From positions 1 through 60,687 of the IMG/VR virus record IMGVR_UViG_3300044535_001493: 60,687 nucleotides of DNA. One strand, given 5' to 3'. The stretch is from a virus. A model generated the notes under the pieces. That model did not search any database. It worked only from the letters and a program-made list of their open reading frames with translations, and was not told the origin of the DNA. Position numbers and translations under genes: made by a program. Below are positions 1 through 60,687 of the stretch, piece by piece (positions within the stretch are counted from its first letter, which is position 1; the number at the start of each line of letters is the position of its first letter).

Positions 1-179
1 CTGAAAGATATGATGAATATTTAAACAAGTACAAATCATCAGTTAGAAAAGTCTTAAAAGAAGAAGGTGAAATAGATAAAGAAACTCTTTGTATGTTAGT
101 TGCAACACACAACCAAGAAAAGGCAAGAAAGTTATTATTTAATATGTTAAACGAAAAAATTGAAGGATGGTGGGACTAA
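1..179 (+). CDS. C-terminal end of an unrecognised protein (5' truncated by window edge)
   Basis: An open frame enters from the left edge (first full codon at position 3) and stops with TAA at 177-179, giving the last 58 residues. The peptide is charged and ends in EGWWD. It is not recognised. The next gene begins inside it (ATG at 167), so the two are probably translationally coupled. Only the C-terminus is visible, so no function is offered. Confidence 0.7.
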   Translation, partial: ERYDEYLNKYKSSVRKVLKEEGEIDKETLCMLVATHNQEKARKLLFNMLNEKIEGWWD

Positions 180-361
180 AAGTATATAAAGTAAAAGATA
201 AGGAAACGTATAACCAGTTAAATTCTTTACTTGTTGGTTGGTGTTTTTTTAGACACGAAAATGGTGAATATTTTATTAAGGTACCATTAAATAAGACGAT
301 TAAAAATTTAATTGAGATGGGTTCTATTACGGAATTAAATCAAACGAAGACTGAAGTATAA
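167..361 (+). CDS. Small unknown protein, 64 aa
   Basis: The start codon overlaps the end of the preceding frame by 13 nt, the usual tight phage arrangement. The product is a 64-residue mixed alpha/beta peptide with no motif I recognise. Its 3' end overlaps the convergent minus-strand gene by about 35 nt. The coding call rests on spacing and residue composition only. Confidence 0.6.
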   Translation: MVGLKVYKVKDKETYNQLNSLLVGWCFFRHENGEYFIKVPLNKTIKNLIEMGSITELNQTKTEV

Positions 362-605
362 TTTGTTTTTTATCACCAACAACATTCCAAGCCCTTTGTA
401 CTAACATCTCAAGAGCGGAAGGAAATAATAAATCAATTTTTTCTGGTTCATCTAAATATAGGTTTACACTAACTAAATATGAGTCCTTACTTCTTATATA
501 AGTTACATTACTTATTGATATATAACTTTTTTTTCCAAAAAATTCTTCTAAATCAGTTTTAAATTGTCTATCTATAATTTTTTGTAGATATTTTTTATAC
601 TTCAT
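327..605 (-). CDS. Small unknown protein, 92 aa
   Basis: I chose the ATG at 605, giving a product that begins MKYKKYLQ. The frame stays open upstream, but only to a TTG codon. Composition is protein-like, with an alternating hydrophobic central part (YLVSVNLYLDE). It converges on the preceding small gene with a short 3' overlap. No family is recognised. Confidence 0.55.
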   Translation of the reverse strand: MKYKKYLQKIIDRQFKTDLEEFFGKKSYISISNVTYIRSKDSYLVSVNLYLDEPEKIDLLFPSALEMLVQRAWNVVGDKKQIILQSSFDLIP

Positions 606-623
606 ATAATAAATAATAACCAG

Positions 624-640
624 TAAATGTTCATTTGACA
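624..640 (+). promoter_or_regulatory. 17-nt element shared with position 59157
   Basis: TAAATGTTCATTTGACA occurs here, 46 nt ahead of the first exported-protein gene. It recurs exactly at 59157-59173, 59 nt ahead of the other exported-protein gene. The two downstream sequences differ, so this looks like a conserved regulatory or promoter element rather than a long repeat. The TTTGACA end resembles a -33/-35 box. Confidence 0.45.
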
Positions 641-671
641 AGTGATTTTACGTCTATTAAGTTATTTACTT

Positions 672-681
672 TATATTTATA
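672..681 (+). promoter_or_regulatory. TATATTTATA box (putative phage promoter)
   Basis: An exact TATATTTATA lies 4 nt before the ATG at 686. The same 10-mer or a one-base variant precedes many genes in the window, often by 4-14 nt. Its reverse complement contains the T4 late-promoter core TATAAATA. Promoter function is inferred from recurrence. Confidence 0.45.
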
Positions 682-685
682 GTAT

Positions 686-1279
686 ATGAAAATTTTGTTA
701 TCAATTGTCTTAATTTTTATTAGTGTATTTGCATTTACACAATGTAATGGTGTGCAATCTTTTACATTAACACCCCCACCAGTAGGAAACACATATAATG
801 CCGGTCAAGTTGTAACTATGTGTTACACAATGAACGGTTATACTCAAGCAGGTGTTAACTGGATTGAAGGTTTTGATTTAAACTTAGGTCCTGGTTGGGC
901 TTCAGTTAACCCACAATCAGCACCAGCAAACTGTGGTGGTAATGCAACTGGTGGACAATGGGTCTGGAAGACTTCTGTAACCTCAACAACAACACCAATT
1001 GTAACAGTTGGTCCTGGTTATTTCTTTGATTTAACCGTTGATGGAAATCCGGGAAATGATTTTGGTGATTCCGGTAATTGTACTTGGACGTTCTGTGTTA
1101 CTTTAACCGTTGCAAACGTATGTACACCTCAAAACTTATTAATTCAAGTCACACCGGGCTCTGATGGCCTATGGGGAAGCTATACTAGCTCTTCTTGTGA
1201 CTTGGCAACACCATTTAATGTATTTAACGGAACAATAAACGTAGTCCCGATAGTTTTGGGACCAATAAACCATAATTAA
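686..1279 (+). CDS. Exported adhesin-like protein with signal peptide, 197 aa
   Basis: Residues 1-19 form a clear Sec signal peptide (MKILLSIVLIFISVFAFTQ), the Q-ending type common in flavobacteria. The mature part is rich in Thr, Gly, Asn, Val and aromatic residues with scattered Cys, like a beta-sandwich surface protein. It ends in PINHN, and the next gene ends in PIQHN, which suggests a shared C-terminal signal or remnant. It heads a three-gene operon (7 nt gap to the next gene). The organisation resembles a flavobacterial surface or gliding-type adhesin split into several ORFs. Whether it sits on the virion or the infected cell is unknown. Confidence 0.75.
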   Translation: MKILLSIVLIFISVFAFTQCNGVQSFTLTPPPVGNTYNAGQVVTMCYTMNGYTQAGVNWIEGFDLNLGPGWASVNPQSAPANCGGNATGGQWVWKTSVTSTTTPIVTVGPGYFFDLTVDGNPGNDFGDSGNCTWTFCVTLTVANVCTPQNLLIQVTPGSDGLWGSYTSSSCDLATPFNVFNGTINVVPIVLGPINHN

Positions 1280-1286
1280 ATAAAAA

Positions 1287-1868
1287 ATGAAAAGAATTTT
1301 ACTAACTTTAATGACGATGATTTCAACAATATCATTATCTCAATTAACAACAACAAATCCAGATACGGTTTGTTATCAATCAACAGCTCTTTCCACCTAT
1401 ACTATACCATCTGTTGGTTCTGGAACATATACTTGGACCGTTACAGCGCCTGGTGTCATAACTGCGGGTCAAGGAACTAACTCAATTTCAGTGAACTGGT
1501 CTGCGGCAGCACCAGGATTAATTACAAATGGTGTTTCTGTAACCTATTCTTCACCTCCACCGGCTAACTGTCCTGCAACACCAGTTAATTTAAATGTATT
1601 AATATACCAAGTTATACCTACAATCACAGCTTTAGGTCCATTTTGTGAGTCAGATCCTTGTGTAAACCTAGTTGGTGCGCCAGTTGGTGGTACTTGGTCT
1701 GGAACTGGAGTGGTTGGTAACCAGTTTTGTCCTGATAACGTAACAAATGGGACTAATGCAACCTCAACTGTTACATATACAGTAGGTTCTGCTGGTTGTA
1801 CATTCACAACATCTGTTGTTGTACCGGTATATGGAACACCAACATTATCACCTATACAACATAATTAA
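1287..1868 (+). CDS. Exported Ig/PKD-like surface protein, 193 aa
   Basis: An N-terminal signal peptide of about 18 residues (MKRILLTLMTMISTISLS) is followed by two beta-sandwich-like stretches. The segment GTYTWTVTAPG and the later GGTWSGTGVVG and STVTYTV are typical of PKD/SprB-type repeats in Bacteroidota adhesins. The protein ends PIQHN. Its TAA overlaps the next ATG by one base, so the genes are co-translated. It is probably exported with its neighbours. The family call is by motif feel only. Confidence 0.75.
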   Translation: MKRILLTLMTMISTISLSQLTTTNPDTVCYQSTALSTYTIPSVGSGTYTWTVTAPGVITAGQGTNSISVNWSAAAPGLITNGVSVTYSSPPPANCPATPVNLNVLIYQVIPTITALGPFCESDPCVNLVGAPVGGTWSGTGVVGNQFCPDNVTNGTNATSTVTYTVGSAGCTFTTSVVVPVYGTPTLSPIQHN

Positions 1869-2434
1869 TGAAATTAATACTATTTGTATATTTTTTCTGT
1901 CTTTCCCTAGTCACATATAGTCAACATATGTTTGAATTGTGTGATGGGGAGAGTAAAACAGTCACATACACCTCAAATTACGGTGGTGATGGTGTAAATA
2001 CGTGGACAGTTAACGGAATTGTGTATGCAATGGAAGACTTAACATACACATTTACACAAACAGGAACATATAATATAGTATTAAGGCGTGAAAATGTCAT
2101 TTGTTATGTTGAGGAATCAATACAAGTTGTTGTTAATGACTGTCCTGGGGTTATTTACTGGGTGCCAAACTGTTTTACACCGGATGGAAACGAAAATAAC
2201 CAACTATATGGGCCAATTATGGTTAATGGATATGATATAAATGGGTTTGAGTTCCTTATTTTTAACCGTTGGGGTAACATAGTATGGGAATCTAATGACC
2301 CAAATGGACGTTGGGATGGTACTTTTGATAATAAAATGTGTACAGAAGGTGTTTATATCTGGAAACTAACCTTTAATGTCTTTGGAAATGATGATAAAGT
2401 CACAAATCACGGACATTTAACGTTAATTAGGTAA
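1868..2434 (+). CDS. Exported protein with T9SS type-B (gliding-motility-associated) C-terminal domain, 188 aa
   Basis: A signal peptide (residues 1-18) is followed by a short beta-rich region. From about residue 94 to the end lies a near-complete type-B sorting domain: WVPNCFTPDGNENN, then FNRWGNIVWES, GRWDGTF, GVYIWKLTF and a final HLTLIR. These match the known pattern (PNaFTPNgDg.N, iFnRWG..vfe, WdG...g.pvp.GvY.y). In Bacteroidota this domain directs proteins through the type IX secretion system to the cell surface. It is the last gene of the operon, so the whole set is probably surface-directed. A virus carrying such a domain is unusual. Confidence 0.85.
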   Translation: MKLILFVYFFCLSLVTYSQHMFELCDGESKTVTYTSNYGGDGVNTWTVNGIVYAMEDLTYTFTQTGTYNIVLRRENVICYVEESIQVVVNDCPGVIYWVPNCFTPDGNENNQLYGPIMVNGYDINGFEFLIFNRWGNIVWESNDPNGRWDGTFDNKMCTEGVYIWKLTFNVFGNDDKVTNHGHLTLIR

Positions 2435-2448
2435 AAAAATCGTTTTTT

Positions 2449-2892
2449 TTACAAAAAAAAGTCATTTTCTGTGTTAATTTCTTGAATTTTAAATATTTTT
2501 ACGTTTTTTCCCTTATTTTTGACCGTAATTTCCATTTCATTAGGGTAAAGTATGTTATTTTTGATAGTTTCTTCAATATCTACCTCATTTTTGGGTATTT
2601 CAGCCGTAATTAGGTAGTATTTTTCACCACATCCAGTACAAAATGAGTGATTTGACAGTAATTCTGACCTATTTTTACTAAAATGTGACCCAATTTCGTC
2701 TAAATTGATGTCTTTTTCATCATTTACGACCAAAATTCGGTACCCTTTTTGTGTTTTTGGTATGTTTTTAGCCCATTTTAAGTAGTATTCTACCTCATTT
2801 TCAGCCTCTTTTTGACTAAAATCCATTGATTTTAGGGTAGAAATAAGGGTTTTTTTATTAATTATTTCACTTAAAACGGGTAAAATCTTCAT
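2449..2892 (-). CDS. Unknown protein with CxxCGE motif, 147 aa
   Basis: The minus-strand gene converges with the exported operon. The product begins MKILPVLSEIINKK and has a charged helical first half with a KWAKNIPK segment. A CTGCGEKYY motif near residue 88 could be half of a metal site. It ends hydrophobic (NDFFL). No family is recognised. A TATTTATA box lies just upstream of the start on the minus strand. Confidence 0.65.
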   Translation of the reverse strand: MKILPVLSEIINKKTLISTLKSMDFSQKEAENEVEYYLKWAKNIPKTQKGYRILVVNDEKDINLDEIGSHFSKNRSELLSNHSFCTGCGEKYYLITAEIPKNEVDIEETIKNNILYPNEMEITVKNKGKNVKIFKIQEINTENDFFL

Positions 2893-2909
2893 ATATATAA
2901 ATACTATAT

Positions 2910-3065
2910 TTAACCCTTTTTCTTATTGGGTTTAATTTCTACCTCATAAGGTCCTGTATTTGACTTATAATTGTCGTATTTCCAGATTAAAGTACAGTCT
3001 TCGTGGGTAATTATACGCTCAAATACCTTACGCTCTACTTGTTTTTTAACTTTCTTATCATTCAT
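2910..3065 (-). CDS. Small basic protein, 51 aa
   Basis: An ATG at 3065 opens 51 codons ending in TAA at 2910-2912. The peptide is Lys-rich at both ends (MNDKKVKKQVERK... KPNKKKG) with an aromatic core (CTLIWKYDNY). A minus-strand TACATTTG box lies 6 nt upstream of the start, so the mRNA is probably nearly leaderless. Function is unknown. Confidence 0.6.
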   Translation of the reverse strand: MNDKKVKKQVERKVFERIITHEDCTLIWKYDNYKSNTGPYEVEIKPNKKKG

Positions 3066-3071
3066 AAGATA

Positions 3072-3079
3072 CAAATGTA
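3072..3079 (-). promoter_or_regulatory. Bacteroidota-type -7 box TACATTTG
   Basis: TACATTTG fits TAnnTTTG and lies 6 nt upstream of the start at 3065. The -33 box is poor, so this is a weaker example of the host-type promoter. Confidence 0.4.
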
Positions 3080-3090
3080 ATAATTTTTAT

Positions 3091-3120
3091 TTAAAAAAAG
3101 AAACCCCTCTTGCGGAGGGG
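3091..3120 (-). terminator. Rho-independent terminator
   Basis: Read on the minus strand, the stem CCCCTC/GAGGGG with a short loop is followed by a run of T (3091-3103). It closes the gene whose stop is at 3146. Confidence 0.8.
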
Positions 3121-3145
3121 AGTAAAAATTTGATAAAATGTTTTA

Positions 3146-3415
3146 TTATTCTACTGGCGCTTCTTCAGATTCACTTTCAGATCCGTGTTTTTTGTTGATA
3201 AATTTATCAACAGACCCAATTGCAAATGAACCAAGTACCAAAATCAAAAATGAATTAAAGATAAATTCATTAATTACTAATGGTAAACCCATAAAACCAG
3301 TAACGATGTCTGCACAAGCAAATAAACACATCATTAAAAAAGCAATAAACCCAACAACAGATTTTTCATTAATTGAGTTGTTATCGCAGAATAGTTGTCT
3401 AAAAAAATTTTTCAT
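3146..3415 (-). CDS. Small membrane protein with two TM helices (holin-like candidate), 89 aa
   Basis: Two hydrophobic helices at about residues 20-43 (VVGFIAFLMMCLFACADIV) and 47-68 are followed by a charged tail ending GSESESEEAPVE. Size and topology fit class II holins or small superinfection membrane proteins, but nothing in the sequence decides between them. It has its own terminator. A second, better holin candidate is at 34290. Confidence 0.65.
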   Translation of the reverse strand: MKNFFRQLFCDNNSINEKSVVGFIAFLMMCLFACADIVTGFMGLPLVINEFIFNSFLILVLGSFAIGSVDKFINKKHGSESESEEAPVE

Positions 3416-3503
3416 AATATTTGTTTTTTAATAAATATTTTTATTTTTCACAAAAAACTGTTTACTTTAAAATTGTTTGTAATATATTGTTTAATTTTTA
3501 AAG

Positions 3504-3537
3504 AATAAAAAAAGGGACAGTAGCGAATTGTCCCTTT
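3504..3537 (-). terminator. Rho-independent terminator
   Basis: On the minus strand, AAAGGGACA pairs with TGTCCCTTT around a 9-nt loop and runs into T7 (3504-3510). It lies downstream of the gene ending at 3576. Confidence 0.8.
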
Positions 3538-3575
3538 AACATTACCATAACCAGTAATGGTCCTAAGCAAAGTTT

Positions 3576-4127
3576 TTATTGTCCTTTAACTAAGTTAATA
3601 CATTGTTTAAGATATTCTTTAGCTCTTGGTGACGGTGTATATTCATCATCCTTTGTTTGTAGTGCTAAAACCCTTTCAATATCTTTAACTAATTCTGTTC
3701 CGTGTTCATTTTCTTTATATAACTCAACAATCTTATCCATCGCTTTATGGCAGTCACCAGTTGTTTCGTCGTGATAGTTTTTATTTCTAAATCTATTAAG
3801 ATTGTGCATCATATCATAAGCTAAATGTGCACCACCATCTTTAACGTCCTTAAAAAGTCTTATATTATTTAGAATACCTAAAGTATCAACCATTGAATTA
3901 ACACCCATTCTTCTTTTTGAAACACCAGGTGAATATTTTACAAATTCATCAGCTTGACCAACCATTTCATCAAGTGGAATCATATTGTCTTCCATACATC
4001 TAGGTTTTGGTGGTTCTTTTTTCTTATTTTCTTTTTGTTCACCACCCATTTGAACATCGCCATTTTCTTTAATTACCTTTTCTATTAAAGCAACAAGCTC
4101 ACTTTCTGTTAATTTTATTTTTTTCAT
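3576..4127 (-). CDS. Unknown protein with LTES-type N-terminal peptide, 183 aa
   Basis: The N-terminus MKKIKLTESELVALIEKVIKE is one of four near-identical leaders in this window (others at 25848, 29667 and 29897). It is followed by a Lys/Pro-rich linker and a helical domain (residues 45-180). This arrangement resembles T4 internal head proteins, whose N-terminal targeting peptide is removed by the prohead protease after a Glu. I infer a head-packaged protein. The helical body is not recognised. Confidence 0.75.
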   Translation of the reverse strand: MKKIKLTESELVALIEKVIKENGDVQMGGEQKENKKKEPPKPRCMEDNMIPLDEMVGQADEFVKYSPGVSKRRMGVNSMVDTLGILNNIRLFKDVKDGGAHLAYDMMHNLNRFRNKNYHDETTGDCHKAMDKIVELYKENEHGTELVKDIERVLALQTKDDEYTPSPRAKEYLKQCINLVKGQ

Positions 4128-4205
4128 ATGAGGATTTTAAAATAAATATGTTTTATTTAATCAATTTTAATGTATTTATATTAATAAATATCTAAATAGT
4201 TGATT

Positions 4206-4814
4206 ATGTTAGACAATATTATAAAAAGAGTTTTAAATGAAGAATTAAACCACCCTATGGTTCTTACTGAATCAGTAAGTATTTCTAAAAACCTTAAATA
4301 CCATTTAGATAATAGAATACCTTTATCTGAAAATGTTTTTAGGATTTTTTCATCTTCATATTTTGAATTAATAAATGAAGTAAGAACACTTTACAATAAT
4401 GGTTTAATGGATGTTAACGATGAAGACTTATGGCTTGTTGAAAGTAATTTAGGTGAATCGGTAACACTTGATAATGGAAAAACAGTTTGGTTAGATGTTC
4501 CATTTGAAATAAAAGAAACAATTAGTGAAGCTGTACATAGAGGAAAGAAGGTAAACCTTGGAAGTCCTTTTAGAACACCAGGTGGACCAAAGAAATTTGC
4601 CGTATATGTTAAAACTCCAGGTGGTGGTGTTAAAAAAGTAACATTCGGAGATCCAAATTTAAGAGTTAAAAACGCAAATAAAAAAAGAGCAAAATCATTT
4701 AGAGCAAGACATAATTGTGACCAGAAAAAAGATAGAACTACAGCAGGATATTGGTCTTGTAATGTTGGGAGATATGCAAAAAAATTAGGTCTTAAATCAT
4801 CCAGAAATTGGTAA
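4206..4814 (+). CDS. DUF5872-like phage protein with N-terminal targeting-like peptide, 202 aa
   Basis: I chose the ATG at 4206 over the upstream TTG at 4200. The N-terminus (MLDNIIKRVLNEELN) resembles the leader family seen elsewhere here. Residues about 115-200 carry a pattern I recall from many large-phage proteins: GSPFRTPGGPKKFAVYVK, VTFGDPNLRVKN, FRARHNCDQK and YWSCNVGRY. That fits the DUF5872 family, whose function is unknown. First of three tightly packed + strand genes. Confidence 0.75.
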   Translation: MLDNIIKRVLNEELNHPMVLTESVSISKNLKYHLDNRIPLSENVFRIFSSSYFELINEVRTLYNNGLMDVNDEDLWLVESNLGESVTLDNGKTVWLDVPFEIKETISEAVHRGKKVNLGSPFRTPGGPKKFAVYVKTPGGGVKKVTFGDPNLRVKNANKKRAKSFRARHNCDQKKDRTTAGYWSCNVGRYAKKLGLKSSRNW

Positions 4815-4818
4815 TATT

Positions 4819-6054
4819 ATGACACCTTACGAAAGATTCATTAACCGTAGATATGTAAAAATATTCAATCACTTTTTAAAAGAAGTTGTTGAACCGGCGG
4901 TTTATGACAAGAACCATAAAAAAATTAAATTCAAACTTTATGGTATTTCAGTACGACCAAAAAGTTCTGTTTATGAAACAATACCTAAAGAAGAATTATT
5001 AGATTCACAAGCCACTGTAAGTTTTTTTATTGATTCTGAACCAAGTAACCGTCTAGAAAACATTAATTTTATTGAAGATTTAATCTTTTTAAAAGGTAGA
5101 AGTTTTTTACAATTACAGGATGGTGACTGGTTGGGTTATAAATCAGAAAAGTTTCGTCTTGGACTTAATTTTAATAAAAGACCACTCTATCCTTTAGATT
5201 ATGCTGCCGAAGATAGTTTAACTGAAGAAGTTGAACCATCTGCAAAAGCTGTTAAAAACATTTGTGATTCAAAAAAATTCTGTGAGGCACAAGGAAAAAT
5301 TACATTTGGACAATTAAGAGAAATTGTTACAAACGCAAAAGCAAAAAGATTATATCAACATATTGGTGAAGGAGGATATAAAGCAACACTAAGACTACTT
5401 CCTTGGTTTTTCCCACAATTAGCAATTGCCGGTTTTACTGGTTCAATACTAAGAGCATTTAATAAAATATTTAGACCGGGACTTGAAGAAACAACAGGAT
5501 ATAAAACCTGGTGGGGTAAAACTATTATGACAATATTCAACCTTGTTGAGGGTGAATTAGGTATTGGTGATCCATTATCAAAAATATTTTTTATATCAGA
5601 TGGTCTTATGACCATGCTTGATGATAAACTAAAAGTTAAGTTTGCTAGATATATTGCTGAAGTTGCAAGTGAAAAACCAGACGATGAGGAAGTTCCAGAA
5701 TACTTTGTTGAAAATGAATTAAGAAAATATCTTAATGAAAAGTTTTTATTGGACCCACCATTAAGTCCAAAAGAAATCAAAAAAGATGATGATTTACCAT
5801 TTGAAGAAGTAAAAGAAAACGGAATCAAAACTAGATTGTTTAAAGAAAATATTAATAATGGTGAATTAAAATGGCATTTTGATAAACAAGATAGAAAAGT
5901 TAAGGTTGTAAAATCTAATAACTGGATGTTACAGATGGATAATGATATCCCAAAACCATTAAAGGAAGGGCAAACAATATTTATACCAAAAGGTGTTTAT
6001 CATAGAGTAATAAAAGGTCAAGGTGATTTAATTGTTAAAATTAAAGAATTGTAA
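4819..6054 (+). CDS. Unknown protein with C-terminal cupin-like segment, 411 aa
   Basis: It starts 4 nt after the previous stop. The N-terminal 100 residues are beta-rich, and residues 140-270 are helical with a hydrophobic stretch (LPWFFPQLAIAGFTGSILRAF). The last 60 residues (GQTIFIPKGVYHRVIKGQGD) look like the end of a cupin barrel. The final codon overlaps the start of the L,D-transpeptidase-like gene. Operon position suggests a virion or lysis-related role, but I do not recognise the family. Confidence 0.7.
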   Translation: MTPYERFINRRYVKIFNHFLKEVVEPAVYDKNHKKIKFKLYGISVRPKSSVYETIPKEELLDSQATVSFFIDSEPSNRLENINFIEDLIFLKGRSFLQLQDGDWLGYKSEKFRLGLNFNKRPLYPLDYAAEDSLTEEVEPSAKAVKNICDSKKFCEAQGKITFGQLREIVTNAKAKRLYQHIGEGGYKATLRLLPWFFPQLAIAGFTGSILRAFNKIFRPGLEETTGYKTWWGKTIMTIFNLVEGELGIGDPLSKIFFISDGLMTMLDDKLKVKFARYIAEVASEKPDDEEVPEYFVENELRKYLNEKFLLDPPLSPKEIKKDDDLPFEEVKENGIKTRLFKENINNGELKWHFDKQDRKVKVVKSNNWMLQMDNDIPKPLKEGQTIFIPKGVYHRVIKGQGDLIVKIKEL

Positions 6055-6935
6055 TGTACAGAAAAAGATTTATAATAACAGAAAATGAAAAAAAACATAT
6101 AAGAAATTTATATGGGTTAATAACTGAACAGGGAACTTTTACTGGGTGTACCTTTTCTGAAAAAAGTAATGATTTACCAGATTATAAACAAATTTTAGAA
6201 CAATATAACAACGACCATAACGCAGTCGCTACCGCGGTAACTGAAATGGCAAAAAAATTCAAAGAAAAAGTAAAAGACTTACAAGATAGACCAGCATGTC
6301 AAGCTGGTTTAAATAAAATAAGACCATTTTATAGAGATAAAAAATTTATAATAATAGATCAACTAAAAAATACAGCATACTTTTTTGATTTAAATGGTAA
6401 TGGTGTTGGCACTTGGGTTATAACAGGTAGGGACACACCAAACGAAAAATGGTCTGAGTTTGCAGGTTTATCATACGATGAAAGAGTTAAAAAAGTTGGC
6501 ACTGATTTAGCAATAACACAACCAGGTGCTAGTTTTACCGCTCCAGGTAGATATCAAACAGATAAAAAAGGTGTATATGACCCACACTATAGTGGAAAAG
6601 GTGAAAATTTATTTAACCTTTATAAAACACAAGATGGTAAAGAAGTAACACAAGCATTACACGGCGTAAAGCCAACAAAGGAAAGACTTGACGCACTTAA
6701 AAAAGTAAGTAATATACCGTTATCTGCAGAGTCAAACGTAAATTTGGATCTATCTTCTGGTTGTATAAATTTTCCAGAAGAATTTATAAACACACACAAA
6801 GAAAAATTTACAGATGCTTATGTGTTTGTAATAAAAAGTGACCAGAGTAATTACTATGTATTCAACCCAAAACCAATTATTGATAATCCAGGTAAATGTT
6901 ATTCAAATGAAGTTTTGGATATACAAATCACTTAA
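6054..6935 (+). CDS. L,D-transpeptidase (YkuD)-like protein with N-terminal targeting-like peptide, 293 aa
   Basis: The catalytic signature of the YkuD fold is visible. There is an APGRY strand, a His in ALHGV (about residue 202), and the nucleophile region SSGCINF (Cys about 236-237) with the expected S-x-G-C-I-N-hydrophobic order. L,D-transpeptidases use this Cys to form or exchange peptidoglycan crosslinks. The N-terminus (FIITENEKKHIRNLYGLITEQ) resembles the leaders of the other putative head proteins, so the enzyme may be packaged and injected. Two Cys in the leader-proximal part and one near the C-terminus could form disulfides. The start overlaps the upstream stop by one base. Confidence 0.8.
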   Translation: MYRKRFIITENEKKHIRNLYGLITEQGTFTGCTFSEKSNDLPDYKQILEQYNNDHNAVATAVTEMAKKFKEKVKDLQDRPACQAGLNKIRPFYRDKKFIIIDQLKNTAYFFDLNGNGVGTWVITGRDTPNEKWSEFAGLSYDERVKKVGTDLAITQPGASFTAPGRYQTDKKGVYDPHYSGKGENLFNLYKTQDGKEVTQALHGVKPTKERLDALKKVSNIPLSAESNVNLDLSSGCINFPEEFINTHKEKFTDAYVFVIKSDQSNYYVFNPKPIIDNPGKCYSNEVLDIQIT

Positions 6936-7890
6936 TAACATATTTTACATTACATAAACACTCAATTGTATTAGGATTTCCTCCAGCATAAGAAATTGCA
7001 CTTTGTAGTGATTCCTCAATATCATTTAATTTATCAAAAATAGAAACGTCATTATATGGTACTAATTTTCTAATACCCTCAATTCTATTTGTCTTACCAG
7101 ACTGTGAAGATGATGCACTACCCCAAAATTCTTTGTACCAATGTCCATCAATTACGTTTTTAAGTTTGTCTCCTGGTGAATCTATGTATCCAGATAACAT
7201 ACCACCAACCATAACCATAGACGCTCCTAAAACAAGACTTTTTGTAATATCACAATGTTCTTTTATTGAGCCGTCAGCAATAATTGGTTTTTTTGCTACC
7301 TTAACACACTTCTTAATCATTGACGCCTGCCAACCACGATTACCAAAACCAGTTGAGTGATATGTAGTGCAAGCGGATCCCCCACCAATACCACATTTAA
7401 CAGCATCACAACCCCAAGATTCCAAATCAGTAACGGCTTCTGGTGTACAGACATTCCCACCAATTAAAAATACATCTGGCATTTTATTTTTGATGTATTT
7501 AACCATTTTTTTCATTTTAATAGAATGACCGTGTGCAATATCTACAGTGATAAAGTGTGGTATTAAATCTTCCGATAAAAGTTCATCAATTAGTTTATAC
7601 GAATCGTCATTTACACCAACAGATATTGAAGAAATTAAATTATGTTCTTTCATATTTCTCACAAAAGAAACCTCATCAATATTAAATCTGTGTAATATAT
7701 AAAAATATTCATCTTTTGCTAATTTTTTTGCTAAATTAATATCTATAATACTTTCCATATTTGCAGGAACAATAGGTAATTTAAATCTATAACCGCCAAA
7801 TACACAAGTTGTATCGCAATCACTTCTACTCTCAACACGACTAAAGTTTGGTAGTAATGTTATATTATCAAAATCAAATATTTTTTTCAT
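6928..7890 (-). CDS. guaC: GMP reductase
   Basis: This is an IMPDH/GMPR-family TIM barrel. Visible are NITLLPN near the N-terminus, PIVPANMESI, DIAHGH, the substrate loop FLIGGNVCTPEAV, the catalytic-Cys loop GIGGGSACTT (Cys about 174), IADGSI and the flap region FWGSASSSQSGK. It lacks the CBS insertion of IMP dehydrogenases, and its length (320 aa) fits GMP reductase. The enzyme converts GMP to IMP with NADPH and would rebalance purine pools during replication. It overlaps the upstream thioesterase gene by 17 nt, so the two form an operon. Confidence 0.9.
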   Translation of the reverse strand: MKKIFDFDNITLLPNFSRVESRSDCDTTCVFGGYRFKLPIVPANMESIIDINLAKKLAKDEYFYILHRFNIDEVSFVRNMKEHNLISSISVGVNDDSYKLIDELLSEDLIPHFITVDIAHGHSIKMKKMVKYIKNKMPDVFLIGGNVCTPEAVTDLESWGCDAVKCGIGGGSACTTYHSTGFGNRGWQASMIKKCVKVAKKPIIADGSIKEHCDITKSLVLGASMVMVGGMLSGYIDSPGDKLKNVIDGHWYKEFWGSASSSQSGKTNRIEGIRKLVPYNDVSIFDKLNDIEESLQSAISYAGGNPNTIECLCNVKYVIK

Positions 7891-8296
7891 CCTCGTTATT
7901 TTTTTCTATTAATTTTGTGATTCTATTTTTTCCTTTTTCGCCAATTGGAATTGGGTTACCTTCTTCATCAATATGAACAAATTTTATATTCGTTTTTAAA
8001 ACTATAACTTGTTTTCCAGTATATACATTATGTGCTCTAGCCTCCATATATAATGTAACTGATGTGTGACCAACATATGCTGGTTGTCCATAAATTTTAA
8101 GCAATTGACTCTCCCTTGCCGGTTTTTCAAAGTTACACTTATCAATAGATACTGTTACCATTCTTGGTGTATCGCACAACTGCATAGCAAACCCAGCGGC
8201 AGAGGCATCAATCCAGGCTAGTAATTTACCACCGAATAAATTACCGTGGAATCCTAGGTCTGATTTTTTAATTGGATGTGAATTTAATAGTTCCAT
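7874..8296 (-). CDS. Hotdog-fold acyl-CoA thioesterase (YciA-like)
   Basis: The product is 140 aa with the hotdog signature GNLFGGKLLAWIDASAAG (residues about 19-36), then VTVSIDKCNFEKPA and GHTSVTLYMEA. This is the order in cytosolic acyl-CoA thioesterases, which release CoA from acyl-CoA. It sits directly upstream of and overlaps guaC. A thioesterase is rare in phage, and its role here (lipid or CoA metabolism, or another thioester) cannot be read from the sequence. Confidence 0.85.
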   Translation of the reverse strand: MELLNSHPIKKSDLGFHGNLFGGKLLAWIDASAAGFAMQLCDTPRMVTVSIDKCNFEKPARESQLLKIYGQPAYVGHTSVTLYMEARAHNVYTGKQVIVLKTNIKFVHIDEEGNPIPIGEKGKNRITKLIEKNNEDEKNI

Positions 8297-8358
8297 TTAT
8301 TTATTTTATTAAAAATTAGATATATTTTAATTTATAGTCAAATAAAGTATTTATTATT

Positions 8359-8958
8359 ATGAGATTTAGAAATTTAATTTTGGAAGACGGTAGAAGAAGG
8401 GATGTTATTCGTGCTGTTGTTAAAGATATTATAAAATTATATAAGGATGAAGACGAAGGTGAGTTTTATCTTCCTAATTATTATGACGAGGAAAATGATT
8501 TTTATGAGTTTCCAAATTTAGGGGAAGCTTTTGTTGTGGAAGTTGTATTAGAACAAAATGAAGATTTAGAAAGTTTTAAGGTAAATGCTAATTACTACCA
8601 TAATGAAGATATAATTGAAGTAACTATTGAATATAACCCAAGTAATAAAACAAGAATGACATATGATTTGGTTGGTGAATTAAACGAGGTTATTGCTCAC
8701 GAAATAAGACATATTGACCAAAAAGTAAAAGGTACATTTAATTTGGATGGTCCAGAAGAAAAGGACCCATATAAATATTACACACAACCACACGAACTTG
8801 ATGCTCAAGTTTTTGGTTTTAAACGACTTGCAAAAATAACAAAAACACCAATGGATGTTGTTGTTAAAAGGTGGTTTAAAACACATGGGGATGTTCATAG
8901 ACTAACAGATGAACAAGCACAAGATGTTATAAGTAAAATATTAAATTATAAAAAATGA
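8359..8958 (+). CDS. Putative zinc metalloprotease (HExxH), 199 aa
   Basis: A zincin motif HEIRH (H114, E115, H118) lies in an amphipathic helix (LNEVIAHEIRHIDQ). About 30 residues later, HELDAQVFGF could supply the third ligand. The N-terminal half is acidic. The start MRFRNLILEDGRR resembles the short leader peptides of the other putative head proteins. The last 4 nt overlap the next ATG. A protease of this kind could be packaged or cytoplasmic; the substrate is unknown. Confidence 0.7.
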   Translation: MRFRNLILEDGRRRDVIRAVVKDIIKLYKDEDEGEFYLPNYYDEENDFYEFPNLGEAFVVEVVLEQNEDLESFKVNANYYHNEDIIEVTIEYNPSNKTRMTYDLVGELNEVIAHEIRHIDQKVKGTFNLDGPEEKDPYKYYTQPHELDAQVFGFKRLAKITKTPMDVVVKRWFKTHGDVHRLTDEQAQDVISKILNYKK

Positions 8959-9359
8959 GAGTTCCACCAGAATATACAGCTAAAGTAGAAAAAATAAAAA
9001 ATATTATATTATCAAGATCTGGTTTAATATCAGAATATGGTCTTAATAATATTAAAATGGAGGTTGAAGAATTTTACAAATTTGATAGTGGTGATGTTTC
9101 TGAAATTGTATTTAGTCTTAGATTAAATGATGTTGTATGTGATGAATGTGATTTTGAACCACAATTAATTAGTGAAACTATTTTAGAAATAAAAAATAAA
9201 TTAGAAAACGCTTGTAGTTTTTATATTTCACCAAAATTGGAGTTAAAAAGTAATCAAAGTTCTCTTAGGGGTGTATTATTTTATGATTGTAAAATTTGGA
9301 GGAATGAATTTCAAGAACTAACATTTGGAATTTTTTATGATGTGGGAGAAGAGTATTAA
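8955..9359 (+). CDS. Unknown protein, 134 aa
   Basis: It is coupled to the metalloprotease by an ATGA overlap. The product is mixed alpha/beta with a CDECDFEP motif near residue 57 and an aromatic end. No family is recognised. It converges on the minus-strand membrane-protein gene, with stops overlapping by 4 nt. Confidence 0.65.
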   Translation: MRVPPEYTAKVEKIKNIILSRSGLISEYGLNNIKMEVEEFYKFDSGDVSEIVFSLRLNDVVCDECDFEPQLISETILEIKNKLENACSFYISPKLELKSNQSSLRGVLFYDCKIWRNEFQELTFGIFYDVGEEY

Positions 9360-9973
9360 GATTTAAACCTTTTTACTATTTCCATCATCAATCTTTTTGC
9401 AAAATTACCACCAAAACTAACAACTAAAAAAGCAAGACTACGCTCAACAATTTCTTTCACATCAACAGAACTTCCAGATTGCGCCGCTTCATATAATTCA
9501 GGTAATATTGGAATTAAAAATGTGTAAGCTAACATATTTGATATTCTAGAAGTTGGTATTGCCAAACTTTCAACGAAGGACAAAAAAACATTTTTTAATT
9601 TATCTGCAACCTTTAAAGCGCTATCAAATTCAAAAACAAGTTCTTTTTCTTTAATTTTTTCTAATACGGTACCTAACATTTTTTTATTTGAATGGTAGTA
9701 AGTTAAAATTATACCGGTAGATATTAACGCTAAATCAGTAGAAGTCATTTCTGGAAATTTACCTTCAATAAAATCAGAAACTGGCATTACAAAACCTGCA
9801 ATAGTTACACCCCAAGTTGTAAGAAAGTCTAAATCTAAACCAACTTGATTTTTTGTTTCTTCACTAACTCTTTTAAAGAAAGATTTTAAATCTTTTAATT
9901 TTTCTTTTAGGTTATTTTCTCTTTCTTCTAATAAAATTTTTTTATATTGAGATTCTGATATTATTATCTTCAT
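9356..9973 (-). CDS. Membrane protein with leader-type N-terminus, 205 aa
   Basis: The N-terminus MKIIISESQYKKILLEE is a variant of the shared leader (Glu-rich, amphipathic). A helical region follows, then hydrophobic helices at about residues 52-68, 78-95 and 140-160, and an amphipathic C-terminus. If the leader targets it to the prohead, it would be a membrane-active ejected protein. A TATTTATT box lies upstream on the minus strand. Confidence 0.65.
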   Translation of the reverse strand: MKIIISESQYKKILLEERENNLKEKLKDLKSFFKRVSEETKNQVGLDLDFLTTWGVTIAGFVMPVSDFIEGKFPEMTSTDLALISTGIILTYYHSNKKMLGTVLEKIKEKELVFEFDSALKVADKLKNVFLSFVESLAIPTSRISNMLAYTFLIPILPELYEAAQSGSSVDVKEIVERSLAFLVVSFGGNFAKRLMMEIVKRFKS

Positions 9974-9991
9974 AACAAATAAATATTTCGC

Positions 9992-10001
9992 TATATTTAT
10001 A
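9992..10001 (+). promoter_or_regulatory. TATATTTATA box (putative phage promoter)
   Basis: An exact copy ends 5 nt before the ATG at 10007. It overlaps a TATATTTG (9998-10005) that would also satisfy the host TAnnTTTG consensus. Transcripts would start at or next to the start codon. Confidence 0.45.
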
Positions 10002-10006
10002 TTTGT

Positions 10007-10327
10007 ATGGCAAAGAGAGTAAAATATTTAAAAAACGCACCACTAGAAGATGGTGACGAAGTAGTTTGTGTTAATATGGACGACCAATTTTCACCAGTAA
10101 AGGCAGGAACAACAGGTGTTGTTAAATCTGTAAGTAATGTACAAGGTAGTAATGTTTACTATGTTAAATGGGATAGTGGATCAAGTTTGGCGCTTCTTGA
10201 TGGTGTTGACCAATGGAGAAAAGTTGCTAAAGAAGATGATGACGAAGAAGATGAAGAAAGACAATTAAGTGAAGGTTTTATGTTTTTTACCACAAAAAGA
10301 GCAATAATAAAAGAAATAAAAAAATAA
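10007..10327 (+). CDS. Small KOW/SH3-like protein, 106 aa
   Basis: Residues 13-70 (GDEVVCVNMDD..., AGTTGVVKSVSN, VYYVKWDSGSS) form a small beta-barrel pattern like KOW/SH3-type domains. An acidic linker and a basic tail (TTKRAIIKEIKK) follow. It is the first gene of a three-gene run with 2-nt spacing. The role is unknown, with nucleic-acid or protein binding a loose guess. Confidence 0.6.
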   Translation: MAKRVKYLKNAPLEDGDEVVCVNMDDQFSPVKAGTTGVVKSVSNVQGSNVYYVKWDSGSSLALLDGVDQWRKVAKEDDDEEDEERQLSEGFMFFTTKRAIIKEIKK

Positions 10328-10329
10328 TT

Positions 10330-10950
10330 ATGGCACAATACTTTTTCAAAATGTCACAAGCAGAAAAAAATGACATTTTAGATAAACATAAAACAATTTA
10401 TGATGGCTATGTAACACAATATGGCCAACAACCAAACACACAACCTTTATATGTACAAGACTTTGCAAATGATAAAGGTGGTATTACTGTAAACAACAAA
10501 GGTGAAGTTAAACAATATACAAATATGAATATCAACGAAGATATTGATAGACGTGATAGAATTGGCGATGGTCCTACAGATTTAAAAGGTGGAACTGTTG
10601 ATTTACACGGACAAAGTGACGATTATAAAGACAGAAGTATGTATGATCCGTATTATGGTGATGATGAGGACGATGAGATTGAATATGTTTCACTTGGTAT
10701 GAAAGATGATAATGAATGTAAACACTGTGATGAAGATTCTTTGGATGTTATAATTGATTTTGATGAGATAGGTGAAGACTATGAATATGATATTGATAGA
10801 GAATTTTCAGAAGACTTGGCTGGCCCAATGAACTATGAAGTTACTGGTGATAGTTTTAAAGATGAGGTTGATGATGAAGAGCTACCTAATCTTATGGAAA
10901 AATTAAACGAATCACTTGATATGTTTAAAAGATTTAAGAAATATAACTAA
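10330..10950 (+). CDS. Acidic unknown protein, 206 aa
   Basis: It starts 2 nt after the previous stop. The N-terminal 30 residues (SQAEKNDILDKHKTIYDGY) resemble the start of other phage structural proteins here. The central part is very Asp/Glu-rich with one CKHCDED motif. It ends with an amphipathic segment (LMEKLNESLDMFKRFKK) that resembles the leader motif placed at the C-terminus. Confidence 0.65.
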   Translation: MAQYFFKMSQAEKNDILDKHKTIYDGYVTQYGQQPNTQPLYVQDFANDKGGITVNNKGEVKQYTNMNINEDIDRRDRIGDGPTDLKGGTVDLHGQSDDYKDRSMYDPYYGDDEDDEIEYVSLGMKDDNECKHCDEDSLDVIIDFDEIGEDYEYDIDREFSEDLAGPMNYEVTGDSFKDEVDDEELPNLMEKLNESLDMFKRFKKYN

Positions 10951-10951
10951 A

Positions 10952-11254
10952 ATGGAAATACAAGAAATTGTTTCTTACTACTTATACGAAGATACAAAAA
11001 GGGTTGAAGTTTCATTTAGACTTACAACCGATTCTGAAGATGAAATTAGAAATGATGTTATTAACTTGGATGAATCAAAAGAGTTTGGTTACAATTTAAT
11101 ACAAGAAAGTACAGATTTTTTTAATTTTGATGATGATGATTTTGACGAAGATGATTCAGATTTTCAATCAATAGATGAGGATTTATTATTGTCTTTTTTA
11201 AATGAATATTATATCGTACATACAGACAAATTGCCAAAAGTTGAGGTAATATAA
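10952..11254 (+). CDS. Acidic small protein, 100 aa
   Basis: I chose the ATG at 10952, one base after the upstream stop, because the longer frame would start with TTG inside the preceding gene. The product is Asp/Glu-rich (FDDDDFDEDDSDF) and otherwise unrecognised. It converges on the lipoprotein gene across a shared hairpin. Confidence 0.6.
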   Translation: MEIQEIVSYYLYEDTKRVEVSFRLTTDSEDEIRNDVINLDESKEFGYNLIQESTDFFNFDDDDFDEDDSDFQSIDEDLLLSFLNEYYIVHTDKLPKVEVI

Positions 11255-11278
11255 AAAAGTCCGTAATTTCTTACGGAC
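11253..11278 (-). terminator. Rho-independent terminator
   Basis: Perfect arms GTCCGTAA/TTACGGAC enclose TTTC. On the minus strand the stem runs into T6 (11253-11258). The lipoprotein stop codon lies within the hairpin. Confidence 0.8.
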
Positions 11279-11774
11279 CTACTCTTGTTAAAAATAGTGT
11301 TATTGATTCATTTGGTCCAGATGAACCATAAGCCCACTGCCCTGTTGAACGTAAAACCAAAGTTTCAGCTCCATCTTCAATTATGTGGAAAACTTTTCTA
11401 GTTCCTTCAAATTCAATAATTAAATTACCTAAAGCTGTGTTTGTTTCACCAACAACATTATAAAAGTATGCTTTATTCCAAACAGTAGAACCATCTGGCA
11501 TCGGATTTGGTGAAAATCTAATTTGTACATAATCCATATGTAATTTGAAAAACCCAACTGGTATTGAATCAAATGGTGAGATATCATTTGGATTTACGTA
11601 TAAGTCACCAGGATAGAAAACCATAGATTGTGGTGATGAACTATTGTCTGTTTGTTCATATGTGATTTTATCAATACGATATTCACCACTCAAAGATAAA
11701 AGTTTTGGTTGTGTGTATTTAACACAAGAACTTAAAGAAATTAAAAGAATAAAAAGTTTAAAAATGATTTTCAT
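11271..11774 (-). CDS. Lipoprotein, lipocalin-like, 167 aa
   Basis: A lipoprotein signal peptide (MKIIFKLFILLISLSSC, with C17 the lipidation site) is followed by a beta-rich domain. The opening LSLSGEYRIDKITYEQ resembles the lipocalin-like lipoproteins common in Bacteroidota. The virus therefore displays a lipid-anchored protein on the host envelope, perhaps for superinfection exclusion. A host-type TATCTTTG box precedes it, so early expression is likely. Confidence 0.75.
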   Translation of the reverse strand: MKIIFKLFILLISLSSCVKYTQPKLLSLSGEYRIDKITYEQTDNSSSPQSMVFYPGDLYVNPNDISPFDSIPVGFFKLHMDYVQIRFSPNPMPDGSTVWNKAYFYNVVGETNTALGNLIIEFEGTRKVFHIIEDGAETLVLRSTGQWAYGSSGPNESITLFLTRVGP

Positions 11775-11795
11775 ATTGTATTATTTATATATCTA

Positions 11796-11803
11796 CAAAG
11801 ATA
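11796..11803 (-). promoter_or_regulatory. Host-type -7 box TATCTTTG
   Basis: On the minus strand, TATCTTTG lies about 21 nt upstream of the lipoprotein ATG. It matches TAnnTTTG exactly. Confidence 0.6.
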
Positions 11804-11846
11804 GTGTTTTTTTTTTAACCTACAACTATTTATAAAGAAATAATTT

Positions 11847-12092
11847 ATGCAACTTGAAGAATTAATTGGTTTAATGGAAAAATATACCTTTAATAGTGAT
11901 GTTGATGGCGAATTAGGTGAACAAGATGCTCCAGCTGCAGATTCTGGTGGAGGAGGAGGTGGGGCTGCGTACCCAACTGTTACAAAGTGGGAAACAGGTT
12001 TAACAAGAAGTGTTGCAAATACAATTGATGATAAAGTTACTTGGTCATCACTATATAAAATTACAAGAGGTAAAGCAAATACGTTACTATGA
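11847..12092 (+). CDS. Small Gly-rich protein with leader-like N-terminus, 81 aa
   Basis: It starts MQLEELIGLMEKYTFNSD, similar to the amphipathic leaders of its neighbours. A DSGGGGGGAAYP linker and a short C-terminal segment (TRSVANTIDDKVTWSSLYKITRGKAN) follow. It is the first gene of the 12-23 kb cluster, and its stop overlaps the next ATG by 4 nt. Function is unknown. Confidence 0.65.
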   Translation: MQLEELIGLMEKYTFNSDVDGELGEQDAPAADSGGGGGGAAYPTVTKWETGLTRSVANTIDDKVTWSSLYKITRGKANTLL

Positions 12093-13090
12093 ATAATAAA
12101 GACCTTTTATTAGAAAGAATCTTATTAAATATGAAATACGATTCAAAAAAAACTTTGTATGAAAATAGAATTATTCTTAATGAAGACGGGTCAAATCCTT
12201 TAACATTTATTGGGGTTAATCCAAATAACCCAGCTCAAAAAGTTAAATGGACAACAATTGGTAACATTTTAAGTAAAGTATCTAATAACTTACCATCTTT
12301 AAAAGAAATAAAATATGATCAAAATACTATTGTACCTAATTCGTTAATGACAATTGTTGGTAAAAAATATTTACGTTACGACCCTGGTAAAACATTAGAT
12401 AATTATTGGCCAACATTAGTTAATTGTATTACTGAAACATATAGTAATGGTAGACCAAAATCTTGGGACCAAGCTTGTCGTAAAAAACATTCGGATAATG
12501 TCCAAGCCCTAGAAAAACAAAGACATACTTTTTGTTTAAGTCGAATATTAAATAATCAAGGGTTACTTGATATGCCATTTGCAATTCAAGTAAGTGGTAC
12601 AAAAAAAGATCAATTCGGCGAATCAAACGATGGTACATATAAAATTTTATTTTTTTTAACAGGTGAAGATTGTAAATTTGGTGGTTTTAATTATTATCAC
12701 GATTCTGGATATGAAACTTCATTAAATTGGGATTACCCACTAACACCTTTAAAAGCTGAATTTATATCAAAACCAAAAGAACAACCAAAACCAGTTGTTA
12801 AAAAGGTTGAACAGAAAGTTGAAACGCCAAAATTAACACCAGAACAACAAAAAAAATGGTGTGCAGATCGTGGTAAAGTTTGGAGTGATGAAGTTGGTGC
12901 TTGTGTTGGTAAAGAAATTACATTGGATTCTAGTAAAATGGAAATACAAAAAAAAGAAAAAGAAAAAGAATCAACAGGTGGTATTGGTGCTCCAGGTACC
13001 AAAGGTAAGGGTGTTGAAATAAATGCACCAAATACTGGCGGAAAAGGTGGTTCTGGTTATCGATTATTTTTAACTGGCGGTGGAGTATAG
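12089..13090 (+). CDS. Putative virion protein, paralogue of next gene, 333 aa
   Basis: The leader NNKDLLLERILLNMKYDS is nearly identical to that of the next gene (KEKDLILERILLNMKYDS). A domain of about 200 residues is followed by a Lys/Pro linker and a small Cys module (CADRGKVWSDEVGAC, a C-x3-G-x2-W-x6-C pattern). The tail is Gly-rich and ends YRLFLTGGGV. The ordered build of leader, domain, Cys module and GGG tail is shared with 13093. I infer a gene duplication and a packaged or tail-associated product. Confidence 0.75.
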   Translation: MNNKDLLLERILLNMKYDSKKTLYENRIILNEDGSNPLTFIGVNPNNPAQKVKWTTIGNILSKVSNNLPSLKEIKYDQNTIVPNSLMTIVGKKYLRYDPGKTLDNYWPTLVNCITETYSNGRPKSWDQACRKKHSDNVQALEKQRHTFCLSRILNNQGLLDMPFAIQVSGTKKDQFGESNDGTYKILFFLTGEDCKFGGFNYYHDSGYETSLNWDYPLTPLKAEFISKPKEQPKPVVKKVEQKVETPKLTPEQQKKWCADRGKVWSDEVGACVGKEITLDSSKMEIQKKEKEKESTGGIGAPGTKGKGVEINAPNTGGKGGSGYRLFLTGGGV

Positions 13091-13092
13091 TA

Positions 13093-14049
13093 ATGAAAGA
13101 AAAAGATTTAATATTAGAAAGGATTTTATTGAATATGAAATATGATTCAAGAAAAACTTTGTCTGAAAATAAACAAATATTGTTAGAAGAAAATCAAACA
13201 TACGCTGGTTGGACTGAGACTTATGACTTACTTGGAAAACCATTAAGATTCAAAGGAACGGTGATTTCAACGGTAAACCAAGAATTAAAAACTTTTACGA
13301 CAGGTTTAGGAACAATAAGAGGGTCTAACTACCAAAATTTAAGTGGTACATTATTAAGGGCGTTAGAAACTAATTGTTATCAATGGAGTGAAATGGGTGA
13401 AAATGAAAAAACAGCGATGAAAGACGCTTTTAATTTTATTAAAACATTGAATGTAAACGCACCTTATAATATCGCATTTGAGAATGTTAATTATAGATTG
13501 TTTTTTTATTGTCGAAAATACGTTGGTACTGTGACAACAAGATATAGTAATGGAAAACAAGTTAGGGTTGCAAAACCAGCGGCACTACAAACTTGTGATG
13601 ATTGGGTTCCAGATGAATGTTCAAGGAACACAATATCTTCTTTAGGTTATTATAGTCAAGTTAAAGGTAAATTTTTAGAGACATTCGACACTCATTTAGC
13701 AAAACCAACTGAACCAAAAAAAGATTTAAGTGGATTAAAAAAATACAATGATGAGAGAAAGAAAAAATGTATAGATGGTGGTAACGAATGGGACGAAAAA
13801 ACAAAAAAATGTAAAGGTGTGACAAATTTGGCCGATTTTGAAATAACGGCACCAAAAAAATCATCAACAGATAAAACCCAAGGAACTAATAAACCTGATT
13901 TAAGTAGTGGTGTAACAGTTGGGTATTCTGACAAATCAGAAATAAAAAATCCAAAAGACAACAAAGGTAAATCATCAGATGTGACTTGGGGTGGTGGTAG
14001 TGGTGATTCTAAATCATATAGATTATATTTATCAGGAGGTGGTCAGTAA
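13093..14049 (+). CDS. Putative virion protein, paralogue of previous gene, 318 aa
   Basis: Same architecture as the gene at 12089. The leader ends in NKQILLEENQ, a plausible cleavage region for a Glu-specific prohead protease. Then come a beta-rich domain, the Cys module CIDGGNEWDEKTKKC and a Gly/Ser tail ending YRLYLSGGGQ. The stop overlaps the following ATG by one base. Function is unknown. Confidence 0.75.
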   Translation: MKEKDLILERILLNMKYDSRKTLSENKQILLEENQTYAGWTETYDLLGKPLRFKGTVISTVNQELKTFTTGLGTIRGSNYQNLSGTLLRALETNCYQWSEMGENEKTAMKDAFNFIKTLNVNAPYNIAFENVNYRLFFYCRKYVGTVTTRYSNGKQVRVAKPAALQTCDDWVPDECSRNTISSLGYYSQVKGKFLETFDTHLAKPTEPKKDLSGLKKYNDERKKKCIDGGNEWDEKTKKCKGVTNLADFEITAPKKSSTDKTQGTNKPDLSSGVTVGYSDKSEIKNPKDNKGKSSDVTWGGGSGDSKSYRLYLSGGGQ

Positions 14050-15548
14050 TGAAAGAAAAAGATTTAATATTAGAAATTACTAGAATGCGTGAAATAATGG
14101 GAATAAACCCATTGAAGAGCTCAACAATTAAAACTATTAGTGAAGATTTTAAAACAACTAATGGTATTCTTTTATTTGAATCTAATGGTGGTGGTAAAGG
14201 TGAATTAGGTACACTAATTTTAAAAGGTTTAGGTTTTGGTGATGAAGTTGCCAGTTCTGTTGGAAAACAAGTTGCTGATGAATGGGAAGGTGCTGCAAAA
14301 CAGTTTGCAGATAGTCTAAAAAAAGAAGGTTTAGATGATATTGGAAAAATACAACAAAAAATTAGACTTTTTAGGCCTAACCTTGAAATGTCAGACGAAT
14401 TAATGAAAAATTATGTTGATGCTTATTTTAAAAATAACCCAGAAGTTGCAAAAGATTTAATAAAAAAATTACCAGATGTTGTAAACGAAATAAATAAAAA
14501 ATTTAATACAAGTAGTTTTGATAGTTTAGTACCAACTAGTATTAAAGAAACGTTGGAAATACTTCGTTCATTAAGGATTGATGATTTTACAGATGATTTA
14601 ATTAAAGATTATGATATTTTAATAAATGAACTAATGAATAAAAATGTTTTGGGTGGGGTATATAACACAAACCAGAATGTAAAAAATTACATGGATGGGC
14701 TATTTAGTCATTTGACAACAATACAAAAGTCAAAAAAAATAGGAGATTCAACACCTAAAATTCAAACCCAAACTAAAACAACAGAACCTGAAATTAAAAA
14801 CGACTCAAATAATAAACCAAATCAACAAGAATTTCTACCAAATTTGATTCCATATAAGGAAGATTCAACAGGTACTAAAGTATTTTTAAATGTTGTTGAA
14901 CCTGAGGCGTACTCAAAGTATTTGGAATTAACAAAAAAACCTAGGTCAAGTTGGAATGAAGAAGATTCAAAACTATATACTGACATTGTTAGATGGGAAA
15001 GTGATTTTTCTGTTGACTTTAGTAAATATAAAATAAAACAAGATCGTGATACTAATTTAAAGATAAATGCTAATATTAAAGAATTACCACAAACCCAATT
15101 TCACATAGGCGGAACGTCCATTGATAGTGTTAGATCTCCAGGTTGGAGACCATTAGAAGGGTCAGATTCAAAAATAGTTAGAGATGATCATAGTGCATTT
15201 AATAGTAACGCACCTGGTGCTTATCAATATTTTAGTTTTACAACAAGAGAAGATGGTGAAAACATAATATATTCATTTCATAGAAAAGATATTTTTGATG
15301 CTGCAGGTAGACAAGGTAATTTTATTGTTGCTGTTAGCTATCCTAAAAATTCTAACGTTAAGTTAGACGATGTTAAACAAATTTTAGTTGATAAATCTAA
15401 TGAAATTTACCAACAGTGGAAATCTGCGTATGATAAAAAAGATGGTGGTGCAAGCATTGGGTCGAAAACAACACCACAAACCTCAACACCTAATGGGAAT
15501 GTCAATAATAATGTTGTAACATCTGAAGTTCCAATAATAAAAAGGTAG
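14049..15548 (+). CDS. Putative virion/internal protein with GLDDIGKIQQ domain, 499 aa
   Basis: The leader KEKDLILEITRMREIMGIN precedes a helical domain (residues about 55-190) shared with the genes at 15592 and 19566. Its markers are GLDDIGKIQQK, YFKNNPEVAKDLIKKLPD and a Gly-rich SNGGGKGE start. A Thr/Gln linker (240-260) follows, then a unique C-terminal domain with FHIGGTSIDSVRSPGWRPL. A stretch of 78 nt is identical to part of 19566. Probably packaged with its paralogues; the biochemical role is unknown. Confidence 0.75.
   Translation: MKEKDLILEITRMREIMGINPLKSSTIKTISEDFKTTNGILLFESNGGGKGELGTLILKGLGFGDEVASSVGKQVADEWEGAAKQFADSLKKEGLDDIGKIQQKIRLFRPNLEMSDELMKNYVDAYFKNNPEVAKDLIKKLPDVVNEINKKFNTSSFDSLVPTSIKETLEILRSLRIDDFTDDLIKDYDILINELMNKNVLGGVYNTNQNVKNYMDGLFSHLTTIQKSKKIGDSTPKIQTQTKTTEPEIKNDSNNKPNQQEFLPNLIPYKEDSTGTKVFLNVVEPEAYSKYLELTKKPRSSWNEEDSKLYTDIVRWESDFSVDFSKYKIKQDRDTNLKINANIKELPQTQFHIGGTSIDSVRSPGWRPLEGSDSKIVRDDHSAFNSNAPGAYQYFSFTTREDGENIIYSFHRKDIFDAAGRQGNFIVAVSYPKNSNVKLDDVKQILVDKSNEIYQQWKSAYDKKDGGASIGSKTTPQTSTPNGNVNNNVVTSEVPIIKR
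14424..14501 (+). repeat. 78-nt perfect repeat, copy 1 (copy 2 at 19938)
   Basis: This segment is identical base for base to 19938-20015, including third codon positions. It encodes the KNNPEVAKDLIKKLPD region. Surrounding sequence is only moderately similar, which points to recent gene conversion or recombination between paralogues. Confidence 0.8.
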
Positions 15549-15591
15549 AAATTATTTAAATTATTTATATATTTATTATATAAAATGGTTT

Positions 15592-17244
15592 ATGAATTCA
15601 GATGAAATATATAGAATGAAACAATTAATGGGTTTAAGTACACCAAAATCTTTTGTTTCTGAAAGCTACAAAAAAGAAATTAAAAGTAGAATAATTATTG
15701 AAGCGCTTACTGGTGGTAAAGATGAATTATATAAATGGATAGCAAAAGCTAGTGGATTATCTGACGAAACAGCAGAAGCTTTCAGTAAAGAAGCTAGCAC
15801 CTTTATGAAAGGTTCAGACGAATTTGCACAAGTTTTAGCTAGGGAAGGCTTAGATGATGTTGGTAAAATACAACAAAAACTTTCAAATGCTGGTTATGAT
15901 ATTACAAACTTAGACAATGCAATTACTATGTACTTTAAACAAAATCCAAATGTTGCAAAAGAAGTACTAAAGTCTATGCCGGAATTTACGGACAATATTA
16001 TAAAAAATATGTCATTAGAAACAATATTAAGTAAACAACCAGATTTAGTAGATGTTTTAAAATTTGTTAGTGATTCAGAATTCAAACTAGAAACTGAAGA
16101 TATGGTTGATGATTATCAAAAATTAATGACTGATATTCAAAAACTAGCAGACGCAAGTGGTGGAAATCAAAGCATACATAACGTTTTAAATTTAATGGAT
16201 ATAAAACTTGATGTGTATGATGCAACAAAAAATTTAGGAACAGGGAGCTCAACTAAACAAACACCAACCGTACAACCAAAACAAGTACCAACAACACCAA
16301 AACAAGCACCAACAACAACACCAACAAGTAAAACTCAAGACTATGATTTTTTAAACGACACTGAAAAAAACAATATAGATATCTTACTTTCAACTGAAGT
16401 AAGTTCAAGAAATGTTGATTACCTTAGAGATGAGTTAAACGCTGAAATTACAAAATTAAAAAATACAAAAGAAAGTGATTATCCTGGGGATAAAACAAAA
16501 ATTGACGAATTAATAAATATATTAAGACAAAAAGAAAAAGAAGCTATTGATTTAAAAATGGAAGAATCTGGCGCTAATTACATTACTAATCCCAGTAATA
16601 CAATAATAAAAGGTTCAAAAACTGATGGTAGTGTTGAAGAAAAGGTAAAACTACCAGACTGGATGTGGGGTTGGTGGAGAGGTGACGACCCAGATTTTTA
16701 TATGGGTGCAAAAGTAAATGATGAATTAAAAGAAAAAGTTGCAAAATTAAATACTTATACCTTTAAACCTGAAGATGTTAAAGTAACAAATAAAGGTGTT
16801 GATAGTGATGGTCGAGACATTTTTGAATTACTATTACCTTCTGGGGATAAAATTTTAGTATATAGGTCAACAGGGACTGGAGCTTCAGCATTAAAGGGTT
16901 ATGGTGATTGGCAAGTTATAAATGGATTTGGTAGACACCCAAAAGATAGTGATTTCTTTTGGGTTGTTAAGTCAGCAGATTCAACACAATACACTAAAAA
17001 CACAGATCTTAGTGAATATTTAACAAATATGGCAAATTATTTAAAGAATAATAATGGCACACCAGAAACTTTATTAGGAAAACCAAGTGTTATAAATCAA
17101 ACACCAAAAACAAATAACCAGGATTTTGAAAAAATGCAAATAATTGGTCAACAAAATAAACCAACACAAGTTACACAACAGACAGTAACACCACCTAAAC
17201 AACCAGAAAGCCCTTATAGTAGATATGGTGCTGGATCAAATTAA
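15592..17244 (+). CDS. Putative virion/internal protein with GLDDVGKIQQ domain, 550 aa
   Basis: The leader NSDEIYRMKQLMGLSTPK ends near FVSES. The shared helical domain (residues 40-170; GLDDVGKIQQKL, YFKQNPNVAKEVLKSMP) comes next, then a Pro/Thr/Gln linker (about 215-245). The C-terminal half (DWMWGWWRGDDPDFYMGAKV, FGRHPKDSDFFWVVK) resembles none of the other genes here. A disordered tail ends SPYSRYGAGSN. It belongs to the same cluster and probably the same particle compartment as 14049 and 19566. Confidence 0.75.
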   Translation: MNSDEIYRMKQLMGLSTPKSFVSESYKKEIKSRIIIEALTGGKDELYKWIAKASGLSDETAEAFSKEASTFMKGSDEFAQVLAREGLDDVGKIQQKLSNAGYDITNLDNAITMYFKQNPNVAKEVLKSMPEFTDNIIKNMSLETILSKQPDLVDVLKFVSDSEFKLETEDMVDDYQKLMTDIQKLADASGGNQSIHNVLNLMDIKLDVYDATKNLGTGSSTKQTPTVQPKQVPTTPKQAPTTTPTSKTQDYDFLNDTEKNNIDILLSTEVSSRNVDYLRDELNAEITKLKNTKESDYPGDKTKIDELINILRQKEKEAIDLKMEESGANYITNPSNTIIKGSKTDGSVEEKVKLPDWMWGWWRGDDPDFYMGAKVNDELKEKVAKLNTYTFKPEDVKVTNKGVDSDGRDIFELLLPSGDKILVYRSTGTGASALKGYGDWQVINGFGRHPKDSDFFWVVKSADSTQYTKNTDLSEYLTNMANYLKNNNGTPETLLGKPSVINQTPKTNNQDFEKMQIIGQQNKPTQVTQQTVTPPKQPESPYSRYGAGSN

Positions 17245-17251
17245 TTTTGAT

Positions 17252-19522
17252 ATGGAAAAACAAATATTATTAGAATTACAAAGAATGAAACAAATAATGG
17301 GTTATGATAGAAATAACCCAATTGATGTTATATTTGAACAAGACCCAAAATTAGATAGATATGTTGACGATGTTTCCGGTACATCAGAAATACTAGATAA
17401 AGTTTCAGATGAATCTAAACCAACTATGTTTGGAAAATCAACAGTAGATAGGTCAACGTTTTTTATTGGTAAAGACACACAATATCCATTCTTCCAATAT
17501 TTTGATAATGATTTATACGATAAATTAGAAGTTAGTGAAGGAACACAAGTTGTTTTATTTGGAAAGGGGGAAACGGCAAAAAACTTTTTACCAAATGTTA
17601 AAGTTGGAACCGTAATAGATGATTTAGGTAAAGAACATACAAATCAAGAATATCTAGAATTAGAAATGAGTGTTTTAGAAGGCCTAAATAAAGATGAAAA
17701 TCCGTTTTCATTAAATAATGTTAAAACTTCAACAGGAAAACAAGTTACAAAATTAGTTAAAGCTTGTTTACCAAGTTCAGATATTGCGGCAGAAGGTAAA
17801 AATTTTTGGGGAATACACGAAGGTACTGTTGCCAGATTTACAACAAATGTAAGAAGTGAAGGTGGAATGTTTAAAAGTGTTGAAAGTAAAAATGTCACTT
17901 TTTCTGTTGCAATGGAACCAAAACAAACTACAGCAAGTGATGATGGGACGCAACAACTTGGACTTGAAGCTGCGGTAAGATGTAGAGGTGGTGATAATGG
18001 ATGGGGTTGGGTTTTAACTCCACCACCAATATTTTTTGACGTTACAACAGGACAACCATATAACCCAAAAGATCCGCAAAATATGGATGTTAGATCAGAT
18101 TGGGAAGTTTGGTATGACCATTACGGTATGTGGCTTGAAATTGGAATTGGTGTTGCCGCAAGTTTTCTAGGTGCTGGACTAGCCACTTTGATTCTAAGAG
18201 TTGGTAGAGCCGCTGGTGCTGCTGGTGCTTTATGGGGGGCGTTGTCGTCAACATACGCCGGTGGTACAACAACAGTATTATCTGTTTTTATGCAAGTATT
18301 AACAGAAGGTGTTATGATGGCACCAATAATAAAATGGCAATTTGAAAACGATAAAGATCCGGATGCAATGTTAAGTACAATTTTTTGTTTAATACCATTT
18401 GTAAGTGAAACAAAAGCGGTATCAAAAATTATTGGTGGTAGATATTCCGCAGAAGCCGCTAATGGTGTTGCAGAAAAGATAACAAGATTTGGTCTTACAT
18501 CGATATTTAATGCTGGAGAAAATAATCCTGAAGCAGCAAAAAAATTTATTGATTTTTTAAATTCTTTAACTGCAACTGAATTAGCGTTATTTAATAGAGG
18601 TATGGCAATTGTTAGTAAACAAGAAAGTATGGATGCAATGCTTGCTGGTGTTACAGAACTAATACAAACAGGTGGTAAATTTGGAAAAGAAATGGCTGAA
18701 GCAAAAACAGAAGCCGCTAAAAAAACTGTTTTAGGTAAATTAGGTGGTATTGTTGGTCCAAAAACAGCCGAACTTGTTGGTAAAGCCTCAACAGGAACTT
18801 GGGTCGGTAAAAACCTTAACCCACTTACAGCGAGATGGGTTATACCTTTCCAGTTCGCTAGAATGGGTGCCCCAATAGCAGTATTTGCAACAGCCTTCAA
18901 AGCAGCATATCAAGAATTAACAGAAGAAGAAAAAGTTGTTTTTGATAATAACTATCAAAAATCTTTAAAACTTGATGAAGAGTATTTTATCGAATTAAAT
19001 AAAATTGACCCTTATTTAATGGAAAGTTGTTTTAATAAACAAATTGAAGTGATTACTAGTGATAAGTCAAAACTTAATGAAGTTATGAAAACTAGTGGTT
19101 ATTTACAAACTGATGAAGGTAGACAATTAAAAGATGAAGTTTTAGTTGAAGCTTTAACAGAAAGGCAAAACCAAATGAAAGCCACAGTAGCACAATCAAC
19201 TGTTGATTTAGGACAATCATTGAAAATGAGAGCAACAATTAACAGTGCTGCCAGAATACTTTTTGAAAAATTGAAATTTACGGAAATAAATTTTATCTCA
19301 TCAAAAGATATTAATAATATTACTGGGACTTGTTTTTACGAAAACAATAGTTATAACTTTAACATTAGAAGAGAAAATGAAAAAGCAGTATATTATGTTG
19401 GTGAAAAGAAAATTACAGATGATGAAATTAAAAATGAAAAATGGGATCCTAGTGGTGCTAAAACAATTCCAAAGGAACATTTTTTTAGAAAAAAAGATAT
19501 AATAAGAAATATATATAGATAA
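17252..19522 (+). CDS. Putative ejected membrane-active virion protein, 756 aa
   Basis: I chose the ATG at 17252 (leader MEKQILLELQRMKQIMGY) because the frame opening at 17225 overlaps the upstream gene. Residues about 290-370 hold long Gly/Ala-rich hydrophobic helices (IGIGVAASFLGAGLATLI, AAGAAGALWGAL) of the kind that insert into membranes. More amphipathic helices follow (residues 480-580), then a charged C-terminus. With a prohead-type leader this fits an ejection protein that helps DNA cross the envelope, a role known for internal proteins of other phages. That role is inference. Confidence 0.7.
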   Translation: MEKQILLELQRMKQIMGYDRNNPIDVIFEQDPKLDRYVDDVSGTSEILDKVSDESKPTMFGKSTVDRSTFFIGKDTQYPFFQYFDNDLYDKLEVSEGTQVVLFGKGETAKNFLPNVKVGTVIDDLGKEHTNQEYLELEMSVLEGLNKDENPFSLNNVKTSTGKQVTKLVKACLPSSDIAAEGKNFWGIHEGTVARFTTNVRSEGGMFKSVESKNVTFSVAMEPKQTTASDDGTQQLGLEAAVRCRGGDNGWGWVLTPPPIFFDVTTGQPYNPKDPQNMDVRSDWEVWYDHYGMWLEIGIGVAASFLGAGLATLILRVGRAAGAAGALWGALSSTYAGGTTTVLSVFMQVLTEGVMMAPIIKWQFENDKDPDAMLSTIFCLIPFVSETKAVSKIIGGRYSAEAANGVAEKITRFGLTSIFNAGENNPEAAKKFIDFLNSLTATELALFNRGMAIVSKQESMDAMLAGVTELIQTGGKFGKEMAEAKTEAAKKTVLGKLGGIVGPKTAELVGKASTGTWVGKNLNPLTARWVIPFQFARMGAPIAVFATAFKAAYQELTEEEKVVFDNNYQKSLKLDEEYFIELNKIDPYLMESCFNKQIEVITSDKSKLNEVMKTSGYLQTDEGRQLKDEVLVEALTERQNQMKATVAQSTVDLGQSLKMRATINSAARILFEKLKFTEINFISSKDINNITGTCFYENNSYNFNIRRENEKAVYYVGEKKITDDEIKNEKWDPSGAKTIPKEHFFRKKDIIRNIYR

Positions 19523-19525
19523 TCA

Positions 19526-19535
19526 TATATTTATA
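19526..19535 (+). promoter_or_regulatory. TATATTTATA box (putative phage promoter)
   Basis: An exact copy lies in the 43-nt gap ahead of the gene at 19566, 30 nt from its ATG. Confidence 0.45.
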
Positions 19536-19565
19536 AAAATATAATAAAATTTGAATTTTTAAAAA

Positions 19566-21467
19566 ATGAAAGAAAATAATTTAATTCTTGAGATAGCTAG
19601 AATGCGTGAAATGATGGGGGTAAAACCACTAAATTCAAAGGTATTAAAAAATATTAATGAAGAAATTAATTTTAATAGTGGTAGGTTACTATTAGAATCT
19701 GGTGGTGGAAAAGACGAACCTATTAAGGCGATTTTAAAATCTATGGGGTTTGCAGATGAAATTGCAACTTCAGCGTCAAAAAAAGTTGCGGACGAATGGG
19801 ACGCAGGTGCTAGACAATTTGCAGATGCGTTAGAAAAAGAAGGTTTAGATGATATTGGAAAAATACAACAAAGAATAGCACAAACCTCAGATATTGCTGC
19901 AGCAACACCTGCACAGATTGAGGACGCTTTAGCTTTATATTTTAAAAATAACCCAGAAGTTGCAAAAGATTTAATAAAAAAATTACCAGATGTTGTAAAC
20001 GAAATAAATAAAAAAATTAATACTAGCGCTATCGATTCTTTTATCCCAACAAATTTAAAGGCTGACTTGGATTTTCTTATGAATTCAAATTTTAATGATT
20101 TCACTGATGACATGCTTGACGATTATGATAGAGTTATTACTGATTTAACTAGTATCACAAGTATAGGTTCTCTTTATGGAACAAATCCTGACGTTACAAA
20201 ATATTTGGATGGTTTACAAACTCATGCTAACACAATTCGTGCCAGTAAAAAACCAAATTTGTTTAAAAGCGATATTCCTGCTGATACACCAGTTATTTTA
20301 AAAGATACTGCACCTGGAAAAACTAAAGCAGAACTTGATGCTGAAAAAGCGGCAGCTGATGCCGAAGAAGCGGCAAAACAAGACCAAGCGGCAAGGGATT
20401 CACAAGCAGAAACTGCTGCCAAAGAATTAGAAGGACTTAAAAATAAATCCTTAGATAATGCTATTGACAGTTTAATGACAAAAGATGAATGGGGTCAAGC
20501 TTGGAATAAATGGAATAATCTTATTTATAAACTTTTTGGGGGTAAATTTGGAAAAATTGCAAGTTATTTAAGTAAGGCTAGAACAAAATTAGGTTCACTA
20601 ACATTAAGTGATTTACAAAATTTTAAAAATACACAAGAATATAAAAATTTAGTTGCTGATTTAGAAACTAAAGCAAAATCTAAAGGTACATTTTCAAAAA
20701 GAGTAGATAAACTTAAAGTTATTATTACAAAGATAGATGAGCTTATAACAAGCATACCTATTTTAGGGAAGTTGTATTCTTTAGCTAAAGCAGGTATAAT
20801 TATTGTAGGTATTATTTTTGGAATTGCAATTTTAATGTCACTTAGAGATGATATCGAATTTATAGATTATGTATTTACTAAAATTCAATATGCAGCTTGG
20901 GATATGGTACCAGATGGAATTTCAGATTTTGACAAAACAATGCCAGAATGTCTTTCGCAAATTAACGGTTATTGGGATTTAACAGAAGATCAAAAATTAC
21001 AATTACCATCAATTGGTCTTAGTTGTGATAATGTTGACTCAACAAAATACGATACTTATGTTTCTAGTATTAAATATGTTGAAGCTTCAAAAGCAATGGA
21101 TGCTGCCGGCAAAACCGTTGAGAAACCAGCTGGTTTTGAAATTACTATTGGTGGTAAAAAAATAACAAAAACAAAAGACGGCAGTACAAATACTGGTGGA
21201 ACAAATACTGGTGGAACAAATACTGGTGGAACAAATACTGGTGGAACAAATACTGGTGGAACAAATACTGGTGGAACAAATACTGGTGGAACAAATACTG
21301 GTGGAACATATACTAATACTCAAGCTGATTTTATTAAATGGGTTAATGAAAAACACCCTGGTAAATATGGAAAAGAATATGAATGGACTGGTAAAGCCGG
21401 ATATTATTACCCTAATGCTGGAAACACAGGAAATGCAATGACATTTTCACCATCAGGTTGGCAATAA
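19566..21467 (+). CDS. Putative virion/internal protein with TM segment and NTGGT repeats, 633 aa
   Basis: The leader KENNLILEIARMREMMGVK and the shared helical domain (GLDDIGKIQQRI, YFKNNPEVAKDLI) make it the closest paralogue of 14049. An Ala/Glu-rich coiled coil (residues 255-285) is followed by a helical region and one TM helix (about 415-433, GIIIVGIIFGIAILMSL). Eight NTGGT repeats (541-580) then lead to a small C-terminal domain (HPGKYGKEYEWTGKAGYYY). The TM helix plus leader suggests a packaged protein that later reaches a membrane. Confidence 0.75.
   Translation: MKENNLILEIARMREMMGVKPLNSKVLKNINEEINFNSGRLLLESGGGKDEPIKAILKSMGFADEIATSASKKVADEWDAGARQFADALEKEGLDDIGKIQQRIAQTSDIAAATPAQIEDALALYFKNNPEVAKDLIKKLPDVVNEINKKINTSAIDSFIPTNLKADLDFLMNSNFNDFTDDMLDDYDRVITDLTSITSIGSLYGTNPDVTKYLDGLQTHANTIRASKKPNLFKSDIPADTPVILKDTAPGKTKAELDAEKAAADAEEAAKQDQAARDSQAETAAKELEGLKNKSLDNAIDSLMTKDEWGQAWNKWNNLIYKLFGGKFGKIASYLSKARTKLGSLTLSDLQNFKNTQEYKNLVADLETKAKSKGTFSKRVDKLKVIITKIDELITSIPILGKLYSLAKAGIIIVGIIFGIAILMSLRDDIEFIDYVFTKIQYAAWDMVPDGISDFDKTMPECLSQINGYWDLTEDQKLQLPSIGLSCDNVDSTKYDTYVSSIKYVEASKAMDAAGKTVEKPAGFEITIGGKKITKTKDGSTNTGGTNTGGTNTGGTNTGGTNTGGTNTGGTNTGGTNTGGTYTNTQADFIKWVNEKHPGKYGKEYEWTGKAGYYYPNAGNTGNAMTFSPSGWQ
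19938..20015 (+). repeat. 78-nt perfect repeat, copy 2
   Basis: Identical to 14424-14501; see that entry. Confidence 0.8.
21189..21308 (+). repeat. Eight tandem 15-nt repeats encoding NTGGT
   Basis: The unit AATACTGGTGGAACA is repeated eight times without change, giving a flexible Gly/Thr linker in the preceding protein. Perfect identity implies recent slippage, so copy number may vary between isolates. Confidence 0.9.
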
Positions 21468-21489
21468 ATTATAATAAAATTATAAAAAA

Positions 21490-23448
21490 ATGTATTGTAA
21501 AAAAGAAAGAGGTGGTAGTACCTGGCTAGAAACAAGTGAAGATGAATATCTGGTATTACCAGATGATAGAAGATGTATGGTAAGAAGTGGAAACTGTTCG
21601 GCTTGTCCTGGTAGTGGAAGCGGTTCTGGAGGAGGTTCTGGTTCTGGAGGAGGTTCTGGTTCTGGAGGAGGTTCTGGTTCTGGAGGAGGTTCTGGTTCTG
21701 GTACAGTTTATTCTGTATGTCCTGGACCAACTTATTCAAACGGTTGTAAAGATAGTGGAGCACCAAACGCTAATGGTATTATTTATAAAATCCAAGGGTG
21801 TATTGGGGCAAAACAAGATAGTTTATTTGGTCCAAAAACAGAAACAGCTCTTAAACTAAAAACTGGTAAAACAACATTTAGTGATAGTGATGTTTCTACA
21901 ATATGTAGTGGAACACAAAATCAAGGTGGAAATCAAGGAAGTCAACAACAAGGCGGAAGTCAAGGTGGACCTTCAAGTACAGTAACACCTGAACAACAAG
22001 AGGCTACAATGAAAGAATTCATAGAAGACGGTTATTTCAAAGATGGGTTCCTACAAAAACTTAAAGGAAAACAAAATAGTGCTGACGGTAAATTCCGTTA
22101 TGCTTGGTGTTATATTAAATTATTTAAGGTTAAAAGAAATGATTTAGGAAAATTAATTGAAATTGATAAAAAAGCAATACCCGTTATGAATCTTGATGAT
22201 TTAAATAGTAAATTAATGGCGGATAAAGATTTAATAACTATACTATTTTTCCCTGATTTTAGATATGGTTATTTAACAAGTGAGGGTGGTATTGAATTAG
22301 ATGGTTATATACACACTTGGAGACCTGGTAACCCAAGCTTTAAGAATGTTTTACAACTTGAAAGAAGGAATAGAAGAAAACTTGTTAGTGAACAAGTTCC
22401 AGATTTTAGCACTTTACTTGGTGGTAGTTGGAATTTTAGTCCAACTGGTACAGTAGGAGGTTCTGGTAGTGGTTCTGGTAGTGGTTCTGGTAGTGGTTCT
22501 GGTAGTGGTTCTGGTTCTGGTAGTGGTTCTGGTAGTGGTTCTGGTAGTAACAATCAAACAACAAATAGAAAAGATGAGTTAAGAAAAATGTTTGGTTTTG
22601 TTGATTCACAAGGAAATACAGTACCACCAAAGACTAGAATTCAGTTAATGAATAAAACACCAAATAAAGGTGTTGGTGGAACAGGGAGCATCCAACATGC
22701 GATTGATAAGTATGATGCAAGATCCGAATGGTTTGAAGATTATAACGAACTAATGGATATCGAAGGTCTTTCTGAATATAAATTAAGATTTCCAGAAAAT
22801 TTTGAAGTTGAGGAATATGCTGGAAAAGTTATTGATAAAGAAAACTATTCAGAATTAACACCGTTAGAAGGCGAATCTAGTTCACAATATAAAAAAAATA
22901 CATTTGGTAATTTTCTAGAAACAAAATCAACTTTACCTATTTATCAAACTCAAATGGGTCGTAGTGCTGCTAGTACTGGGTCTATTGAATGTAATGCAGA
23001 AACATTAAGAGATCAATTAATCATATATTTAAATACCGCATTTGCCGCATCAAGATCAACTAAAGGTAATAGAGAAAAATTAGATGAGTTTGAAAGATGT
23101 TTAGCCAAAGGTGATGTTCGTAGAGAATTAAATGGATTAGGACCTTTAACACAAGACGATTTCCTAAATGTAGATCAAGATCGATTACCTTTTGGTATGT
23201 TTAAGAAAAAATTAGATATGAATGATGTCATTAAACTATTAAGAGGTGAAGATGTTAATGGTAAAAGAATTTCAAATACCAATTTTATAGATAGAAACTT
23301 TTATAGAGAAGGTTTTGCGGTTTACGAATCAGTAAGAAAAACTGTTAAGAAAAATTTAAGTGAAGCAATTACTAAAAAGAAAAATTTAAAACTTACTGAA
23401 TCTGCTTTAACTAAAATTTTAACAAACATAAAAAGAAAAGGATACTAA
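21490..23448 (+). CDS. Modular protein with PG-binding-like domain and Gly-Ser linkers, 652 aa
   Basis: The N-terminal 40 residues carry several Cys and a GSGSGGG linker. Residues about 80-130 (IIYKIQGCIGAKQDSLFGPKT followed by ETALKLKTG) fit a peptidoglycan-binding domain of the PG_binding_1 type. A Gln/Gly linker, an alpha/beta region (HTWRPGNPSFKNVLQLE) and a second GSGSGS run (about 320-352) lead to a helical C-terminal region. The last 30 residues (LKLTESALTKILTNIKRK) look like the LTES leader placed at the C-terminus. There is no obvious N-terminal leader. Likely a virion protein that touches peptidoglycan. Confidence 0.7.
   Translation: MYCKKERGGSTWLETSEDEYLVLPDDRRCMVRSGNCSACPGSGSGSGGGSGSGGGSGSGGGSGSGGGSGSGTVYSVCPGPTYSNGCKDSGAPNANGIIYKIQGCIGAKQDSLFGPKTETALKLKTGKTTFSDSDVSTICSGTQNQGGNQGSQQQGGSQGGPSSTVTPEQQEATMKEFIEDGYFKDGFLQKLKGKQNSADGKFRYAWCYIKLFKVKRNDLGKLIEIDKKAIPVMNLDDLNSKLMADKDLITILFFPDFRYGYLTSEGGIELDGYIHTWRPGNPSFKNVLQLERRNRRKLVSEQVPDFSTLLGGSWNFSPTGTVGGSGSGSGSGSGSGSGSGSGSGSGSGSGSGSNNQTTNRKDELRKMFGFVDSQGNTVPPKTRIQLMNKTPNKGVGGTGSIQHAIDKYDARSEWFEDYNELMDIEGLSEYKLRFPENFEVEEYAGKVIDKENYSELTPLEGESSSQYKKNTFGNFLETKSTLPIYQTQMGRSAASTGSIECNAETLRDQLIIYLNTAFAASRSTKGNREKLDEFERCLAKGDVRRELNGLGPLTQDDFLNVDQDRLPFGMFKKKLDMNDVIKLLRGEDVNGKRISNTNFIDRNFYREGFAVYESVRKTVKKNLSEAITKKKNLKLTESALTKILTNIKRKGY
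22459..22548 (+). repeat. Gly-Ser codon repeat region
   Basis: Repeated ggttctggtagt units encode a run of about 30 alternating Gly and Ser residues. A second GSGGG run lies at about 21610-21705 in the same gene. Both are probably interdomain linkers. Confidence 0.85.
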
Positions 23449-23522
23449 GGATACTTGTTTGGTGTAGTTACCGAATAAGAATAAACCATCTAAAAGAAGG
23501 AGGTGTTTAAGTATCTAGCAAG

Positions 23523-23552
23523 ATAGGAACTTCGGTTCCTATTTTGTTTTTC
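23523..23552 (+). terminator. Rho-independent terminator with UUCG loop
   Basis: ATAGGAAC pairs with GTTCCTAT around TTCG, followed by TTTGTTTTT. It closes the 12-23.4 kb virion-protein cluster. The 75 nt before it (23449-23522) hold no gene, but an inverted GATACTT/AAGTATC suggests extra 3' structure. Confidence 0.9.
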
Positions 23553-23604
23553 GACCTATTCATTTATTGTTTTTTTATTTTATATTTATTTTATATTTAT
23601 TTCT

Positions 23605-25425
23605 ATGAATCAAACAATAGTACAAAACATCTTTGAAAGCAACATAACACCAGAATTAACTGTAGCACTTCCGGTTTACAATAGTAAAAATATTGCTTGG
23701 ATAGCTATAGAAAGTTTATGTGAACAAATCAATATTGATTTTAATTGGGAATTAATTGTTTATGAAGAAAAACACACACAATCTGTTTTTCCAGAACTAC
23801 TTGATTTGCATATTGAAAAACTAAAATTAGTTAATTGCTCAAGGATTATATACATAACAAATAATGAAAAAGTTTCATTAGTTGAAAAATGGATTGAAAT
23901 TGGAAAAAACGTAAGTGACTCATCAAAATGTTTTTTACTTCAAGCTGCCGATTGCTATTCACCAAAAACAAGACTTAAAATAAGTTATGAAAAAATAGTA
24001 AATGAAGACTATGATTGGTATGACCAAACAAAAGGTTATTTCTATTCATTTATAAGTGATAGAGTTATTTTATACGACTATAAAGGTTTTACAAATCTTA
24101 ATATGTCATTAAAAACGGAATACATCAAAACATTACCGTTTTCACCACTAAAAAAGGGTATTGATGGTTACATATATAATCACTCAATAATTTCTTGTAA
24201 ACAAGCTTCCAGAAATTTCAGAAGATATTTTGATGATGAGTTATATAATGATAGTGTTGATACACACGGTCATAATAATATAAGTCATGCCAGAGAATCG
24301 TACTTTGATACAAAACCAAACATCTTTTCAAAAACAAATTTAAGTGTTAATGATTTAGATTGGAATATTAATATAAAAAATTCAATAGATTCAACATCCA
24401 TATATGAACTTACAATAATAATATCAACATATCTAAACACACAATATCTAGAAGAGTGTTTTGGTTCTATTATTAATTCAATTGGTGAAAAGAAAGTACA
24501 AGTCTTAGTTGGTATTGATTCTTGTTTAGAATCCAAAGAACATATTGAATCACATAGTTATCCAAGTTATTTTGAGTTTTTCTTTTTTGAAAAGAACAAC
24601 GGGCCTTATATTGTGTTTAATACCTTATCTAAATTAGCACTTTCAAAAAACCTTTTATTTTTTGGTTCAGATGATATTATGAATTTAAATATGGTTGAGG
24701 ATTCGATTAATGGTCTTATGACCCACGACTGTGTAAAACCATATTATACAAATTTTAATGATGGAAAACCTTTTGATTCACAAACAAAAAAACACGTTGG
24801 TGAAGGTGTGTTTTCAATTAGAAAAGACATATTTGATTATATGAATGGGTTTGAACCCTGGATGTGTGCGGCAGATTCTGATTTTATGGCAAGATTATAT
24901 GGTTTAAAACAATATAAATTTAAATTCACAAATAAAATTAATTTTTATAGAAGAATACATAAAAATGGCCTAACAAGTAGACCAGATACAGGTATGGGGT
25001 CAAAATTAAGGGCTCACTATGGAAAATTAGCAAGACAAAGAAATTCTATTGGACCAATACAGAATATGGTGGTTGAACCATATGTTATAGTTCACCAACA
25101 AACACTAAAAACACCAAGAAAAGAAATTACAAGCCCAAATATACCAAAGGTTGAAAAAAACATATCACCTTTAAGTTTACTACAAAATAAAAATTCGGAA
25201 CCACAAACTATTAGGGGTTACGCAAGACAAGAGGTTGAACAAACACCAAAATCACAAATAAAAGAAAGACCACCAGTTAGTCAAATAAGACAGGAGTCAG
25301 AAACAGAAAAACCAATAGACAAAAATTCATTGGTAAATAAAGCAAAAGGTGTTTCAGTAAATAAAAAACCACAAACCCCAAAAGGTAAAGATTTTAATAT
25401 TGGTAAAGATTTTTTAAGGATTTGA
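23605..25425 (+). CDS. Two-domain family-2 glycosyltransferase, 606 aa
   Basis: Two GT-A-like domains lie in tandem. Residues 17-200 start ELTVALPVYNSKNIAWIAIE. Residues about 268-460 start ELTIIISTYLNTQYLEECF and carry a clear GSDDI metal/nucleotide motif near 353. The first domain lacks an obvious DXD, so it may be inactive. A basic, Pro/Gln-rich disordered tail (500-606) could anchor it to another protein or DNA. Such enzymes in phages modify host surface glycans, virion proteins or DNA; the substrate cannot be told here. It is monocistronic, with TATATTTATT boxes upstream. Confidence 0.85.
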   Translation: MNQTIVQNIFESNITPELTVALPVYNSKNIAWIAIESLCEQINIDFNWELIVYEEKHTQSVFPELLDLHIEKLKLVNCSRIIYITNNEKVSLVEKWIEIGKNVSDSSKCFLLQAADCYSPKTRLKISYEKIVNEDYDWYDQTKGYFYSFISDRVILYDYKGFTNLNMSLKTEYIKTLPFSPLKKGIDGYIYNHSIISCKQASRNFRRYFDDELYNDSVDTHGHNNISHARESYFDTKPNIFSKTNLSVNDLDWNINIKNSIDSTSIYELTIIISTYLNTQYLEECFGSIINSIGEKKVQVLVGIDSCLESKEHIESHSYPSYFEFFFFEKNNGPYIVFNTLSKLALSKNLLFFGSDDIMNLNMVEDSINGLMTHDCVKPYYTNFNDGKPFDSQTKKHVGEGVFSIRKDIFDYMNGFEPWMCAADSDFMARLYGLKQYKFKFTNKINFYRRIHKNGLTSRPDTGMGSKLRAHYGKLARQRNSIGPIQNMVVEPYVIVHQQTLKTPRKEITSPNIPKVEKNISPLSLLQNKNSEPQTIRGYARQEVEQTPKSQIKERPPVSQIRQESETEKPIDKNSLVNKAKGVSVNKKPQTPKGKDFNIGKDFLRI

Positions 25426-25465
25426 TTTATTAATGTATTATCAATATATTTTATTAAAAAATTAT

Positions 25466-25642
25466 ATGTACGTAATAATTAAACACATCAAAACAGAAAG
25501 TAAAAAAAGAGTTCCAGTAATCTTATTAAATACTCAAGGAGAAATTTGGGAATTTGATTCTCAAAAAATTGCCGAAGAGATGAGGGACATATTTGAATTA
25601 AACTCAGATTCAGGTCACAAATACGAAGTTAAAAAGATTTGA
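25466..25642 (+). CDS. Small basic protein, 58 aa
   Basis: An ATG at 25466 gives MYVIIKHIKTESKKR...; an in-frame ATG at 25433 is also possible. The product is a beta-hairpin-like peptide (VPVILLNTQGEIWEFDS) with a short helix, unrecognised. It ends 6 nt before the first tRNA gene and may share its transcript. Confidence 0.6.
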   Translation: MYVIIKHIKTESKKRVPVILLNTQGEIWEFDSQKIAEEMRDIFELNSDSGHKYEVKKI

Positions 25643-25648
25643 TAATCT

Positions 25649-25752
25649 GGTCCCGTAGCTCAGCCGGATAGAGCAACTGCCTTCTCGATAGTATCTCTTT
25701 TGACGTTCTATGGAGAAGCAGTAGGTCAATGGTTCGAATCCATTCGGGATCA
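25649..25752 (+). tRNA. tRNA-Arg(UCU) with 30-nt insertion in the anticodon loop
   Basis: The acceptor GGTCCCG/CGGGATC, D arm, and T arm AATGG-TTCGAAT-CCATT are all canonical. The anticodon stem ACTGC/GCAGT (25676-25680/25718-25722) encloses CTTCT, then 30 extra nt (25686-25715), then AA. Removing the insertion gives a perfect 7-nt loop CTTCTAA with anticodon TCT. The insertion can extend the stem (TTCTC/GAGAA and ATAG/CTAT). It is far too short for a self-splicing intron. CCA is not encoded. A normal Arg(UCU) gene exists at 28718. Confidence 0.85.
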
Positions 25753-25765
25753 CAAAAAAAATATT

Positions 25766-25879
25766 ATGGAAGACATATTTGAACAAATACATAATGAATT
25801 TATAAATTCCGAAGATTATTTTTCATATCTTCAAGATATTTATTCTTATGAAGAAAAAGATAAGACTGACGGAATCTGA
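25766..25879 (+). CDS. Small acidic ORF, 37 aa
   Basis: The ATG at 25766 follows the Arg tRNA by 13 nt. It encodes 37 residues rich in Glu, Asp and Tyr, and its 3' end overlaps the start of the next gene by 32 nt. The gap to the next gene would otherwise be empty. Function is unknown. Confidence 0.45.
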   Translation: MEDIFEQIHNEFINSEDYFSYLQDIYSYEEKDKTDGI

Positions 25880-26285
25880 ATTAGTAAGACTAATTAAAAA
25901 GATTATTAAAGAGGAAAAGTATTCCGAAGAAGATATCAAATACACACACCCAATGACAGGTGAAGCCTGTAAAATCAAAGTTGCCAGAAATAAACTTACA
26001 AGTATGGAATATAACCAATATGGGTCAATTCTTGTTTGTGTTGATGAAGAATATGGTGATGATAGAATTGAAGCTGAACTACCAGTAAATGGAAGTACGC
26101 CAGAAGAAGTTGGTGATTTTATATGTGAAAATATTGAAAGAACTTTTGAACTTTTAGACGATATGTTAACTTACGAAGAAGAAGAACCAATATCAGAAGA
26201 AGTTTATAGTCAAAGGTGGGATATAATGGACCAACCAATTGTTTGTTCAGACAAACCAAAAAAGAAAAAAAGTTGGGAATATTAA
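25848..26285 (+). CDS. Unknown protein with LTES-type leader, 145 aa
   Basis: The leader KKKIRLTESELVRLIKKIIKE is almost the same as at 3576 on the opposite strand, though the bodies are unrelated. The rest is acidic alpha/beta (ILVCVDEEYGDDRIEAELPV) with a basic KPKKKKSWEY end. I infer a head-packaged protein released by cleavage after the KE of the leader. Confidence 0.75.
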   Translation: MKKKIRLTESELVRLIKKIIKEEKYSEEDIKYTHPMTGEACKIKVARNKLTSMEYNQYGSILVCVDEEYGDDRIEAELPVNGSTPEEVGDFICENIERTFELLDDMLTYEEEEPISEEVYSQRWDIMDQPIVCSDKPKKKKSWEY

Positions 26286-26292
26286 TAAACAA

Positions 26293-26302
26293 TATATTTA
26301 TA
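26293..26302 (+). promoter_or_regulatory. TATATTTATA box (putative phage promoter)
   Basis: An exact copy lies 11 nt before the ATG at 26314. Confidence 0.45.
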
Positions 26303-26313
26303 AACAAAAAATT

Positions 26314-27126
26314 ATGAAAAACTTATTAAACAATATTTCATCTGATGAAAAACAAAGAATTTTAGAACAACATTCTGGTGGAAAATTAATTGATACAAGA
26401 AATTTTAGACGACTACTTGAATCTAAACTTGGTAATGTTAAACCTTTAATCGTTGAACAAGAGGTTAAACAAGGAACTGGTGGTGACCCATTCCAATATA
26501 AAAAAGAAGGCGGAAAGTATTTTTATGCCAAAAAAGCCGAAGGAACAAATGCGAAGTGGGTTGAACAAACAAAACCAGATGGTATTAAAGCTATTCAGAC
26601 AAAGATTTTTGGTGAAACACCAGGTGCAAATCAACCAGCAAATACAAATCAACCTCAAACCACTAATAACCAACCTGCTAATACAGCTCAACCTGCTAAT
26701 ACAACTCAACCTAGTACAACCCAACCTAGTACAAATCAACCAGCAAATACAACTAATCAATCTGCAAATCAACAATCATCCATTCAGTGGGAAGGTGTTC
26801 CGGTAAAAGGAGGGACTTTTGGTGCTGAAAAGTGTAATACTAGTAATAATATGATTAACAATCAGGCTGTCAAAGGATTTTTAAGTGATGGTGGTAGTAC
26901 TTTCTATTCTAGATCAACAATAGATCAAAAACAAAAAACTTATTATTTTGGTTATCAAGAACCAATAAGGGCTAATAGTTCTTATGGTAAAAAATATTGT
27001 AAAATAACAAATGTTGTCACATACAATTTAAAAGGTTATACTAACCTTAATGATAATCAAGTTACAAATAACGATTATTCTGTCTATTTGGTTACTTCTG
27101 AAGAAATTGCAAAACCGGTTGAATGA
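26314..27126 (+). CDS. Putative virion protein with Asn/Pro/Thr linker, 270 aa
   Basis: I chose the ATG at 26314 rather than the upstream TTG-initiated frame. The N-terminus (KNLLNNISSDEKQRILEQHSG) is a leader variant common in phage structural proteins. A second amphipathic segment (FRRLLESKLGNVKPLIVEQ) could carry the cleavage site. A repetitive linker of NQPANT/TQPST units (about residues 107-155) joins a C-terminal beta-rich domain with two Cys (AEKCNTSN, KKYCKIT). Function is unknown. Confidence 0.7.
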   Translation: MKNLLNNISSDEKQRILEQHSGGKLIDTRNFRRLLESKLGNVKPLIVEQEVKQGTGGDPFQYKKEGGKYFYAKKAEGTNAKWVEQTKPDGIKAIQTKIFGETPGANQPANTNQPQTTNNQPANTAQPANTTQPSTTQPSTNQPANTTNQSANQQSSIQWEGVPVKGGTFGAEKCNTSNNMINNQAVKGFLSDGGSTFYSRSTIDQKQKTYYFGYQEPIRANSSYGKKYCKITNVVTYNLKGYTNLNDNQVTNNDYSVYLVTSEEIAKPVE

Positions 27127-27261
27127 ATAAAAAATTAATATTTAACCCCATTACATCAAAAGTTGGCGGTTTTTAATTTTCTTCCTTTTACATTGGGGGT
27201 ATAAACCGAACCTAGAAATTCTTTGGCTAATATAACTTTAAAATAAAAAATAATAAAAACA
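27127..27261. other. Intergenic stretch without a recognised feature
   Basis: About 135 nt between the last virion-type gene and the first promoter of the RNA island. It contains a pyrimidine-rich patch and GGGGGT but no clear hairpin, ORF or promoter that I can support. Confidence 0.5.
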
Positions 27262-27292
27262 CTTGTTTATTAGAAAAAAATACCTATCTTTG
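27262..27292 (+). promoter_or_regulatory. Host-type promoter opening the RNA island
   Basis: CTTG (27262-27265), a 19-nt spacer and TATCTTTG (27285-27292) match the Bacteroidota -33 TTTG / -7 TAnnTTTG arrangement. Confidence 0.65.
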
Positions 27293-27341
27293 TAACAGAA
27301 ATTAAAACTTTTAGAAATAACGATATACTTATAATAAAAAA

Positions 27342-27449
27342 ATGAAAACAAATCTTAGACATATGGTCATTAGCAAGCAACCGAGCAATCAGTGGTCGTT
27401 CTGCTATAATACGCTTAAACCGTCTAGGGCATTTTCATTTATGAGTTAA
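27342..27449 (+). CDS. Small ORF, 35 aa, before terminator
   Basis: An ATG at 27342 opens 35 codons with a plausible basic/aromatic composition (HMVISKQPSNQWSFC). It lies between a host-type promoter and a strong terminator. The transcript could instead be a small RNA of about 220 nt. Sequence alone does not settle this. Confidence 0.4.
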   Translation: MKTNLRHMVISKQPSNQWSFCYNTLKPSRAFSFMS

Positions 27450-27482
27450 TAACGATTAACATACATAATAAAGGATTATAAG

Positions 27483-27513
27483 ACCCAAGGCAACAAACCT
27501 TGGGTTTTTTGTT
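27483..27513 (+). terminator. Rho-independent terminator
   Basis: CCCAAGG/CCTTGGG with a 7-nt loop is followed by TTTTTTGTTTT. It ends the first unit of the RNA island, so the tRNAs that follow need read-through or another start. Confidence 0.9.
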
Positions 27514-27521
27514 TTATACCT

Positions 27522-27593
27522 GCTCTGTAAGCATTGATGGCGATGCGCTTGACTTGTAATCAAGAAAAATCAGTTCGAATCTGGTACGGAGCT
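27522..27593 (+). tRNA. tRNA-Thr(UGU)
   Basis: Acceptor GCTCTGT/ACGGAGC, anticodon arm CTTGA-CTTGTAA-TCAAG (TGT) and T arm ATCAG-TTCGAAT-CTGGT. CCA is not encoded. Confidence 0.9.
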
Positions 27594-27629
27594 CAAAAGA
27601 AAAAGTTCTTTGACATATTGGCCTTATAA

Positions 27630-27700
27630 TGTTCCCTCGTCTAATGGCAGGACACGCGGTTTTGGTCCGTGGAATCGAGGTTCGAGTCCTTGGGGAACAA
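27630..27700 (+). tRNA. tRNA-Gln(UUG)
   Basis: Acceptor TGTTCCC/GGGAACA pairs perfectly. The loop TTTTGGT gives anticodon TTG; T arm CGAGG-TTCGAGT-CCTTG. The weak first pair (U-A) is typical of tRNA-Gln. Confidence 0.9.
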
Positions 27701-27709
27701 CAATAAATT

Positions 27710-27795
27710 GGAAGTCTAATTTAGCCGGCGCTAAACCTAGTCTTGAAAACTAGTGGTACTGAAACACGTATGGGGATCGACACCTCAGGCTTCCT
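27710..27795 (+). tRNA. tRNA-Ser(UGA)
   Basis: Acceptor GGAAGTC/GGCTTCC, anticodon arm CTAGT-CTTGAAA-ACTAG (TGA), a long class II variable arm, and T arm TGGGG-ATCGACA-CCTCA. The T loop starts ATCG instead of TTCG. Confidence 0.85.
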
Positions 27796-27806
27796 CCAAA
27801 AAATAA

Positions 27807-27877
27807 CGAGTGTGTGGTGTAATGGTTGCACAGGATGTTTGGGACATTCGGGAGACGTTCGATTCGTACACATTCGA
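27807..27877 (+). tRNA. tRNA-Pro(UGG)
   Basis: Acceptor CGAGTGT/ACATTCG; anticodon arm GGATG-TTTGGGA-CATTC (TGG). The T stem is weak (AGACG/CGTAC, outer two pairs mismatched). Confidence 0.8.
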
Positions 27878-27936
27878 CTAACAAATAAACAAATAAAAAC
27901 AAGTGTTATGGAAAGTGACAAGTATGACAAACAAAA

Positions 27937-28009
27937 CCCCTCGTAGCTTAATCGGGAAAGCACCATACTTTTAATATGGGGAGAGTCGGATCGTAACCGG
28001 CCGGGATCA
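27937..28009 (+). tRNA. tRNA-Lys(UUU) with mismatched acceptor stem
   Basis: The D arm, anticodon arm CCATA-CTTTTAA-TATGG (TTT) and T arm GTCGG-ATCGTAA-CCGGC are sound. The acceptor is CCCCTCG against CGGGATC: pairs 4-7 form, but positions 1-3 (C-C, C-U, C-A) do not. It may be nonfunctional or repaired by end editing. Confidence 0.75.
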
Positions 28010-28016
28010 CAAAAAT

Positions 28017-28046
28017 TTTGGTAATTAAAAAAAAGTATTATCTTTG
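28017..28046 (+). promoter_or_regulatory. Host-type promoter for the tRNA-Tyr unit
   Basis: TTTG (28017-28020) and TATCTTTG (28039-28046) are separated by 18 nt. The tRNA begins 9 nt after the -7 box. Confidence 0.7.
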
Positions 28047-28055
28047 TAAAAATAA

Positions 28056-28136
28056 GGAAGTGTTGAGCATTTGGCTGGCTCGCTTGACTGTAGATCAAGT
28101 CCGAAAGGCGTGTAGGTTCGACCCCTACCACTTCCA
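28056..28136 (+). tRNA. tRNA-Tyr(GUA)
   Basis: Acceptor GGAAGTG/CACTTCC, anticodon arm CTTGA-CTGTAGA-TCAAG (GTA), a class II variable arm and T arm GTAGG-TTCGACC-CCTAC. All helices are intact. Confidence 0.92.
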
Positions 28137-28144
28137 CAACAAAA

Positions 28145-28217
28145 GGACAAGTAGCTCAATTGGTAGAGCAATCGGCTGTTAACCGATAGGTTGTAGGATC
28201 GTACCCTTCCTTGTCCG
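28145..28217 (+). tRNA. tRNA-Asn(GUU)
   Basis: Acceptor GGACAAG/CTTGTCC, anticodon arm ATCGG-CTGTTAA-CCGAT (GTT). The T loop is ATCGTAC rather than TTCGANN. Confidence 0.9.
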
Positions 28218-28223
28218 CAATAA

Positions 28224-28296
28224 GTTCACGTAGCTCAATTGGTAGAGCGCCGATCTGATACGTCGGAGGTAATGGGATCGTAACCCGTCGTGAACA
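28224..28296 (+). tRNA. tRNA-Ile(GAU)
   Basis: Acceptor GTTCACG/CGTGAAC, anticodon arm CCGAT-CTGATAC-GTCGG (GAT), T arm ATGGG-ATCGTAA-CCCGT. Confidence 0.9.
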
Positions 28297-28300
28297 CTAC

Positions 28301-28384
28301 GGAAGATAAACCTTGATGGAGATAGGGTCCGCCTGCTAAGTGAGATGTACCTTCGGGTATTTGGTTCGATTCCAATATCTTCCT
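28301..28384 (+). tRNA. tRNA-Ser(GCU)
   Basis: Acceptor GGAAGAT/ATCTTCC, loop CTGCTAA (GCT), and variable arm with a TTC-capped hairpin. The anticodon stem has one mismatch. Confidence 0.85.
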
Positions 28385-28390
28385 CAACTT

Positions 28391-28460
28391 GCCGATAGAA
28401 AAGGTTTTCGGTCCGGGCTCATATCCTGGATGTCATTGGGTTCGATACCCTTTATCGGTA
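28391..28460 (+). tRNA. tRNA with CAU anticodon (elongator Met or Ile2)
   Basis: Acceptor GCCGATA/TATCGGT, anticodon arm CCGGG-CTCATAT-CCTGG (CAT). It is not the initiator, which is at 31241. The outer T-stem pairs are weak. Confidence 0.85.
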
Positions 28461-28474
28461 CCGAGAATTATATG

Positions 28475-28547
28475 GTGTATGTAGCTCAGTTGGTAGAGTG
28501 CTGGATTGTGATTCCAGAGGTCGTGGGATCGTGACCCATCATACACA
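28475..28547 (+). tRNA. tRNA-His(GUG)
   Basis: Acceptor GTGTATG/CATACAC, anticodon arm CTGGA-TTGTGAT-TCCAG (GTG). A G at 28474 could serve as the extra G(-1). Confidence 0.9.
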
Positions 28548-28548
28548 C

Positions 28549-28713
28549 AAAAGATGATAAAAGACGTAGAACAACGGGCACGGAGAGGTGTTCGCAAGGG
28601 TACACACTAAGGATAGGTATTCAATCTTAATTGTATTGATGTAACAACCCAACTCTCTAATGGTGTGTGAAGTATAATTACGGGATTCCTGATAAAGTTG
28701 TTCATCATCTTTT
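28549..28713 (+). ncRNA. Candidate structured RNA closed by a long terminal stem
   Basis: The 5' AAAAGATGAT pairs perfectly with the 3' ATCATCTTTT, and just inside, GAACAAC pairs with GTTGTTC. The roughly 120 nt between contain more complementary segments (TACACAC with GTGTGTG, GGAGAG with CTCTC) and no tRNA T arm or ORF. It lies between tRNA-His and tRNA-Arg, so it is probably processed from the same precursor. Family unknown. Confidence 0.55.
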
Positions 28714-28717
28714 ATTT

Positions 28718-28789
28718 ACCCCTTTCGTATAATGGAAGTACAACACTCTTCTAAGGTGTCAGGTCGGAGTTCGAGTCTCTGAGGGGGTA
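28718..28789 (+). tRNA. tRNA-Arg(UCU), normal anticodon loop
   Basis: Acceptor ACCCCTT/AGGGGGT, anticodon arm ACACT-CTTCTAA-GGTGT (TCT), T arm CGGAG-TTCGAGT-CTCTG. This is the uninterrupted counterpart of the gene at 25649. Confidence 0.9.
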
Positions 28790-28828
28790 CGAATCCGATG
28801 TCGGTCCCGAGCTAGGTCGGGCAAATTT

Positions 28829-28899
28829 ACGTGGTACAGACAGGGCGTCGGGCAGGTCTCCAAAACCTCGCCGGGTAGGTTCGATCCCTACACCACGTG
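28829..28899 (+). tRNA. tRNA-Trp(CCA)
   Basis: Acceptor ACGTGGT/ACCACGT, loop CTCCAAA (CCA), T arm GTAGG-TTCGATC-CCTAC. A small hairpin CCCGA/TCGGG (28806-28821) lies just upstream and may aid processing. Confidence 0.88.
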
Positions 28900-28908
28900 C
28901 TAAAATAA

Positions 28909-28981
28909 GGACAGGTAGCTCAGTTGGTAGAGCTCAGGATTGAAGATCCTGGAGTCGGGGGTTCGACACCCTCCCTGTCCA
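28909..28981 (+). tRNA. tRNA-Phe(GAA)
   Basis: Acceptor GGACAGG/CCTGTCC, anticodon arm AGGAT-TTGAAGA-ATCCT (GAA), T arm GGGGG-TTCGACA-CCCTC. Confidence 0.92.
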
Positions 28982-29003
28982 CAAACAATTAAAATTAACT
29001 AAA

Positions 29004-29459
29004 ATGAACAGAGTTTTTAGAACGGTTAATGGTGTTGCAATACCAGATGTGGTTAATCACACTTTGGGTGTTCTAAAAGAATGTCCCTGGGTGGAAGTCC
29101 ACATTGGGACTGACTCACAAAACCACAGAAGATCAACCGTGTATGTTACGGTGATAGCATATAGGTATGGAAATAGGGGTGTTCATTATATTCTTCACAA
29201 ACAAAAAGTGAAAAAAATAAAAGATAAATGGACACGTCTTTGGAATGAGGCCGATTATTCAATTGAGGTTGCCGAATGGTTAACCCAGAAAGTAAAAGTA
29301 AAAGTTGAAATTGATTTGGACTTTAATAGTGATGAAAAACACTTTAGTTCAAAACTGGTTCAACCAGCTGTTGGGTGGGCGACATCCTTGGGGTATAAAA
29401 CAAATATAAAACCCCATAATCAAATTGCAACAAAAGCGGCAGATTACCACTGCCGTTAA
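29004..29459 (+). CDS. RNase H-like protein of the YkuK/DUF458 family, 151 aa
   Basis: The N-terminal strand carries VEVHIGTDSQN, the hallmark start of the DUF458 (YkuK) RNase H-like fold. VTVIAYRYGNRG follows, then the acidic VEIDLDFNSDE segment and a C-terminal helix. The fold predicts metal-dependent nuclease activity (first Asp in GTDSQ). It is embedded in the tRNA array, between Phe and Cys, so a role in RNA processing or turnover is a natural but unproven guess. Confidence 0.85.
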   Translation: MNRVFRTVNGVAIPDVVNHTLGVLKECPWVEVHIGTDSQNHRRSTVYVTVIAYRYGNRGVHYILHKQKVKKIKDKWTRLWNEADYSIEVAEWLTQKVKVKVEIDLDFNSDEKHFSSKLVQPAVGWATSLGYKTNIKPHNQIATKAADYHCR

Positions 29460-29466
29460 TATATTA

Positions 29467-29537
29467 GCTCAGGTGGCCGAGGGGTTAGGCACCGGTCTGC
29501 AAAACCGAGTACGGGGGTTCAAATCCCTCCTTGAGCT
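29467..29537 (+). tRNA. tRNA-Cys(GCA)
   Basis: Acceptor GCTCAGG/CTTGAGC with the expected U73 discriminator, loop CTGCAAA (GCA) and T arm GGGGG-TTCAAAT-CCCTC. Confidence 0.9.
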
Positions 29538-29546
29538 CAACAAAAT

Positions 29547-29620
29547 GCCCCTATGGCGGAATAGGTATACGCGTGTGACTTAGGATCACAATCTTGCAGG
29601 TTCGAGTCCTGCTGGGGGTA
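29547..29620 (+). tRNA. tRNA-Leu(UAG) lacking a long variable arm
   Basis: Acceptor GCCCCTA/TGGGGGT, a Leu-type D arm (TGGCGGAATAGG), anticodon arm TGTGA-CTTAGGA-TCACA (TAG) and T arm GCAGG-TTCGAGT-CCTGC. Only 5 nt (ATCTT) separate anticodon and T arms, whereas bacterial tRNA-Leu normally has a class II arm of more than 10 nt. Confidence 0.88.
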
Positions 29621-29639
29621 CAACTTTTTTAATTATCTA

Positions 29640-29649
29640 TATATTTATT
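29640..29649 (+). promoter_or_regulatory. TATATTTATT box (putative phage promoter)
   Basis: One base from the TATATTTATA consensus. It lies about 17 nt upstream of the LTES-leader gene at 29667, between tRNA-Leu and that gene. Confidence 0.4.
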
Positions 29650-29666
29650 AATAAAATATAAAAATT

Positions 29667-29918
29667 ATGAAAAGAATAATAAGATTAACAGAATCAGACT
29701 TAACAAGGATTGTTAAACGAGTTATTAATGAATCGTCAAAGAAAGAAATTGATGTGAAAGGTAAAAAGTGTGAGGTATGTGGTAAAGGTACTTACAAAGA
29801 AACCAGTCAAATGGATGATCTAAATGGAACGCTTCATTGTAGTAAATGTGATAAAATGGTTGATAGATATAAAATCTACACCCCGATTAAAGATAAAAAA
29901 AATGAAAAAGATAATTAA
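29667..29918 (+). CDS. Zinc-ribbon-like protein with LTES leader, 83 aa
   Basis: The leader KRIIRLTESDLTRIVKRVINES is followed by a four-Cys segment, KKCEVCGK ... LHCSKCDK, the spacing of a small zinc ribbon. The end is Lys-rich. Its last codons overlap the start of the next gene, which carries a near-copy of the leader. Packaged DNA-binding or regulatory peptides would look like this, but the role is unknown. Confidence 0.75.
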   Translation: MKRIIRLTESDLTRIVKRVINESSKKEIDVKGKKCEVCGKGTYKETSQMDDLNGTLHCSKCDKMVDRYKIYTPIKDKKNEKDN

Positions 29919-30240
29919 ACTAACAGAATCAGATTTAGCTCGTATTGTTAAACGAGTAATCCAGGAAGGAAATATTGATAAATCATCAAAGGAAAAAGAC
30001 CTTGATGTTAAGATGGAAAATTTCCGAGATAAAATAAAAGATTTTTTAAAATCTAAAGACTGTAAAGTAAAACAAGTTGGGACCGATTTTGAGGTTCATT
30101 GTGATGGAGAACATGTAGGTCAAGTTATGTTTAGAAGGAATGCTATTACAGTAAAAAAAGAAGGAAGTAGATTTGGAAAAGATTTTAAATTTAACGAAAT
30201 GGGAAATATTAAAGCTGAATTATCAAAATTAATTAAATAA
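29897..30240 (+). CDS. Small alpha/beta protein with LTES-type leader, 114 aa
   Basis: I chose the second in-frame ATG at 29902, or its near neighbour, over the longer frame from 29824. The region around MKKIIKLTESDLARIVKRVI is then the N-terminus, matching three other genes. The body (residues about 30-113) alternates helices and strands (VGTDFEVHCDGEHVGQVMFRR) and is unrecognised. The reading frame overlaps the preceding stop by about 20 nt, suggesting coupling. Confidence 0.7.
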
Positions 30241-30295
30241 AACTTGATACTTTTAAAAAGTTTCGTATATTTATAAAAAAATTAAAAAACCGCAA

Positions 30296-30364
30296 ATGAA
30301 AAATTTACACATATCATTGATAGGAGGCGATTTAGCTGAGGATTCTTTCAAGGAGAGGGTGTAA
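30296..30364 (+). CDS. Very small ORF, 22 aa, before terminator
   Basis: The ATG at 30296 encodes 22 residues (starts MKNLHISLIGG). It is preceded by a TATATTTATA-like box (about 30266) and followed 30 nt later by a strong terminator. It could be a short peptide or part of a small RNA. Weak call. Confidence 0.35.
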   Translation: MKNLHISLIGGDLAEDSFKERV

Positions 30365-30390
30365 TATTTTATACATATAAAAATTTTGAA

Positions 30391-30421
30391 GCCCCTCTCT
30401 AAAAAAGAGGGGTTTTTTTGT
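30391..30421 (+). terminator. Rho-independent terminator
   Basis: CCCCTCT/AGAGGGG with a 7-nt loop followed by TTTTTTTG. Confidence 0.9.
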
Positions 30422-30431
30422 TCTTTGAAGA

Positions 30432-30463
30432 TTTGGTAGATTAAAAAATTATTTATACTTTTG
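30432..30463 (+). promoter_or_regulatory. Host-type promoter, nearly leaderless
   Basis: TTTG (30432-30435), 20-nt spacer, TACTTTTG (30456-30463). The ATG at 30468 begins 4 nt after the -7 box, where transcription itself should begin. Confidence 0.65.
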
Positions 30464-30467
30464 TTTT

Positions 30468-30773
30468 ATGATAACATTTAAGGATATAGAGTTTAGACAA
30501 CACCCAACTGGTGAAGGATCACAAGGGTTGATTTTTTTTCCTGGTGGATATGGACTTTCACTTGTTAGATTTAAACATCCTTATAGTACCAGATATTCGT
30601 CTTACACAGATGATAAAACCTGGGAGGTTGCAATTTTAAAAGGAACAAAAAATCATTGGGATATCTGTTATGATACAGAACTAACAAATGATGTTTTGAC
30701 TTTCCAAACAGAAGAAGATATAAATAAAATAATTAAACACGTTCAAAGACTATATAATGATGAAAACAATTGA
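30468..30773 (+). CDS. Unknown small protein, 101 aa
   Basis: The product begins ITFKDIEFRQHPTGEG and has a beta-rich core with aromatic residues (GLIFFPGGYGLSLVRF, TWEVAILKGTKNHWDICYD) and a C-terminal helix. I recall similar short proteins from large phages but no named family. It starts 4 nt after a host-type -7 box and is followed by a coupled basic ORF. Confidence 0.65.
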   Translation: MITFKDIEFRQHPTGEGSQGLIFFPGGYGLSLVRFKHPYSTRYSSYTDDKTWEVAILKGTKNHWDICYDTELTNDVLTFQTEEDINKIIKHVQRLYNDENN

Positions 30774-30876
30774 GATTACACATCAGGAGATTAAGATGGC
30801 AACAAGACCAAATGTGTATCGTAATAAAAAAAAATACACAAGAAAAGAAAAGTTTAAAAAAGATTTGGTAGATTGA
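30760..30876 (+). CDS. Small basic protein, 38 aa
   Basis: The ATG at 30760 overlaps the end of the preceding gene. It encodes 38 residues with a very basic middle (RPNVYRNKKKYTRKEKFKK). Its last codons (GATTTGGTAGAT) contain the -33 element of the next promoter. Composition suggests an RNA- or DNA-binding peptide, without a recognised family. Confidence 0.5.
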   Translation: MKTIEITHQEIKMATRPNVYRNKKKYTRKEKFKKDLVD

Positions 30877-30895
30877 AATAAAATACATATCTTTG
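30864..30895 (+). promoter_or_regulatory. Host-type promoter inside the end of the small basic ORF
   Basis: TTTG (30864-30867), 20-nt spacer, TATCTTTG (30888-30895), then GTAAAA. The GATTTGGTAGATT context is the same as at 30430 and 31619. Confidence 0.7.
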
Positions 30896-30901
30896 TAAAA
30901 C

Positions 30902-31126
30902 AAATAAGGAAAAAGGGTTCATTGAAATATTAAAAATAAAAATCGCGGGTGGCTCCCTTAATAGTTAAGGCTGACCTTAAGCATCTGACGTATGTCTATA
31001 CAGGGGGCGAAAGTGATTTTAAAATATTGTGGTTGTAAGAAACGGGAAACTCGTAAAGTGTATCAACCTGTTAAATCAAGATAGTGAAACGAGAGTTTGA
31101 TTTAACTACTAAACTACAGTAAAAAC
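30902..31126 (+). ncRNA. Candidate structured leader/non-coding RNA
   Basis: About 225 nt between a host-type promoter and tRNA-Leu(CAA) without a plausible ORF. It contains several hairpins: CCTTAATAGTTAAGG, ACGGG-AAA-CTCGT, and a long TTAAATCAA/TTTGATTTAA helix at 31070-31105. GGGGGCGAAAG at about 31001 recalls tmRNA-like 5' ends, but no partner is present. Probably a structured RNA or tRNA precursor leader. Confidence 0.45.
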
Positions 31127-31233
31127 AGTCAAGTGGCGGAATTGGTAGACGCTGGGAGATAATACTCAAAACTCCTTGGGGTAAGGTGATTTTCACACTT
31201 ATCTCGTGATAGGTTCGAATCCTTCTTTGACTA
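31127..31233 (+). tRNA. tRNA-Leu(CAA), oversized (107 nt)
   Basis: Acceptor AGTCAAG/TTTGACT and the Leu-type D arm TGGCGGAATTGG are clear. The anticodon stem GGGAG/CTCCT encloses 13 nt (ATAATA plus the expected CTCAAAA), so the loop is 6 nt too long. The variable region is about 32 nt with a long hairpin (GGTAAG...CTTATC). The outer T-stem pairs are mismatched. Confidence 0.75.
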
Positions 31234-31240
31234 CATATAT

Positions 31241-31312
31241 CGCGGGGTAGAGCAGTGGTAGCTCGGCGGGCTCATAACCCGTAGGTCGCAGGTTCGAATC
31301 CTGCCCCCGCAA
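31241..31312 (+). tRNA. Initiator tRNA-fMet(CAU)
   Basis: CGCGGGG/CCCCGCA gives the initiator C1-A72 mismatch. The anticodon stem ends in GGG/CCC around CTCATAA. Closely matches bacterial initiator tRNA. Confidence 0.93.
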
Positions 31313-31319
31313 CTAAAAT

Positions 31320-31400
31320 GCTGACGTACCAGTGGATGCTTATATCATCTATGCCTGTAGTGGTAAGTTTAAAACGTTGGTTCGAATCCAACCGTCAGTA
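31320..31400 (+). tRNA. Aberrant tRNA-like gene
   Basis: Acceptor GCTGACG/CGTCAGT and T arm GTTGG-TTCGAAT-CCAAC are good. The 49 nt between position 8 and the T stem do not fold into standard D and anticodon arms. A GGATG-CTTATAT-CATCT hairpin would give anticodon UAU (Ile), but then no D arm remains. May be an interrupted or degenerate tRNA. Confidence 0.55.
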
Positions 31401-31406
31401 CAATAA

Positions 31407-31479
31407 GCGGAAGTAGCTCAATTGGTAGAGCTCCTGCCTTCCAAGCAGGTGGTTGAGGGTTCGAGTCCCTTCTTCCGCT
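31407..31479 (+). tRNA. tRNA-Gly(UCC)
   Basis: Acceptor GCGGAAG/CTTCCGC, anticodon arm CCTGC-CTTCCAA-GCAGG (TCC), T arm GAGGG-TTCGAGT-CCCTT. Confidence 0.92.
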
Positions 31480-31509
31480 CAAAAAATAAACGAGTAAAAA
31501 GAATAAATG

Positions 31510-31638
31510 ATGGAAAATATGGTTTTATCAGGAACTTCAGAATCATCAAAAGTTAAATTTGTTAAGACTAATTTTAAATCTGATTTTGCAAAAACATTAA
31601 AGAAAAAACTTAAAAAAAGATTTGGTAGATTAAAATAA
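31510..31638 (+). CDS. Small basic ORF, 42 aa
   Basis: The ATG at 31510 (another at 31507 is out of frame) encodes 42 residues, Ser-rich first and strongly basic at the end (LKKKLKKRFGRLK). As with the ORF at 30760, the last codons contain the TTTGGTAGATTA element that is the -33 region of the next promoter. Function is unknown. Confidence 0.5.
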   Translation: MENMVLSGTSESSKVKFVKTNFKSDFAKTLKKKLKKRFGRLK

Positions 31639-31652
31639 ACTAACTATCTTTG
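31621..31652 (+). promoter_or_regulatory. Host-type promoter for tRNA-Glu/Asp unit
   Basis: TTTG (31621-31624), 20-nt spacer, TATCTTTG (31645-31652), followed 17 nt later by tRNA-Glu. Confidence 0.7.
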
Positions 31653-31669
31653 TAAAACTAAATTAAAAT

Positions 31670-31741
31670 GGTCTGTTCGACAAGGGGTTAAGTCGTCGCC
31701 CTTTCACGGCGAAGTCACGGGTTCGATTCCCGTACAGACTA
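31670..31741 (+). tRNA. tRNA-Glu(UUC)
   Basis: Acceptor GGTCTGT/ACAGACT, anticodon arm around CTTTCAC (TTC) with GTCGCC/GGCGA, T arm ACGGG-TTCGATT-CCCGT. Confidence 0.9.
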
Positions 31742-31750
31742 CAAAATTTT

Positions 31751-31823
31751 GGCTCCATGGTTGAATGGCTACAATACCGCCCTGTCACGGCGTGTGGTAC
31801 GGGTTCGAATCCCGTTGGAGCCG
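31751..31823 (+). tRNA. tRNA-Asp(GUC)
   Basis: Acceptor GGCTCCA/TGGAGCC with G73, anticodon arm CCGCC-CTGTCAC-GGCGT (GTC), T arm ACGGG-TTCGAAT-CCCGT. Confidence 0.92.
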
Positions 31824-31832
31824 CCAAAAAAT

Positions 31833-31912
31833 AGTTAGGTAATGTGTAATGTGAAAATGGTATCACATCCTTAATGGTTACATTGTTGCAGGTTCGAGTC
31901 CTGTCCTGACTA
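31833..31912 (+). tRNA. Aberrant tRNA-like gene, anticodon unclear
   Basis: Acceptor AGTTAGG/CCTGACT and T arm GCAGG-TTCGAGT-CCTGT are good. A D-like stem GTG/CAC has a 17-nt loop. No regular 5-bp anticodon stem forms in the remaining 21 nt; a wobble-rich stem around GTTACAT would give UAC (Val). Possibly degenerate. Confidence 0.5.
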
Positions 31913-31916
31913 CACC

Positions 31917-32081
31917 GGTTACTTGATTCCTGGTAGTAGAGTAACAACCATTGGAGAATTCGGGATGTCTCGCGAATGGGGGCGTAAGAGAAGAGAAACT
32001 TACAACGGTGGAGTGCCTAAGACAAATGAAACGAGACATGTGGGTGATCATATGTTTGACGCTAATCTCCACCTTTTTTAA
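31917..32081 (+). ncRNA. Candidate structured RNA ending in T6
   Basis: Nested complementarity is visible. GTTACT pairs with AGTAAC, ATGTCTCG (about 31967) with CGAGACAT (about 32033), GTAAG with CTTAC, and GGTGGAG (about 32008) with CTCCACC (about 32069), which runs into TTTTTT. There is no convincing ORF. It sits between two aberrant tRNA-like genes. I do not recognise the family. Confidence 0.5.
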
Positions 32082-32184
32082 AATTAAAAAAGACGATAAA
32101 CTTCAGTTCCCATACAGCGGTGAGATGGGCTAAGCTATATACAGGTTCTCGGTGCTGGAAGTAGAAGGCTGAAGAGTCGTTGTT
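32082..32184. other. Gene-free stretch between RNA candidates
   Basis: About 100 nt without an ORF, promoter or tRNA arm that I can support. It is moderately G-rich and may belong to a processed transcript of the RNA island. Confidence 0.4.
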
Positions 32185-32267
32185 TGTCAGGAGTGTAAAA
32201 AGCATCGGTGCCGAATCCTTCCGTTAAGGAAGGTTGCTCATTGTGGGTTCGAATCCCACCCTGACAT
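32185..32267 (+). tRNA. Aberrant tRNA-like gene (possible UUA anticodon)
   Basis: Acceptor TGTCAGG/CCTGACA and T arm GTGGG-TTCGAAT-CCCAC are perfect. A 17-nt hairpin CCTTC-CGTTAAG-GAAGG sits where the anticodon arm should be. Its loop would place UUA at 34-36, with G instead of the invariant U33. The D region is irregular. Degenerate or highly unusual. Confidence 0.5.
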
Positions 32268-32283
32268 CTAAAATTAAAAATAG

Positions 32284-32314
32284 TTTGTGAATTAAAAAAA
32301 ACTTTATATCTTTG
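32284..32314 (+). promoter_or_regulatory. Host-type promoter, nearly leaderless
   Basis: TTTG (32284-32287), 19-nt spacer, TATCTTTG (32307-32314). The ATG at 32319 starts 4 nt later. Confidence 0.7.
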
Positions 32315-32318
32315 TTGT

Positions 32319-32900
32319 ATGAAAACAATTATAACAACCTTATTTATCCTATTTTCTTTTGTTTCTTTTTCTCAAGATTCAATTGTTGAGTACTACAACG
32401 AAATTGCTGGTAAATCTGAATACGGTGATTCTAATAATGCTTTTTATAAATGGAAAGGCGACGTTAAAATTTTTTTTGATTTTGATAATTCAGATTCATT
32501 AAAAGAATATACAAAACCAATCATAAAAGAATTAAATGAACTTATTGACCCAATTAATATTTTAATTGTTGATAATAAAAAAGATGCTAATGTTTTTATT
32601 TATTTTTCTAGTTTTTCAGAATACAAAAAGAAATGTTACATTACTGTAAATGGTAATTTTCTAGGATTTGTATGTTCAACTAAGTATCAGTCAAGAATAT
32701 ATAATAGTTATATTTTTATAAATGAAAATCTTAGTGGTATTGAATTAAAAAGTGTTCTACGTGAAGAAATTACACAATCATTAGGTTTTAGTAATGATTC
32801 TTGGAAATACTCAAATAGTATTTTTTACCAAGGGGGTAATAATGAAAATAAATTTTCAGAATTAGATAAAGAAATAATCAAGTTACATTATAATAACTAA
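32319..32900 (+). CDS. Exported DUF2927-like protein, 193 aa
   Basis: A signal peptide (KTIITTLFILFSFVSFSQ) is followed by a mixed fold. The C-terminal signature LREEITQSLGFSNDS, then SIFYQGG and FSELDKEIIKLHY, resembles the DUF2927 family. There a zincin-like helix carries REE.TQ in place of HExxH. A secreted, probably periplasmic or surface protein made from a host-type, leaderless promoter, so likely early. Function is unknown. Confidence 0.75.
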   Translation: MKTIITTLFILFSFVSFSQDSIVEYYNEIAGKSEYGDSNNAFYKWKGDVKIFFDFDNSDSLKEYTKPIIKELNELIDPINILIVDNKKDANVFIYFSSFSEYKKKCYITVNGNFLGFVCSTKYQSRIYNSYIFINENLSGIELKSVLREEITQSLGFSNDSWKYSNSIFYQGGNNENKFSELDKEIIKLHYNN

Positions 32901-32902
32901 AA

Positions 32903-34228
32903 TTATTTATTACCACCAACACTAAGAGATTGTCTCATATAATCAACCGCTTTTGGATCCCTAACATCTGGATTTTCTCTTGGTATTTCAAACTTTTGTA
33001 GTTCAGGTGCTAATTTTTGATACACCGCTTTACAAGCCGGAACTTTATAAACATCTGCCTTCTGTCCACTTTTTACTGGAGCATTTTTTACTATAGTAGA
33101 TTCGGTAACTTCTTTTGAAATTACTTCAACATAGACTGTACCCGTATGACAACCACCAGAAGATGTTTTATGACCCTCAATTGATTTTAACTTTCCGTTA
33201 CCACCTATTTCACATGTCATTTGAATTTGTAAATCTCCTTGGTATTTTTGAACTGAACCAAGGTTTGCAAACTGTTTTGCTGTTATCTCATCAATTGTAA
33301 ATGTATTAAATCTATAACCACCTTTTTCTTTACCATTTTTAGGTGCTCTAACTTCAGCATCGTCATAATTGTCAAGAACATTGTTTAAAGACGCATAACT
33401 AACTCTTGTTCCTGTTTTATTCGTTCTAAAAATCGGGATGTCATTTGCTGTAATACTCCAAACTGCTTTTTCACAAGCATGACCCTGGGTCGTTGAATTT
33501 TGATCAAAATTTACTTTAACTACAACCCCAGTGAAACATTCAACAACTTCAGGTATAATTTGGGTAATTTGTGTTATACTAGTAGTAGTTTGACCATCTC
33601 CACCACCTTCACGAGAACTTTCTTGTTTAACAGGACAAATAGTCATTTGAATTATAACAACTTGTCCGGCATTTTTATGTGTTTCTTCATTACGGTTTGC
33701 ATCACCTTTACCTCCAGTATCAATAACGTGAGCTTCGGTTGTTGGTTCAACACTAACAGTTAAACCAGCTTTTTGTAACTCATCTAATATTGGTTGTTTA
33801 GCGGCATTAATTCTTGCTTGAGCATAATCCATATTATTTTTGAATTCTTTAGTTTGATTTGGTATAACGCCACTTGGTGTGTAATCATTATTTAATGTAA
33901 AATCAGATTTAACACCATTATCAACATTACTTGCACCACCAATAATTTTCATACTTGTTACAGTACCTCCTTGGAATTCTGGTTTACCCTTAATTTGTTT
34001 ATCAAGTTCTGCAATTATATTTGTTAAATATTCTGTGGAATCGGCCTTTTTAGGATTAAATTTTCCACTAATTGTTAATGGAATACACCCATCACCACCT
34101 TGTTGAGTTGGTGTCGCGGGGGTCGTTGGGTCTTCATAAATAATTTCTTGTTCTGAAATTACAACACCTTTTTTATAACCAAAAAGGTATTTCATATAAT
34201 TTAATTCTTCGTTGATATTTTGTTTCAT
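32903..34228 (-). CDS. Putative virion protein with leader, OmpA-like region, 441 aa
   Basis: The N-terminus NINEELNYMKYLFGYKKG is of the '..E.L..MK.L.G' leader type, and VVISEQE is a possible cleavage zone. Residues about 45-200 (ARINAAKQPILDELQKAGLTVS, EETHKNAGQVVIIQM) loosely resemble OmpA-type peptidoglycan-binding domains. The second half is beta-rich with Cys pairs. It converges on the DUF2927 gene. TATTTATT boxes lie upstream on the minus strand. Confidence 0.65.
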   Translation of the reverse strand: MKQNINEELNYMKYLFGYKKGVVISEQEIIYEDPTTPATPTQQGGDGCIPLTISGKFNPKKADSTEYLTNIIAELDKQIKGKPEFQGGTVTSMKIIGGASNVDNGVKSDFTLNNDYTPSGVIPNQTKEFKNNMDYAQARINAAKQPILDELQKAGLTVSVEPTTEAHVIDTGGKGDANRNEETHKNAGQVVIIQMTICPVKQESSREGGGDGQTTTSITQITQIIPEVVECFTGVVVKVNFDQNSTTQGHACEKAVWSITANDIPIFRTNKTGTRVSYASLNNVLDNYDDAEVRAPKNGKEKGGYRFNTFTIDEITAKQFANLGSVQKYQGDLQIQMTCEIGGNGKLKSIEGHKTSSGGCHTGTVYVEVISKEVTESTIVKNAPVKSGQKADVYKVPACKAVYQKLAPELQKFEIPRENPDVRDPKAVDYMRQSLSVGGNK

Positions 34229-34289
34229 AACTTTTTTTATTTAATAAATATATTTATATATATAAAAATAAACGTTAAATCAATTTAAA

Positions 34290-34457
34290 ATGAAATTAAC
34301 AAAAGAACAAGTATTAGGAATTGTTAGACACGCATTAACATTTGCTGGTGGTATTGTTGTTATGAAAGGATGGGCAGACGAAAGTGTTGTCGCTGAAATC
34401 ACTGGTGGTATTATGACATTAGCAGGTGCTATTTGGTCTGTAATTGCTAAAAAATAA
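34290..34457 (+). CDS. Putative holin, Pam3-gp28-like, 55 aa
   Basis: A 55-residue protein begins KLTKEQVLGIVRHALTF and has two hydrophobic helices (ALTFAGGIVVMKGW and ITGGIMTLAGAIWSVIA) with a basic end. This matches the pattern of the small phage proteins called Pam3-gp28 family holins. Such proteins open the inner membrane at lysis. It has its own strong terminator. No lysis enzyme is adjacent, but the M15-like peptidase follows one gene later. Confidence 0.7.
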   Translation: MKLTKEQVLGIVRHALTFAGGIVVMKGWADESVVAEITGGIMTLAGAIWSVIAKK

Positions 34458-34478
34458 GTTTATTATAACTTTTTGTAG

Positions 34479-34505
34479 ACCCCATCTTTTAAGTGGGGTT
34501 TTTTT
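34479..34505 (+). terminator. Rho-independent terminator
   Basis: ACCCCA/TGGGGT with a 9-nt loop, followed by T7. Confidence 0.9.
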
Positions 34506-34533
34506 GTTGATTAAAAAATATTTTATATCTTTG
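34503..34533 (+). promoter_or_regulatory. Host-type promoter, nearly leaderless
   Basis: TTTG (34503-34506), 19-nt spacer, TATCTTTG (34526-34533). The ATG at 34538 follows after 4 nt. The -33 box overlaps the T-tract of the upstream terminator. Confidence 0.65.
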
Positions 34534-34537
34534 TTTT

Positions 34538-35005
34538 ATGAATATATTTTTTTTAGATTTTGATACACAAAAATGTGCGCAGTATCATTGTGATAAACAC
34601 GTAGTTAAGATGATACTTGAAACAGCACAACTTTTATGTGGTGTACATTGGGTAATTGGGTCTGAAGCGCCATATAAGTTATCCCATAAAAATCATCCTT
34701 GTGCAATCTGGACTAGGGAATCCCTTTCAAATTATTTATATCTTTGCGACCTTGGTTTGGAGTTATGTAAAGAATATACTTACCGATATGGTAAAAGACA
34801 TAAATCCCAGGATATAATAGAATGGTGTTTAGATAATAAACCAAATATACCAGATAAAGATTTTACCCAACCAGCAAAAGCAATGCCAGATGAATATAAG
34901 GTTGAGTCTGTGATTGAATCTTATAGAAATTATTATATAGAAGCAAAAAAATCTTTTGTAAATTGGAAAAATAGAAATATACCAGAATGGTTTTTAATAA
35001 GTTGA
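34538..35005 (+). CDS. Conserved large-phage protein of unknown function, 155 aa
   Basis: The product begins NIFFLDFDTQKCAQYHCDKH and continues VVKMILETAQLLC. I recall this N-terminus from many large phage genomes without a firm function. It contains a C/H-rich segment (QYHCDKH) and a C-terminal helix (SVIESYRNYYIEAKK). Made from a host-type promoter, so it is likely an early gene. A remote link to small DNA glycosylase-like proteins is possible but I cannot support it. Confidence 0.7.
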   Translation: MNIFFLDFDTQKCAQYHCDKHVVKMILETAQLLCGVHWVIGSEAPYKLSHKNHPCAIWTRESLSNYLYLCDLGLELCKEYTYRYGKRHKSQDIIEWCLDNKPNIPDKDFTQPAKAMPDEYKVESVIESYRNYYIEAKKSFVNWKNRNIPEWFLIS

Positions 35006-35015
35006 TATATTTATT
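35006..35015 (+). promoter_or_regulatory. TATATTTATT box (putative phage promoter)
   Basis: One base from the TATATTTATA consensus, starting just past the previous stop codon and 14 nt before the ATG at 35030. Confidence 0.4.
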
Positions 35016-35029
35016 AATAAATATTTTTA

Positions 35030-36100
35030 ATGAAAAAATATATAAATGAATCAGAAACTTTTGGTTTTCCTGTTGGTAAAAAATACCCTGGTTGTGTAAA
35101 TCAAAGAGTTGTATGTATTGGTGGTGGTATTGGTGGAAATTGGGCTGGGTCAATGGAAAGAGCACTTGAGGTTGCTTCTTGGGTAAAAAACCTTGGGATT
35201 TATCCTGGTTCACAAAAACGTAGTATGAAAAATACAGCAAGCAAAAGAAGGTCCGACCATTGGGAAGGTTCTACGGATTCATATGGTGTTGATATTGGTT
35301 GTTCATTAAAACAAGGTGACGAAGGTTTTAAAATAATAAAAGATAAATTGGTAAAATTAGGGTGGATTACCCAAGAAGATGCTGATAGTAAAAAATGGAA
35401 ACCTGCTAGAGGTACATATTCTTCATTTACAAGGGATGGTTATAGATATCAAGTAATTTGGAAATCCGATTCAAATCACGATGACCATATTCATGTCGGC
35501 GTAAGAAATACTAATGAATCACCATCTGAATTTAAAAAAAGTGAATCCGATTCTTTGGAACCAACAAAAAAAGATGAAACACCAAAAATAAAAAAAATAT
35601 TTTATACTGCATTTTCTTCTGGCGAACAATCAATAATTAAATCTGTTTTAAAAAAATTAGACACATTAGGTGTTAGCGATAATTTTTCTAAGATTGTTTT
35701 GGTATCACTTGTTATTAATAAAAAGGACTCAATTTCTACAAGTGAAACGACTTCAAATACCGAAGCACAAAGTTTTATTGATGGGTTAAAAGATAAAACA
35801 TTTAACAATCTAGAAGAATGTTTAGATTATTTTGAAAAAGAATTAGGTAAAACTGATTTTAATAAAAGTGAAATTAAAACAATTGCCGAAAAGTTTGAAG
35901 TTAAGGTCTCCGATGATAGTGGTGGTGAAATCAAACTTGATTTGGAAAAAATCAAAGCTTTTATGGAAAAATTTAGAGAATACTACTCAAAAAAAGATAT
36001 TGGTGAAGAAGAAAAAGTTATAAGAAAAAAAGAAGATGAAAATATCAAACTAAATGAAGAGTTAAGTAGAATGAAAGATTTGATTAAAAAAATTCTTTAA
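35030..36100 (+). CDS. M15-like peptidase domain protein with C-terminal leader-like helix, 356 aa
   Basis: Residues 1-160 show the LAS/M15 metal site. SDHWEGSTDSYGVDIG (75-90) supplies His and Asp ligands, and DDHIHVGV (151-158) the second His pair. This is the pattern of peptidoglycan L,D/D,D-peptidases and endolysins. A helical linker region (190-330) follows. The end (KLNEELSRMKDLIKKIL) resembles the N-terminal leaders of other proteins here, but placed at the C-terminus. It may be the lysis enzyme or a packaged entry hydrolase; the TATATTTATT box suggests late expression. Confidence 0.75.
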   Translation: MKKYINESETFGFPVGKKYPGCVNQRVVCIGGGIGGNWAGSMERALEVASWVKNLGIYPGSQKRSMKNTASKRRSDHWEGSTDSYGVDIGCSLKQGDEGFKIIKDKLVKLGWITQEDADSKKWKPARGTYSSFTRDGYRYQVIWKSDSNHDDHIHVGVRNTNESPSEFKKSESDSLEPTKKDETPKIKKIFYTAFSSGEQSIIKSVLKKLDTLGVSDNFSKIVLVSLVINKKDSISTSETTSNTEAQSFIDGLKDKTFNNLEECLDYFEKELGKTDFNKSEIKTIAEKFEVKVSDDSGGEIKLDLEKIKAFMEKFREYYSKKDIGEEEKVIRKKEDENIKLNEELSRMKDLIKKIL

Positions 36101-36104
36101 CTTT

Positions 36105-36136
36105 CTTGACACAATCAAATATTTAATATATGTTTG
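36105..36136 (+). promoter_or_regulatory. Host-type promoter
   Basis: CTTGAC (from 36105), 20-nt spacer, TATGTTTG (36129-36136), ahead of the small gene at 36160. Confidence 0.6.
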
Positions 36137-36159
36137 TAATGTATTTAAAAACAAACAAA

Positions 36160-36309
36160 ATGACAGAGCAAGAAACACAAGTAATTGAAGTTGAAATCTA
36201 CGGATACATCAACAATGAGGGACAAAGAGTTTTTACACCAAATTTAGAGTTTGCCCATATAATGGCAACAAAATATGGTACAAACCAGGTCTTTATAGAA
36301 AAAAAATAA
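36160..36309 (+). CDS. Small acidic protein, 49 aa
   Basis: The ATG at 36160 opens 49 codons. The peptide has a beta-hairpin-like start (VIEVEIYGYINNEGQRVF) and a helix (LEFAHIMATKYG). It lies 24 nt after a host-type -7 box and directly upstream of the giant RNA unit. No family is recognised. Confidence 0.6.
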   Translation: MTEQETQVIEVEIYGYINNEGQRVFTPNLEFAHIMATKYGTNQVFIEKK

Positions 36310-36326
36310 AAAAAGTTCACAAAGTA

Positions 36327-36358
36327 CTTGACAAATTAAAATAAAAGTCTTAACTTTG
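36327..36358 (+). promoter_or_regulatory. Host-type promoter of the giant RNA unit
   Basis: CTTGAC (36327-36332), 20-nt spacer, TAACTTTG (36351-36358), then TAAAAC, the same downstream bases as in the tRNA promoters. Confidence 0.7.
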
Positions 36359-36364
36359 TAAAAC

Positions 36365-37316
36365 AAATTCGGAAATGACCGAAAACGTTCTTTGAAAACA
36401 AGATTATCCGTTCAGGAGTAAGTAATGAAACTGATAAAGATATTGGGCCGTGTATAGTCCATAAAATAAACTGGGAAACCAGGATAAAGTGAGTAAGTTG
36501 TGTTAACTTATTTGCGGTTTAGGCAACTGAACTTGAGTACACAAGCGGGATACCGTTTAATCTTTAGTACCGAGGGCAACGCTGTAGGGAAAGTGGTTAG
36601 GTGAATTGGCAATGTGGGTTGTCAGTTTGAGATGGGAACATCAATAGGAATAACCCGTAGGGATATTGCAAAAAATAAGGTTATCCGATTTTATTATTGC
36701 GTGTTCCATTATGATAGGATACTTAAAACCGAAAGGTATGTTAGTGTACAAGTGGTGTTGTTACTAACCTTGACCGTCCCCTACCAAGGGTTCGATCTCG
36801 AAGTAGTCTTGAAATATGGAAATGGGGACATTTCACAGAGTAGTTGAGTATCGATTCGTTCAAAAGATGAATTGGCTCGGTTGGCAGACCACTACTTTGA
36901 TAATCCACAACACAACTACTTTATGGAAAGTAATAAAACTAAATTATTAACTACAAAAAGGAAAAGTGTCTGTCAGGTTTGGATGAAAGGTGACTACATA
37001 GTAATGAGCCGTTCATTGCACACAAGGATCCCAAGTCTGAGTGTAATTATCCGAAAAACCTTTAGTCCCGCAAGGACGAACTGGGGAGGCATCCTCGGAA
37101 AGAGTCAAGTAAGATGAGAGTAATTCAAACCTCAAGGAGTGGTAAACCTAAAAGACCGTCACTGAGAAATACTTTCCAAAAGAAAGTGGATAAGAGTAGA
37201 ATAAATAATGACTCTAAAGGTTCTCAATAACAGGTGTAATCTCAGCCTTATTTTTAAAATCTAAGATCTTATTAAAAAAAATTAGGGGTAACAATTAGTT
37301 GCCCTTTTCTTTTTAC
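36365..37316 (+). ncRNA. Giant structured non-coding RNA candidate (about 0.95 kb; GOLLD/ROOL-like class)
   Basis: A host-type promoter and a rho-independent terminator (37286-37316) frame about 930 nt in which no frame has phage-like coding composition. It is visibly richer in G and C than its neighbours and full of short perfect hairpins: ACC-GAAA-GGT near 36727, GTTAGT...ACTAAC, GTCC-CGCAA-GGAC near 37064, GGAGG-CAT-CCTC near 37086, and CACTTTC/GAAAGTG-type pairs near 37180. Size, phage context and closeness to a tRNA array match what is known of GOLLD and ROOL RNAs. I cannot recall enough of their conserved sequence to assign either. A new class is equally possible. Confidence 0.7.
37286..37316 (+). 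terminator. Rho-independent terminator of the giant RNA
   Basis: GGGTAAC/GTTGCCC (one G-U) around AATTA, followed by TTTTCTTTTT. Confidence 0.8.
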
Positions 37317-37324
37317 AAAAAATG

Positions 37325-37340
37325 TACTATATATATAGTA
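37325..37340. promoter_or_regulatory. 16-nt perfect palindrome upstream of lipoprotein
   Basis: TACTATATATATAGTA is perfectly symmetric and sits 29 nt before the lipoprotein ATG. It overlaps the likely promoter, so it may be an operator; AT-richness makes chance occurrence possible. Confidence 0.35.
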
Positions 37341-37369
37341 TAATAAACTTTAATTAAACCTTATTCGAA

Positions 37370-37531
37370 ATGAAAAAATTATTTTTAATTTCTTTAACAA
37401 TTTTCACGACAATCTCTCTTATGACATCTTGTGGTGAAAAAGGAACAGGAAACGCAACTGAAGATGCAACTGCTGTAGAATCTACAACTAATGCAACTGA
37501 GGTAGTAAAAGACACTACTTCTGTTAAGTAA
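37370..37531 (+). CDS. Small lipoprotein, 53 aa
   Basis: The N-terminus KKLFLISLTIFTTISLMTSC is a lipoprotein signal with the modified Cys at residue 20. The mature part is about 33 residues, Thr/Ala/Glu-rich and without structure. This is the size of superinfection-exclusion lipoproteins known in other phages (which block receptors or DNA entry), though no specific family is recognised. It ends in its own terminator. Confidence 0.75.
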   Translation: MKKLFLISLTIFTTISLMTSCGEKGTGNATEDATAVESTTNATEVVKDTTSVK

Positions 37532-37555
37532 TTAGGATATTTCCTAAAAAAGAAA

Positions 37556-37582
37556 ACCCACTTCAAAAGAGTGGGTTTTTTA
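37556..37582 (+). terminator. Rho-independent terminator
   Basis: ACCCACT/AGTGGGT around TCAAAAG followed by T6. Only 2 nt from the 3' end of the convergent tmRNA. Confidence 0.9.
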
Positions 37583-37584
37583 AT

Positions 37585-37975
37585 TGGTGGAGGTGGAGGG
37601 ACTCGAACCCTCGTCCATAATATCCTGTCAGATAAGGACTACACGTTTAGGTTGGTATTTTCTAATACCCCAAAATATTTGATTTGTTCTTCACCATCGT
37701 AAATCAACAACCAATGGTCCCGAATCGGATTTAGAGAGCCATCCGGTGTGCTCTATCAAGCTACGACTTCTGTTGCTAGGTTATATGTCTGCCGACCCCC
37801 CGTTTCCGTAAACTTCTTAAGCTACAGTAACTTCAGAACCTCTTACTAATCCAAGAGTTTCCATTTTGTTTAGCACATTGCCAGTTGTTTTCTAAGTCAG
37901 TTTTTAAAGAGATTAACTCAGTCCCTACGTGCCCTTATTCCTCAGCCGATACCTGTCAAATCCAAAAACACCCCC
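37585..37975 (-). ncRNA. ssrA: tmRNA (transfer-messenger RNA)
   Basis: Read on the minus strand, the 5' end GGGGGTGTTTTTGGATTTG begins like all bacterial tmRNAs. It pairs with the 3' end CACCTCC-A-CCA (CCA encoded). The T arm GAGGG-TTCGAGT-CCCTC is canonical, and a long P2 helix joins AATAAGG and CCTTAT. Length is 391 nt. The internal region has no ALAA-type tag. The frame best aligned with a normal tag end runs ...GLVRGSEVTVA then TAA (about 37815-37885). A second frame keeps the flavobacterial-like ENN start but ends KRF then TGA. tmRNA rescues stalled ribosomes and tags the nascent chain for proteolysis. Confidence 0.93.
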
Positions 37976-38012
37976 ATATTATCAAAGAACTATATATAAA
38001 TACAAATATAAT

Positions 38013-38022
38013 TATATTTATC
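38013..38022 (+). promoter_or_regulatory. TATATTTATC box (putative phage promoter)
   Basis: One base from consensus, ending 4 nt before the ATG at 38027. Confidence 0.4.
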
Positions 38023-38026
38023 TAAT

Positions 38027-39079
38027 ATGGCAAGTGAAACCTATGAATTTTTAAAAAAAATAGCTAAAGGAGAAGAAGTTAATAGATGGTCTTATCCTGA
38101 TGATCTAATAAATCACATTTACTATACAAAAGGTAAATCACCAAAAGTTGAAATTACATTTGATGATGACGATGATTTTTTAGTAGTTTTAGGTGTTACA
38201 GATGAAGATGATCTATATGTCTGGAGAAGATTTATGGGTAGGTATAGTTATGATTATGATTTTGATATGTGGAGATATGAAGAAGACTGGAAAGAAGGTT
38301 ATATAGTTGATGCTTTTAGAGGTGAAAATATTGAAATAACAAATAAAATACTAAAATTAATAGACCCAAATTTACAACTTGGAAATAATAATGATGTTAG
38401 TAACTCTGATATTGCAAGAACTTTAAATATTGAATTTGGTGATGAGGTCAGCGATATCACATACGAATATGGAAGATACCACGAAGAATGTATCTCAAGG
38501 GCTGTACAAAAACAATTAATGGACGAAACAAATGACCCATTTAGAAATTTTGGTGTCATACAAAAACAACACGCTTATAAATTTGTAACATCTGTAAATA
38601 TTTTATTAAATTTATATAAAATGTTAAACGCTGAAGACGAGGATTTAAAAGGAATGTTAAAATTACTATATGAAAATTATGGTGGTATAACTGTTGGTGG
38701 TTGGTATGATTTAGAATATAATGTTTGGTGTGATGATTATGATGATGAAGGATTCCAAAAAGAACTTACTCGAAATCTTGAAAAGATGTTAGAAAAAACT
38801 GAAGAAGAATTTGATGGTGTTGATAGAGAAGAATATGATAAAATTTACGATACAGTTATGGGTCTTGGTGGTTTTAATAAATTAATAAAATTACCGGAAA
38901 AAGGTATCGAAGTTTTCTTTTATAAATTTGACACAAAGACAAATAAGTTATATTTTGATTTATATAAAGGTAATAAAAGAGAAATAAGGTCTGTTGATAA
39001 CCTTGAAGATTTGAATTTACAGTTATATCATCCAGAACTTTTTGAAAATATAAGAAAAGTATTAAAAATACTTTTGTAA
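38027..39079 (+). CDS. Unknown acidic protein, 350 aa
   Basis: Highly acidic and Tyr/Trp-rich (DFLVVLGVTDEDDLYVWRRF, YDYDFDMWRYEEDW). The middle is helical (EECISRAVQKQLMDETNDPF) and the C-terminus beta-rich (VFFYKFDTKTNKLYFDLYKG). It is monocistronic, with a phage-type box 4 nt before the start. No family is recognised; the charge pattern would suit a virion or DNA-mimic protein, but that is only a thought. Confidence 0.65.
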   Translation: MASETYEFLKKIAKGEEVNRWSYPDDLINHIYYTKGKSPKVEITFDDDDDFLVVLGVTDEDDLYVWRRFMGRYSYDYDFDMWRYEEDWKEGYIVDAFRGENIEITNKILKLIDPNLQLGNNNDVSNSDIARTLNIEFGDEVSDITYEYGRYHEECISRAVQKQLMDETNDPFRNFGVIQKQHAYKFVTSVNILLNLYKMLNAEDEDLKGMLKLLYENYGGITVGGWYDLEYNVWCDDYDDEGFQKELTRNLEKMLEKTEEEFDGVDREEYDKIYDTVMGLGGFNKLIKLPEKGIEVFFYKFDTKTNKLYFDLYKGNKREIRSVDNLEDLNLQLYHPELFENIRKVLKILL

Positions 39080-39103
39080 ATCAAAATAATATTTCTATAT
39101 TTG
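39073..39103 (+). promoter_or_regulatory. Host-type promoter, nearly leaderless
   Basis: TTTG (39073-39076) lies in the last codons of the previous gene. After a 19-nt spacer comes TATATTTG (39096-39103), 4 nt before the ATG at 39108. Confidence 0.65.
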
Positions 39104-39107
39104 TGGT

Positions 39108-39893
39108 ATGGAAAGAAATTTTGAATTATTAAAACAAGTGTTGTCTATACCAACAAAAACTTATCAAGAAGATTTGATGATTGATTTTATCACAGAATGG
39201 TTGGATGAAAATAAAATCCCGTATTATGTTGATAACTTCTACAACATATATGCAACAAAACAAACCGACGAAAATATTGAGTACTTCCCTTGTGTTGTAG
39301 CACACACAGATACGGTCCATACAATCGATTCAATTAATGTTGTTGAAGAACAACTACCAAATGCTCAAAAAGAGGTTAAATTGTCCCTTAAAGCTTATAA
39401 CGATAAAGGAGAACCGACTGGTATTGGTGGTGATGATAAGTGTGGTGTATATGCTTGTCTTGAATTATTAAAAGAATTACCAAATCTTAAAGCAGCATTT
39501 TTTGTCGCTGAAGAAACTGGGTGTAAAGGATCATCAAATGCGGACCCAAAATTCTTTACAAATATTGGTTATGCGATTCAATTTGATGCACCAGAAAACA
39601 ATATGATTTCCGAGTTCTTAATGAATAAACCAATGTTTAAAAGAGATACTGATTTCTTTAACACCGGAAGTCGTTTAATTACCGAGCACTTTCCAGGCGA
39701 TACTAAATACCACAGACACCCCTATACGGACATATTTCCGTTAAACCAAAATTTTGGTCTATCCTGTTTTAATATTTCAATTGGTTATTACAACTATCAC
39801 ACAAGAAATGAATATGTTGTTGTGGAAGATACCTATAACGGTATTAAGGTTGGTAAACTAATGATAGAAGAACTTGGTTATACTAAACATTAA
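39108..39893 (+). CDS. M20-family zinc peptidase (PepT-like), 261 aa
   Basis: The metal-site order of the M20 family is visible: CVVAHTDTVH (first His and Asp, about 64-73), GIGGDDKCGVY (bridging Asp, about 104-114) and FFVAEETGCKGSSN (catalytic Glu-Glu, about 129-142). A late His-rich segment (YHRHPYTD, and YYNYHTRNEY near the end) follows. The protein is shorter than typical M20 enzymes (about 400 aa) because the dimerisation domain seems absent. It would trim short peptides and neighbours a Clp unfoldase gene. Confidence 0.85.
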   Translation: MERNFELLKQVLSIPTKTYQEDLMIDFITEWLDENKIPYYVDNFYNIYATKQTDENIEYFPCVVAHTDTVHTIDSINVVEEQLPNAQKEVKLSLKAYNDKGEPTGIGGDDKCGVYACLELLKELPNLKAAFFVAEETGCKGSSNADPKFFTNIGYAIQFDAPENNMISEFLMNKPMFKRDTDFFNTGSRLITEHFPGDTKYHRHPYTDIFPLNQNFGLSCFNISIGYYNYHTRNEYVVVEDTYNGIKVGKLMIEELGYTKH

Positions 39894-39925
39894 AAAAAAG
39901 GAGGGTTTTTAATCCTCCTTTTTCT
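39892..39925. terminator. Bidirectional rho-independent terminator
   Basis: AAAGGAGG/CCTCCTTT with T-rich flanks on both strands, between the convergent peptidase and clp genes. It overlaps the last codons of the latter. Confidence 0.85.
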
Positions 39926-41969
39926 TTCTACCCTTTTTCTTTGGTTCTGGTTTTGTCCTATCTTCAATTTCAATAGTTTGGTCCTCACCAGTACCTTTCA
40001 CAAATAACATATAATCTTTTTCTTCTGTAACTTCACTTGTTAATATTTTTTCAGAAATAAGATCCTCTATTTTATCCTGGATTGCACGTTTAATTGGTCT
40101 AGCACCATATTGTTCATCAAAACCAACTTTAGCTATTAAATCAATAACAGATGATTCATAAGAAACTTTATACTTCATTGCTATTAACCTATCAATAAGC
40201 TTATCAATTTCTAGTTTTACAATTTTATCAATGTGTTCTTTTACTAAAGAATTAAAAATAACAACATCGTCAATTCTATTTAAAAATTCTGGAGCAAAAA
40301 ACTTACGTAACTCTTTTTTCAAAACATCTCTTTTGTATTCTTCCTGGACGGCGTCACTATTATTATTTGTTTTAAATCCAACACCACTTCCAAAATCTTG
40401 AACTTTTCTAACTCCGATGTTTGAAGTCATAATAATCAAACAGTTTTTGAAGTTAATTTTTCTACCAAGACCATCCGTCATATGCCCATCATCTAACATT
40501 TGAAGTAATGTTGCAAAAATGTCCTTATTTGCCTTTTCAATTTCATCAAATAATATAACAGAATATGGTTTGTTTTTAACTTGTTCAGTTAATTGTCCCC
40601 CTTCTTCGTGACCAACATATCCTGGAGGAGAACCAATAAGTCTTGAGATGGTGTGTTTTTCTTGGTATTCAGACATATCAACACGAATTAAACTATCTTC
40701 ACTACCAAAAATTTCTTTTGCCAGTTTTTTAGCTAAAAATGTTTTACCAACACCAGTTGAGCCTAGAAATATAAATGAACCAATTGGTCTATTTGGGTCT
40801 TTAATGCCAACCCTATTTCTTCTGATTGCTTTTGATATTTTTTTAACAGCTTCATCCTGACCAATTACGTAACTATTTAAAGAATCTTCCAAATTAACAA
40901 GTGAATTTTTTTCATCAATATTAATTTTACTTACTGGTATTTTAGTCATATTTGATACAACCTCATAAATTAAATCTTCTGGAATACCACGTTTACTAGT
41001 TCTTAGACCTTCTTCAAATTTCTTTTTTTCTTCGTCAAGTTTCATTAAGATATTTTTTTCGCGGTCACGAAGTTCTGCCGCCATTTCATATTTTTGTTTT
41101 TTAATAACATCTGCTTTTTCTTGTTTAATATCTGAAGCTTCTTGTTTTAATTTCTCAATATGTTCTGGAAGTTTAATATCTATTTGCATACGTGAACCAA
41201 CCTCATCTAAAATATCAAATGCTTTATCTGGAAATTCACGATCTGTAATATACCTATCTGCTAACTCAACACATAACCAAAGTGATTCATCAGTATAATT
41301 AACTTTGTGGTGCTCTTCGTATTTTTCCTTACTTTGTTTTAGGATTTCAAAAGTTTCTTCTTTTGTTGATGGGTCAACAATAATTTTTTGAAATCTTCTT
41401 TCTAAAGCACCATCTTTTTCAAAGTGTTTTCTATATTCATCAAGTGTTGTTGCACCAATACATTGAATCTCGCCTCTTGATAGTGCTGGTTTAAAGATGT
41501 TTGAAGCATCCAAAGAACCAGAACTATTACCAGCCCCAACCATTGTGTGAATTTCATCAATAAAGATTATAATGTTTGGACTTGTTTGTAACTCTTCAAT
41601 TATAACCTTCATTCTTTCTTCAAATTGTCCACGATATTTTGTACCAGCAACAATAGAATTAATATCTAAAGACACAATACGTTTATCCGCCAAGTTTTTT
41701 GGACATTCACCAGCGTGAATCATCATAGCTAAACCTTCTACAATTGCTGTCTTACCAGCACCAGGTTCACCAATAATAATTGGATTATTTTTCTTTCTTC
41801 TAGATAATACTTGAGCAATACGTAGGATTTCTTTTTGTCTTCCAATTACTGGATCTAGTTTTCCTTGTTCTGCTAGTTTAATCAAATCCTTACTGAAATT
41901 ATCTAAAACTGGGGTACCACCGTCTTTCTTTTTACCCTTATCACCGTCATCTACAAATTCTATAGCCAT
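39909..41969 (-). CDS. ClpC-like Hsp100 unfoldase without N-domain, 686 aa
   Basis: Two AAA+ modules are present. D1 has GRQKEILR, Walker A GEPGAGKT (67-74) and FIDEIHTMVG. D2 has Walker A GSTGVGKT (about 402-409), LFDEIEKA, MTSNIG and the sensor region NRIDDVV. A UVR-like middle segment (KQKYEMAAELRDREK) marks the ClpC type. A VGF motif at about residue 530 occupies the position of the ClpP-binding loop. The usual N-terminal adaptor-binding domain (about 140 aa) is missing, replaced by 20 charged residues, and the C-terminus is very basic. It would unfold substrates and could feed host ClpP. Confidence 0.9.
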   Translation of the reverse strand: MAIEFVDDGDKGKKKDGGTPVLDNFSKDLIKLAEQGKLDPVIGRQKEILRIAQVLSRRKKNNPIIIGEPGAGKTAIVEGLAMMIHAGECPKNLADKRIVSLDINSIVAGTKYRGQFEERMKVIIEELQTSPNIIIFIDEIHTMVGAGNSSGSLDASNIFKPALSRGEIQCIGATTLDEYRKHFEKDGALERRFQKIIVDPSTKEETFEILKQSKEKYEEHHKVNYTDESLWLCVELADRYITDREFPDKAFDILDEVGSRMQIDIKLPEHIEKLKQEASDIKQEKADVIKKQKYEMAAELRDREKNILMKLDEEKKKFEEGLRTSKRGIPEDLIYEVVSNMTKIPVSKINIDEKNSLVNLEDSLNSYVIGQDEAVKKISKAIRRNRVGIKDPNRPIGSFIFLGSTGVGKTFLAKKLAKEIFGSEDSLIRVDMSEYQEKHTISRLIGSPPGYVGHEEGGQLTEQVKNKPYSVILFDEIEKANKDIFATLLQMLDDGHMTDGLGRKINFKNCLIIMTSNIGVRKVQDFGSGVGFKTNNNSDAVQEEYKRDVLKKELRKFFAPEFLNRIDDVVIFNSLVKEHIDKIVKLEIDKLIDRLIAMKYKVSYESSVIDLIAKVGFDEQYGARPIKRAIQDKIEDLISEKILTSEVTEEKDYMLFVKGTGEDQTIEIEDRTKPEPKKKGRKKKED

Positions 41970-42027
41970 ATTTAATTTTTTATTTAATTTTAGACATAAA
42001 TAGGTTCGTAGTCAATATTTGACTTTA

Positions 42028-42061
42028 TGTCAGATATACTGACATTTTGTCAGTTTTTTTT
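42028..42061. promoter_or_regulatory. Overlapping inverted repeats between divergent clpC and UVR genes
   Basis: Three half-sites in a row, TGTCAG-ATATA-CTGACA-TTT-TGTCAG, form two overlapping perfect palindromes in the 150-bp divergent intergenic region. The second is followed by T8 on the + strand, so it could act as a terminator. With no + gene upstream, an operator controlling both genes seems more likely. Confidence 0.5.
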
Positions 42062-42119
42062 GTTTTGGTATAAAATTCGTCAAAAATAAACCAAAATAAA
42101 CTTATAAAAAAATAAAATT

Positions 42120-42491
42120 ATGTTTGGTAGAAACTTTGATAAACTTTTTAACGAATTGTTTAATTCAGAAAATCCATTCTTTGGTGGTTTAAATAACCTT
42201 GAAAAAAGAACTTACAAATCGGAAGATGGTTCGATTACATTTACTTACATTACAAATGTAAAAGGAGACTTAAATAAATTAGATGAATTAGATTTATTAA
42301 AACAAAAACTTGAAATAGCTGTTGATGAACAGAATTTTGAAGAAGCTGTGGAGTTGAGGGATAAGATTAAAAATCTAGAACAAAACAAAGAAAAAATAAG
42401 TGAGCTTAATAAAGAACTGGAAGAATGTATTAAAACCCAGAACTTTGAAAAGGCAATAGAAGTAAGAGACAAAATCAACTCCCTAAAATAA
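42120..42491 (+). CDS. UVR-motif protein (McsA/UvrB-C-like), 123 aa
   Basis: The first 50 residues are a Phe/Asn-rich beta segment. Two copies of the UVR helix-hairpin follow: LKQKLEIAVDEQNFEEAVEL (about 59-78) and LNKELEECIKTQNFEKAIEV (about 95-114), each followed by RDKI. In Gram-positive bacteria, UVR domains of McsA and ClpC mediate ClpC partner contacts. The gene is divergent from the phage clpC, whose middle domain has the same motif. An adaptor role is therefore a reasonable inference. Confidence 0.8.
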   Translation: MFGRNFDKLFNELFNSENPFFGGLNNLEKRTYKSEDGSITFTYITNVKGDLNKLDELDLLKQKLEIAVDEQNFEEAVELRDKIKNLEQNKEKISELNKELEECIKTQNFEKAIEVRDKINSLK

Positions 42492-42496
42492 CAAGG

Positions 42497-42520
42497 TCCA
42501 CCCCAAAAGGGTGGATTTTT
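42497..42520 (+). terminator. Rho-independent terminator
   Basis: TCCACCC/GGGTGGA around a 5-nt loop, then TTTTTGTTTT. Confidence 0.9.
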
Positions 42521-42554
42521 GTTTTATATAAAATATATTTAAAATAAAAAAGTT

Positions 42555-42800
42555 ATGGCAATCACTAAAGAAGAAATTAAAGGAACAAAAATAATAAATG
42601 AAGTTGAGTCTTCAAATATCGTTAGAACTGAATATGATACCGAAACAAAAAAAATGATTACAGAATTTAAAAACGGTATGAAATACGAATATGAAGATGT
42701 CCCACACCAAACTTACACTTCATTTAGGTCAGCAAAATCACAAGGTTCGTTTTTTAATACAAACATTTCAAAAACTTTTAAGTATAAGAAATTGAGTTAA
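42555..42800 (+). CDS. KTSC-domain protein, 81 aa
   Basis: The sequence follows the KTSC pattern: VESSNIVRTEYDTETKKM, then FKNGMKYEYEDVP, then an SFFNTNISKTFKYKKL end. KTSC domains are small beta-rich domains often found alone in phages or fused to lysyl-tRNA synthetase-like proteins. Their function is unknown. The gene stands alone after the UVR terminator. Confidence 0.85.
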   Translation: MAITKEEIKGTKIINEVESSNIVRTEYDTETKKMITEFKNGMKYEYEDVPHQTYTSFRSAKSQGSFFNTNISKTFKYKKLS

Positions 42801-42811
42801 TTCATTTTCAT

Positions 42812-42821
42812 AATATTTATA
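42812..42821 (+). promoter_or_regulatory. AATATTTATA box (putative phage promoter)
   Basis: One base from consensus, ending 4 nt before the ATG at 42826. Confidence 0.4.
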
Positions 42822-42825
42822 CTTA

Positions 42826-43557
42826 ATGAACACCGAATTATTAAAAAGTTTTGAACCCCAAGATGAATTAAACCCAAAAGTTTGGGAAGGTAATAAAAAA
42901 GAACCAAAATTAAAACCCGAAATAAGGGAAAGGTTACTTGAAATTGCCTACGAATTTATTGAATTTTTGGATGTTGAAATTGTTGTTACCGATATAATCC
43001 TTACCGGGTCACTTTCTAATTATAATTGGTCAAAGTATTCTGATTTTGATTTACACATTGTTGCAAATTTTCAACAATATCAAGAAAATCAAATTGAACT
43101 ATATGAAAAGCTTTTCAACTTGAAAAAAATGTTATTCAATCAAAAACACGACATTACAATAAAAGGTTATGAAGTTGAATTATATGTCCAAAATGAAACC
43201 GAATCACATTTTTCAAGTGGCGTTTATTCAATATTATTTGATGAATGGGCAAATGTTCCAGAAAAAGAAGATGTAACCGTTGATAAAGAATTAATCAAAG
43301 GAAAAGCTAAACAGTGGATGAATATAATAGATGATTTGCTAGACGCAATAAAAGACGACGACACAAGTACGGCAAAAAAAATGGTTCAGAAATATAAAGA
43401 TAAACTAAAAAAATATAGAACGTGTGGTCTTGAAAATGGGGGTGAGTACTCAACAGAAAATCTTGTTTTTAAAATTCTAAGAAGAAATGGATATATAGAA
43501 AAATTACACGATTCAACAACAAAGATTCTAGATAAAAAGTTATCTATGAATCAATAA
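42826..43557 (+). CDS. Nucleotidyltransferase-fold protein, 243 aa
   Basis: Residues 60-78 hold TGSLSNYNWSKYSDFDLHI, the GS...D-x-D signature of the DNA polymerase beta-type nucleotidyltransferase superfamily. A later acidic strand (DITIKGYEVELYV) can supply the third carboxylate. The C-terminal helical half has a KAKQWMNIIDDLLDAIKDD segment. Similar proteins occur in large phages near the terminase, and their substrate is unknown. It lies at the start of the structural block. Confidence 0.85.
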   Translation: MNTELLKSFEPQDELNPKVWEGNKKEPKLKPEIRERLLEIAYEFIEFLDVEIVVTDIILTGSLSNYNWSKYSDFDLHIVANFQQYQENQIELYEKLFNLKKMLFNQKHDITIKGYEVELYVQNETESHFSSGVYSILFDEWANVPEKEDVTVDKELIKGKAKQWMNIIDDLLDAIKDDDTSTAKKMVQKYKDKLKKYRTCGLENGGEYSTENLVFKILRRNGYIEKLHDSTTKILDKKLSMNQ

Positions 43558-43631
43558 TTTATTAAAAAATAAAATAATCTTAATAATCGATATATTTATT
43601 AAGAAAAATAATTAATTCAAAAAAAGATACT

Positions 43632-45170
43632 ATGGGAGGATTAAGACCTATCGGAAGTGAAAAGTTGGAAGGGATGGATAAAATTCGTAGAATTATGGAA
43701 ATTGCCAGATACAACGAATCTATTCCACAACCAGTAAATGAAGATAAAAAAACAGAATATACAGCTGAATTAGCTGACGGTAAAACATATACAATCGTAA
43801 GAGAAAGATTGGGATATATAATCAAAGAAAGTTATGATGATATTAATTCTGACTATATTGAACCTATCCAAAATAGAAAATATTTTCCTTCTTACTCACA
43901 GGCATTGAAAAAGTTAAACCTTATGGCTAAAGACTTTAATCAAATGTACGGAAACGAAGAAGGTATGTCTTTATTTACCGAGCAAAAAAAAAAGTTCAAA
44001 CTAAAACTTCCTGGTAAAAAAAAAGCTGAACCAACTGGAGACGAAGGAGCTTTGCCTCCACCAGAACCAGTAGCAGCTCCGGCACCAATGCCGGCAACGC
44101 CACCTATGGATGATATGGGGGGTGCGGGTATGCCACCACCAGACGCAGGTGCTGTAGGGGGTGAAGAAGGATTACCACCACCACCTATGGATGATATAGG
44201 TGGTGAAGGATTACCTCCACCACCAGATATGAGTGCAACTGGAGGAGAAGAAGGATTACCTCCACCACCTATGGATGATATGGGTGATGATGAATTACCT
44301 CCACCACCTATGGACGATATGGGCGATGATGAAGAATCGGAAGATGAAGGAAAATCAAAAAAAGAAGGTGGAACAACATTTAAAGTAATTCAAAAACTTA
44401 CAGGTAAATTAGCACAAAGAATTAGAAAATATAATAGTGAAGATGATATGGATCCTAATGATGTTAAGTACATCATAAATTCTATTTTGTCCGCACTTGA
44501 CGTTGATTTGTTAGATGATGACGATTTAGAAGAAATTATTTCAAGATTAGAAGGTGATTTTGATGAAGAAGGTGACGAAGAAGAAGATGAAGATATCGAA
44601 GATGAAGAAATGGGTGATGAAGAATTACCAGAACCAACATCTGATGAAGAAGAAGGTGCATTACCTCCACCACCACCAGCAGGCGGTGAAATGACAGAAT
44701 ATGATTTAGGTGAAATGGCAACACTTGGTGATGCAATTAATCGTCGTGTTGAAGCAGGAGTGGCAGAAAATCTAAAAAATATGACTAGTAAATGGGGTGA
44801 AAATAATGAAGAATACACTAGACGTGGTGCTAGAGAACCGAGACACACATATAACCATTTTTCACACGGTACTTTTGGTGAATCAAAAGTTGATAAAATT
44901 ATTTCACAATATTTTACAACACAGAAAAAAGAAATTATTTCTGAAGAAAAGAAAAAAATACAAAAAATAGAAAAATACGAAAAATTAAAAGAAACAAATT
45001 ATATGAATGTTAAAAATCTTTCTGAAAGTATCAGACAAGAAAGAATGGCATTAAAATATATGGAAAAAAACCCAGTTTCTGTTCTTGTTGGAAAAACCAA
45101 TAAAGGAAATTTAGTATTTAAGGAAGGAATTATTAACACAAAAATTACAATCAACGGATTAGTAATATGA
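43632..45170 (+). CDS. Pro/Asp-rich putative structural protein, 512 aa
   Basis: The N-terminus (SEKLEGMDKIRRIMEIARYNE) resembles the leader family. Residues 130-240 are low-complexity repeats of PPPMDDMGG type, 270-370 are strongly acidic, and the C-terminal 130 residues are helical and basic. Long acidic, Pro-rich proteins upstream of a T4-type terminase are likely prohead or core components. No specific homology is recognised. The last 4 nt overlap the next ATG. Confidence 0.7.
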   Translation: MGGLRPIGSEKLEGMDKIRRIMEIARYNESIPQPVNEDKKTEYTAELADGKTYTIVRERLGYIIKESYDDINSDYIEPIQNRKYFPSYSQALKKLNLMAKDFNQMYGNEEGMSLFTEQKKKFKLKLPGKKKAEPTGDEGALPPPEPVAAPAPMPATPPMDDMGGAGMPPPDAGAVGGEEGLPPPPMDDIGGEGLPPPPDMSATGGEEGLPPPPMDDMGDDELPPPPMDDMGDDEESEDEGKSKKEGGTTFKVIQKLTGKLAQRIRKYNSEDDMDPNDVKYIINSILSALDVDLLDDDDLEEIISRLEGDFDEEGDEEEDEDIEDEEMGDEELPEPTSDEEEGALPPPPPAGGEMTEYDLGEMATLGDAINRRVEAGVAENLKNMTSKWGENNEEYTRRGAREPRHTYNHFSHGTFGESKVDKIISQYFTTQKKEIISEEKKKIQKIEKYEKLKETNYMNVKNLSESIRQERMALKYMEKNPVSVLVGKTNKGNLVFKEGIINTKITINGLVI

Positions 45171-45574
45171 GTTACCTATTATACATAAATGGTTTGGGTC
45201 CTAACTATAAGGGTGAAAACATTTATGAATTTATTTTTGGTGATTCTTTGGAAGATGTTTGGGGTGAAAATTGGGAAGCAAGACCGGCAAACGGTTATCC
45301 AAGTCCACCAGATGTTGACCACGTAAAAAAGGTTGGGACATTAACACATAATGAAATTACATTGGAACTTGTACAAAATTCAGATGTATTTTCTGTTCAA
45401 GATTCAATTGATGGTGTTATTGCCCTAGGTTGGGAAAAAGAAGATGAAATTGATTTTTCATTGGTTAAAAGATTGGTTTTCAAATATGGGGACCAAGAAC
45501 AAGATGTAAAAGATAAATTATACGAGAGAGATCTTGTGTTACAATTTGAAAAAAAGGTTGTTTATGAAAACTAA
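45167..45574 (+). CDS. Unknown structural-block protein, 135 aa
   Basis: It begins SYLLYINGLGPNYKGENIYEF with a beta-rich body and aromatic/Pro segments (WEARPANGYPSPPDVDHV), and is coupled on both sides (ATGA overlap upstream, 11-nt overlap downstream). The compact size and its place in the late block suggest a small virion protein. No family is recognised. Confidence 0.65.
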   Translation: MSYLLYINGLGPNYKGENIYEFIFGDSLEDVWGENWEARPANGYPSPPDVDHVKKVGTLTHNEITLELVQNSDVFSVQDSIDGVIALGWEKEDEIDFSLVKRLVFKYGDQEQDVKDKLYERDLVLQFEKKVVYEN

Positions 45575-46808
45575 CAGAAGCGTCAGTATATTATTAGAAA
45601 ATGGATTCCATTTTAGTACAATTTCTAAAATGAAACCAAACGAAGTTAAATTATTAGCTGAAAAATTTTTTAAACCTATGGGTGATGTCGAGCAGGCAAA
45701 AAAAGACTCTATAAAAGCTATGAAAGCTTTTATTAAAAATAATAAAATAGATTTAGGTTTAGGTGACGACCCAGATGATTTTTCTGACGAACAAGTATTA
45801 GATAAAATTAAAGGACTTGCTTATTGGGCAAAATCACGAAATGGTTCTAAACTTAATAAAATGGCTGGAGAATTATACAGAATTGCAAAACCTTTATTTA
45901 AAAGGGAAAAAAAAGAAACTAGTGAAGCAACAACACAAAAAGTTACCCAATCAATAACAACATTTGACCCAACTGAAGTACAAAAAGGTGTTAGTATCCC
46001 TAACGACCCAACTGGTGATGTTCAAATTAGAATGGTGGGAAATAAAATTCAAGCTGTTACAGGTGATAAAGCTCCGGTTGTTGAGGGGGAAATTAAAGAA
46101 AAATTTGAATCAAAAGCGCAGCAAGGATTCTTTTGGGCTAAATGTAATACAAGTAAAGGTGTTAAAAAGAAAAAATGGTGTGAAATGGCTAGAGAATTTT
46201 CAGATAGTACGTCAAAAAAACAATACAAAGATATGCCAGAAAAAAAACATCCAGAAAAAACTGTTAAAAGGAAAACAAGAAAAAATACAGACGAAAATTA
46301 TGAAAAGTATTTAGAAGAACAAATATTCAATATGATTGAAAAACATATTGAACCTAGTATGACAAAAGGTGAGTTACTAAGAACAATCCAAGAAAAAGTT
46401 GATAAGTCAGAAAAATTTATGTTGAGCAATCCGAAAAAAAATACTATGTTTCAAAAAGAAACAAAAGAAAGTATGATGAAAAAACCAATAGGAAAAATGT
46501 TTAGTATGGAAAAAGAATTGGGTGAAAATACAAAAGAAAAAGAAAGAACTAAAGAAAAAGATAGAACTAAAGAAAAGGATAGAAAAAAAGATAATCCATT
46601 TAGAGATCCTAATCCTGGTGTTGAAGAACACCCAAAAGCAAATACAAAAGAAAAAGAAAGAACTAAAGAAAAAGATAGAACTAAAGAAAAGGATAGAAAA
46701 AAAGATAATCCATTTAGAGATCCTAATCCTGGTGTTGAAGAACACCCAAAAGCTGAAGACCAAAAAAATGACTTTATGTCGGCAATAACATCAATTCTAA
46801 GAAATTAA
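45564..46808 (+). CDS. Lys/Glu-rich putative structural protein with 38-aa tandem repeat, 414 aa
   Basis: I chose the ATG at 45564 because the longer frame begins with TTG inside the upstream gene. The leader-like start is KTNRSVSILLENGFHFSTISK. The first half is helical and includes KAQQGFFWAKCNTSKGVKKKKW. Near the end a 38-residue unit (TKEKERTKEKDRTKEKD... NPGVEEHPKA) is duplicated exactly. Highly charged repeats suit a scaffold or internal head protein. Function is unknown. Confidence 0.7.
   Translation: MKTNRSVSILLENGFHFSTISKMKPNEVKLLAEKFFKPMGDVEQAKKDSIKAMKAFIKNNKIDLGLGDDPDDFSDEQVLDKIKGLAYWAKSRNGSKLNKMAGELYRIAKPLFKREKKETSEATTQKVTQSITTFDPTEVQKGVSIPNDPTGDVQIRMVGNKIQAVTGDKAPVVEGEIKEKFESKAQQGFFWAKCNTSKGVKKKKWCEMAREFSDSTSKKQYKDMPEKKHPEKTVKRKTRKNTDENYEKYLEEQIFNMIEKHIEPSMTKGELLRTIQEKVDKSEKFMLSNPKKNTMFQKETKESMMKKPIGKMFSMEKELGENTKEKERTKEKDRTKEKDRKKDNPFRDPNPGVEEHPKANTKEKERTKEKDRTKEKDRKKDNPFRDPNPGVEEHPKAEDQKNDFMSAITSILRN
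46527..46754 (+). repeat. Two tandem 114-nt repeats
   Basis: Copies 46527-46640 and 46641-46754 match nearly perfectly and encode the same 38 residues. Their identity indicates a recent duplication in frame. Confidence 0.88.
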
Positions 46809-46811
46809 AAA

Positions 46812-48194
46812 ATGGGAAATAAAGATATAGAAAGACTTGTAAGAAAAATAGTAAAGGAAGCACCAATTGATTATGGTGATTACCCTGAAAGAATGCACCC
46901 AAGAACTCAACAAAGAATTGAGGACCCAGAAGGTATCTACGCAAAAAATAGAGCTTTTAGAGGTGGTGTTTCAGATGTTGAAAAAATTGCTGGTAAAAGA
47001 TTTAAAGAAATTGTTGACTATGTAAAAAGGTATTTTGGTACTGAACAAAATATTACAAGTCCACAAGTTAAAATGGCAATACAAATGGCACAAATGCAAG
47101 CTGTTAGACAGGCTATGCAATTGGAACCTAGATATAAAGAACAATTAAGAGATTTAGCTGTTGAGATTGCGGCAAAAGAAGAAGGTTGGTTACCTTATTC
47201 TAAAAACATGGAACAAGCAATCGAAGAAGGTTTGGTTGTTAAAACAAGAAAAAATGGTGGTGTTATATATGAATTTGATTTTGTTAATATGTTAACATTT
47301 TTGGGTGAACAAGCAATTGACCCAGGAATTTTTAAAATGAAACCACAAAAAGAACAAAAACTTCCGTTACCCCCAAATTTTTCTTTTGATATTGATGAAC
47401 TTACACCAGAAGAACAGAAACAATTAGAAATTGAAAAGAGAAATGTAATCAACGCAATTATAATGGGTAAAGGAAAACGTGGTCAGTTTGCATATCAAAT
47501 GTATAAAGATAGATTAGATGCTATTGATCCAGGTTTATATCCACTTTATAATAAAATTATGGGTGCAAACGATTTAATGTATTTTACCGATGAAGATTTA
47601 ATTGAAGCCCTTGGTGGAAACGCCGCTGGTGCCGCAGGTAAAAAACAAGAAAGTAACGATGATGAAGATGAGGATGACGACCAAGGGGGTGAAGAAGAAG
47701 ATGGAAATGACACATATTACGCAAACGGATTAATATTTCCAATCTTACTTCACGAATTATTCAAATCATTTTCAATGATACAATCAAGAGCACAATGGAA
47801 AGATATGGACCCAGAAATGGCAACACAAGTAATTGGTCAAACAGATACAATGGTTAATGAACCAATGAATTTCCGTGTTGGTGGCGAACTTGTAAGAAAA
47901 TTAAGAACATTACTTCCAGATGAATTAACGTTAGATAATGAAGGTAAAAAATACATTCCTTTCTTTGAGCAACTACTTTATAGTATTCCAGCAGAAGAAT
48001 TTTTAAAAAATGTAATCGCAAATGTTATTTCAGATAATTCATCAGATAATGAAAAAGCAAAGAAAAAGTTTAATGAGTTATTACAACAAGCAAAAGCTAA
48101 CTACAAAAAATATAAAGAAGGTGATGATGACGATGATGATGACTACGATGATGACGAAGAAGATGATGATATCTTAACAAGACTAGGTTTATAA
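46812..48194 (+). CDS. Putative prohead/structural protein, 460 aa
   Basis: The leader-like start GNKDIERLVRKIVKEAP is followed by a long helical region (MAIQMAQMQAVRQAMQLEPR). Residues 300-330 are acidic, and the end is almost purely Asp/Glu/Tyr (EGDDDDDDDYDDDEEDDD). It lies directly upstream of the terminase and ends in a strong terminator. Acidic tails occur on scaffold and DNA-mimic proteins. I do not recognise the family. Confidence 0.7.
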   Translation: MGNKDIERLVRKIVKEAPIDYGDYPERMHPRTQQRIEDPEGIYAKNRAFRGGVSDVEKIAGKRFKEIVDYVKRYFGTEQNITSPQVKMAIQMAQMQAVRQAMQLEPRYKEQLRDLAVEIAAKEEGWLPYSKNMEQAIEEGLVVKTRKNGGVIYEFDFVNMLTFLGEQAIDPGIFKMKPQKEQKLPLPPNFSFDIDELTPEEQKQLEIEKRNVINAIIMGKGKRGQFAYQMYKDRLDAIDPGLYPLYNKIMGANDLMYFTDEDLIEALGGNAAGAAGKKQESNDDEDEDDDQGGEEEDGNDTYYANGLIFPILLHELFKSFSMIQSRAQWKDMDPEMATQVIGQTDTMVNEPMNFRVGGELVRKLRTLLPDELTLDNEGKKYIPFFEQLLYSIPAEEFLKNVIANVISDNSSDNEKAKKKFNELLQQAKANYKKYKEGDDDDDDDYDDDEEDDDILTRLGL

Positions 48195-48215
48195 TTAAAT
48201 AATATATTGTCCTAC

Positions 48216-48249
48216 AAAACCCCCTTTTATGAAAATAACTGGGGGTTTT
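48216..48249 (+). terminator. Rho-independent terminator
   Basis: AAAACCCCC pairs with GGGGGTTTT around a 16-nt loop, between the structural gene and the terminase. Confidence 0.8.
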
Positions 48250-48250
48250 G

Positions 48251-48259
48251 ATATTTATA
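48251..48259 (+). promoter_or_regulatory. ATATTTATA box (putative phage promoter)
   Basis: Nine of ten consensus bases, 13 nt before the terminase ATG and directly after a terminator, where a new start is expected. Confidence 0.45.
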
Positions 48260-48272
48260 TTAAAATATCTTT

Positions 48273-50045
48273 ATGAGTTTATCAAAAGAACAAATAATGC
48301 TTGAGTATGTAAGATGTATGAAAGATACACCATACGCATTAAGAACCTACTTACAGACATATGATAATACCGTTTCGCAATACGTACCTCTGGAGTTATT
48401 CCCAGATCAGGTATCACTTCTTAATGATTACGAAGATTACGAAGAAAATATCGCATTAAAATATCGTCAAGCTGGTGTATCAACAGTAACAGCTGCTTGG
48501 GTATCAAAAAAACTTGTATTTGCAAAAAAAGAACGTCCAGAAAAAATATTGATTATCGCTAACAAACTTGATACGTCAATGGAGATGGCAAATAAAATTA
48601 GGGCTTTTGTAGACCAATGGCCTAAATGGGTTGGTGCATCGTTTTCACCAGATAAAAACTCACAAAGACATTATAAATTAACAAATGGTTGTGAAGTAAA
48701 AGCTGTTGCAACATCACGAGATGCCTTGAGGGGTTATACACCTACGGTACTTGTATTTGATGAGGCCGCGTTTATCGAAGCTGATGGTGATTTCTGGGCT
48801 GCTTGTATGGCATCCCTATCTACGGGTGGTAAAGTAATTGTTGTTTCCACACCAAATGGATATGACCCAATTTATTATGATGTTTATAGTCAAGCTGTTA
48901 AAGGAATTAACAACTTTAAAATTTCTGAAATGTTTTGGTGGAAAGATCCAAGATATTCAAAAGACCTTTATTTGGTACCAACTGAGGATATGGTTGATTA
49001 TCTACTAAATAAAGACGAAAAAGACCACTCTAAAAATATATCATTTGCCGATACAGACCCATATGAAAGAGACTATGAAAAAATAAAAGAATACTTTACC
49101 AAAGGATATAAGCCTTGTTCACCTTGGTATGAAAAAATGGTTAAAAAATTAAAATACGATAAACGTAAAATTAACCAAGAGCTTAACTGTGAATTTCTAG
49201 GATCAGGTGATAACGTATTTGATTCTAAAGAATTGGAATGGATAAAAACAAATACAATACAAGATGCTTCAACTAAATTAATGGGAAATTCTTTGTGGAT
49301 GTGGAAAGAACCAGAACAAGGACATAAATACATTATGGGCGTTGACGTATCCCGTGGGGATAGTGAAGACTTTTCATCTATTCAAATAATTGATTTTGAT
49401 GAAAGAGAACAAGTTTTAGAATATGTTGGGAAAATACCGCCAGATGCTTTAGCTGAAATTGCATATAAATGGGGATTAATGTATAACGCATTTTGTGTTG
49501 TCGATATAACAGGTGGTATGGGAATTACAACTGTAAGAAAAATGCAAGAACTTGGGTATAAAAATTTATATATTGATGGTGTTGATTCTACAAACATTTG
49601 GTCTTATAACCCAAAAAATCAAGATAAAATCCCTGGAATAAATTTTAACAACAAACGTGTTCAAATTATTGCCGCCTTTGAGGAATATGTTAGACATAAA
49701 TTTAAAATTAAAAGTGTTCGTTTATATAACGAGATGAATACTTTTGTTTATGTAAACGGAAGACCAGATCACCAAAGAGGCCAACACGATGACCTTATAA
49801 TGGGGATTTCAATTGCGATATATGTTGGTGAGTCTTCATTTTCAAAACTTGAAAAGGTTGTTGAAAAAACAAAAGTAATGATAGACTCTTGGACGGTTGC
49901 AAACAATGATTCTGTTGGTAAACAAATTCATTTTGACCCAATGATACCAAATGGTAATATGCTTAATGAACGTATGAAAATGAATTCAGGTCCATCAAAA
50001 GATGATTATATGAAATACGGTTGGTTATTTGGTGGTAAAAGATAA
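48273..50045 (+). CDS. Terminase large subunit (gp17-like)
   Basis: The ATPase half has the variant Walker A RQAGVST (65-71), Walker B VLVFDEAA (159-166) and the coupling motif VSTPNG (191-196). The nuclease half has GVDVSRG (Asp 358), VVDITGG (Asp 411) and a C-terminal HDDLIMG, the RuvC/RNase H-type acidic triad of T4 gp17. The protein cuts concatemeric DNA and pumps it through the portal. Length (590 aa) fits the T4 type. Confidence 0.95.
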   Translation: MSLSKEQIMLEYVRCMKDTPYALRTYLQTYDNTVSQYVPLELFPDQVSLLNDYEDYEENIALKYRQAGVSTVTAAWVSKKLVFAKKERPEKILIIANKLDTSMEMANKIRAFVDQWPKWVGASFSPDKNSQRHYKLTNGCEVKAVATSRDALRGYTPTVLVFDEAAFIEADGDFWAACMASLSTGGKVIVVSTPNGYDPIYYDVYSQAVKGINNFKISEMFWWKDPRYSKDLYLVPTEDMVDYLLNKDEKDHSKNISFADTDPYERDYEKIKEYFTKGYKPCSPWYEKMVKKLKYDKRKINQELNCEFLGSGDNVFDSKELEWIKTNTIQDASTKLMGNSLWMWKEPEQGHKYIMGVDVSRGDSEDFSSIQIIDFDEREQVLEYVGKIPPDALAEIAYKWGLMYNAFCVVDITGGMGITTVRKMQELGYKNLYIDGVDSTNIWSYNPKNQDKIPGINFNNKRVQIIAAFEEYVRHKFKIKSVRLYNEMNTFVYVNGRPDHQRGQHDDLIMGISIAIYVGESSFSKLEKVVEKTKVMIDSWTVANNDSVGKQIHFDPMIPNGNMLNERMKMNSGPSKDDYMKYGWLFGGKR

Positions 50046-50053
50046 TTATTATT

Positions 50054-50374
50054 ATGGGTTTAGATAGAAGAAAAACTTCGGGCAGAATATTTGGTGGGGC
50101 TAATTTAGTAGTACCTGACCAACCAATATACTCGGTAAAAAATTTTCCACCAACTTTTCAATATAAAAGAGGAACCCCAAAAGATACTTTTAGGGAAGTC
50201 CCACAACCAACACCAACACATACGCCAAGTCAAACACCAACACCAAGTCAAACCCCAACACCGAGCCCTACACCACCGACGCCAAGTCCAACACCAATAG
50301 TTGAGACTTTTTATATTCTAACTGAAATACAAGAACCAATACTAACAGAAAGTGGCGAAAACATTATATACTAA
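50054..50374 (+). CDS. Small protein with Pro-Thr-Ser repeat region, 106 aa
   Basis: A short basic N-terminal domain is followed by a PTPTHTPSQTPTPSQTPTPS-type run (about 50-82). The end is of the type ILTEIQEPILTESGENI, often seen in phage neck or fibre-associated proteins. It lies between terminase and portal. The stalk-like repeat suggests a surface-exposed virion protein. Confidence 0.65.
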   Translation: MGLDRRKTSGRIFGGANLVVPDQPIYSVKNFPPTFQYKRGTPKDTFREVPQPTPTHTPSQTPTPSQTPTPSPTPPTPSPTPIVETFYILTEIQEPILTESGENIIY

Positions 50375-50414
50375 TGAATATTTATATTTGATAATTATAA
50401 ATTAAATTTCTATT

Positions 50415-52199
50415 ATGGAACAAAATACAAATCAACTTACAGTTTGGCAAAGACTTAATAAAGCATTTGGTCCTAATTCATTATTAGGGCAAGATGTACC
50501 AACACATAAGTTTAGTAAACAAGACCTGTTAAAAACAAGAGATAAAAATGAATTTGAGAAGGAAAAACTCCAAGCTCAACAAACACTATATTTATCAAAT
50601 CAATGGCAAAAAATAGAAAGTAACCTATATACTCAGGCAATTTATTATGAACCAACAAGACTAGCGGCATTTTATGATTACGAATCTATGGAGTTTACAC
50701 CAGAGATTTCAACAGCACTTGATATATACGCCGAAGAATCTACAACCCCAAATGAAGACGGACATATTTTACAAATATATTCTGAATCAAAAAGAATAAA
50801 AGGGATTCTTGCTGATTTATTTAATAACACATTAGATATTAACACAAACTTACAAATGTGGATTAGAAACACTTGTAAGTATGGTGATAATTTTGTTTAT
50901 CTAAAATTAGACCCAGAAAAAGGAATTATTGGTGGTGTACAATTACCAAACATTGAGATTGAAAGATTAGAAAGGGGGATGACACCAAAGACGGCAAATT
51001 CTGAAAATAACCCAGCTGAAAAAGGTTTAAGGTTCAACTGGAAAGAAAAGAATATGGCTTTTAACACTTTTGAAATCGCGCACTTTAGATTACTTGGTGA
51101 TGATAGAAAACTTCCTTATGGTACATCTATGCTTGAAAAAGCAAGACGGATTTGGAAGCAACTTGTATTAGCCGAAGATGCGATGTTAATTTATCGTACA
51201 TCTAGAGCACCAGAAAGAAGGGTTTTTAAAGTATTTGTTGGAAATATGGATGATAAAGATGTTGAACCATATGTACAACGTGTTGCAAACAAATTTAAAA
51301 GAGATCAGGTTGTTGATTCTAAAACAGGTAATGTTGATTTAAGGTTTAATCAAATGGCCGTTGACCAAGATTATTTTATTCCAGTAAGAGACGCGACACA
51401 AACAATGCCAATTGAAACATTACCAGGTGGAACAAATCTATCTGAAATTGCGGATATTGAATACATCCAAAAGAAACTTGTTACAGCTCTAAGAATACCA
51501 AAAGCTTATTTAGGTTTTGAAGAAGTTGTTGGTGATGGTAAAAACTTATCATTACTTGATATTCGTTTTGCAAGAACAATTAATAGAATACAAAAAAATA
51601 TTTTATCAGAATTAAATAAAGTTGCAATAATCCATTTATTTCTATTAGGTTTTGAAGATGAATTACAAAACTTTACATTAGGGTTAAATAATCCATCAAA
51701 ACAAGCAGACCTTTTAATGGTTGATGTGTGGAAAGAAAAAGTAACACTATACAAAGATATGGTTACAGAAATCCCAAATACATTGGCACCAACATCTGCT
51801 ACTTGGGCTAAAAAACACATTTTTGGTTTTTCAGATGAAGATATTAAATTGGATACTCAAAGACAAAGAATGGAAAGGGCTGTTGCAGCAGAACTTGCAA
51901 ATACGGCAACAATTATTACTCATACTGGTTTATTTGATAATATTGATAAATTATATAAAACTGTAAGTGGAACAACTGAAGGTGGAGAAGCTGCCGGAGG
52001 AGCACCACCAGCAGGAGGAGCACCGCCACTAGGAGGAGGACCGCCACCGCCACCAGGAGGAGATGATTTAGGTGGATTACCAGAAAGTAGGGCTAAGTTA
52101 GAAAACCTATTATTAGAATCAAATGATGATGATTTTATAATAAAAAATAGTTCTCTTGGTGATATCGAAAATGAATTATTAAAAATACTTAAAGATTGA
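50415..52199 (+). CDS. Portal protein (gp20-like)
   Basis: The product is 594 aa. Markers of T4-type portals include YYEPTRLAAFYDYESMEFTP, EISTALDIYAEEST, IRNTCKYGDNFVYLKL, a wing/stem region (YRTSRAPERRVFKVFVGNM) and IADIEYIQKKLVTALRIPKA. It forms the dodecameric ring at the head vertex and docks the terminase encoded just upstream. The C-terminal 70 residues (Gly/Pro/Ala-rich, ending NELLKILKD) may be processed or disordered. Confidence 0.93.
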   Translation: MEQNTNQLTVWQRLNKAFGPNSLLGQDVPTHKFSKQDLLKTRDKNEFEKEKLQAQQTLYLSNQWQKIESNLYTQAIYYEPTRLAAFYDYESMEFTPEISTALDIYAEESTTPNEDGHILQIYSESKRIKGILADLFNNTLDINTNLQMWIRNTCKYGDNFVYLKLDPEKGIIGGVQLPNIEIERLERGMTPKTANSENNPAEKGLRFNWKEKNMAFNTFEIAHFRLLGDDRKLPYGTSMLEKARRIWKQLVLAEDAMLIYRTSRAPERRVFKVFVGNMDDKDVEPYVQRVANKFKRDQVVDSKTGNVDLRFNQMAVDQDYFIPVRDATQTMPIETLPGGTNLSEIADIEYIQKKLVTALRIPKAYLGFEEVVGDGKNLSLLDIRFARTINRIQKNILSELNKVAIIHLFLLGFEDELQNFTLGLNNPSKQADLLMVDVWKEKVTLYKDMVTEIPNTLAPTSATWAKKHIFGFSDEDIKLDTQRQRMERAVAAELANTATIITHTGLFDNIDKLYKTVSGTTEGGEAAGGAPPAGGAPPLGGGPPPPPGGDDLGGLPESRAKLENLLLESNDDDFIIKNSSLGDIENELLKILKD

Positions 52200-52209
52200 T
52201 ATATTTATA
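52200..52209 (+). promoter_or_regulatory. TATATTTATA box (putative phage promoter)
   Basis: An exact copy, 13 nt before the ATG at 52223; it begins one base after the portal stop. Confidence 0.5.
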
Positions 52210-52222
52210 ATTAAAAATTATT

Positions 52223-52939
52223 ATGAAATTTGGTTTAATAAAAAGTAAAATTGAAAATTTACTTACAGAGTCATACAAGAAAAATTCTTTTAAAGATACA
52301 TTATTTGTTTTTAAAGAATTAGTATTGGAAAATAAAAACATTAGTAAACTTTATTATTTGTATGATGAACTATCAAGTAACAAGGGGTTAAACGAATCTA
52401 TTGCTTCGGAACTAATAAACCAATCAGTAGTTGTATATGAAAATACAATTAATAAAATTTCTAAAAAAAATTTAGAAGAATTAAATTCATGGGTTGGACA
52501 TATTAAATCTAAAAATAATTATGAAAATTTAGATAATTTGTTTTCAACAAGTGTTTTAACTTTAGAAAATAAAATTAAAAGTAAAAAAATTATTCTTGAA
52601 AATTTAAAAACTAGTCCAGAACAAAATGAAACCGTAAAAAATTTACCGGTAGAAAAATTGGTAAATGTTGCAAATAAGACATTAAGTAAATTTATTAATT
52701 CATTAAATGAAGAAAGTAAAAAAACTTTAACAAAGATTTTATCTGAGGATGAAAATAAATTAAAGTTAAAATATGAACTTCTAAAAGAAGATGTTGTTGA
52801 TAAATTAGAAGATATCAAAAAAAATGAAGTGGATTCTGAAATTCTTAAAACAATAGATGAAACATTAAATAGACTACAAAATGAAAATTTTGATAGAATT
52901 TCATTTTTTAAACTACAAGAACTAAATAGAAGTATTTAA
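52223..52939 (+). CDS. Helical putative prohead core protein, 238 aa
   Basis: It starts KFGLIKSKIENLLTESYKK, matching the leader family with an LTES core. The remainder is almost entirely charged helix, as expected of core or scaffold proteins. In T4, small core proteins (gp67, gp68) lie between portal and protease, and this gene holds the same place. Assignment is by position and composition only. Confidence 0.7.
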   Translation: MKFGLIKSKIENLLTESYKKNSFKDTLFVFKELVLENKNISKLYYLYDELSSNKGLNESIASELINQSVVVYENTINKISKKNLEELNSWVGHIKSKNNYENLDNLFSTSVLTLENKIKSKKIILENLKTSPEQNETVKNLPVEKLVNVANKTLSKFINSLNEESKKTLTKILSEDENKLKLKYELLKEDVVDKLEDIKKNEVDSEILKTIDETLNRLQNENFDRISFFKLQELNRSI

Positions 52940-53121
52940 TCTATATTTTTTAGTTTTTGTATGTAAATAGCCTTTTGTAAAGTCTGTCTTTTTTCGACAG
53001 ACTTTTTTGTATATTCTTTTCTATTATTAAGATGGGAATTTTGTCTGGTTCTGATTACCTTACTTTTTAATTCTTTTAGGGCTCTTTCGATGTCGTTTTT
53101 TTTTACTTGTACTATTAACAT
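52936..53121 (-). CDS. rpsU: Ribosomal protein bS21 homologue, 61 aa
   Basis: The 61-residue basic protein opens MLIVQVKKNDIERALKELKS and continues with NNRKEYTKKSVEKRQTLQKA, the size and helix pattern of bacterial S21. In Bacteroidota, S21 takes part in hiding the anti-Shine-Dalgarno end of 16S rRNA. Phage-encoded S21 is known from large phages and is thought to be exchanged into host ribosomes. The gene lies opposite to the late block, converging on 52223. Confidence 0.88.
   Translation of the reverse strand: MLIVQVKKNDIERALKELKSKVIRTRQNSHLNNRKEYTKKSVEKRQTLQKAIYIQKLKNID
52980..53009 (+). terminator. Rho-independent terminator embedded in the antisense of the bS21 gene
   Basis: AAGTCTGTC/GACAGACTT with T6 loop and T6 tail on the + strand terminates the core-protein unit. 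The same bases encode part of bS21 on the minus strand, a compact double use. Confidence 0.75.
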
Positions 53122-53151
53122 AAATGATTTTATTATATTTGATATATATTA

Positions 53152-53159
53152 CAAAATTA
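53152..53159 (-). promoter_or_regulatory. Possible host-type -7 box for bS21
   Basis: TAATTTTG on the minus strand fits TAnnTTTG, 30 nt upstream of the start. No convincing -33 box, so weak. Confidence 0.35.
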
Positions 53160-53203
53160 TGTAAATTTTACTAAAATAAACATTGAGACTATGAAAAATT
53201 TTT

Positions 53204-53671
53204 ATGAAAAAGGGAAAAACCTCAAAAATTAACGGATTTCGAACATCCAAAGTAAGTTATGGAACAGTAGATTCCAAAGAATTCAAATCACTTTATTTGA
53301 ATATCCAAACCTGGGTAGAACCCAAAAAAGAAGCAGAAAACTGGACAAGAGTTGTTCTGAATATGAATAGAAGTGTTAAACACTCTGTTTTTAACAACAT
53401 AAACAAAGAACTTTTTGACGATAAATTTATTGTAGATTTAGATTTAAGAACAAGTGGATTACAAATGAAAAAAAAATCTTTTATGAATTTAGAAATAAAT
53501 TTATATTTAACACAAGAAATTGACTTCAAATCAGTGAAATTAAAAAAATATCTAAAAAATATCACCAAAGAAATTTATTCAGACGTATTTAACAAGAATG
53601 ATTATTTTAAGTTTTATCTAACAAAAAATGGAAATACCAAACCTTTAAAAGTAAAAACCGAAAAAGTTTAA
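53204..53671 (+). CDS. Conserved head-module protein of unknown function, 155 aa
   Basis: The product is basic and beta-rich with a YLNIQTWVEPKKEAENW segment and a helical second half (LKKYLKNITKEIYSDVFN). It sits between portal and protease in a T4-type head module. A 13-codon frame starting at 53191 overlaps its start and might couple translation. I do not recognise a T4 counterpart. Confidence 0.7.
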   Translation: MKKGKTSKINGFRTSKVSYGTVDSKEFKSLYLNIQTWVEPKKEAENWTRVVLNMNRSVKHSVFNNINKELFDDKFIVDLDLRTSGLQMKKKSFMNLEINLYLTQEIDFKSVKLKKYLKNITKEIYSDVFNKNDYFKFYLTKNGNTKPLKVKTEKV

Positions 53672-53679
53672 TATTTATA
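53671..53679 (+). promoter_or_regulatory. ATATTTATA box (putative phage promoter)
   Basis: Overlaps the previous stop codon, 13 nt before the protease ATG at 53693. Confidence 0.4.
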
Positions 53680-53692
53680 ATAAAATTTAAAT

Positions 53693-54409
53693 ATGAAAAT
53701 TTTAGGACCAAACGAAACTGGTAAAGGAATCCTTATCGAATATGACGCTGGATATATAAATCCAAAATCACAAAATAACCATTACATTATGGAATCTCAA
53801 AACTTTTTGGATTATTCAAAACCATTTGAGTTCTATGCCGTATTACAAAAATACGATACCCCAAATAGAAATGGTAGGGTTTACCCAGAAAAGATATTAA
53901 AAAGAGAAGCAGAAAACTATAAAAAGATGATTGAAAAGGGAACATCCCTTTCAGAACTTAACCACCCGGAATCTTCTTTAATTGATCTTGATAGGGTATC
54001 ACATATGATTACCGAAGTATGGTGGGACGGACCAGTATTATTGGGTAAATTAAAATTACTTACAAGTCCGGGTTTTCACGAAAGAGGTGTTTGTTCAACA
54101 AAAGGAGATTTGGCCGCAAATTATCTTAGACAAGGTGTAACGCTTGGTATTTCTTCTAGAGGTGTTGGGTCACTTAAAAAAGTTGGAGAACAAAATGAAG
54201 TACAAGATGATTTTGAATTAATTTGTTTTGACTTAGTATCTTCACCCTCAACACCTGGTGCTTATTTATTTTTAGATAAAAATGATAGACATAAGTTTGA
54301 TGAAAATTTAGAAGAAGAAAAAAGAATGACCGTAGAAAGAAATGTTGGTGAATCTGGTAACAAATCTCTTGACTTAATGAAAAGATTATCCGATTATTTG
54401 GGTAAATAA
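53693..54409 (+). CDS. Prohead maturation protease (gp21-like)
   Basis: The product is 238 aa with the T4 gp21-type assemblin-fold signature: AVLQKYDTPNRNGRVYPEKI near the N-terminus, the catalytic His in SELNHPESS (about 90) and the catalytic Ser in LGISSRGVGS (about 153). DFELICFDLVSSPSTPGAYL follows. Such proteases cleave scaffold, capsid and targeting peptides after Glu inside the prohead. It would be the enzyme that removes the LTES-type leaders proposed here. Confidence 0.93.
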   Translation: MKILGPNETGKGILIEYDAGYINPKSQNNHYIMESQNFLDYSKPFEFYAVLQKYDTPNRNGRVYPEKILKREAENYKKMIEKGTSLSELNHPESSLIDLDRVSHMITEVWWDGPVLLGKLKLLTSPGFHERGVCSTKGDLAANYLRQGVTLGISSRGVGSLKKVGEQNEVQDDFELICFDLVSSPSTPGAYLFLDKNDRHKFDENLEEEKRMTVERNVGESGNKSLDLMKRLSDYLGK

Positions 54410-54417
54410 AAAAAATT

Positions 54418-54633
54418 ATGGAACAAGGAGAAAAATATTTTGTAGCAAAGATTACATCAGATTTGTTAGATTCAGAATCTGGAAGAGTAAAAAAAGTAAA
54501 AGAAGAAAAATTAGTTTTAGGGTACACACCAACGGATGTTGAGGCAAAAGTGACCAAAATCTATGAAAACTACACAATGGACTGGAGGATTACATCAATT
54601 ACCGAAAGTAAAATTGATGAGGTTATAGAATAA
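54418..54633 (+). CDS. Small DUF4494-like protein, 71 aa
   Basis: It reads EQGEKYFVAKITSDLLDSES and then KEEKLVLGYTPTDVEAKVTK, resembling the short DUF4494 proteins found in Bacteroidota and their mobile elements. The function is unknown. It sits between protease and scaffold and is followed by a terminator. The family call is from memory of the pattern only. Confidence 0.6.
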   Translation: MEQGEKYFVAKITSDLLDSESGRVKKVKEEKLVLGYTPTDVEAKVTKIYENYTMDWRITSITESKIDEVIE

Positions 54634-54656
54634 AAACTTAAAAAATATTTTTTACA

Positions 54657-54690
54657 AAAAGGGAGTAACATTAGTTATTCCCTTTTTTTA
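54657..54690 (+). terminator. Rho-independent terminator
   Basis: AAAGGGAGTAAC/GTTATTCCCTTT (one G-U) around ATTA, then T-rich. Confidence 0.85.
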
Positions 54691-54753
54691 TTGTCTAAAA
54701 TTAAACTTTTTCAAAAAACAATGTATTTATTTGAATAAAGTCAAAAAATAAAA

Positions 54754-56418
54754 ATGGCAAGAAATCAAAGAGAAGTAGAAGACGCATTATTCCAGATTAA
54801 GAATTTGGAAGAGTCTTTACAAAGGAACGCACAAGGAATACTTTCATCTACGATGAAGGAAGAAATCAATTCATTAGTAAAAGAATCTCTAAAAGAACAA
54901 GATGAGGTTGAGGATGAAGAAGAGATTGACGTGGACATTGAGGACACTGATATTGATAACGAAGAAGGTACTGATGACGATGAATATGCCATAGATGATA
55001 TGGGTGATGAAGAAATGATGGGTCAACCAGTAATACCTTCTGATGATGACACAGTCGATTTGACCCAAGCTTCAGATGCTGAAGTTTTAAGAGTATTTAG
55101 AGCGATGGGAGATAACGATGGTGTTGTAGTAAAAAGAGATGATAATATGATACATTTATCTGATAACGAAAATGATACAGAATACATTATCCAACTTTCT
55201 GAATCAATGATGGATGATAGTGAATTAAAAGAATTTGGTAAATCTGAATTTGATTTGTATTCACATCATTTTGGTGATGATGAAGATGAAGATGATTTTG
55301 AAAATTTATCTTTTGGTTTTGAAGACGAGGAGGATGAAGAAGAAGATGAATTTGGTGACTATATGCCTATGAACAAATTGGATATGGGTATTAGAGAAAA
55401 AGGAATGTTAAATCAAGATTCACTTGCTAGTAAATTTAACTCTAATGATTTTGAAGATGATTTTGAAGATGATTTTGAAGATGATTTTGATTATTCGTCT
55501 TTGGCGGAAGAAGAACTAATGGTTCAAGGTAGTCAACAAGGAACAACTCCTGGTGGACAACAAGACGATGGAAGTCCAATGCCGGCAGAAACAACTGAAA
55601 ACATCTACGAATTAGAATTGGATGATATGATGGATTTTGAAGATTCTGAAACTCCAATTGAATTTATGGAAGATGATTTTGAAGATATTCGTAACCATAG
55701 AATGATGGAAGCTAAAGGATTTAAAGCAAAAGGTGTCGGAATGGGTAATGCTTCTAAATATAGAATGAGTAAAAAACCAAACATGGATGGCGGTTTTAAA
55801 ACAGTTAAGAAAAACGCCAACAAAACTATGGGTACTGGTAAAGCAAAATTCGAATATAAAGAAGGTGAAAACTTAGAGGGTAAATTCAATGTAAAACCTA
55901 AACCTTCTATGAGAAAATCAGAATTTAAAGAAGCGTCAAGAACTTTAGGTAATGGTAGATCTTGGGGTAAACCTGGTGTAGACAAAAGAAGAGCGGCACC
56001 AGCTAACCTAAGAAAAGAAAGTACTGAAGAACTTGAGTTATTAAGAGCAAAAAATGATGAATACAGAAAAGCACTTGATTTGTTTAGAACTAAATTAAAT
56101 GAAGTTGCTGTATTTAATTCAAACCTTGCTTATGCAACTAGATTGTTCACAGAACATTCAACAACTAAACAAGAAAAGATTAATATTCTTAGAAGATTCG
56201 ACAATGCCGAAACTTTAAAAGAATCTAAAAATCTTTACAGAACACTTAAGTCAGAGTTAGACTCGCCAAAATCTAGTGAAAATACAATCACAGAATCAGT
56301 ACAAAGAAGAGTAGAGATTACTCCATCTACTGGATCTGCGGTAAATTTGATTGAATCAAAAACGTATGAAAATCCACAGTTTTTACGAATGAAAGACTTA
56401 ATGACTAAAATAAAATAA
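54754..56418 (+). CDS. Acidic scaffold/prohead core protein (gp22-like), 554 aa
   Basis: Position (protease, scaffold, capsid order) and composition identify it. Residues 45-330 are strongly acidic with a DDFEDDFEDDF repeat, followed by a basic stretch (residues 330-420). The C-terminal coiled coil (ELELLRAKNDEYRKALDLFR to NILRRFDNAETLKESKN) resembles other T4-type scaffold ends. Several potential Glu cleavage sites (TITES, NLIES) lie near the C-terminus. The last residues PQFLRMKDLM resemble the leader motif. It would be degraded and expelled at maturation. Confidence 0.85.
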   Translation: MARNQREVEDALFQIKNLEESLQRNAQGILSSTMKEEINSLVKESLKEQDEVEDEEEIDVDIEDTDIDNEEGTDDDEYAIDDMGDEEMMGQPVIPSDDDTVDLTQASDAEVLRVFRAMGDNDGVVVKRDDNMIHLSDNENDTEYIIQLSESMMDDSELKEFGKSEFDLYSHHFGDDEDEDDFENLSFGFEDEEDEEEDEFGDYMPMNKLDMGIREKGMLNQDSLASKFNSNDFEDDFEDDFEDDFDYSSLAEEELMVQGSQQGTTPGGQQDDGSPMPAETTENIYELELDDMMDFEDSETPIEFMEDDFEDIRNHRMMEAKGFKAKGVGMGNASKYRMSKKPNMDGGFKTVKKNANKTMGTGKAKFEYKEGENLEGKFNVKPKPSMRKSEFKEASRTLGNGRSWGKPGVDKRRAAPANLRKESTEELELLRAKNDEYRKALDLFRTKLNEVAVFNSNLAYATRLFTEHSTTKQEKINILRRFDNAETLKESKNLYRTLKSELDSPKSSENTITESVQRRVEITPSTGSAVNLIESKTYENPQFLRMKDLMTKIK

Positions 56419-56435
56419 ACTTTTTAAAAGTACAG

Positions 56436-56445
56436 TATATTTATA
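56436..56445 (+). promoter_or_regulatory. TATATTTATA box (putative phage promoter)
   Basis: An exact copy lies 40 nt before the major capsid ATG. The longer leader is A-rich. Confidence 0.5.
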
Positions 56446-56485
56446 ATATACATAAATAAAAAATAAAGCCAAAAAACAAATAAAA

Positions 56486-58357
56486 ATGGGAGCATTATTA
56501 GAATCAGGTCTTGTTGGTAACATTGGGTTAAAACACCTTAAAGTTATCAAAGAAGATACAATTAACAAATGGGATAGATTAGGATTCCTAGAAGGTCTTA
56601 AAGGACATTTAAAAGAGAACGTTGCGCAGTTGTATGAAAACCAAGCGTCTCACTTAATTAACGAAGCAACTTCTGAAGGTTCAAACGGAGCTTTCGAAAC
56701 TGTTGTTTTCCCTATCGTTAGAAGAGTATTCTCTAAATTATTAGCTAACGATATCGTATCTGTACAAGCTATGAACTTACCAATTGGTAAATTGTTCTAC
56801 TTCGTACCTAAAATCCAAGGATATTCAAGTGGTTATGATAACGGAACATCAGGTGTTCATTATCCACCAGTTGGTTCTCCAGAAGCAGTTAACTCTGGTC
56901 AAAACAGTCCAGGACAAGGTTATGACTCTGGATTCCCTTACGCAAAAAATCTTTATGATTTATTCTACGAAGGTGCTGAACCAGGATTAGATCCAGGTGG
57001 ATTATTTGACTATTCAAAAGGTCGTTGGTCTGCAATTACAGCTCCAGCTACAGTTGTTGTTTGGACTGGTAGTTCTTTAGTTGACGCAACAGGAACATTA
57101 GTTGATCGTTATATTGGTAACACAAGAAAAGTTCTTATCAAACTTTGCGGATGGAATAACTTACCAGGTGCTGGTAAATTAATTGGACCTGACGGAAATG
57201 AGATTGATTCTGAAACTTTCCTTTCAGATTTGAAAATTTTACCAAACTCTGGTCTTGGATTTTCTTCTGGAAATACTTGTCCACTTCCTACAGCTGCTAC
57301 ACCACTTTTATTTAGAGTTGTTACTCAAAAATATGGTAAAGGAATTGTAGAATATGGTCAACAATCACAAACTTATTTCCCTGGTGGAAGTCCTTCAGGA
57401 ACTGCATCTAACACAGGTAATGGTGGATCTTTCTACGATATCTGTGATGCAAATGGTTGTATCTTCTTAGAAGTTGACCTTTCTTGTCCTGCTTGTGCTA
57501 GCTGTGGTAATGATACATTAGACGGATACACAGGTTCTTCTATTTCCGCAATTACTTCTGGTACATCATTTACTGCTGTATGGAGAAGATACGAAGAACT
57601 AGAATTTGAAGAAAAAATCGGAGAAGTTTCTTTCGACTTAGAATCTGTAACAGTTTCTGTATCTGAAAGAAAATTAAGAGCACAATGGTCTCCAGAGCTT
57701 GCTCAAGACGTTGCTGCATTCCATAACATCGATGCTGAAGCTGAACTTACAGCATTACTTTCTGAGCAAGTTGCTGCTGAAATCGATAGAGAAATCTTAA
57801 GAGATTTGAGAAAAGGTGCTGCTTGGAACTTGAGATGGGATTACAACGGATGGAGAAGATTAAGTTTAACAACTTCTTACACTCAAAAAGATTGGAACCA
57901 AACTTTGATTACTGCAATCAACCAATTGTCTGCACAAATTCACAAATCAACTTTGAGAGGTGGTGCTAACTGGATTGTTGTATCTTCTGAGGTTTCTGCA
58001 ATCTTTGATGACTTAGAATACTTCCACGTATCTAACGCGTCTCCTGAGCAAGACCAATACAACATGGGTATTGAAAGAGTTGGAACATTGGCTGGTCGTT
58101 ACCAAGTGTATAGAGACCCTTACTTCCCACCAAACACAATTTTGTTGGGTCACAAAGGAACGTCTTTATTAGACACAGGTTACATCTACGCACCGTATGT
58201 ACCTCTACAATTAACACCTACAATGTATAATCCGTTCAACTTTACGCCTATCAAAGGTATTATGACCAGATATGCGAAAAAAATGGTAAATAACAGGTTC
58301 TACGCCCGTGTTACTGTTGACGGTGTTCGTACATTTGATTTAAGAGAATTGAGATAA
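56486..58357 (+). CDS. Major capsid protein (gp23-like)
   Basis: The product is 623 aa. The N-terminal region (VAQLYENQASHLINEATS, then FETVVFPIVRRVFSKLLAND) matches the T4 gp23 pattern. The first 25-60 residues, with GLKHLKVIKED, would be removed by the prohead protease. The central 150-370 region is Gly/Pro-rich and Cys-containing, probably an insertion or exposed domain. The C-terminus (YRDPYFPPNTILLGHKG, FTPIKGIMTRYAKKMVNNRF) is also gp23-like. Codon use is visibly richer in C-ending codons (TTC, AAC, TAC) than in neighbours, as expected for the most abundant protein. Confidence 0.95.
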   Translation: MGALLESGLVGNIGLKHLKVIKEDTINKWDRLGFLEGLKGHLKENVAQLYENQASHLINEATSEGSNGAFETVVFPIVRRVFSKLLANDIVSVQAMNLPIGKLFYFVPKIQGYSSGYDNGTSGVHYPPVGSPEAVNSGQNSPGQGYDSGFPYAKNLYDLFYEGAEPGLDPGGLFDYSKGRWSAITAPATVVVWTGSSLVDATGTLVDRYIGNTRKVLIKLCGWNNLPGAGKLIGPDGNEIDSETFLSDLKILPNSGLGFSSGNTCPLPTAATPLLFRVVTQKYGKGIVEYGQQSQTYFPGGSPSGTASNTGNGGSFYDICDANGCIFLEVDLSCPACASCGNDTLDGYTGSSISAITSGTSFTAVWRRYEELEFEEKIGEVSFDLESVTVSVSERKLRAQWSPELAQDVAAFHNIDAEAELTALLSEQVAAEIDREILRDLRKGAAWNLRWDYNGWRRLSLTTSYTQKDWNQTLITAINQLSAQIHKSTLRGGANWIVVSSEVSAIFDDLEYFHVSNASPEQDQYNMGIERVGTLAGRYQVYRDPYFPPNTILLGHKGTSLLDTGYIYAPYVPLQLTPTMYNPFNFTPIKGIMTRYAKKMVNNRFYARVTVDGVRTFDLRELR

Positions 58358-58381
58358 TCAAAATCCTTAAAAATATAAGGA

Positions 58382-58410
58382 AAAGGTCAGAGAAATCTGA
58401 CCTTTTTTTG
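58382..58410 (+). terminator. Rho-independent terminator
   Basis: AAAGGTCAGA/TCTGACCTTT around GAAA, then T-rich; closes the capsid gene. Confidence 0.92.
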
Positions 58411-58447
58411 TTTATATAAAAACAATTGATTTTTTATACTTATATGG

Positions 58448-58457
58448 TATATTTATA
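58448..58457 (+). promoter_or_regulatory. TATATTTATA box (putative phage promoter)
   Basis: An exact copy ends 4 nt before the ATG of the HNH gene. Confidence 0.45.
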
Positions 58458-58461
58458 TTAT

Positions 58462-59145
58462 ATGAAGAAGTATATCCCAACACAAGAAACCATTGATACA
58501 ATACTTAAAATGTATAATAATGAATTATTAGGTTCAAAAACTATATCAGAAAAAATAAACTTAAATCAACAAATTATTTTAAGAATTTTGAAAGGAAATG
58601 GTATACAAGTTGGCCCACCTGGAAGAAGATTTATTGGTGGGCGAAAAGTTGCTGTGAAAAAACACGAATCTAAACCCGAAACAAAAGTACGTAAGAGAAA
58701 AAATTATGAATATTGGTACGAACAAAACAAAGAACACAGAAAACAATATTTAAAAGAATATCGTGAAAAAAACATAGACAAAATTCGTGAAATAAAAAGA
58801 AACTACGAAAGAACCCGTAAAGCAAATGACCCCATCTATAAACTAATCAATAATTTTAGAACCGCAATATACCAAGTATTAAAAGAAAACCAAGTTCAAA
58901 AAAACGGACACTATTTTGACATACTTAAATATTCACCAGAAAATCTAATAGAACATTTAGAAAATAAATTTAAAGATAATATGACTTGGGATAATTATGG
59001 TGAGTGGCACGTAGACCATATAAAACCAATATCATCGTTTAAAATTACAGAAATTGGTGATAAAGAATTTATGTCTTGTTGGTCATTAGAAAACCTTCAA
59101 CCATTATGGGGTGAAGAAAATATCCGTAAATCAAACAAATTATAA
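58462..59145 (+). CDS. HNH endonuclease with N-terminal HTH, 227 aa
   Basis: I chose the ATG at 58462; the longer frame starts with TTG. Residues 1-45 form a helix-turn-helix-like segment (TIDTILKMYNNELLGSKTIS). A basic region follows, then the HNH core WHVDHIKPISSF (about 182-193) and NLQPLWGEENIRKSNK. Free-standing HNH enzymes of this type are common mobile homing endonucleases, and it sits right after the capsid gene. A packaging-associated HNH role is less likely this far from the terminase. Confidence 0.88.
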   Translation: MKKYIPTQETIDTILKMYNNELLGSKTISEKINLNQQIILRILKGNGIQVGPPGRRFIGGRKVAVKKHESKPETKVRKRKNYEYWYEQNKEHRKQYLKEYREKNIDKIREIKRNYERTRKANDPIYKLINNFRTAIYQVLKENQVQKNGHYFDILKYSPENLIEHLENKFKDNMTWDNYGEWHVDHIKPISSFKITEIGDKEFMSCWSLENLQPLWGEENIRKSNKL

Positions 59146-59156
59146 TCTATCACCAC

Positions 59157-59173
59157 TAAATGTTCATTTGACA
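59157..59173 (+). promoter_or_regulatory. 17-nt element shared with position 624
   Basis: TAAATGTTCATTTGACA is identical to 624-640, again upstream of an exported-protein gene. Confidence 0.45.
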
Positions 59174-59231
59174 CAAAATTTACTTTATAATTAAACTTTT
59201 TCAAAGTATTTATTAAGAAAAATATTTAATT

Positions 59232-60687
59232 ATGAAAAGTTTTTTAATCTTATTATTTACCCTAATTTCTTTTTTGGGTTTTACACAAGTATCAAGTCTT
59301 TATTCATTTTCTGAAACAACTGGTACATATACAGCAATTGTTGGTGGTACGCAATTAGTAACAACAACTGGCGGTGCCGTCACTTATGATACTGATGGTA
59401 GTTATTTTACAATACCATCTGGTTCACAATTTCAGTTTAATAATACAACAATAACATCTGTTAATATGACAGCAGATGGTGCTTTGTTTTTAAACCCAGG
59501 AACAACAACAACAGGAAACGGTGTAACGGGGCCAATATCATCAACAGGTACTGCAGTAGGTGTTATTACAGGTATGGGTATGGATTTAAGAAGTACGGCA
59601 ATTGCGTCACAAGTATATGAAAGAAGATGGGAGGATGTAGGTACTGAAGTGGTGTTTCAATGGCAAAATGCCGCAAGGTATTTACAAAGTAGCTCAGAAA
59701 GATTTTCATTTCAAATTAGAGTAAACAAATCAAATGGTCAAATAAGAGTTGTGTATGGTAATATGACAACAATTACAACAAGTACAACTTATCAACCAAT
59801 GGTTGGTTTAAGAGGTTCAACAAATACAGACTACAATAACAGAAGATTAACAACTTCTATACCGGATGCAACACCAAATTGGGGAACGCCAAATGGTACA
59901 ACCGCTGGAACATCTAATGCTCACAACGTAAGGTTTCGTAGTGGATGTGTCCCTACTAGTGGATTAATATTTATTTGGACTGTGCAATCTTGTATAGGAC
60001 CCACATTACCAACAATATCTTACACTTCATCATCAACCGCAAATCTTTCTTGGACAGCGCCATCACCAACACCAAGCAATGGTTATAATTGGGAATTAAG
60101 GTCGTCAGGTGCGGGAGGAAGTGGAGCTACGGGTCTAGCGGCGTCTGGTTCAGTTACTGCCGGAACAACAACCACGACCGCGAGTAGTTTAACCCAACAA
60201 ACGTCCTATATTCTTTATGTGCAAAGTAATTGTGGTGGAACTACAAGTTCTTGGGTTGCTTCTACCGCATCCATAAGCCCACCAACTAATAATGATTGTT
60301 CAAATGCAACATCTGTCACAGTAAACAGTTCCTCAACTTGTACCTCAACAACTTCCGCTAGTAGTGTTGGTGCGACACAATCCTCAGCAGCATGCGCCGG
60401 TACAGGTGCAGATGATGATGTTTGGTTTTCTTTTGTCGCAACAAATACTTCGCATGTTATTACTGTCACACCAGGTACTATGAGTGATGTTGTTTTTCAA
60501 GTGTATGACGGTAATTGTGGTGGACTTTCATCACTAGCTTGTATTGATGCTACAGCAGGTTCTAGTGTAGAAACCACAACAGTTAATAGTTTAAGTATTG
60601 GTGTTACTTACTACATAAGAATTCATAGTTACGCATCCACTGTTGGGTCAAGAGGTACTTTTACTGTTTGTATTACAACACCCTGTA
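59232..60687 (+). CDS. Large exported multidomain protein with Fn3-like domain (3' truncated by window edge)
   Basis: The ATG at 59232 opens at least 485 codons without a stop. A signal peptide (KSFLILLFTLISFLGFTQ) leads to a beta-rich domain (FRSGCVPTSGLIFIWTV). An Fn3-like domain follows (TISYTSSSTANLSWTAPSP to TSYILYVQSNCG). Then comes a PPC-like domain (NDCSNATSVTVNSS, DDDVWFSFVATNTSHVITV, DVVFQVYDGNCGGLSSLAC). This architecture is typical of Bacteroidota T9SS-exported surface proteins, which usually end in a C-terminal sorting domain, here out of view. Confidence 0.88.
   Translation, partial: MKSFLILLFTLISFLGFTQVSSLYSFSETTGTYTAIVGGTQLVTTTGGAVTYDTDGSYFTIPSGSQFQFNNTTITSVNMTADGALFLNPGTTTTGNGVTGPISSTGTAVGVITGMGMDLRSTAIASQVYERRWEDVGTEVVFQWQNAARYLQSSSERFSFQIRVNKSNGQIRVVYGNMTTITTSTTYQPMVGLRGSTNTDYNNRRLTTSIPDATPNWGTPNGTTAGTSNAHNVRFRSGCVPTSGLIFIWTVQSCIGPTLPTISYTSSSTANLSWTAPSPTPSNGYNWELRSSGAGGSGATGLAASGSVTAGTTTTTASSLTQQTSYILYVQSNCGGTTSSWVASTASISPPTNNDCSNATSVTVNSSSTCTSTTSASSVGATQSSAACAGTGADDDVWFSFVATNTSHVITVTPGTMSDVVFQVYDGNCGGLSSLACIDATAGSSVETTTVNSLSIGVTYYIRIHSYASTVGSRGTFTVCITTPC

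Follow-up and report, generated by a model that had tools for sequence, protein, structure and literature searches.

A putative T9SS type-B adhesin encoded as three exported pieces, two of them with a common C-terminal tail, in a tailed phage

Three adjacent genes of a tailed phage are best explained as one adhesin split at domain borders. The last piece carries a type-B sorting domain of the type IX secretion system (T9SS), and the first two end exactly in the same short tail, L-[GS]-P-I-x-H-N. The genes are found at the left end of the window, meaning the whole linear contig of 60,687 bases filed in IMG/VR as IMGVR_UViG_3300044535_001493. They are co-directional and arranged head to tail, the ATG of ORF3 overlapping the stop codon of ORF2 in TAATG. 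A preliminary description of this DNA had reported a three-ORF operon at 686-2434, the third protein ending in a gliding-motility C-terminal domain, and both points are borne out. It had missed the apparent splitting of one adhesin, the conserved PIxHN tail shared by ORF1 and ORF2 and the exchangeable nature of the head. The features of the cassette are the following.

686..1279, plus strand: ORF1, exchangeable "head" subunit (P1), 197 aa, homologue of the N-terminal region of large CHU_C proteins from bacteria
about 686-739, plus strand: predicted signal peptide of ORF1, mature N-terminus Gln19
1256..1276, plus strand: tail LGPINHN of ORF1, stop codon immediately after
1287..1868, plus strand: ORF2, connector subunit (P2), 193 aa, PKD_6 domain
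about 1287-1340, plus strand: predicted signal peptide of ORF2, mature N-terminus Gln19
1845..1865, plus strand: tail LSPIQHN, C-terminal end of ORF2
1868..2434, plus strand: ORF3, base subunit (P3), 188 aa, type-B sorting domain
about 1868-1921, plus strand: predicted signal peptide of ORF3, followed by Gln19
about 1922-2149, plus strand: PKD-like N-terminal domain of ORF3, related to the N-terminal domain of ORF2
2162..2431, plus strand: type-B T9SS sorting domain of ORF3 (TIGR04131 / CHU_C), both scores above the curated cut-offs

The sorting domain runs to the final residue of ORF3. It scores 36.9 bits against TIGR04131 (cut-off 35; model positions 3-85 of 85) and 45.1 bits against CHU_C, PF13585 (cut-off 27). 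The search with the TIGR04131-type model, which had been proposed as a check, is hence positive for ORF3, and gave no match in 14 control genomes. ORF1 and ORF2 match neither TIGR04131 nor TIGR04183, i.e. they have no type-A or type-B sorting domain of their own. ORF2 matches PKD_6 (34.4 bits, cut-off 25), and its N-terminal PKD-like domain is related to that of ORF3 (hhalign E 2.1e-5, probability 77%). ORF1 had zero matches in Pfam, NCBIfam and PHROGs. Searches of the PDB by sequence yielded no more than a weak hit on All3314 (7b5h) with the P2 profile, and nothing useful for ORF1 or ORF3. All three ORFs are predicted, by reading of the sequence, to start with a Bacteroidetes-style signal peptide (Lys, a hydrophobic stretch, then Ser-Gln). 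The three ORFs are not a product of chance: 38 viral loci hold a relative of ORF3, 57 a relative of ORF1 and at least 80 a relative of ORF2. Wrongly split ORFs or frameshifts are excluded by the separate signal peptide of every piece and by the persistence of the split across dozens of contigs.

Export of ORF3 would proceed through the T9SS of the host. Type-B sorting domains require a PorP/SprF-like shuttle, and orphan cargo can be served by a distant one (PMC12618676). No PorP/SprF-like gene (TIGR03519) was found in nine phage records, i.e. this contig and eight related ones, and a host shuttle has thus to be assumed. Independent export of ORF1 and ORF2 is conceivable.

The contig is a genuine tailed phage, since it encodes three phage hallmark proteins.

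48273-50045: large terminase
50415-52199: portal
56486-58357: major head protein

The virus looks like a large one, of putative Bacteroidota-type hosts; phages in the size class of its huge-phage relatives have been predicted to replicate in Bacteroidetes (PMC7162821). Fifteen tRNA genes for 15 different amino acids are clustered at 27522-31826 (plus strand), and the antisense ORFs drawn across them are spurious. Host-like enzymes are encoded on the minus strand at 6928-7890 (IMP dehydrogenase/GMP reductase family), 7874-8296 (4HBT thioesterase) and 39909-41969 (ClpA/ClpB-like AAA+ protein). At least 10 otherwise dissimilar ORFs have in common short N-terminal motifs, either LTESELxxLIxxVIxE or LExxRMxxIMG, which are frequent in related contigs as well, and are perhaps capsid-targeting propeptides cleaved by a prohead protease.

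ORFs with the shared N-terminal motifs: 3576-4127 (minus strand), 6054-6935, 9356-9973 (minus strand), 13093-14049, 14049-15548
ORFs with the shared N-terminal motifs, continued: 17225-19522, 25848-26285, 29667-29918, 29824-30240, 32903-34228 (minus strand)

The relationship of the three pieces to one parent protein emerges from fused relatives. In metagenome-assembled genomes of Bacteroidota the ORF1 domain is found inside single long proteins, which measure, when complete, 760-1714 aa, and have a CHU_C-like end. The ORF2 profile matches 76 of 99 Bacteroidia genomes; nearly all listed cases are located within large ORFs, and nearly all matches end short of the tail positions. The presence of ORF1 and ORF2 domains in single bacterial proteins, the complete ones ending in CHU_C, supports the derivation of the cassette proteins from the Bacteroidota adhesin repertoire. 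A fused form is found also in a huge phage (LR745206, 634,780 bases), in which a 732-aa ORF combines a SprB-like repeat, slightly below cut-off, with PKD_6 and CHU_C. Its residues 402-547 correspond to ORF2 (41% identity) and residues 556-732 to ORF3 (39%). At the junction a short linker replaces the tail, stop codon and signal peptide of the split forms, and the order ORF1-ORF2-ORF3 is the order of the domains in the fused protein. Two further phage contigs, G002 and G005, host the split cassette and, at another site, a fused version, again with a short linker. Three split/fused changes are needed on the P3 tree, where a single split clade is not clearly rejected (p-AU 0.051).

The cassette is constant in organization, and variable in its first gene. 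A tail-bearing ORF precedes the connector in all 57 cases with upstream room, and a base follows it in 58 of 62; in the remaining four the base was found by allowing longer ORF starts or by tblastn. In several phages ORF1 is replaced by another exported protein of 262-632 aa, which still has the tail at its end. These replacement heads may be glycine-rich, may contain SprB repeats, or may include only a divergent ORF1-like domain. Unrelated tail-bearing heads are found at L110, L121 and L134, and SprB repeats (PF13573) in those of L110 and L134; none were reported in the proteins of the contig described here. Close relatives may differ in the head only: connectors 95% identical are preceded by heads of 200 and 322 aa sharing 30% identity. 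That heads are exchanged while the base stays constant hints at a binding role in need of variation. A cassette in which ORF3 alone is a T9SS surface protein, and its two neighbours are unconnected periplasmic or secreted proteins of other function that happen to be co-transcribed, would fit the finding of a recognised sorting domain in ORF3 only. Such an arrangement is very improbable, given the strict co-occurrence and order of the genes, the shared tail and the fusion of ORF2 and ORF3 regions into one chain in relatives.

Other T9SS-related genes were observed in these phages. In three phage contigs, proteins of 816-1729 aa with a type-A T9SS sorting domain are encoded directly upstream of the head gene.

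G002:C1:60480-60707 (L222): type-A domain beside the head gene
G003:C1:200337-200567 (L221): type-A domain beside the head gene
G005:C1:25838-26068 (L220): type-A domain beside the head gene

Additional type-A and type-B domains are present in the 634- and 642-kb phages. The window itself encodes a second exported protein at 59232-60686 (plus strand, open at the contig end), which features fn3 and GBD_T9SS_assoc domains. A complete relative of 858 aa (L257, 5001-7577) has an additional GEVED domain and an end resembling a type-A T9SS domain, though below the TIGR04183 cut-off.

Among proteins from viral contigs, all 67 distinct members of the ORF1 class keep the tail, and so do all 67 distinct members of the ORF2 class, class membership having been set by profile HMMs independently of the tail. 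Its position is exact, the last residue being Asn, rarely Asp. The codons differ synonymously (CAT/CAC 115/42, AAT/AAC 111/39), and those for Pro and Ile vary too, which points to selection on the protein; a cause at the DNA level, such as a promoter or other site with CATAATTAATG, is excluded by the same variation of Pro, Ile, His and Asn codons. In 75 of 77 pairs both tails have the same final letters, HN or HD, an agreement of little weight because nearly all pairs are N/N. The viral loci examined contain 1,427 other ORFs that reach 100 aa or more, and only 15 have a tail-like end. Thirteen of the 15 belong to this cassette as head genes and one is seemingly spurious. The last is an unrelated fourth exported protein of 197 aa, encoded directly after the base gene (L186, 1159-1752); its last residues are NNVIFHN, which may be a variant of the tail carried by a novel type of subunit. 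When 2.9 million viral contigs were scanned for a single DNA form of the tail, 37 stretches matched; two (L176 and L196) are chance occurrences, and the cassette is present in the others examined. In 295 Bacteroidia genomes the reversed control pattern matched more often than a broader tail pattern, which had 2 matches, neither of them at the ORF end of a protein with a signal peptide. The tail is consequently not a common bacterial C-terminus, as it is at chance level in these genomes. Nor was it convincingly found as an internal sequence in the long homologues of the parent adhesin that were examined.

Surface display is the natural reading of the cassette, and on balance we consider it probable that the three genes encode a T9SS-displayed adhesin made of separately exported subunits. 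ORF1 would be the exchangeable head, ORF2 the conserved connector and ORF3 the base provided with the type-B sorting domain. Each subunit would be exported separately by Sec, and the tail L[GS]PIxHN would stand in for the lost peptide bond, most likely through non-covalent docking: the tail of the head on the PKD-like domain at the N-terminus of the connector, and the tail of the connector on that of the base. The sorting domain of ORF3 would then take the assembly out through the host T9SS, and a host PorP/SprF-like shuttle would hold it at the cell surface. The infected cell would thereby show an interchangeable binding head, whose role might be cell-cell adhesion, attachment, receptor masking or exclusion. 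Sequence shows the signal peptides, the sorting domain, the tail, the fusions and the exchange of heads; export through the T9SS, docking through the tail, surface location and function are inferred. There is about an even chance that the C-terminal L[GS]PIxHN acts as an assembly or sorting signal that is both new and specific to phages, which loads heads free of T9SS domains on a T9SS base and allows the display to be swapped by changing one gene.

The tail might act differently. It could be a sorting signal in its own right, read by a T9SS component, by the shuttle or by ORF3, with no ordered fibre being formed. That one tail is shared by two different proteins, and by heads unrelated to each other, is in line with this, and the VIFHN end of the exported protein beside the L186 cassette would fit a common reader. 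We regard it as unlikely, because the tail is not above chance in Bacteroidia genomes, and would serve the host machinery for nothing else; moreover, the tail marks precisely those borders where the fused form has a peptide bond. Alternatively, the tail could be a substrate for covalent joining, by a transpeptidase or by an isopeptide bond via the terminal His-Asn, as may be imagined from the interchange of split and fused forms in evolution and from the strict conservation of the terminal residues. Yet a mature N-terminal Gln is expected in Bacteroidetes to become pyroglutamate (PMC5837995), which blocks the N-terminus and favours a non-covalent joint, and no ligase gene was noticed in an unsystematic look beside the cassette. 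A covalent link is accordingly quite doubtful.

The three ORFs of L081 were submitted to AlphaFold2 as their natural in-frame read-through, with stop codons rendered as Gly for the computation only. In the resulting model (pLDDT 80, pTM 0.47) the last residues of both tails are assigned to strand. In a close relative of ORF2 predicted alone, which is well folded without a partner (pLDDT 91), the tail is coil. The change from coil in the lone connector to strand in the joined model is a hint of tail docking, in which pairing partners are not visible; one tail might here be paired with the other. Among solved structures, the three-part model is matched best by fragments of the Aureispira protein GhpA (9fls, E 1.4e-9). 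Identity to GhpA is 13-17%, and titin and other generic Ig chains score nearly as high, so that the resemblance is one of fold only.

The preliminary description had also considered that a stolen adhesin could be carried on the virion. The adhesin part of this proposal is sustained, the cassette being apparently an adhesin-derived type-B cargo of a phage; the virion part is not. A virion fibre or decoration might be imagined, as Ig-like chains are frequent in phage tails and capsids, and phage tail proteins are found, at low similarity, among the Foldseek matches. All three pieces have signal peptides, however, and would leave the cytoplasm, where virions are assembled; besides, the viral proteins closest in fold carry annotations as gliding motility-associated C-terminal or PKD-like proteins rather than structural ones. 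We hold a place on the virion to be extremely improbable.

Among known systems, donor-strand pili of the chaperone-usher and type V kinds also consist of Ig-like subunits that are exported one by one and linked by a terminal segment. They resemble the cassette only if the docking model holds, and differ because no usher, chaperone or lipoprotein processing is seen in the cassette. The grappling hook protein GhpA of Aureispira (9fls, 9flw, 9flv, 9fly) is a Bacteroidota surface protein made of Ig-like domain chains, but is about 5,000 aa long and consists of one chain. Genes for T9SS cargo have been described in Cryophage, where they vary between phage variants (PMC7468147). The likeness is limited to phage products with a T9SS sorting domain: those of Cryophage are of type A and include endoglucanase, glycoside hydrolase and PA14 proteins, and neither a split cassette nor a tail was described (PMC7468147). 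Two proteins of uncultured Caudovirales phages are apparently the same connector (A0A6J5NML0, PKD-like, 185 aa, 62% identity) and the same base (A0A6J5NJX2, Gliding motility-associated, C-terminal domain, 187 aa, 39% identity), and bear in UniProt automatic names only. No paper on phage type-B T9SS cargo, on the split cassette or on the tail was found in the open-access literature.

Dedicated phage adhesins that re-dress the host surface have rarely been shown, and the putative surface-adhesin cassette seems to be conserved among many large phages of Bacteroidota. If the docking model is true, a seven-residue tail that connects separately exported pieces would represent a novel route to T9SS surface structures assembled from interchangeable parts, and the question is raised whether proteins free of sorting domains can ride the T9SS by binding a domain-bearing partner. 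The closest comparison is with T9SS type-B cargo such as SprB of Flavobacterium johnsoniae, which is served by the shuttle SprF. Signal peptide, PKD/Ig-like modules and type-B C-terminal domain are shared, as are, in the heads of some relatives, SprB-repeat modules, and by domain content the cassette is a putative small SprB-like type-B adhesin. It differs from SprB and SprF in that no PorP/SprF-like gene accompanies it in the phage records searched, and from SprB-type cargo in general in being phage-encoded, in having a very small base, and in being made of three exported pieces, two of them marked by the PIxHN tail.
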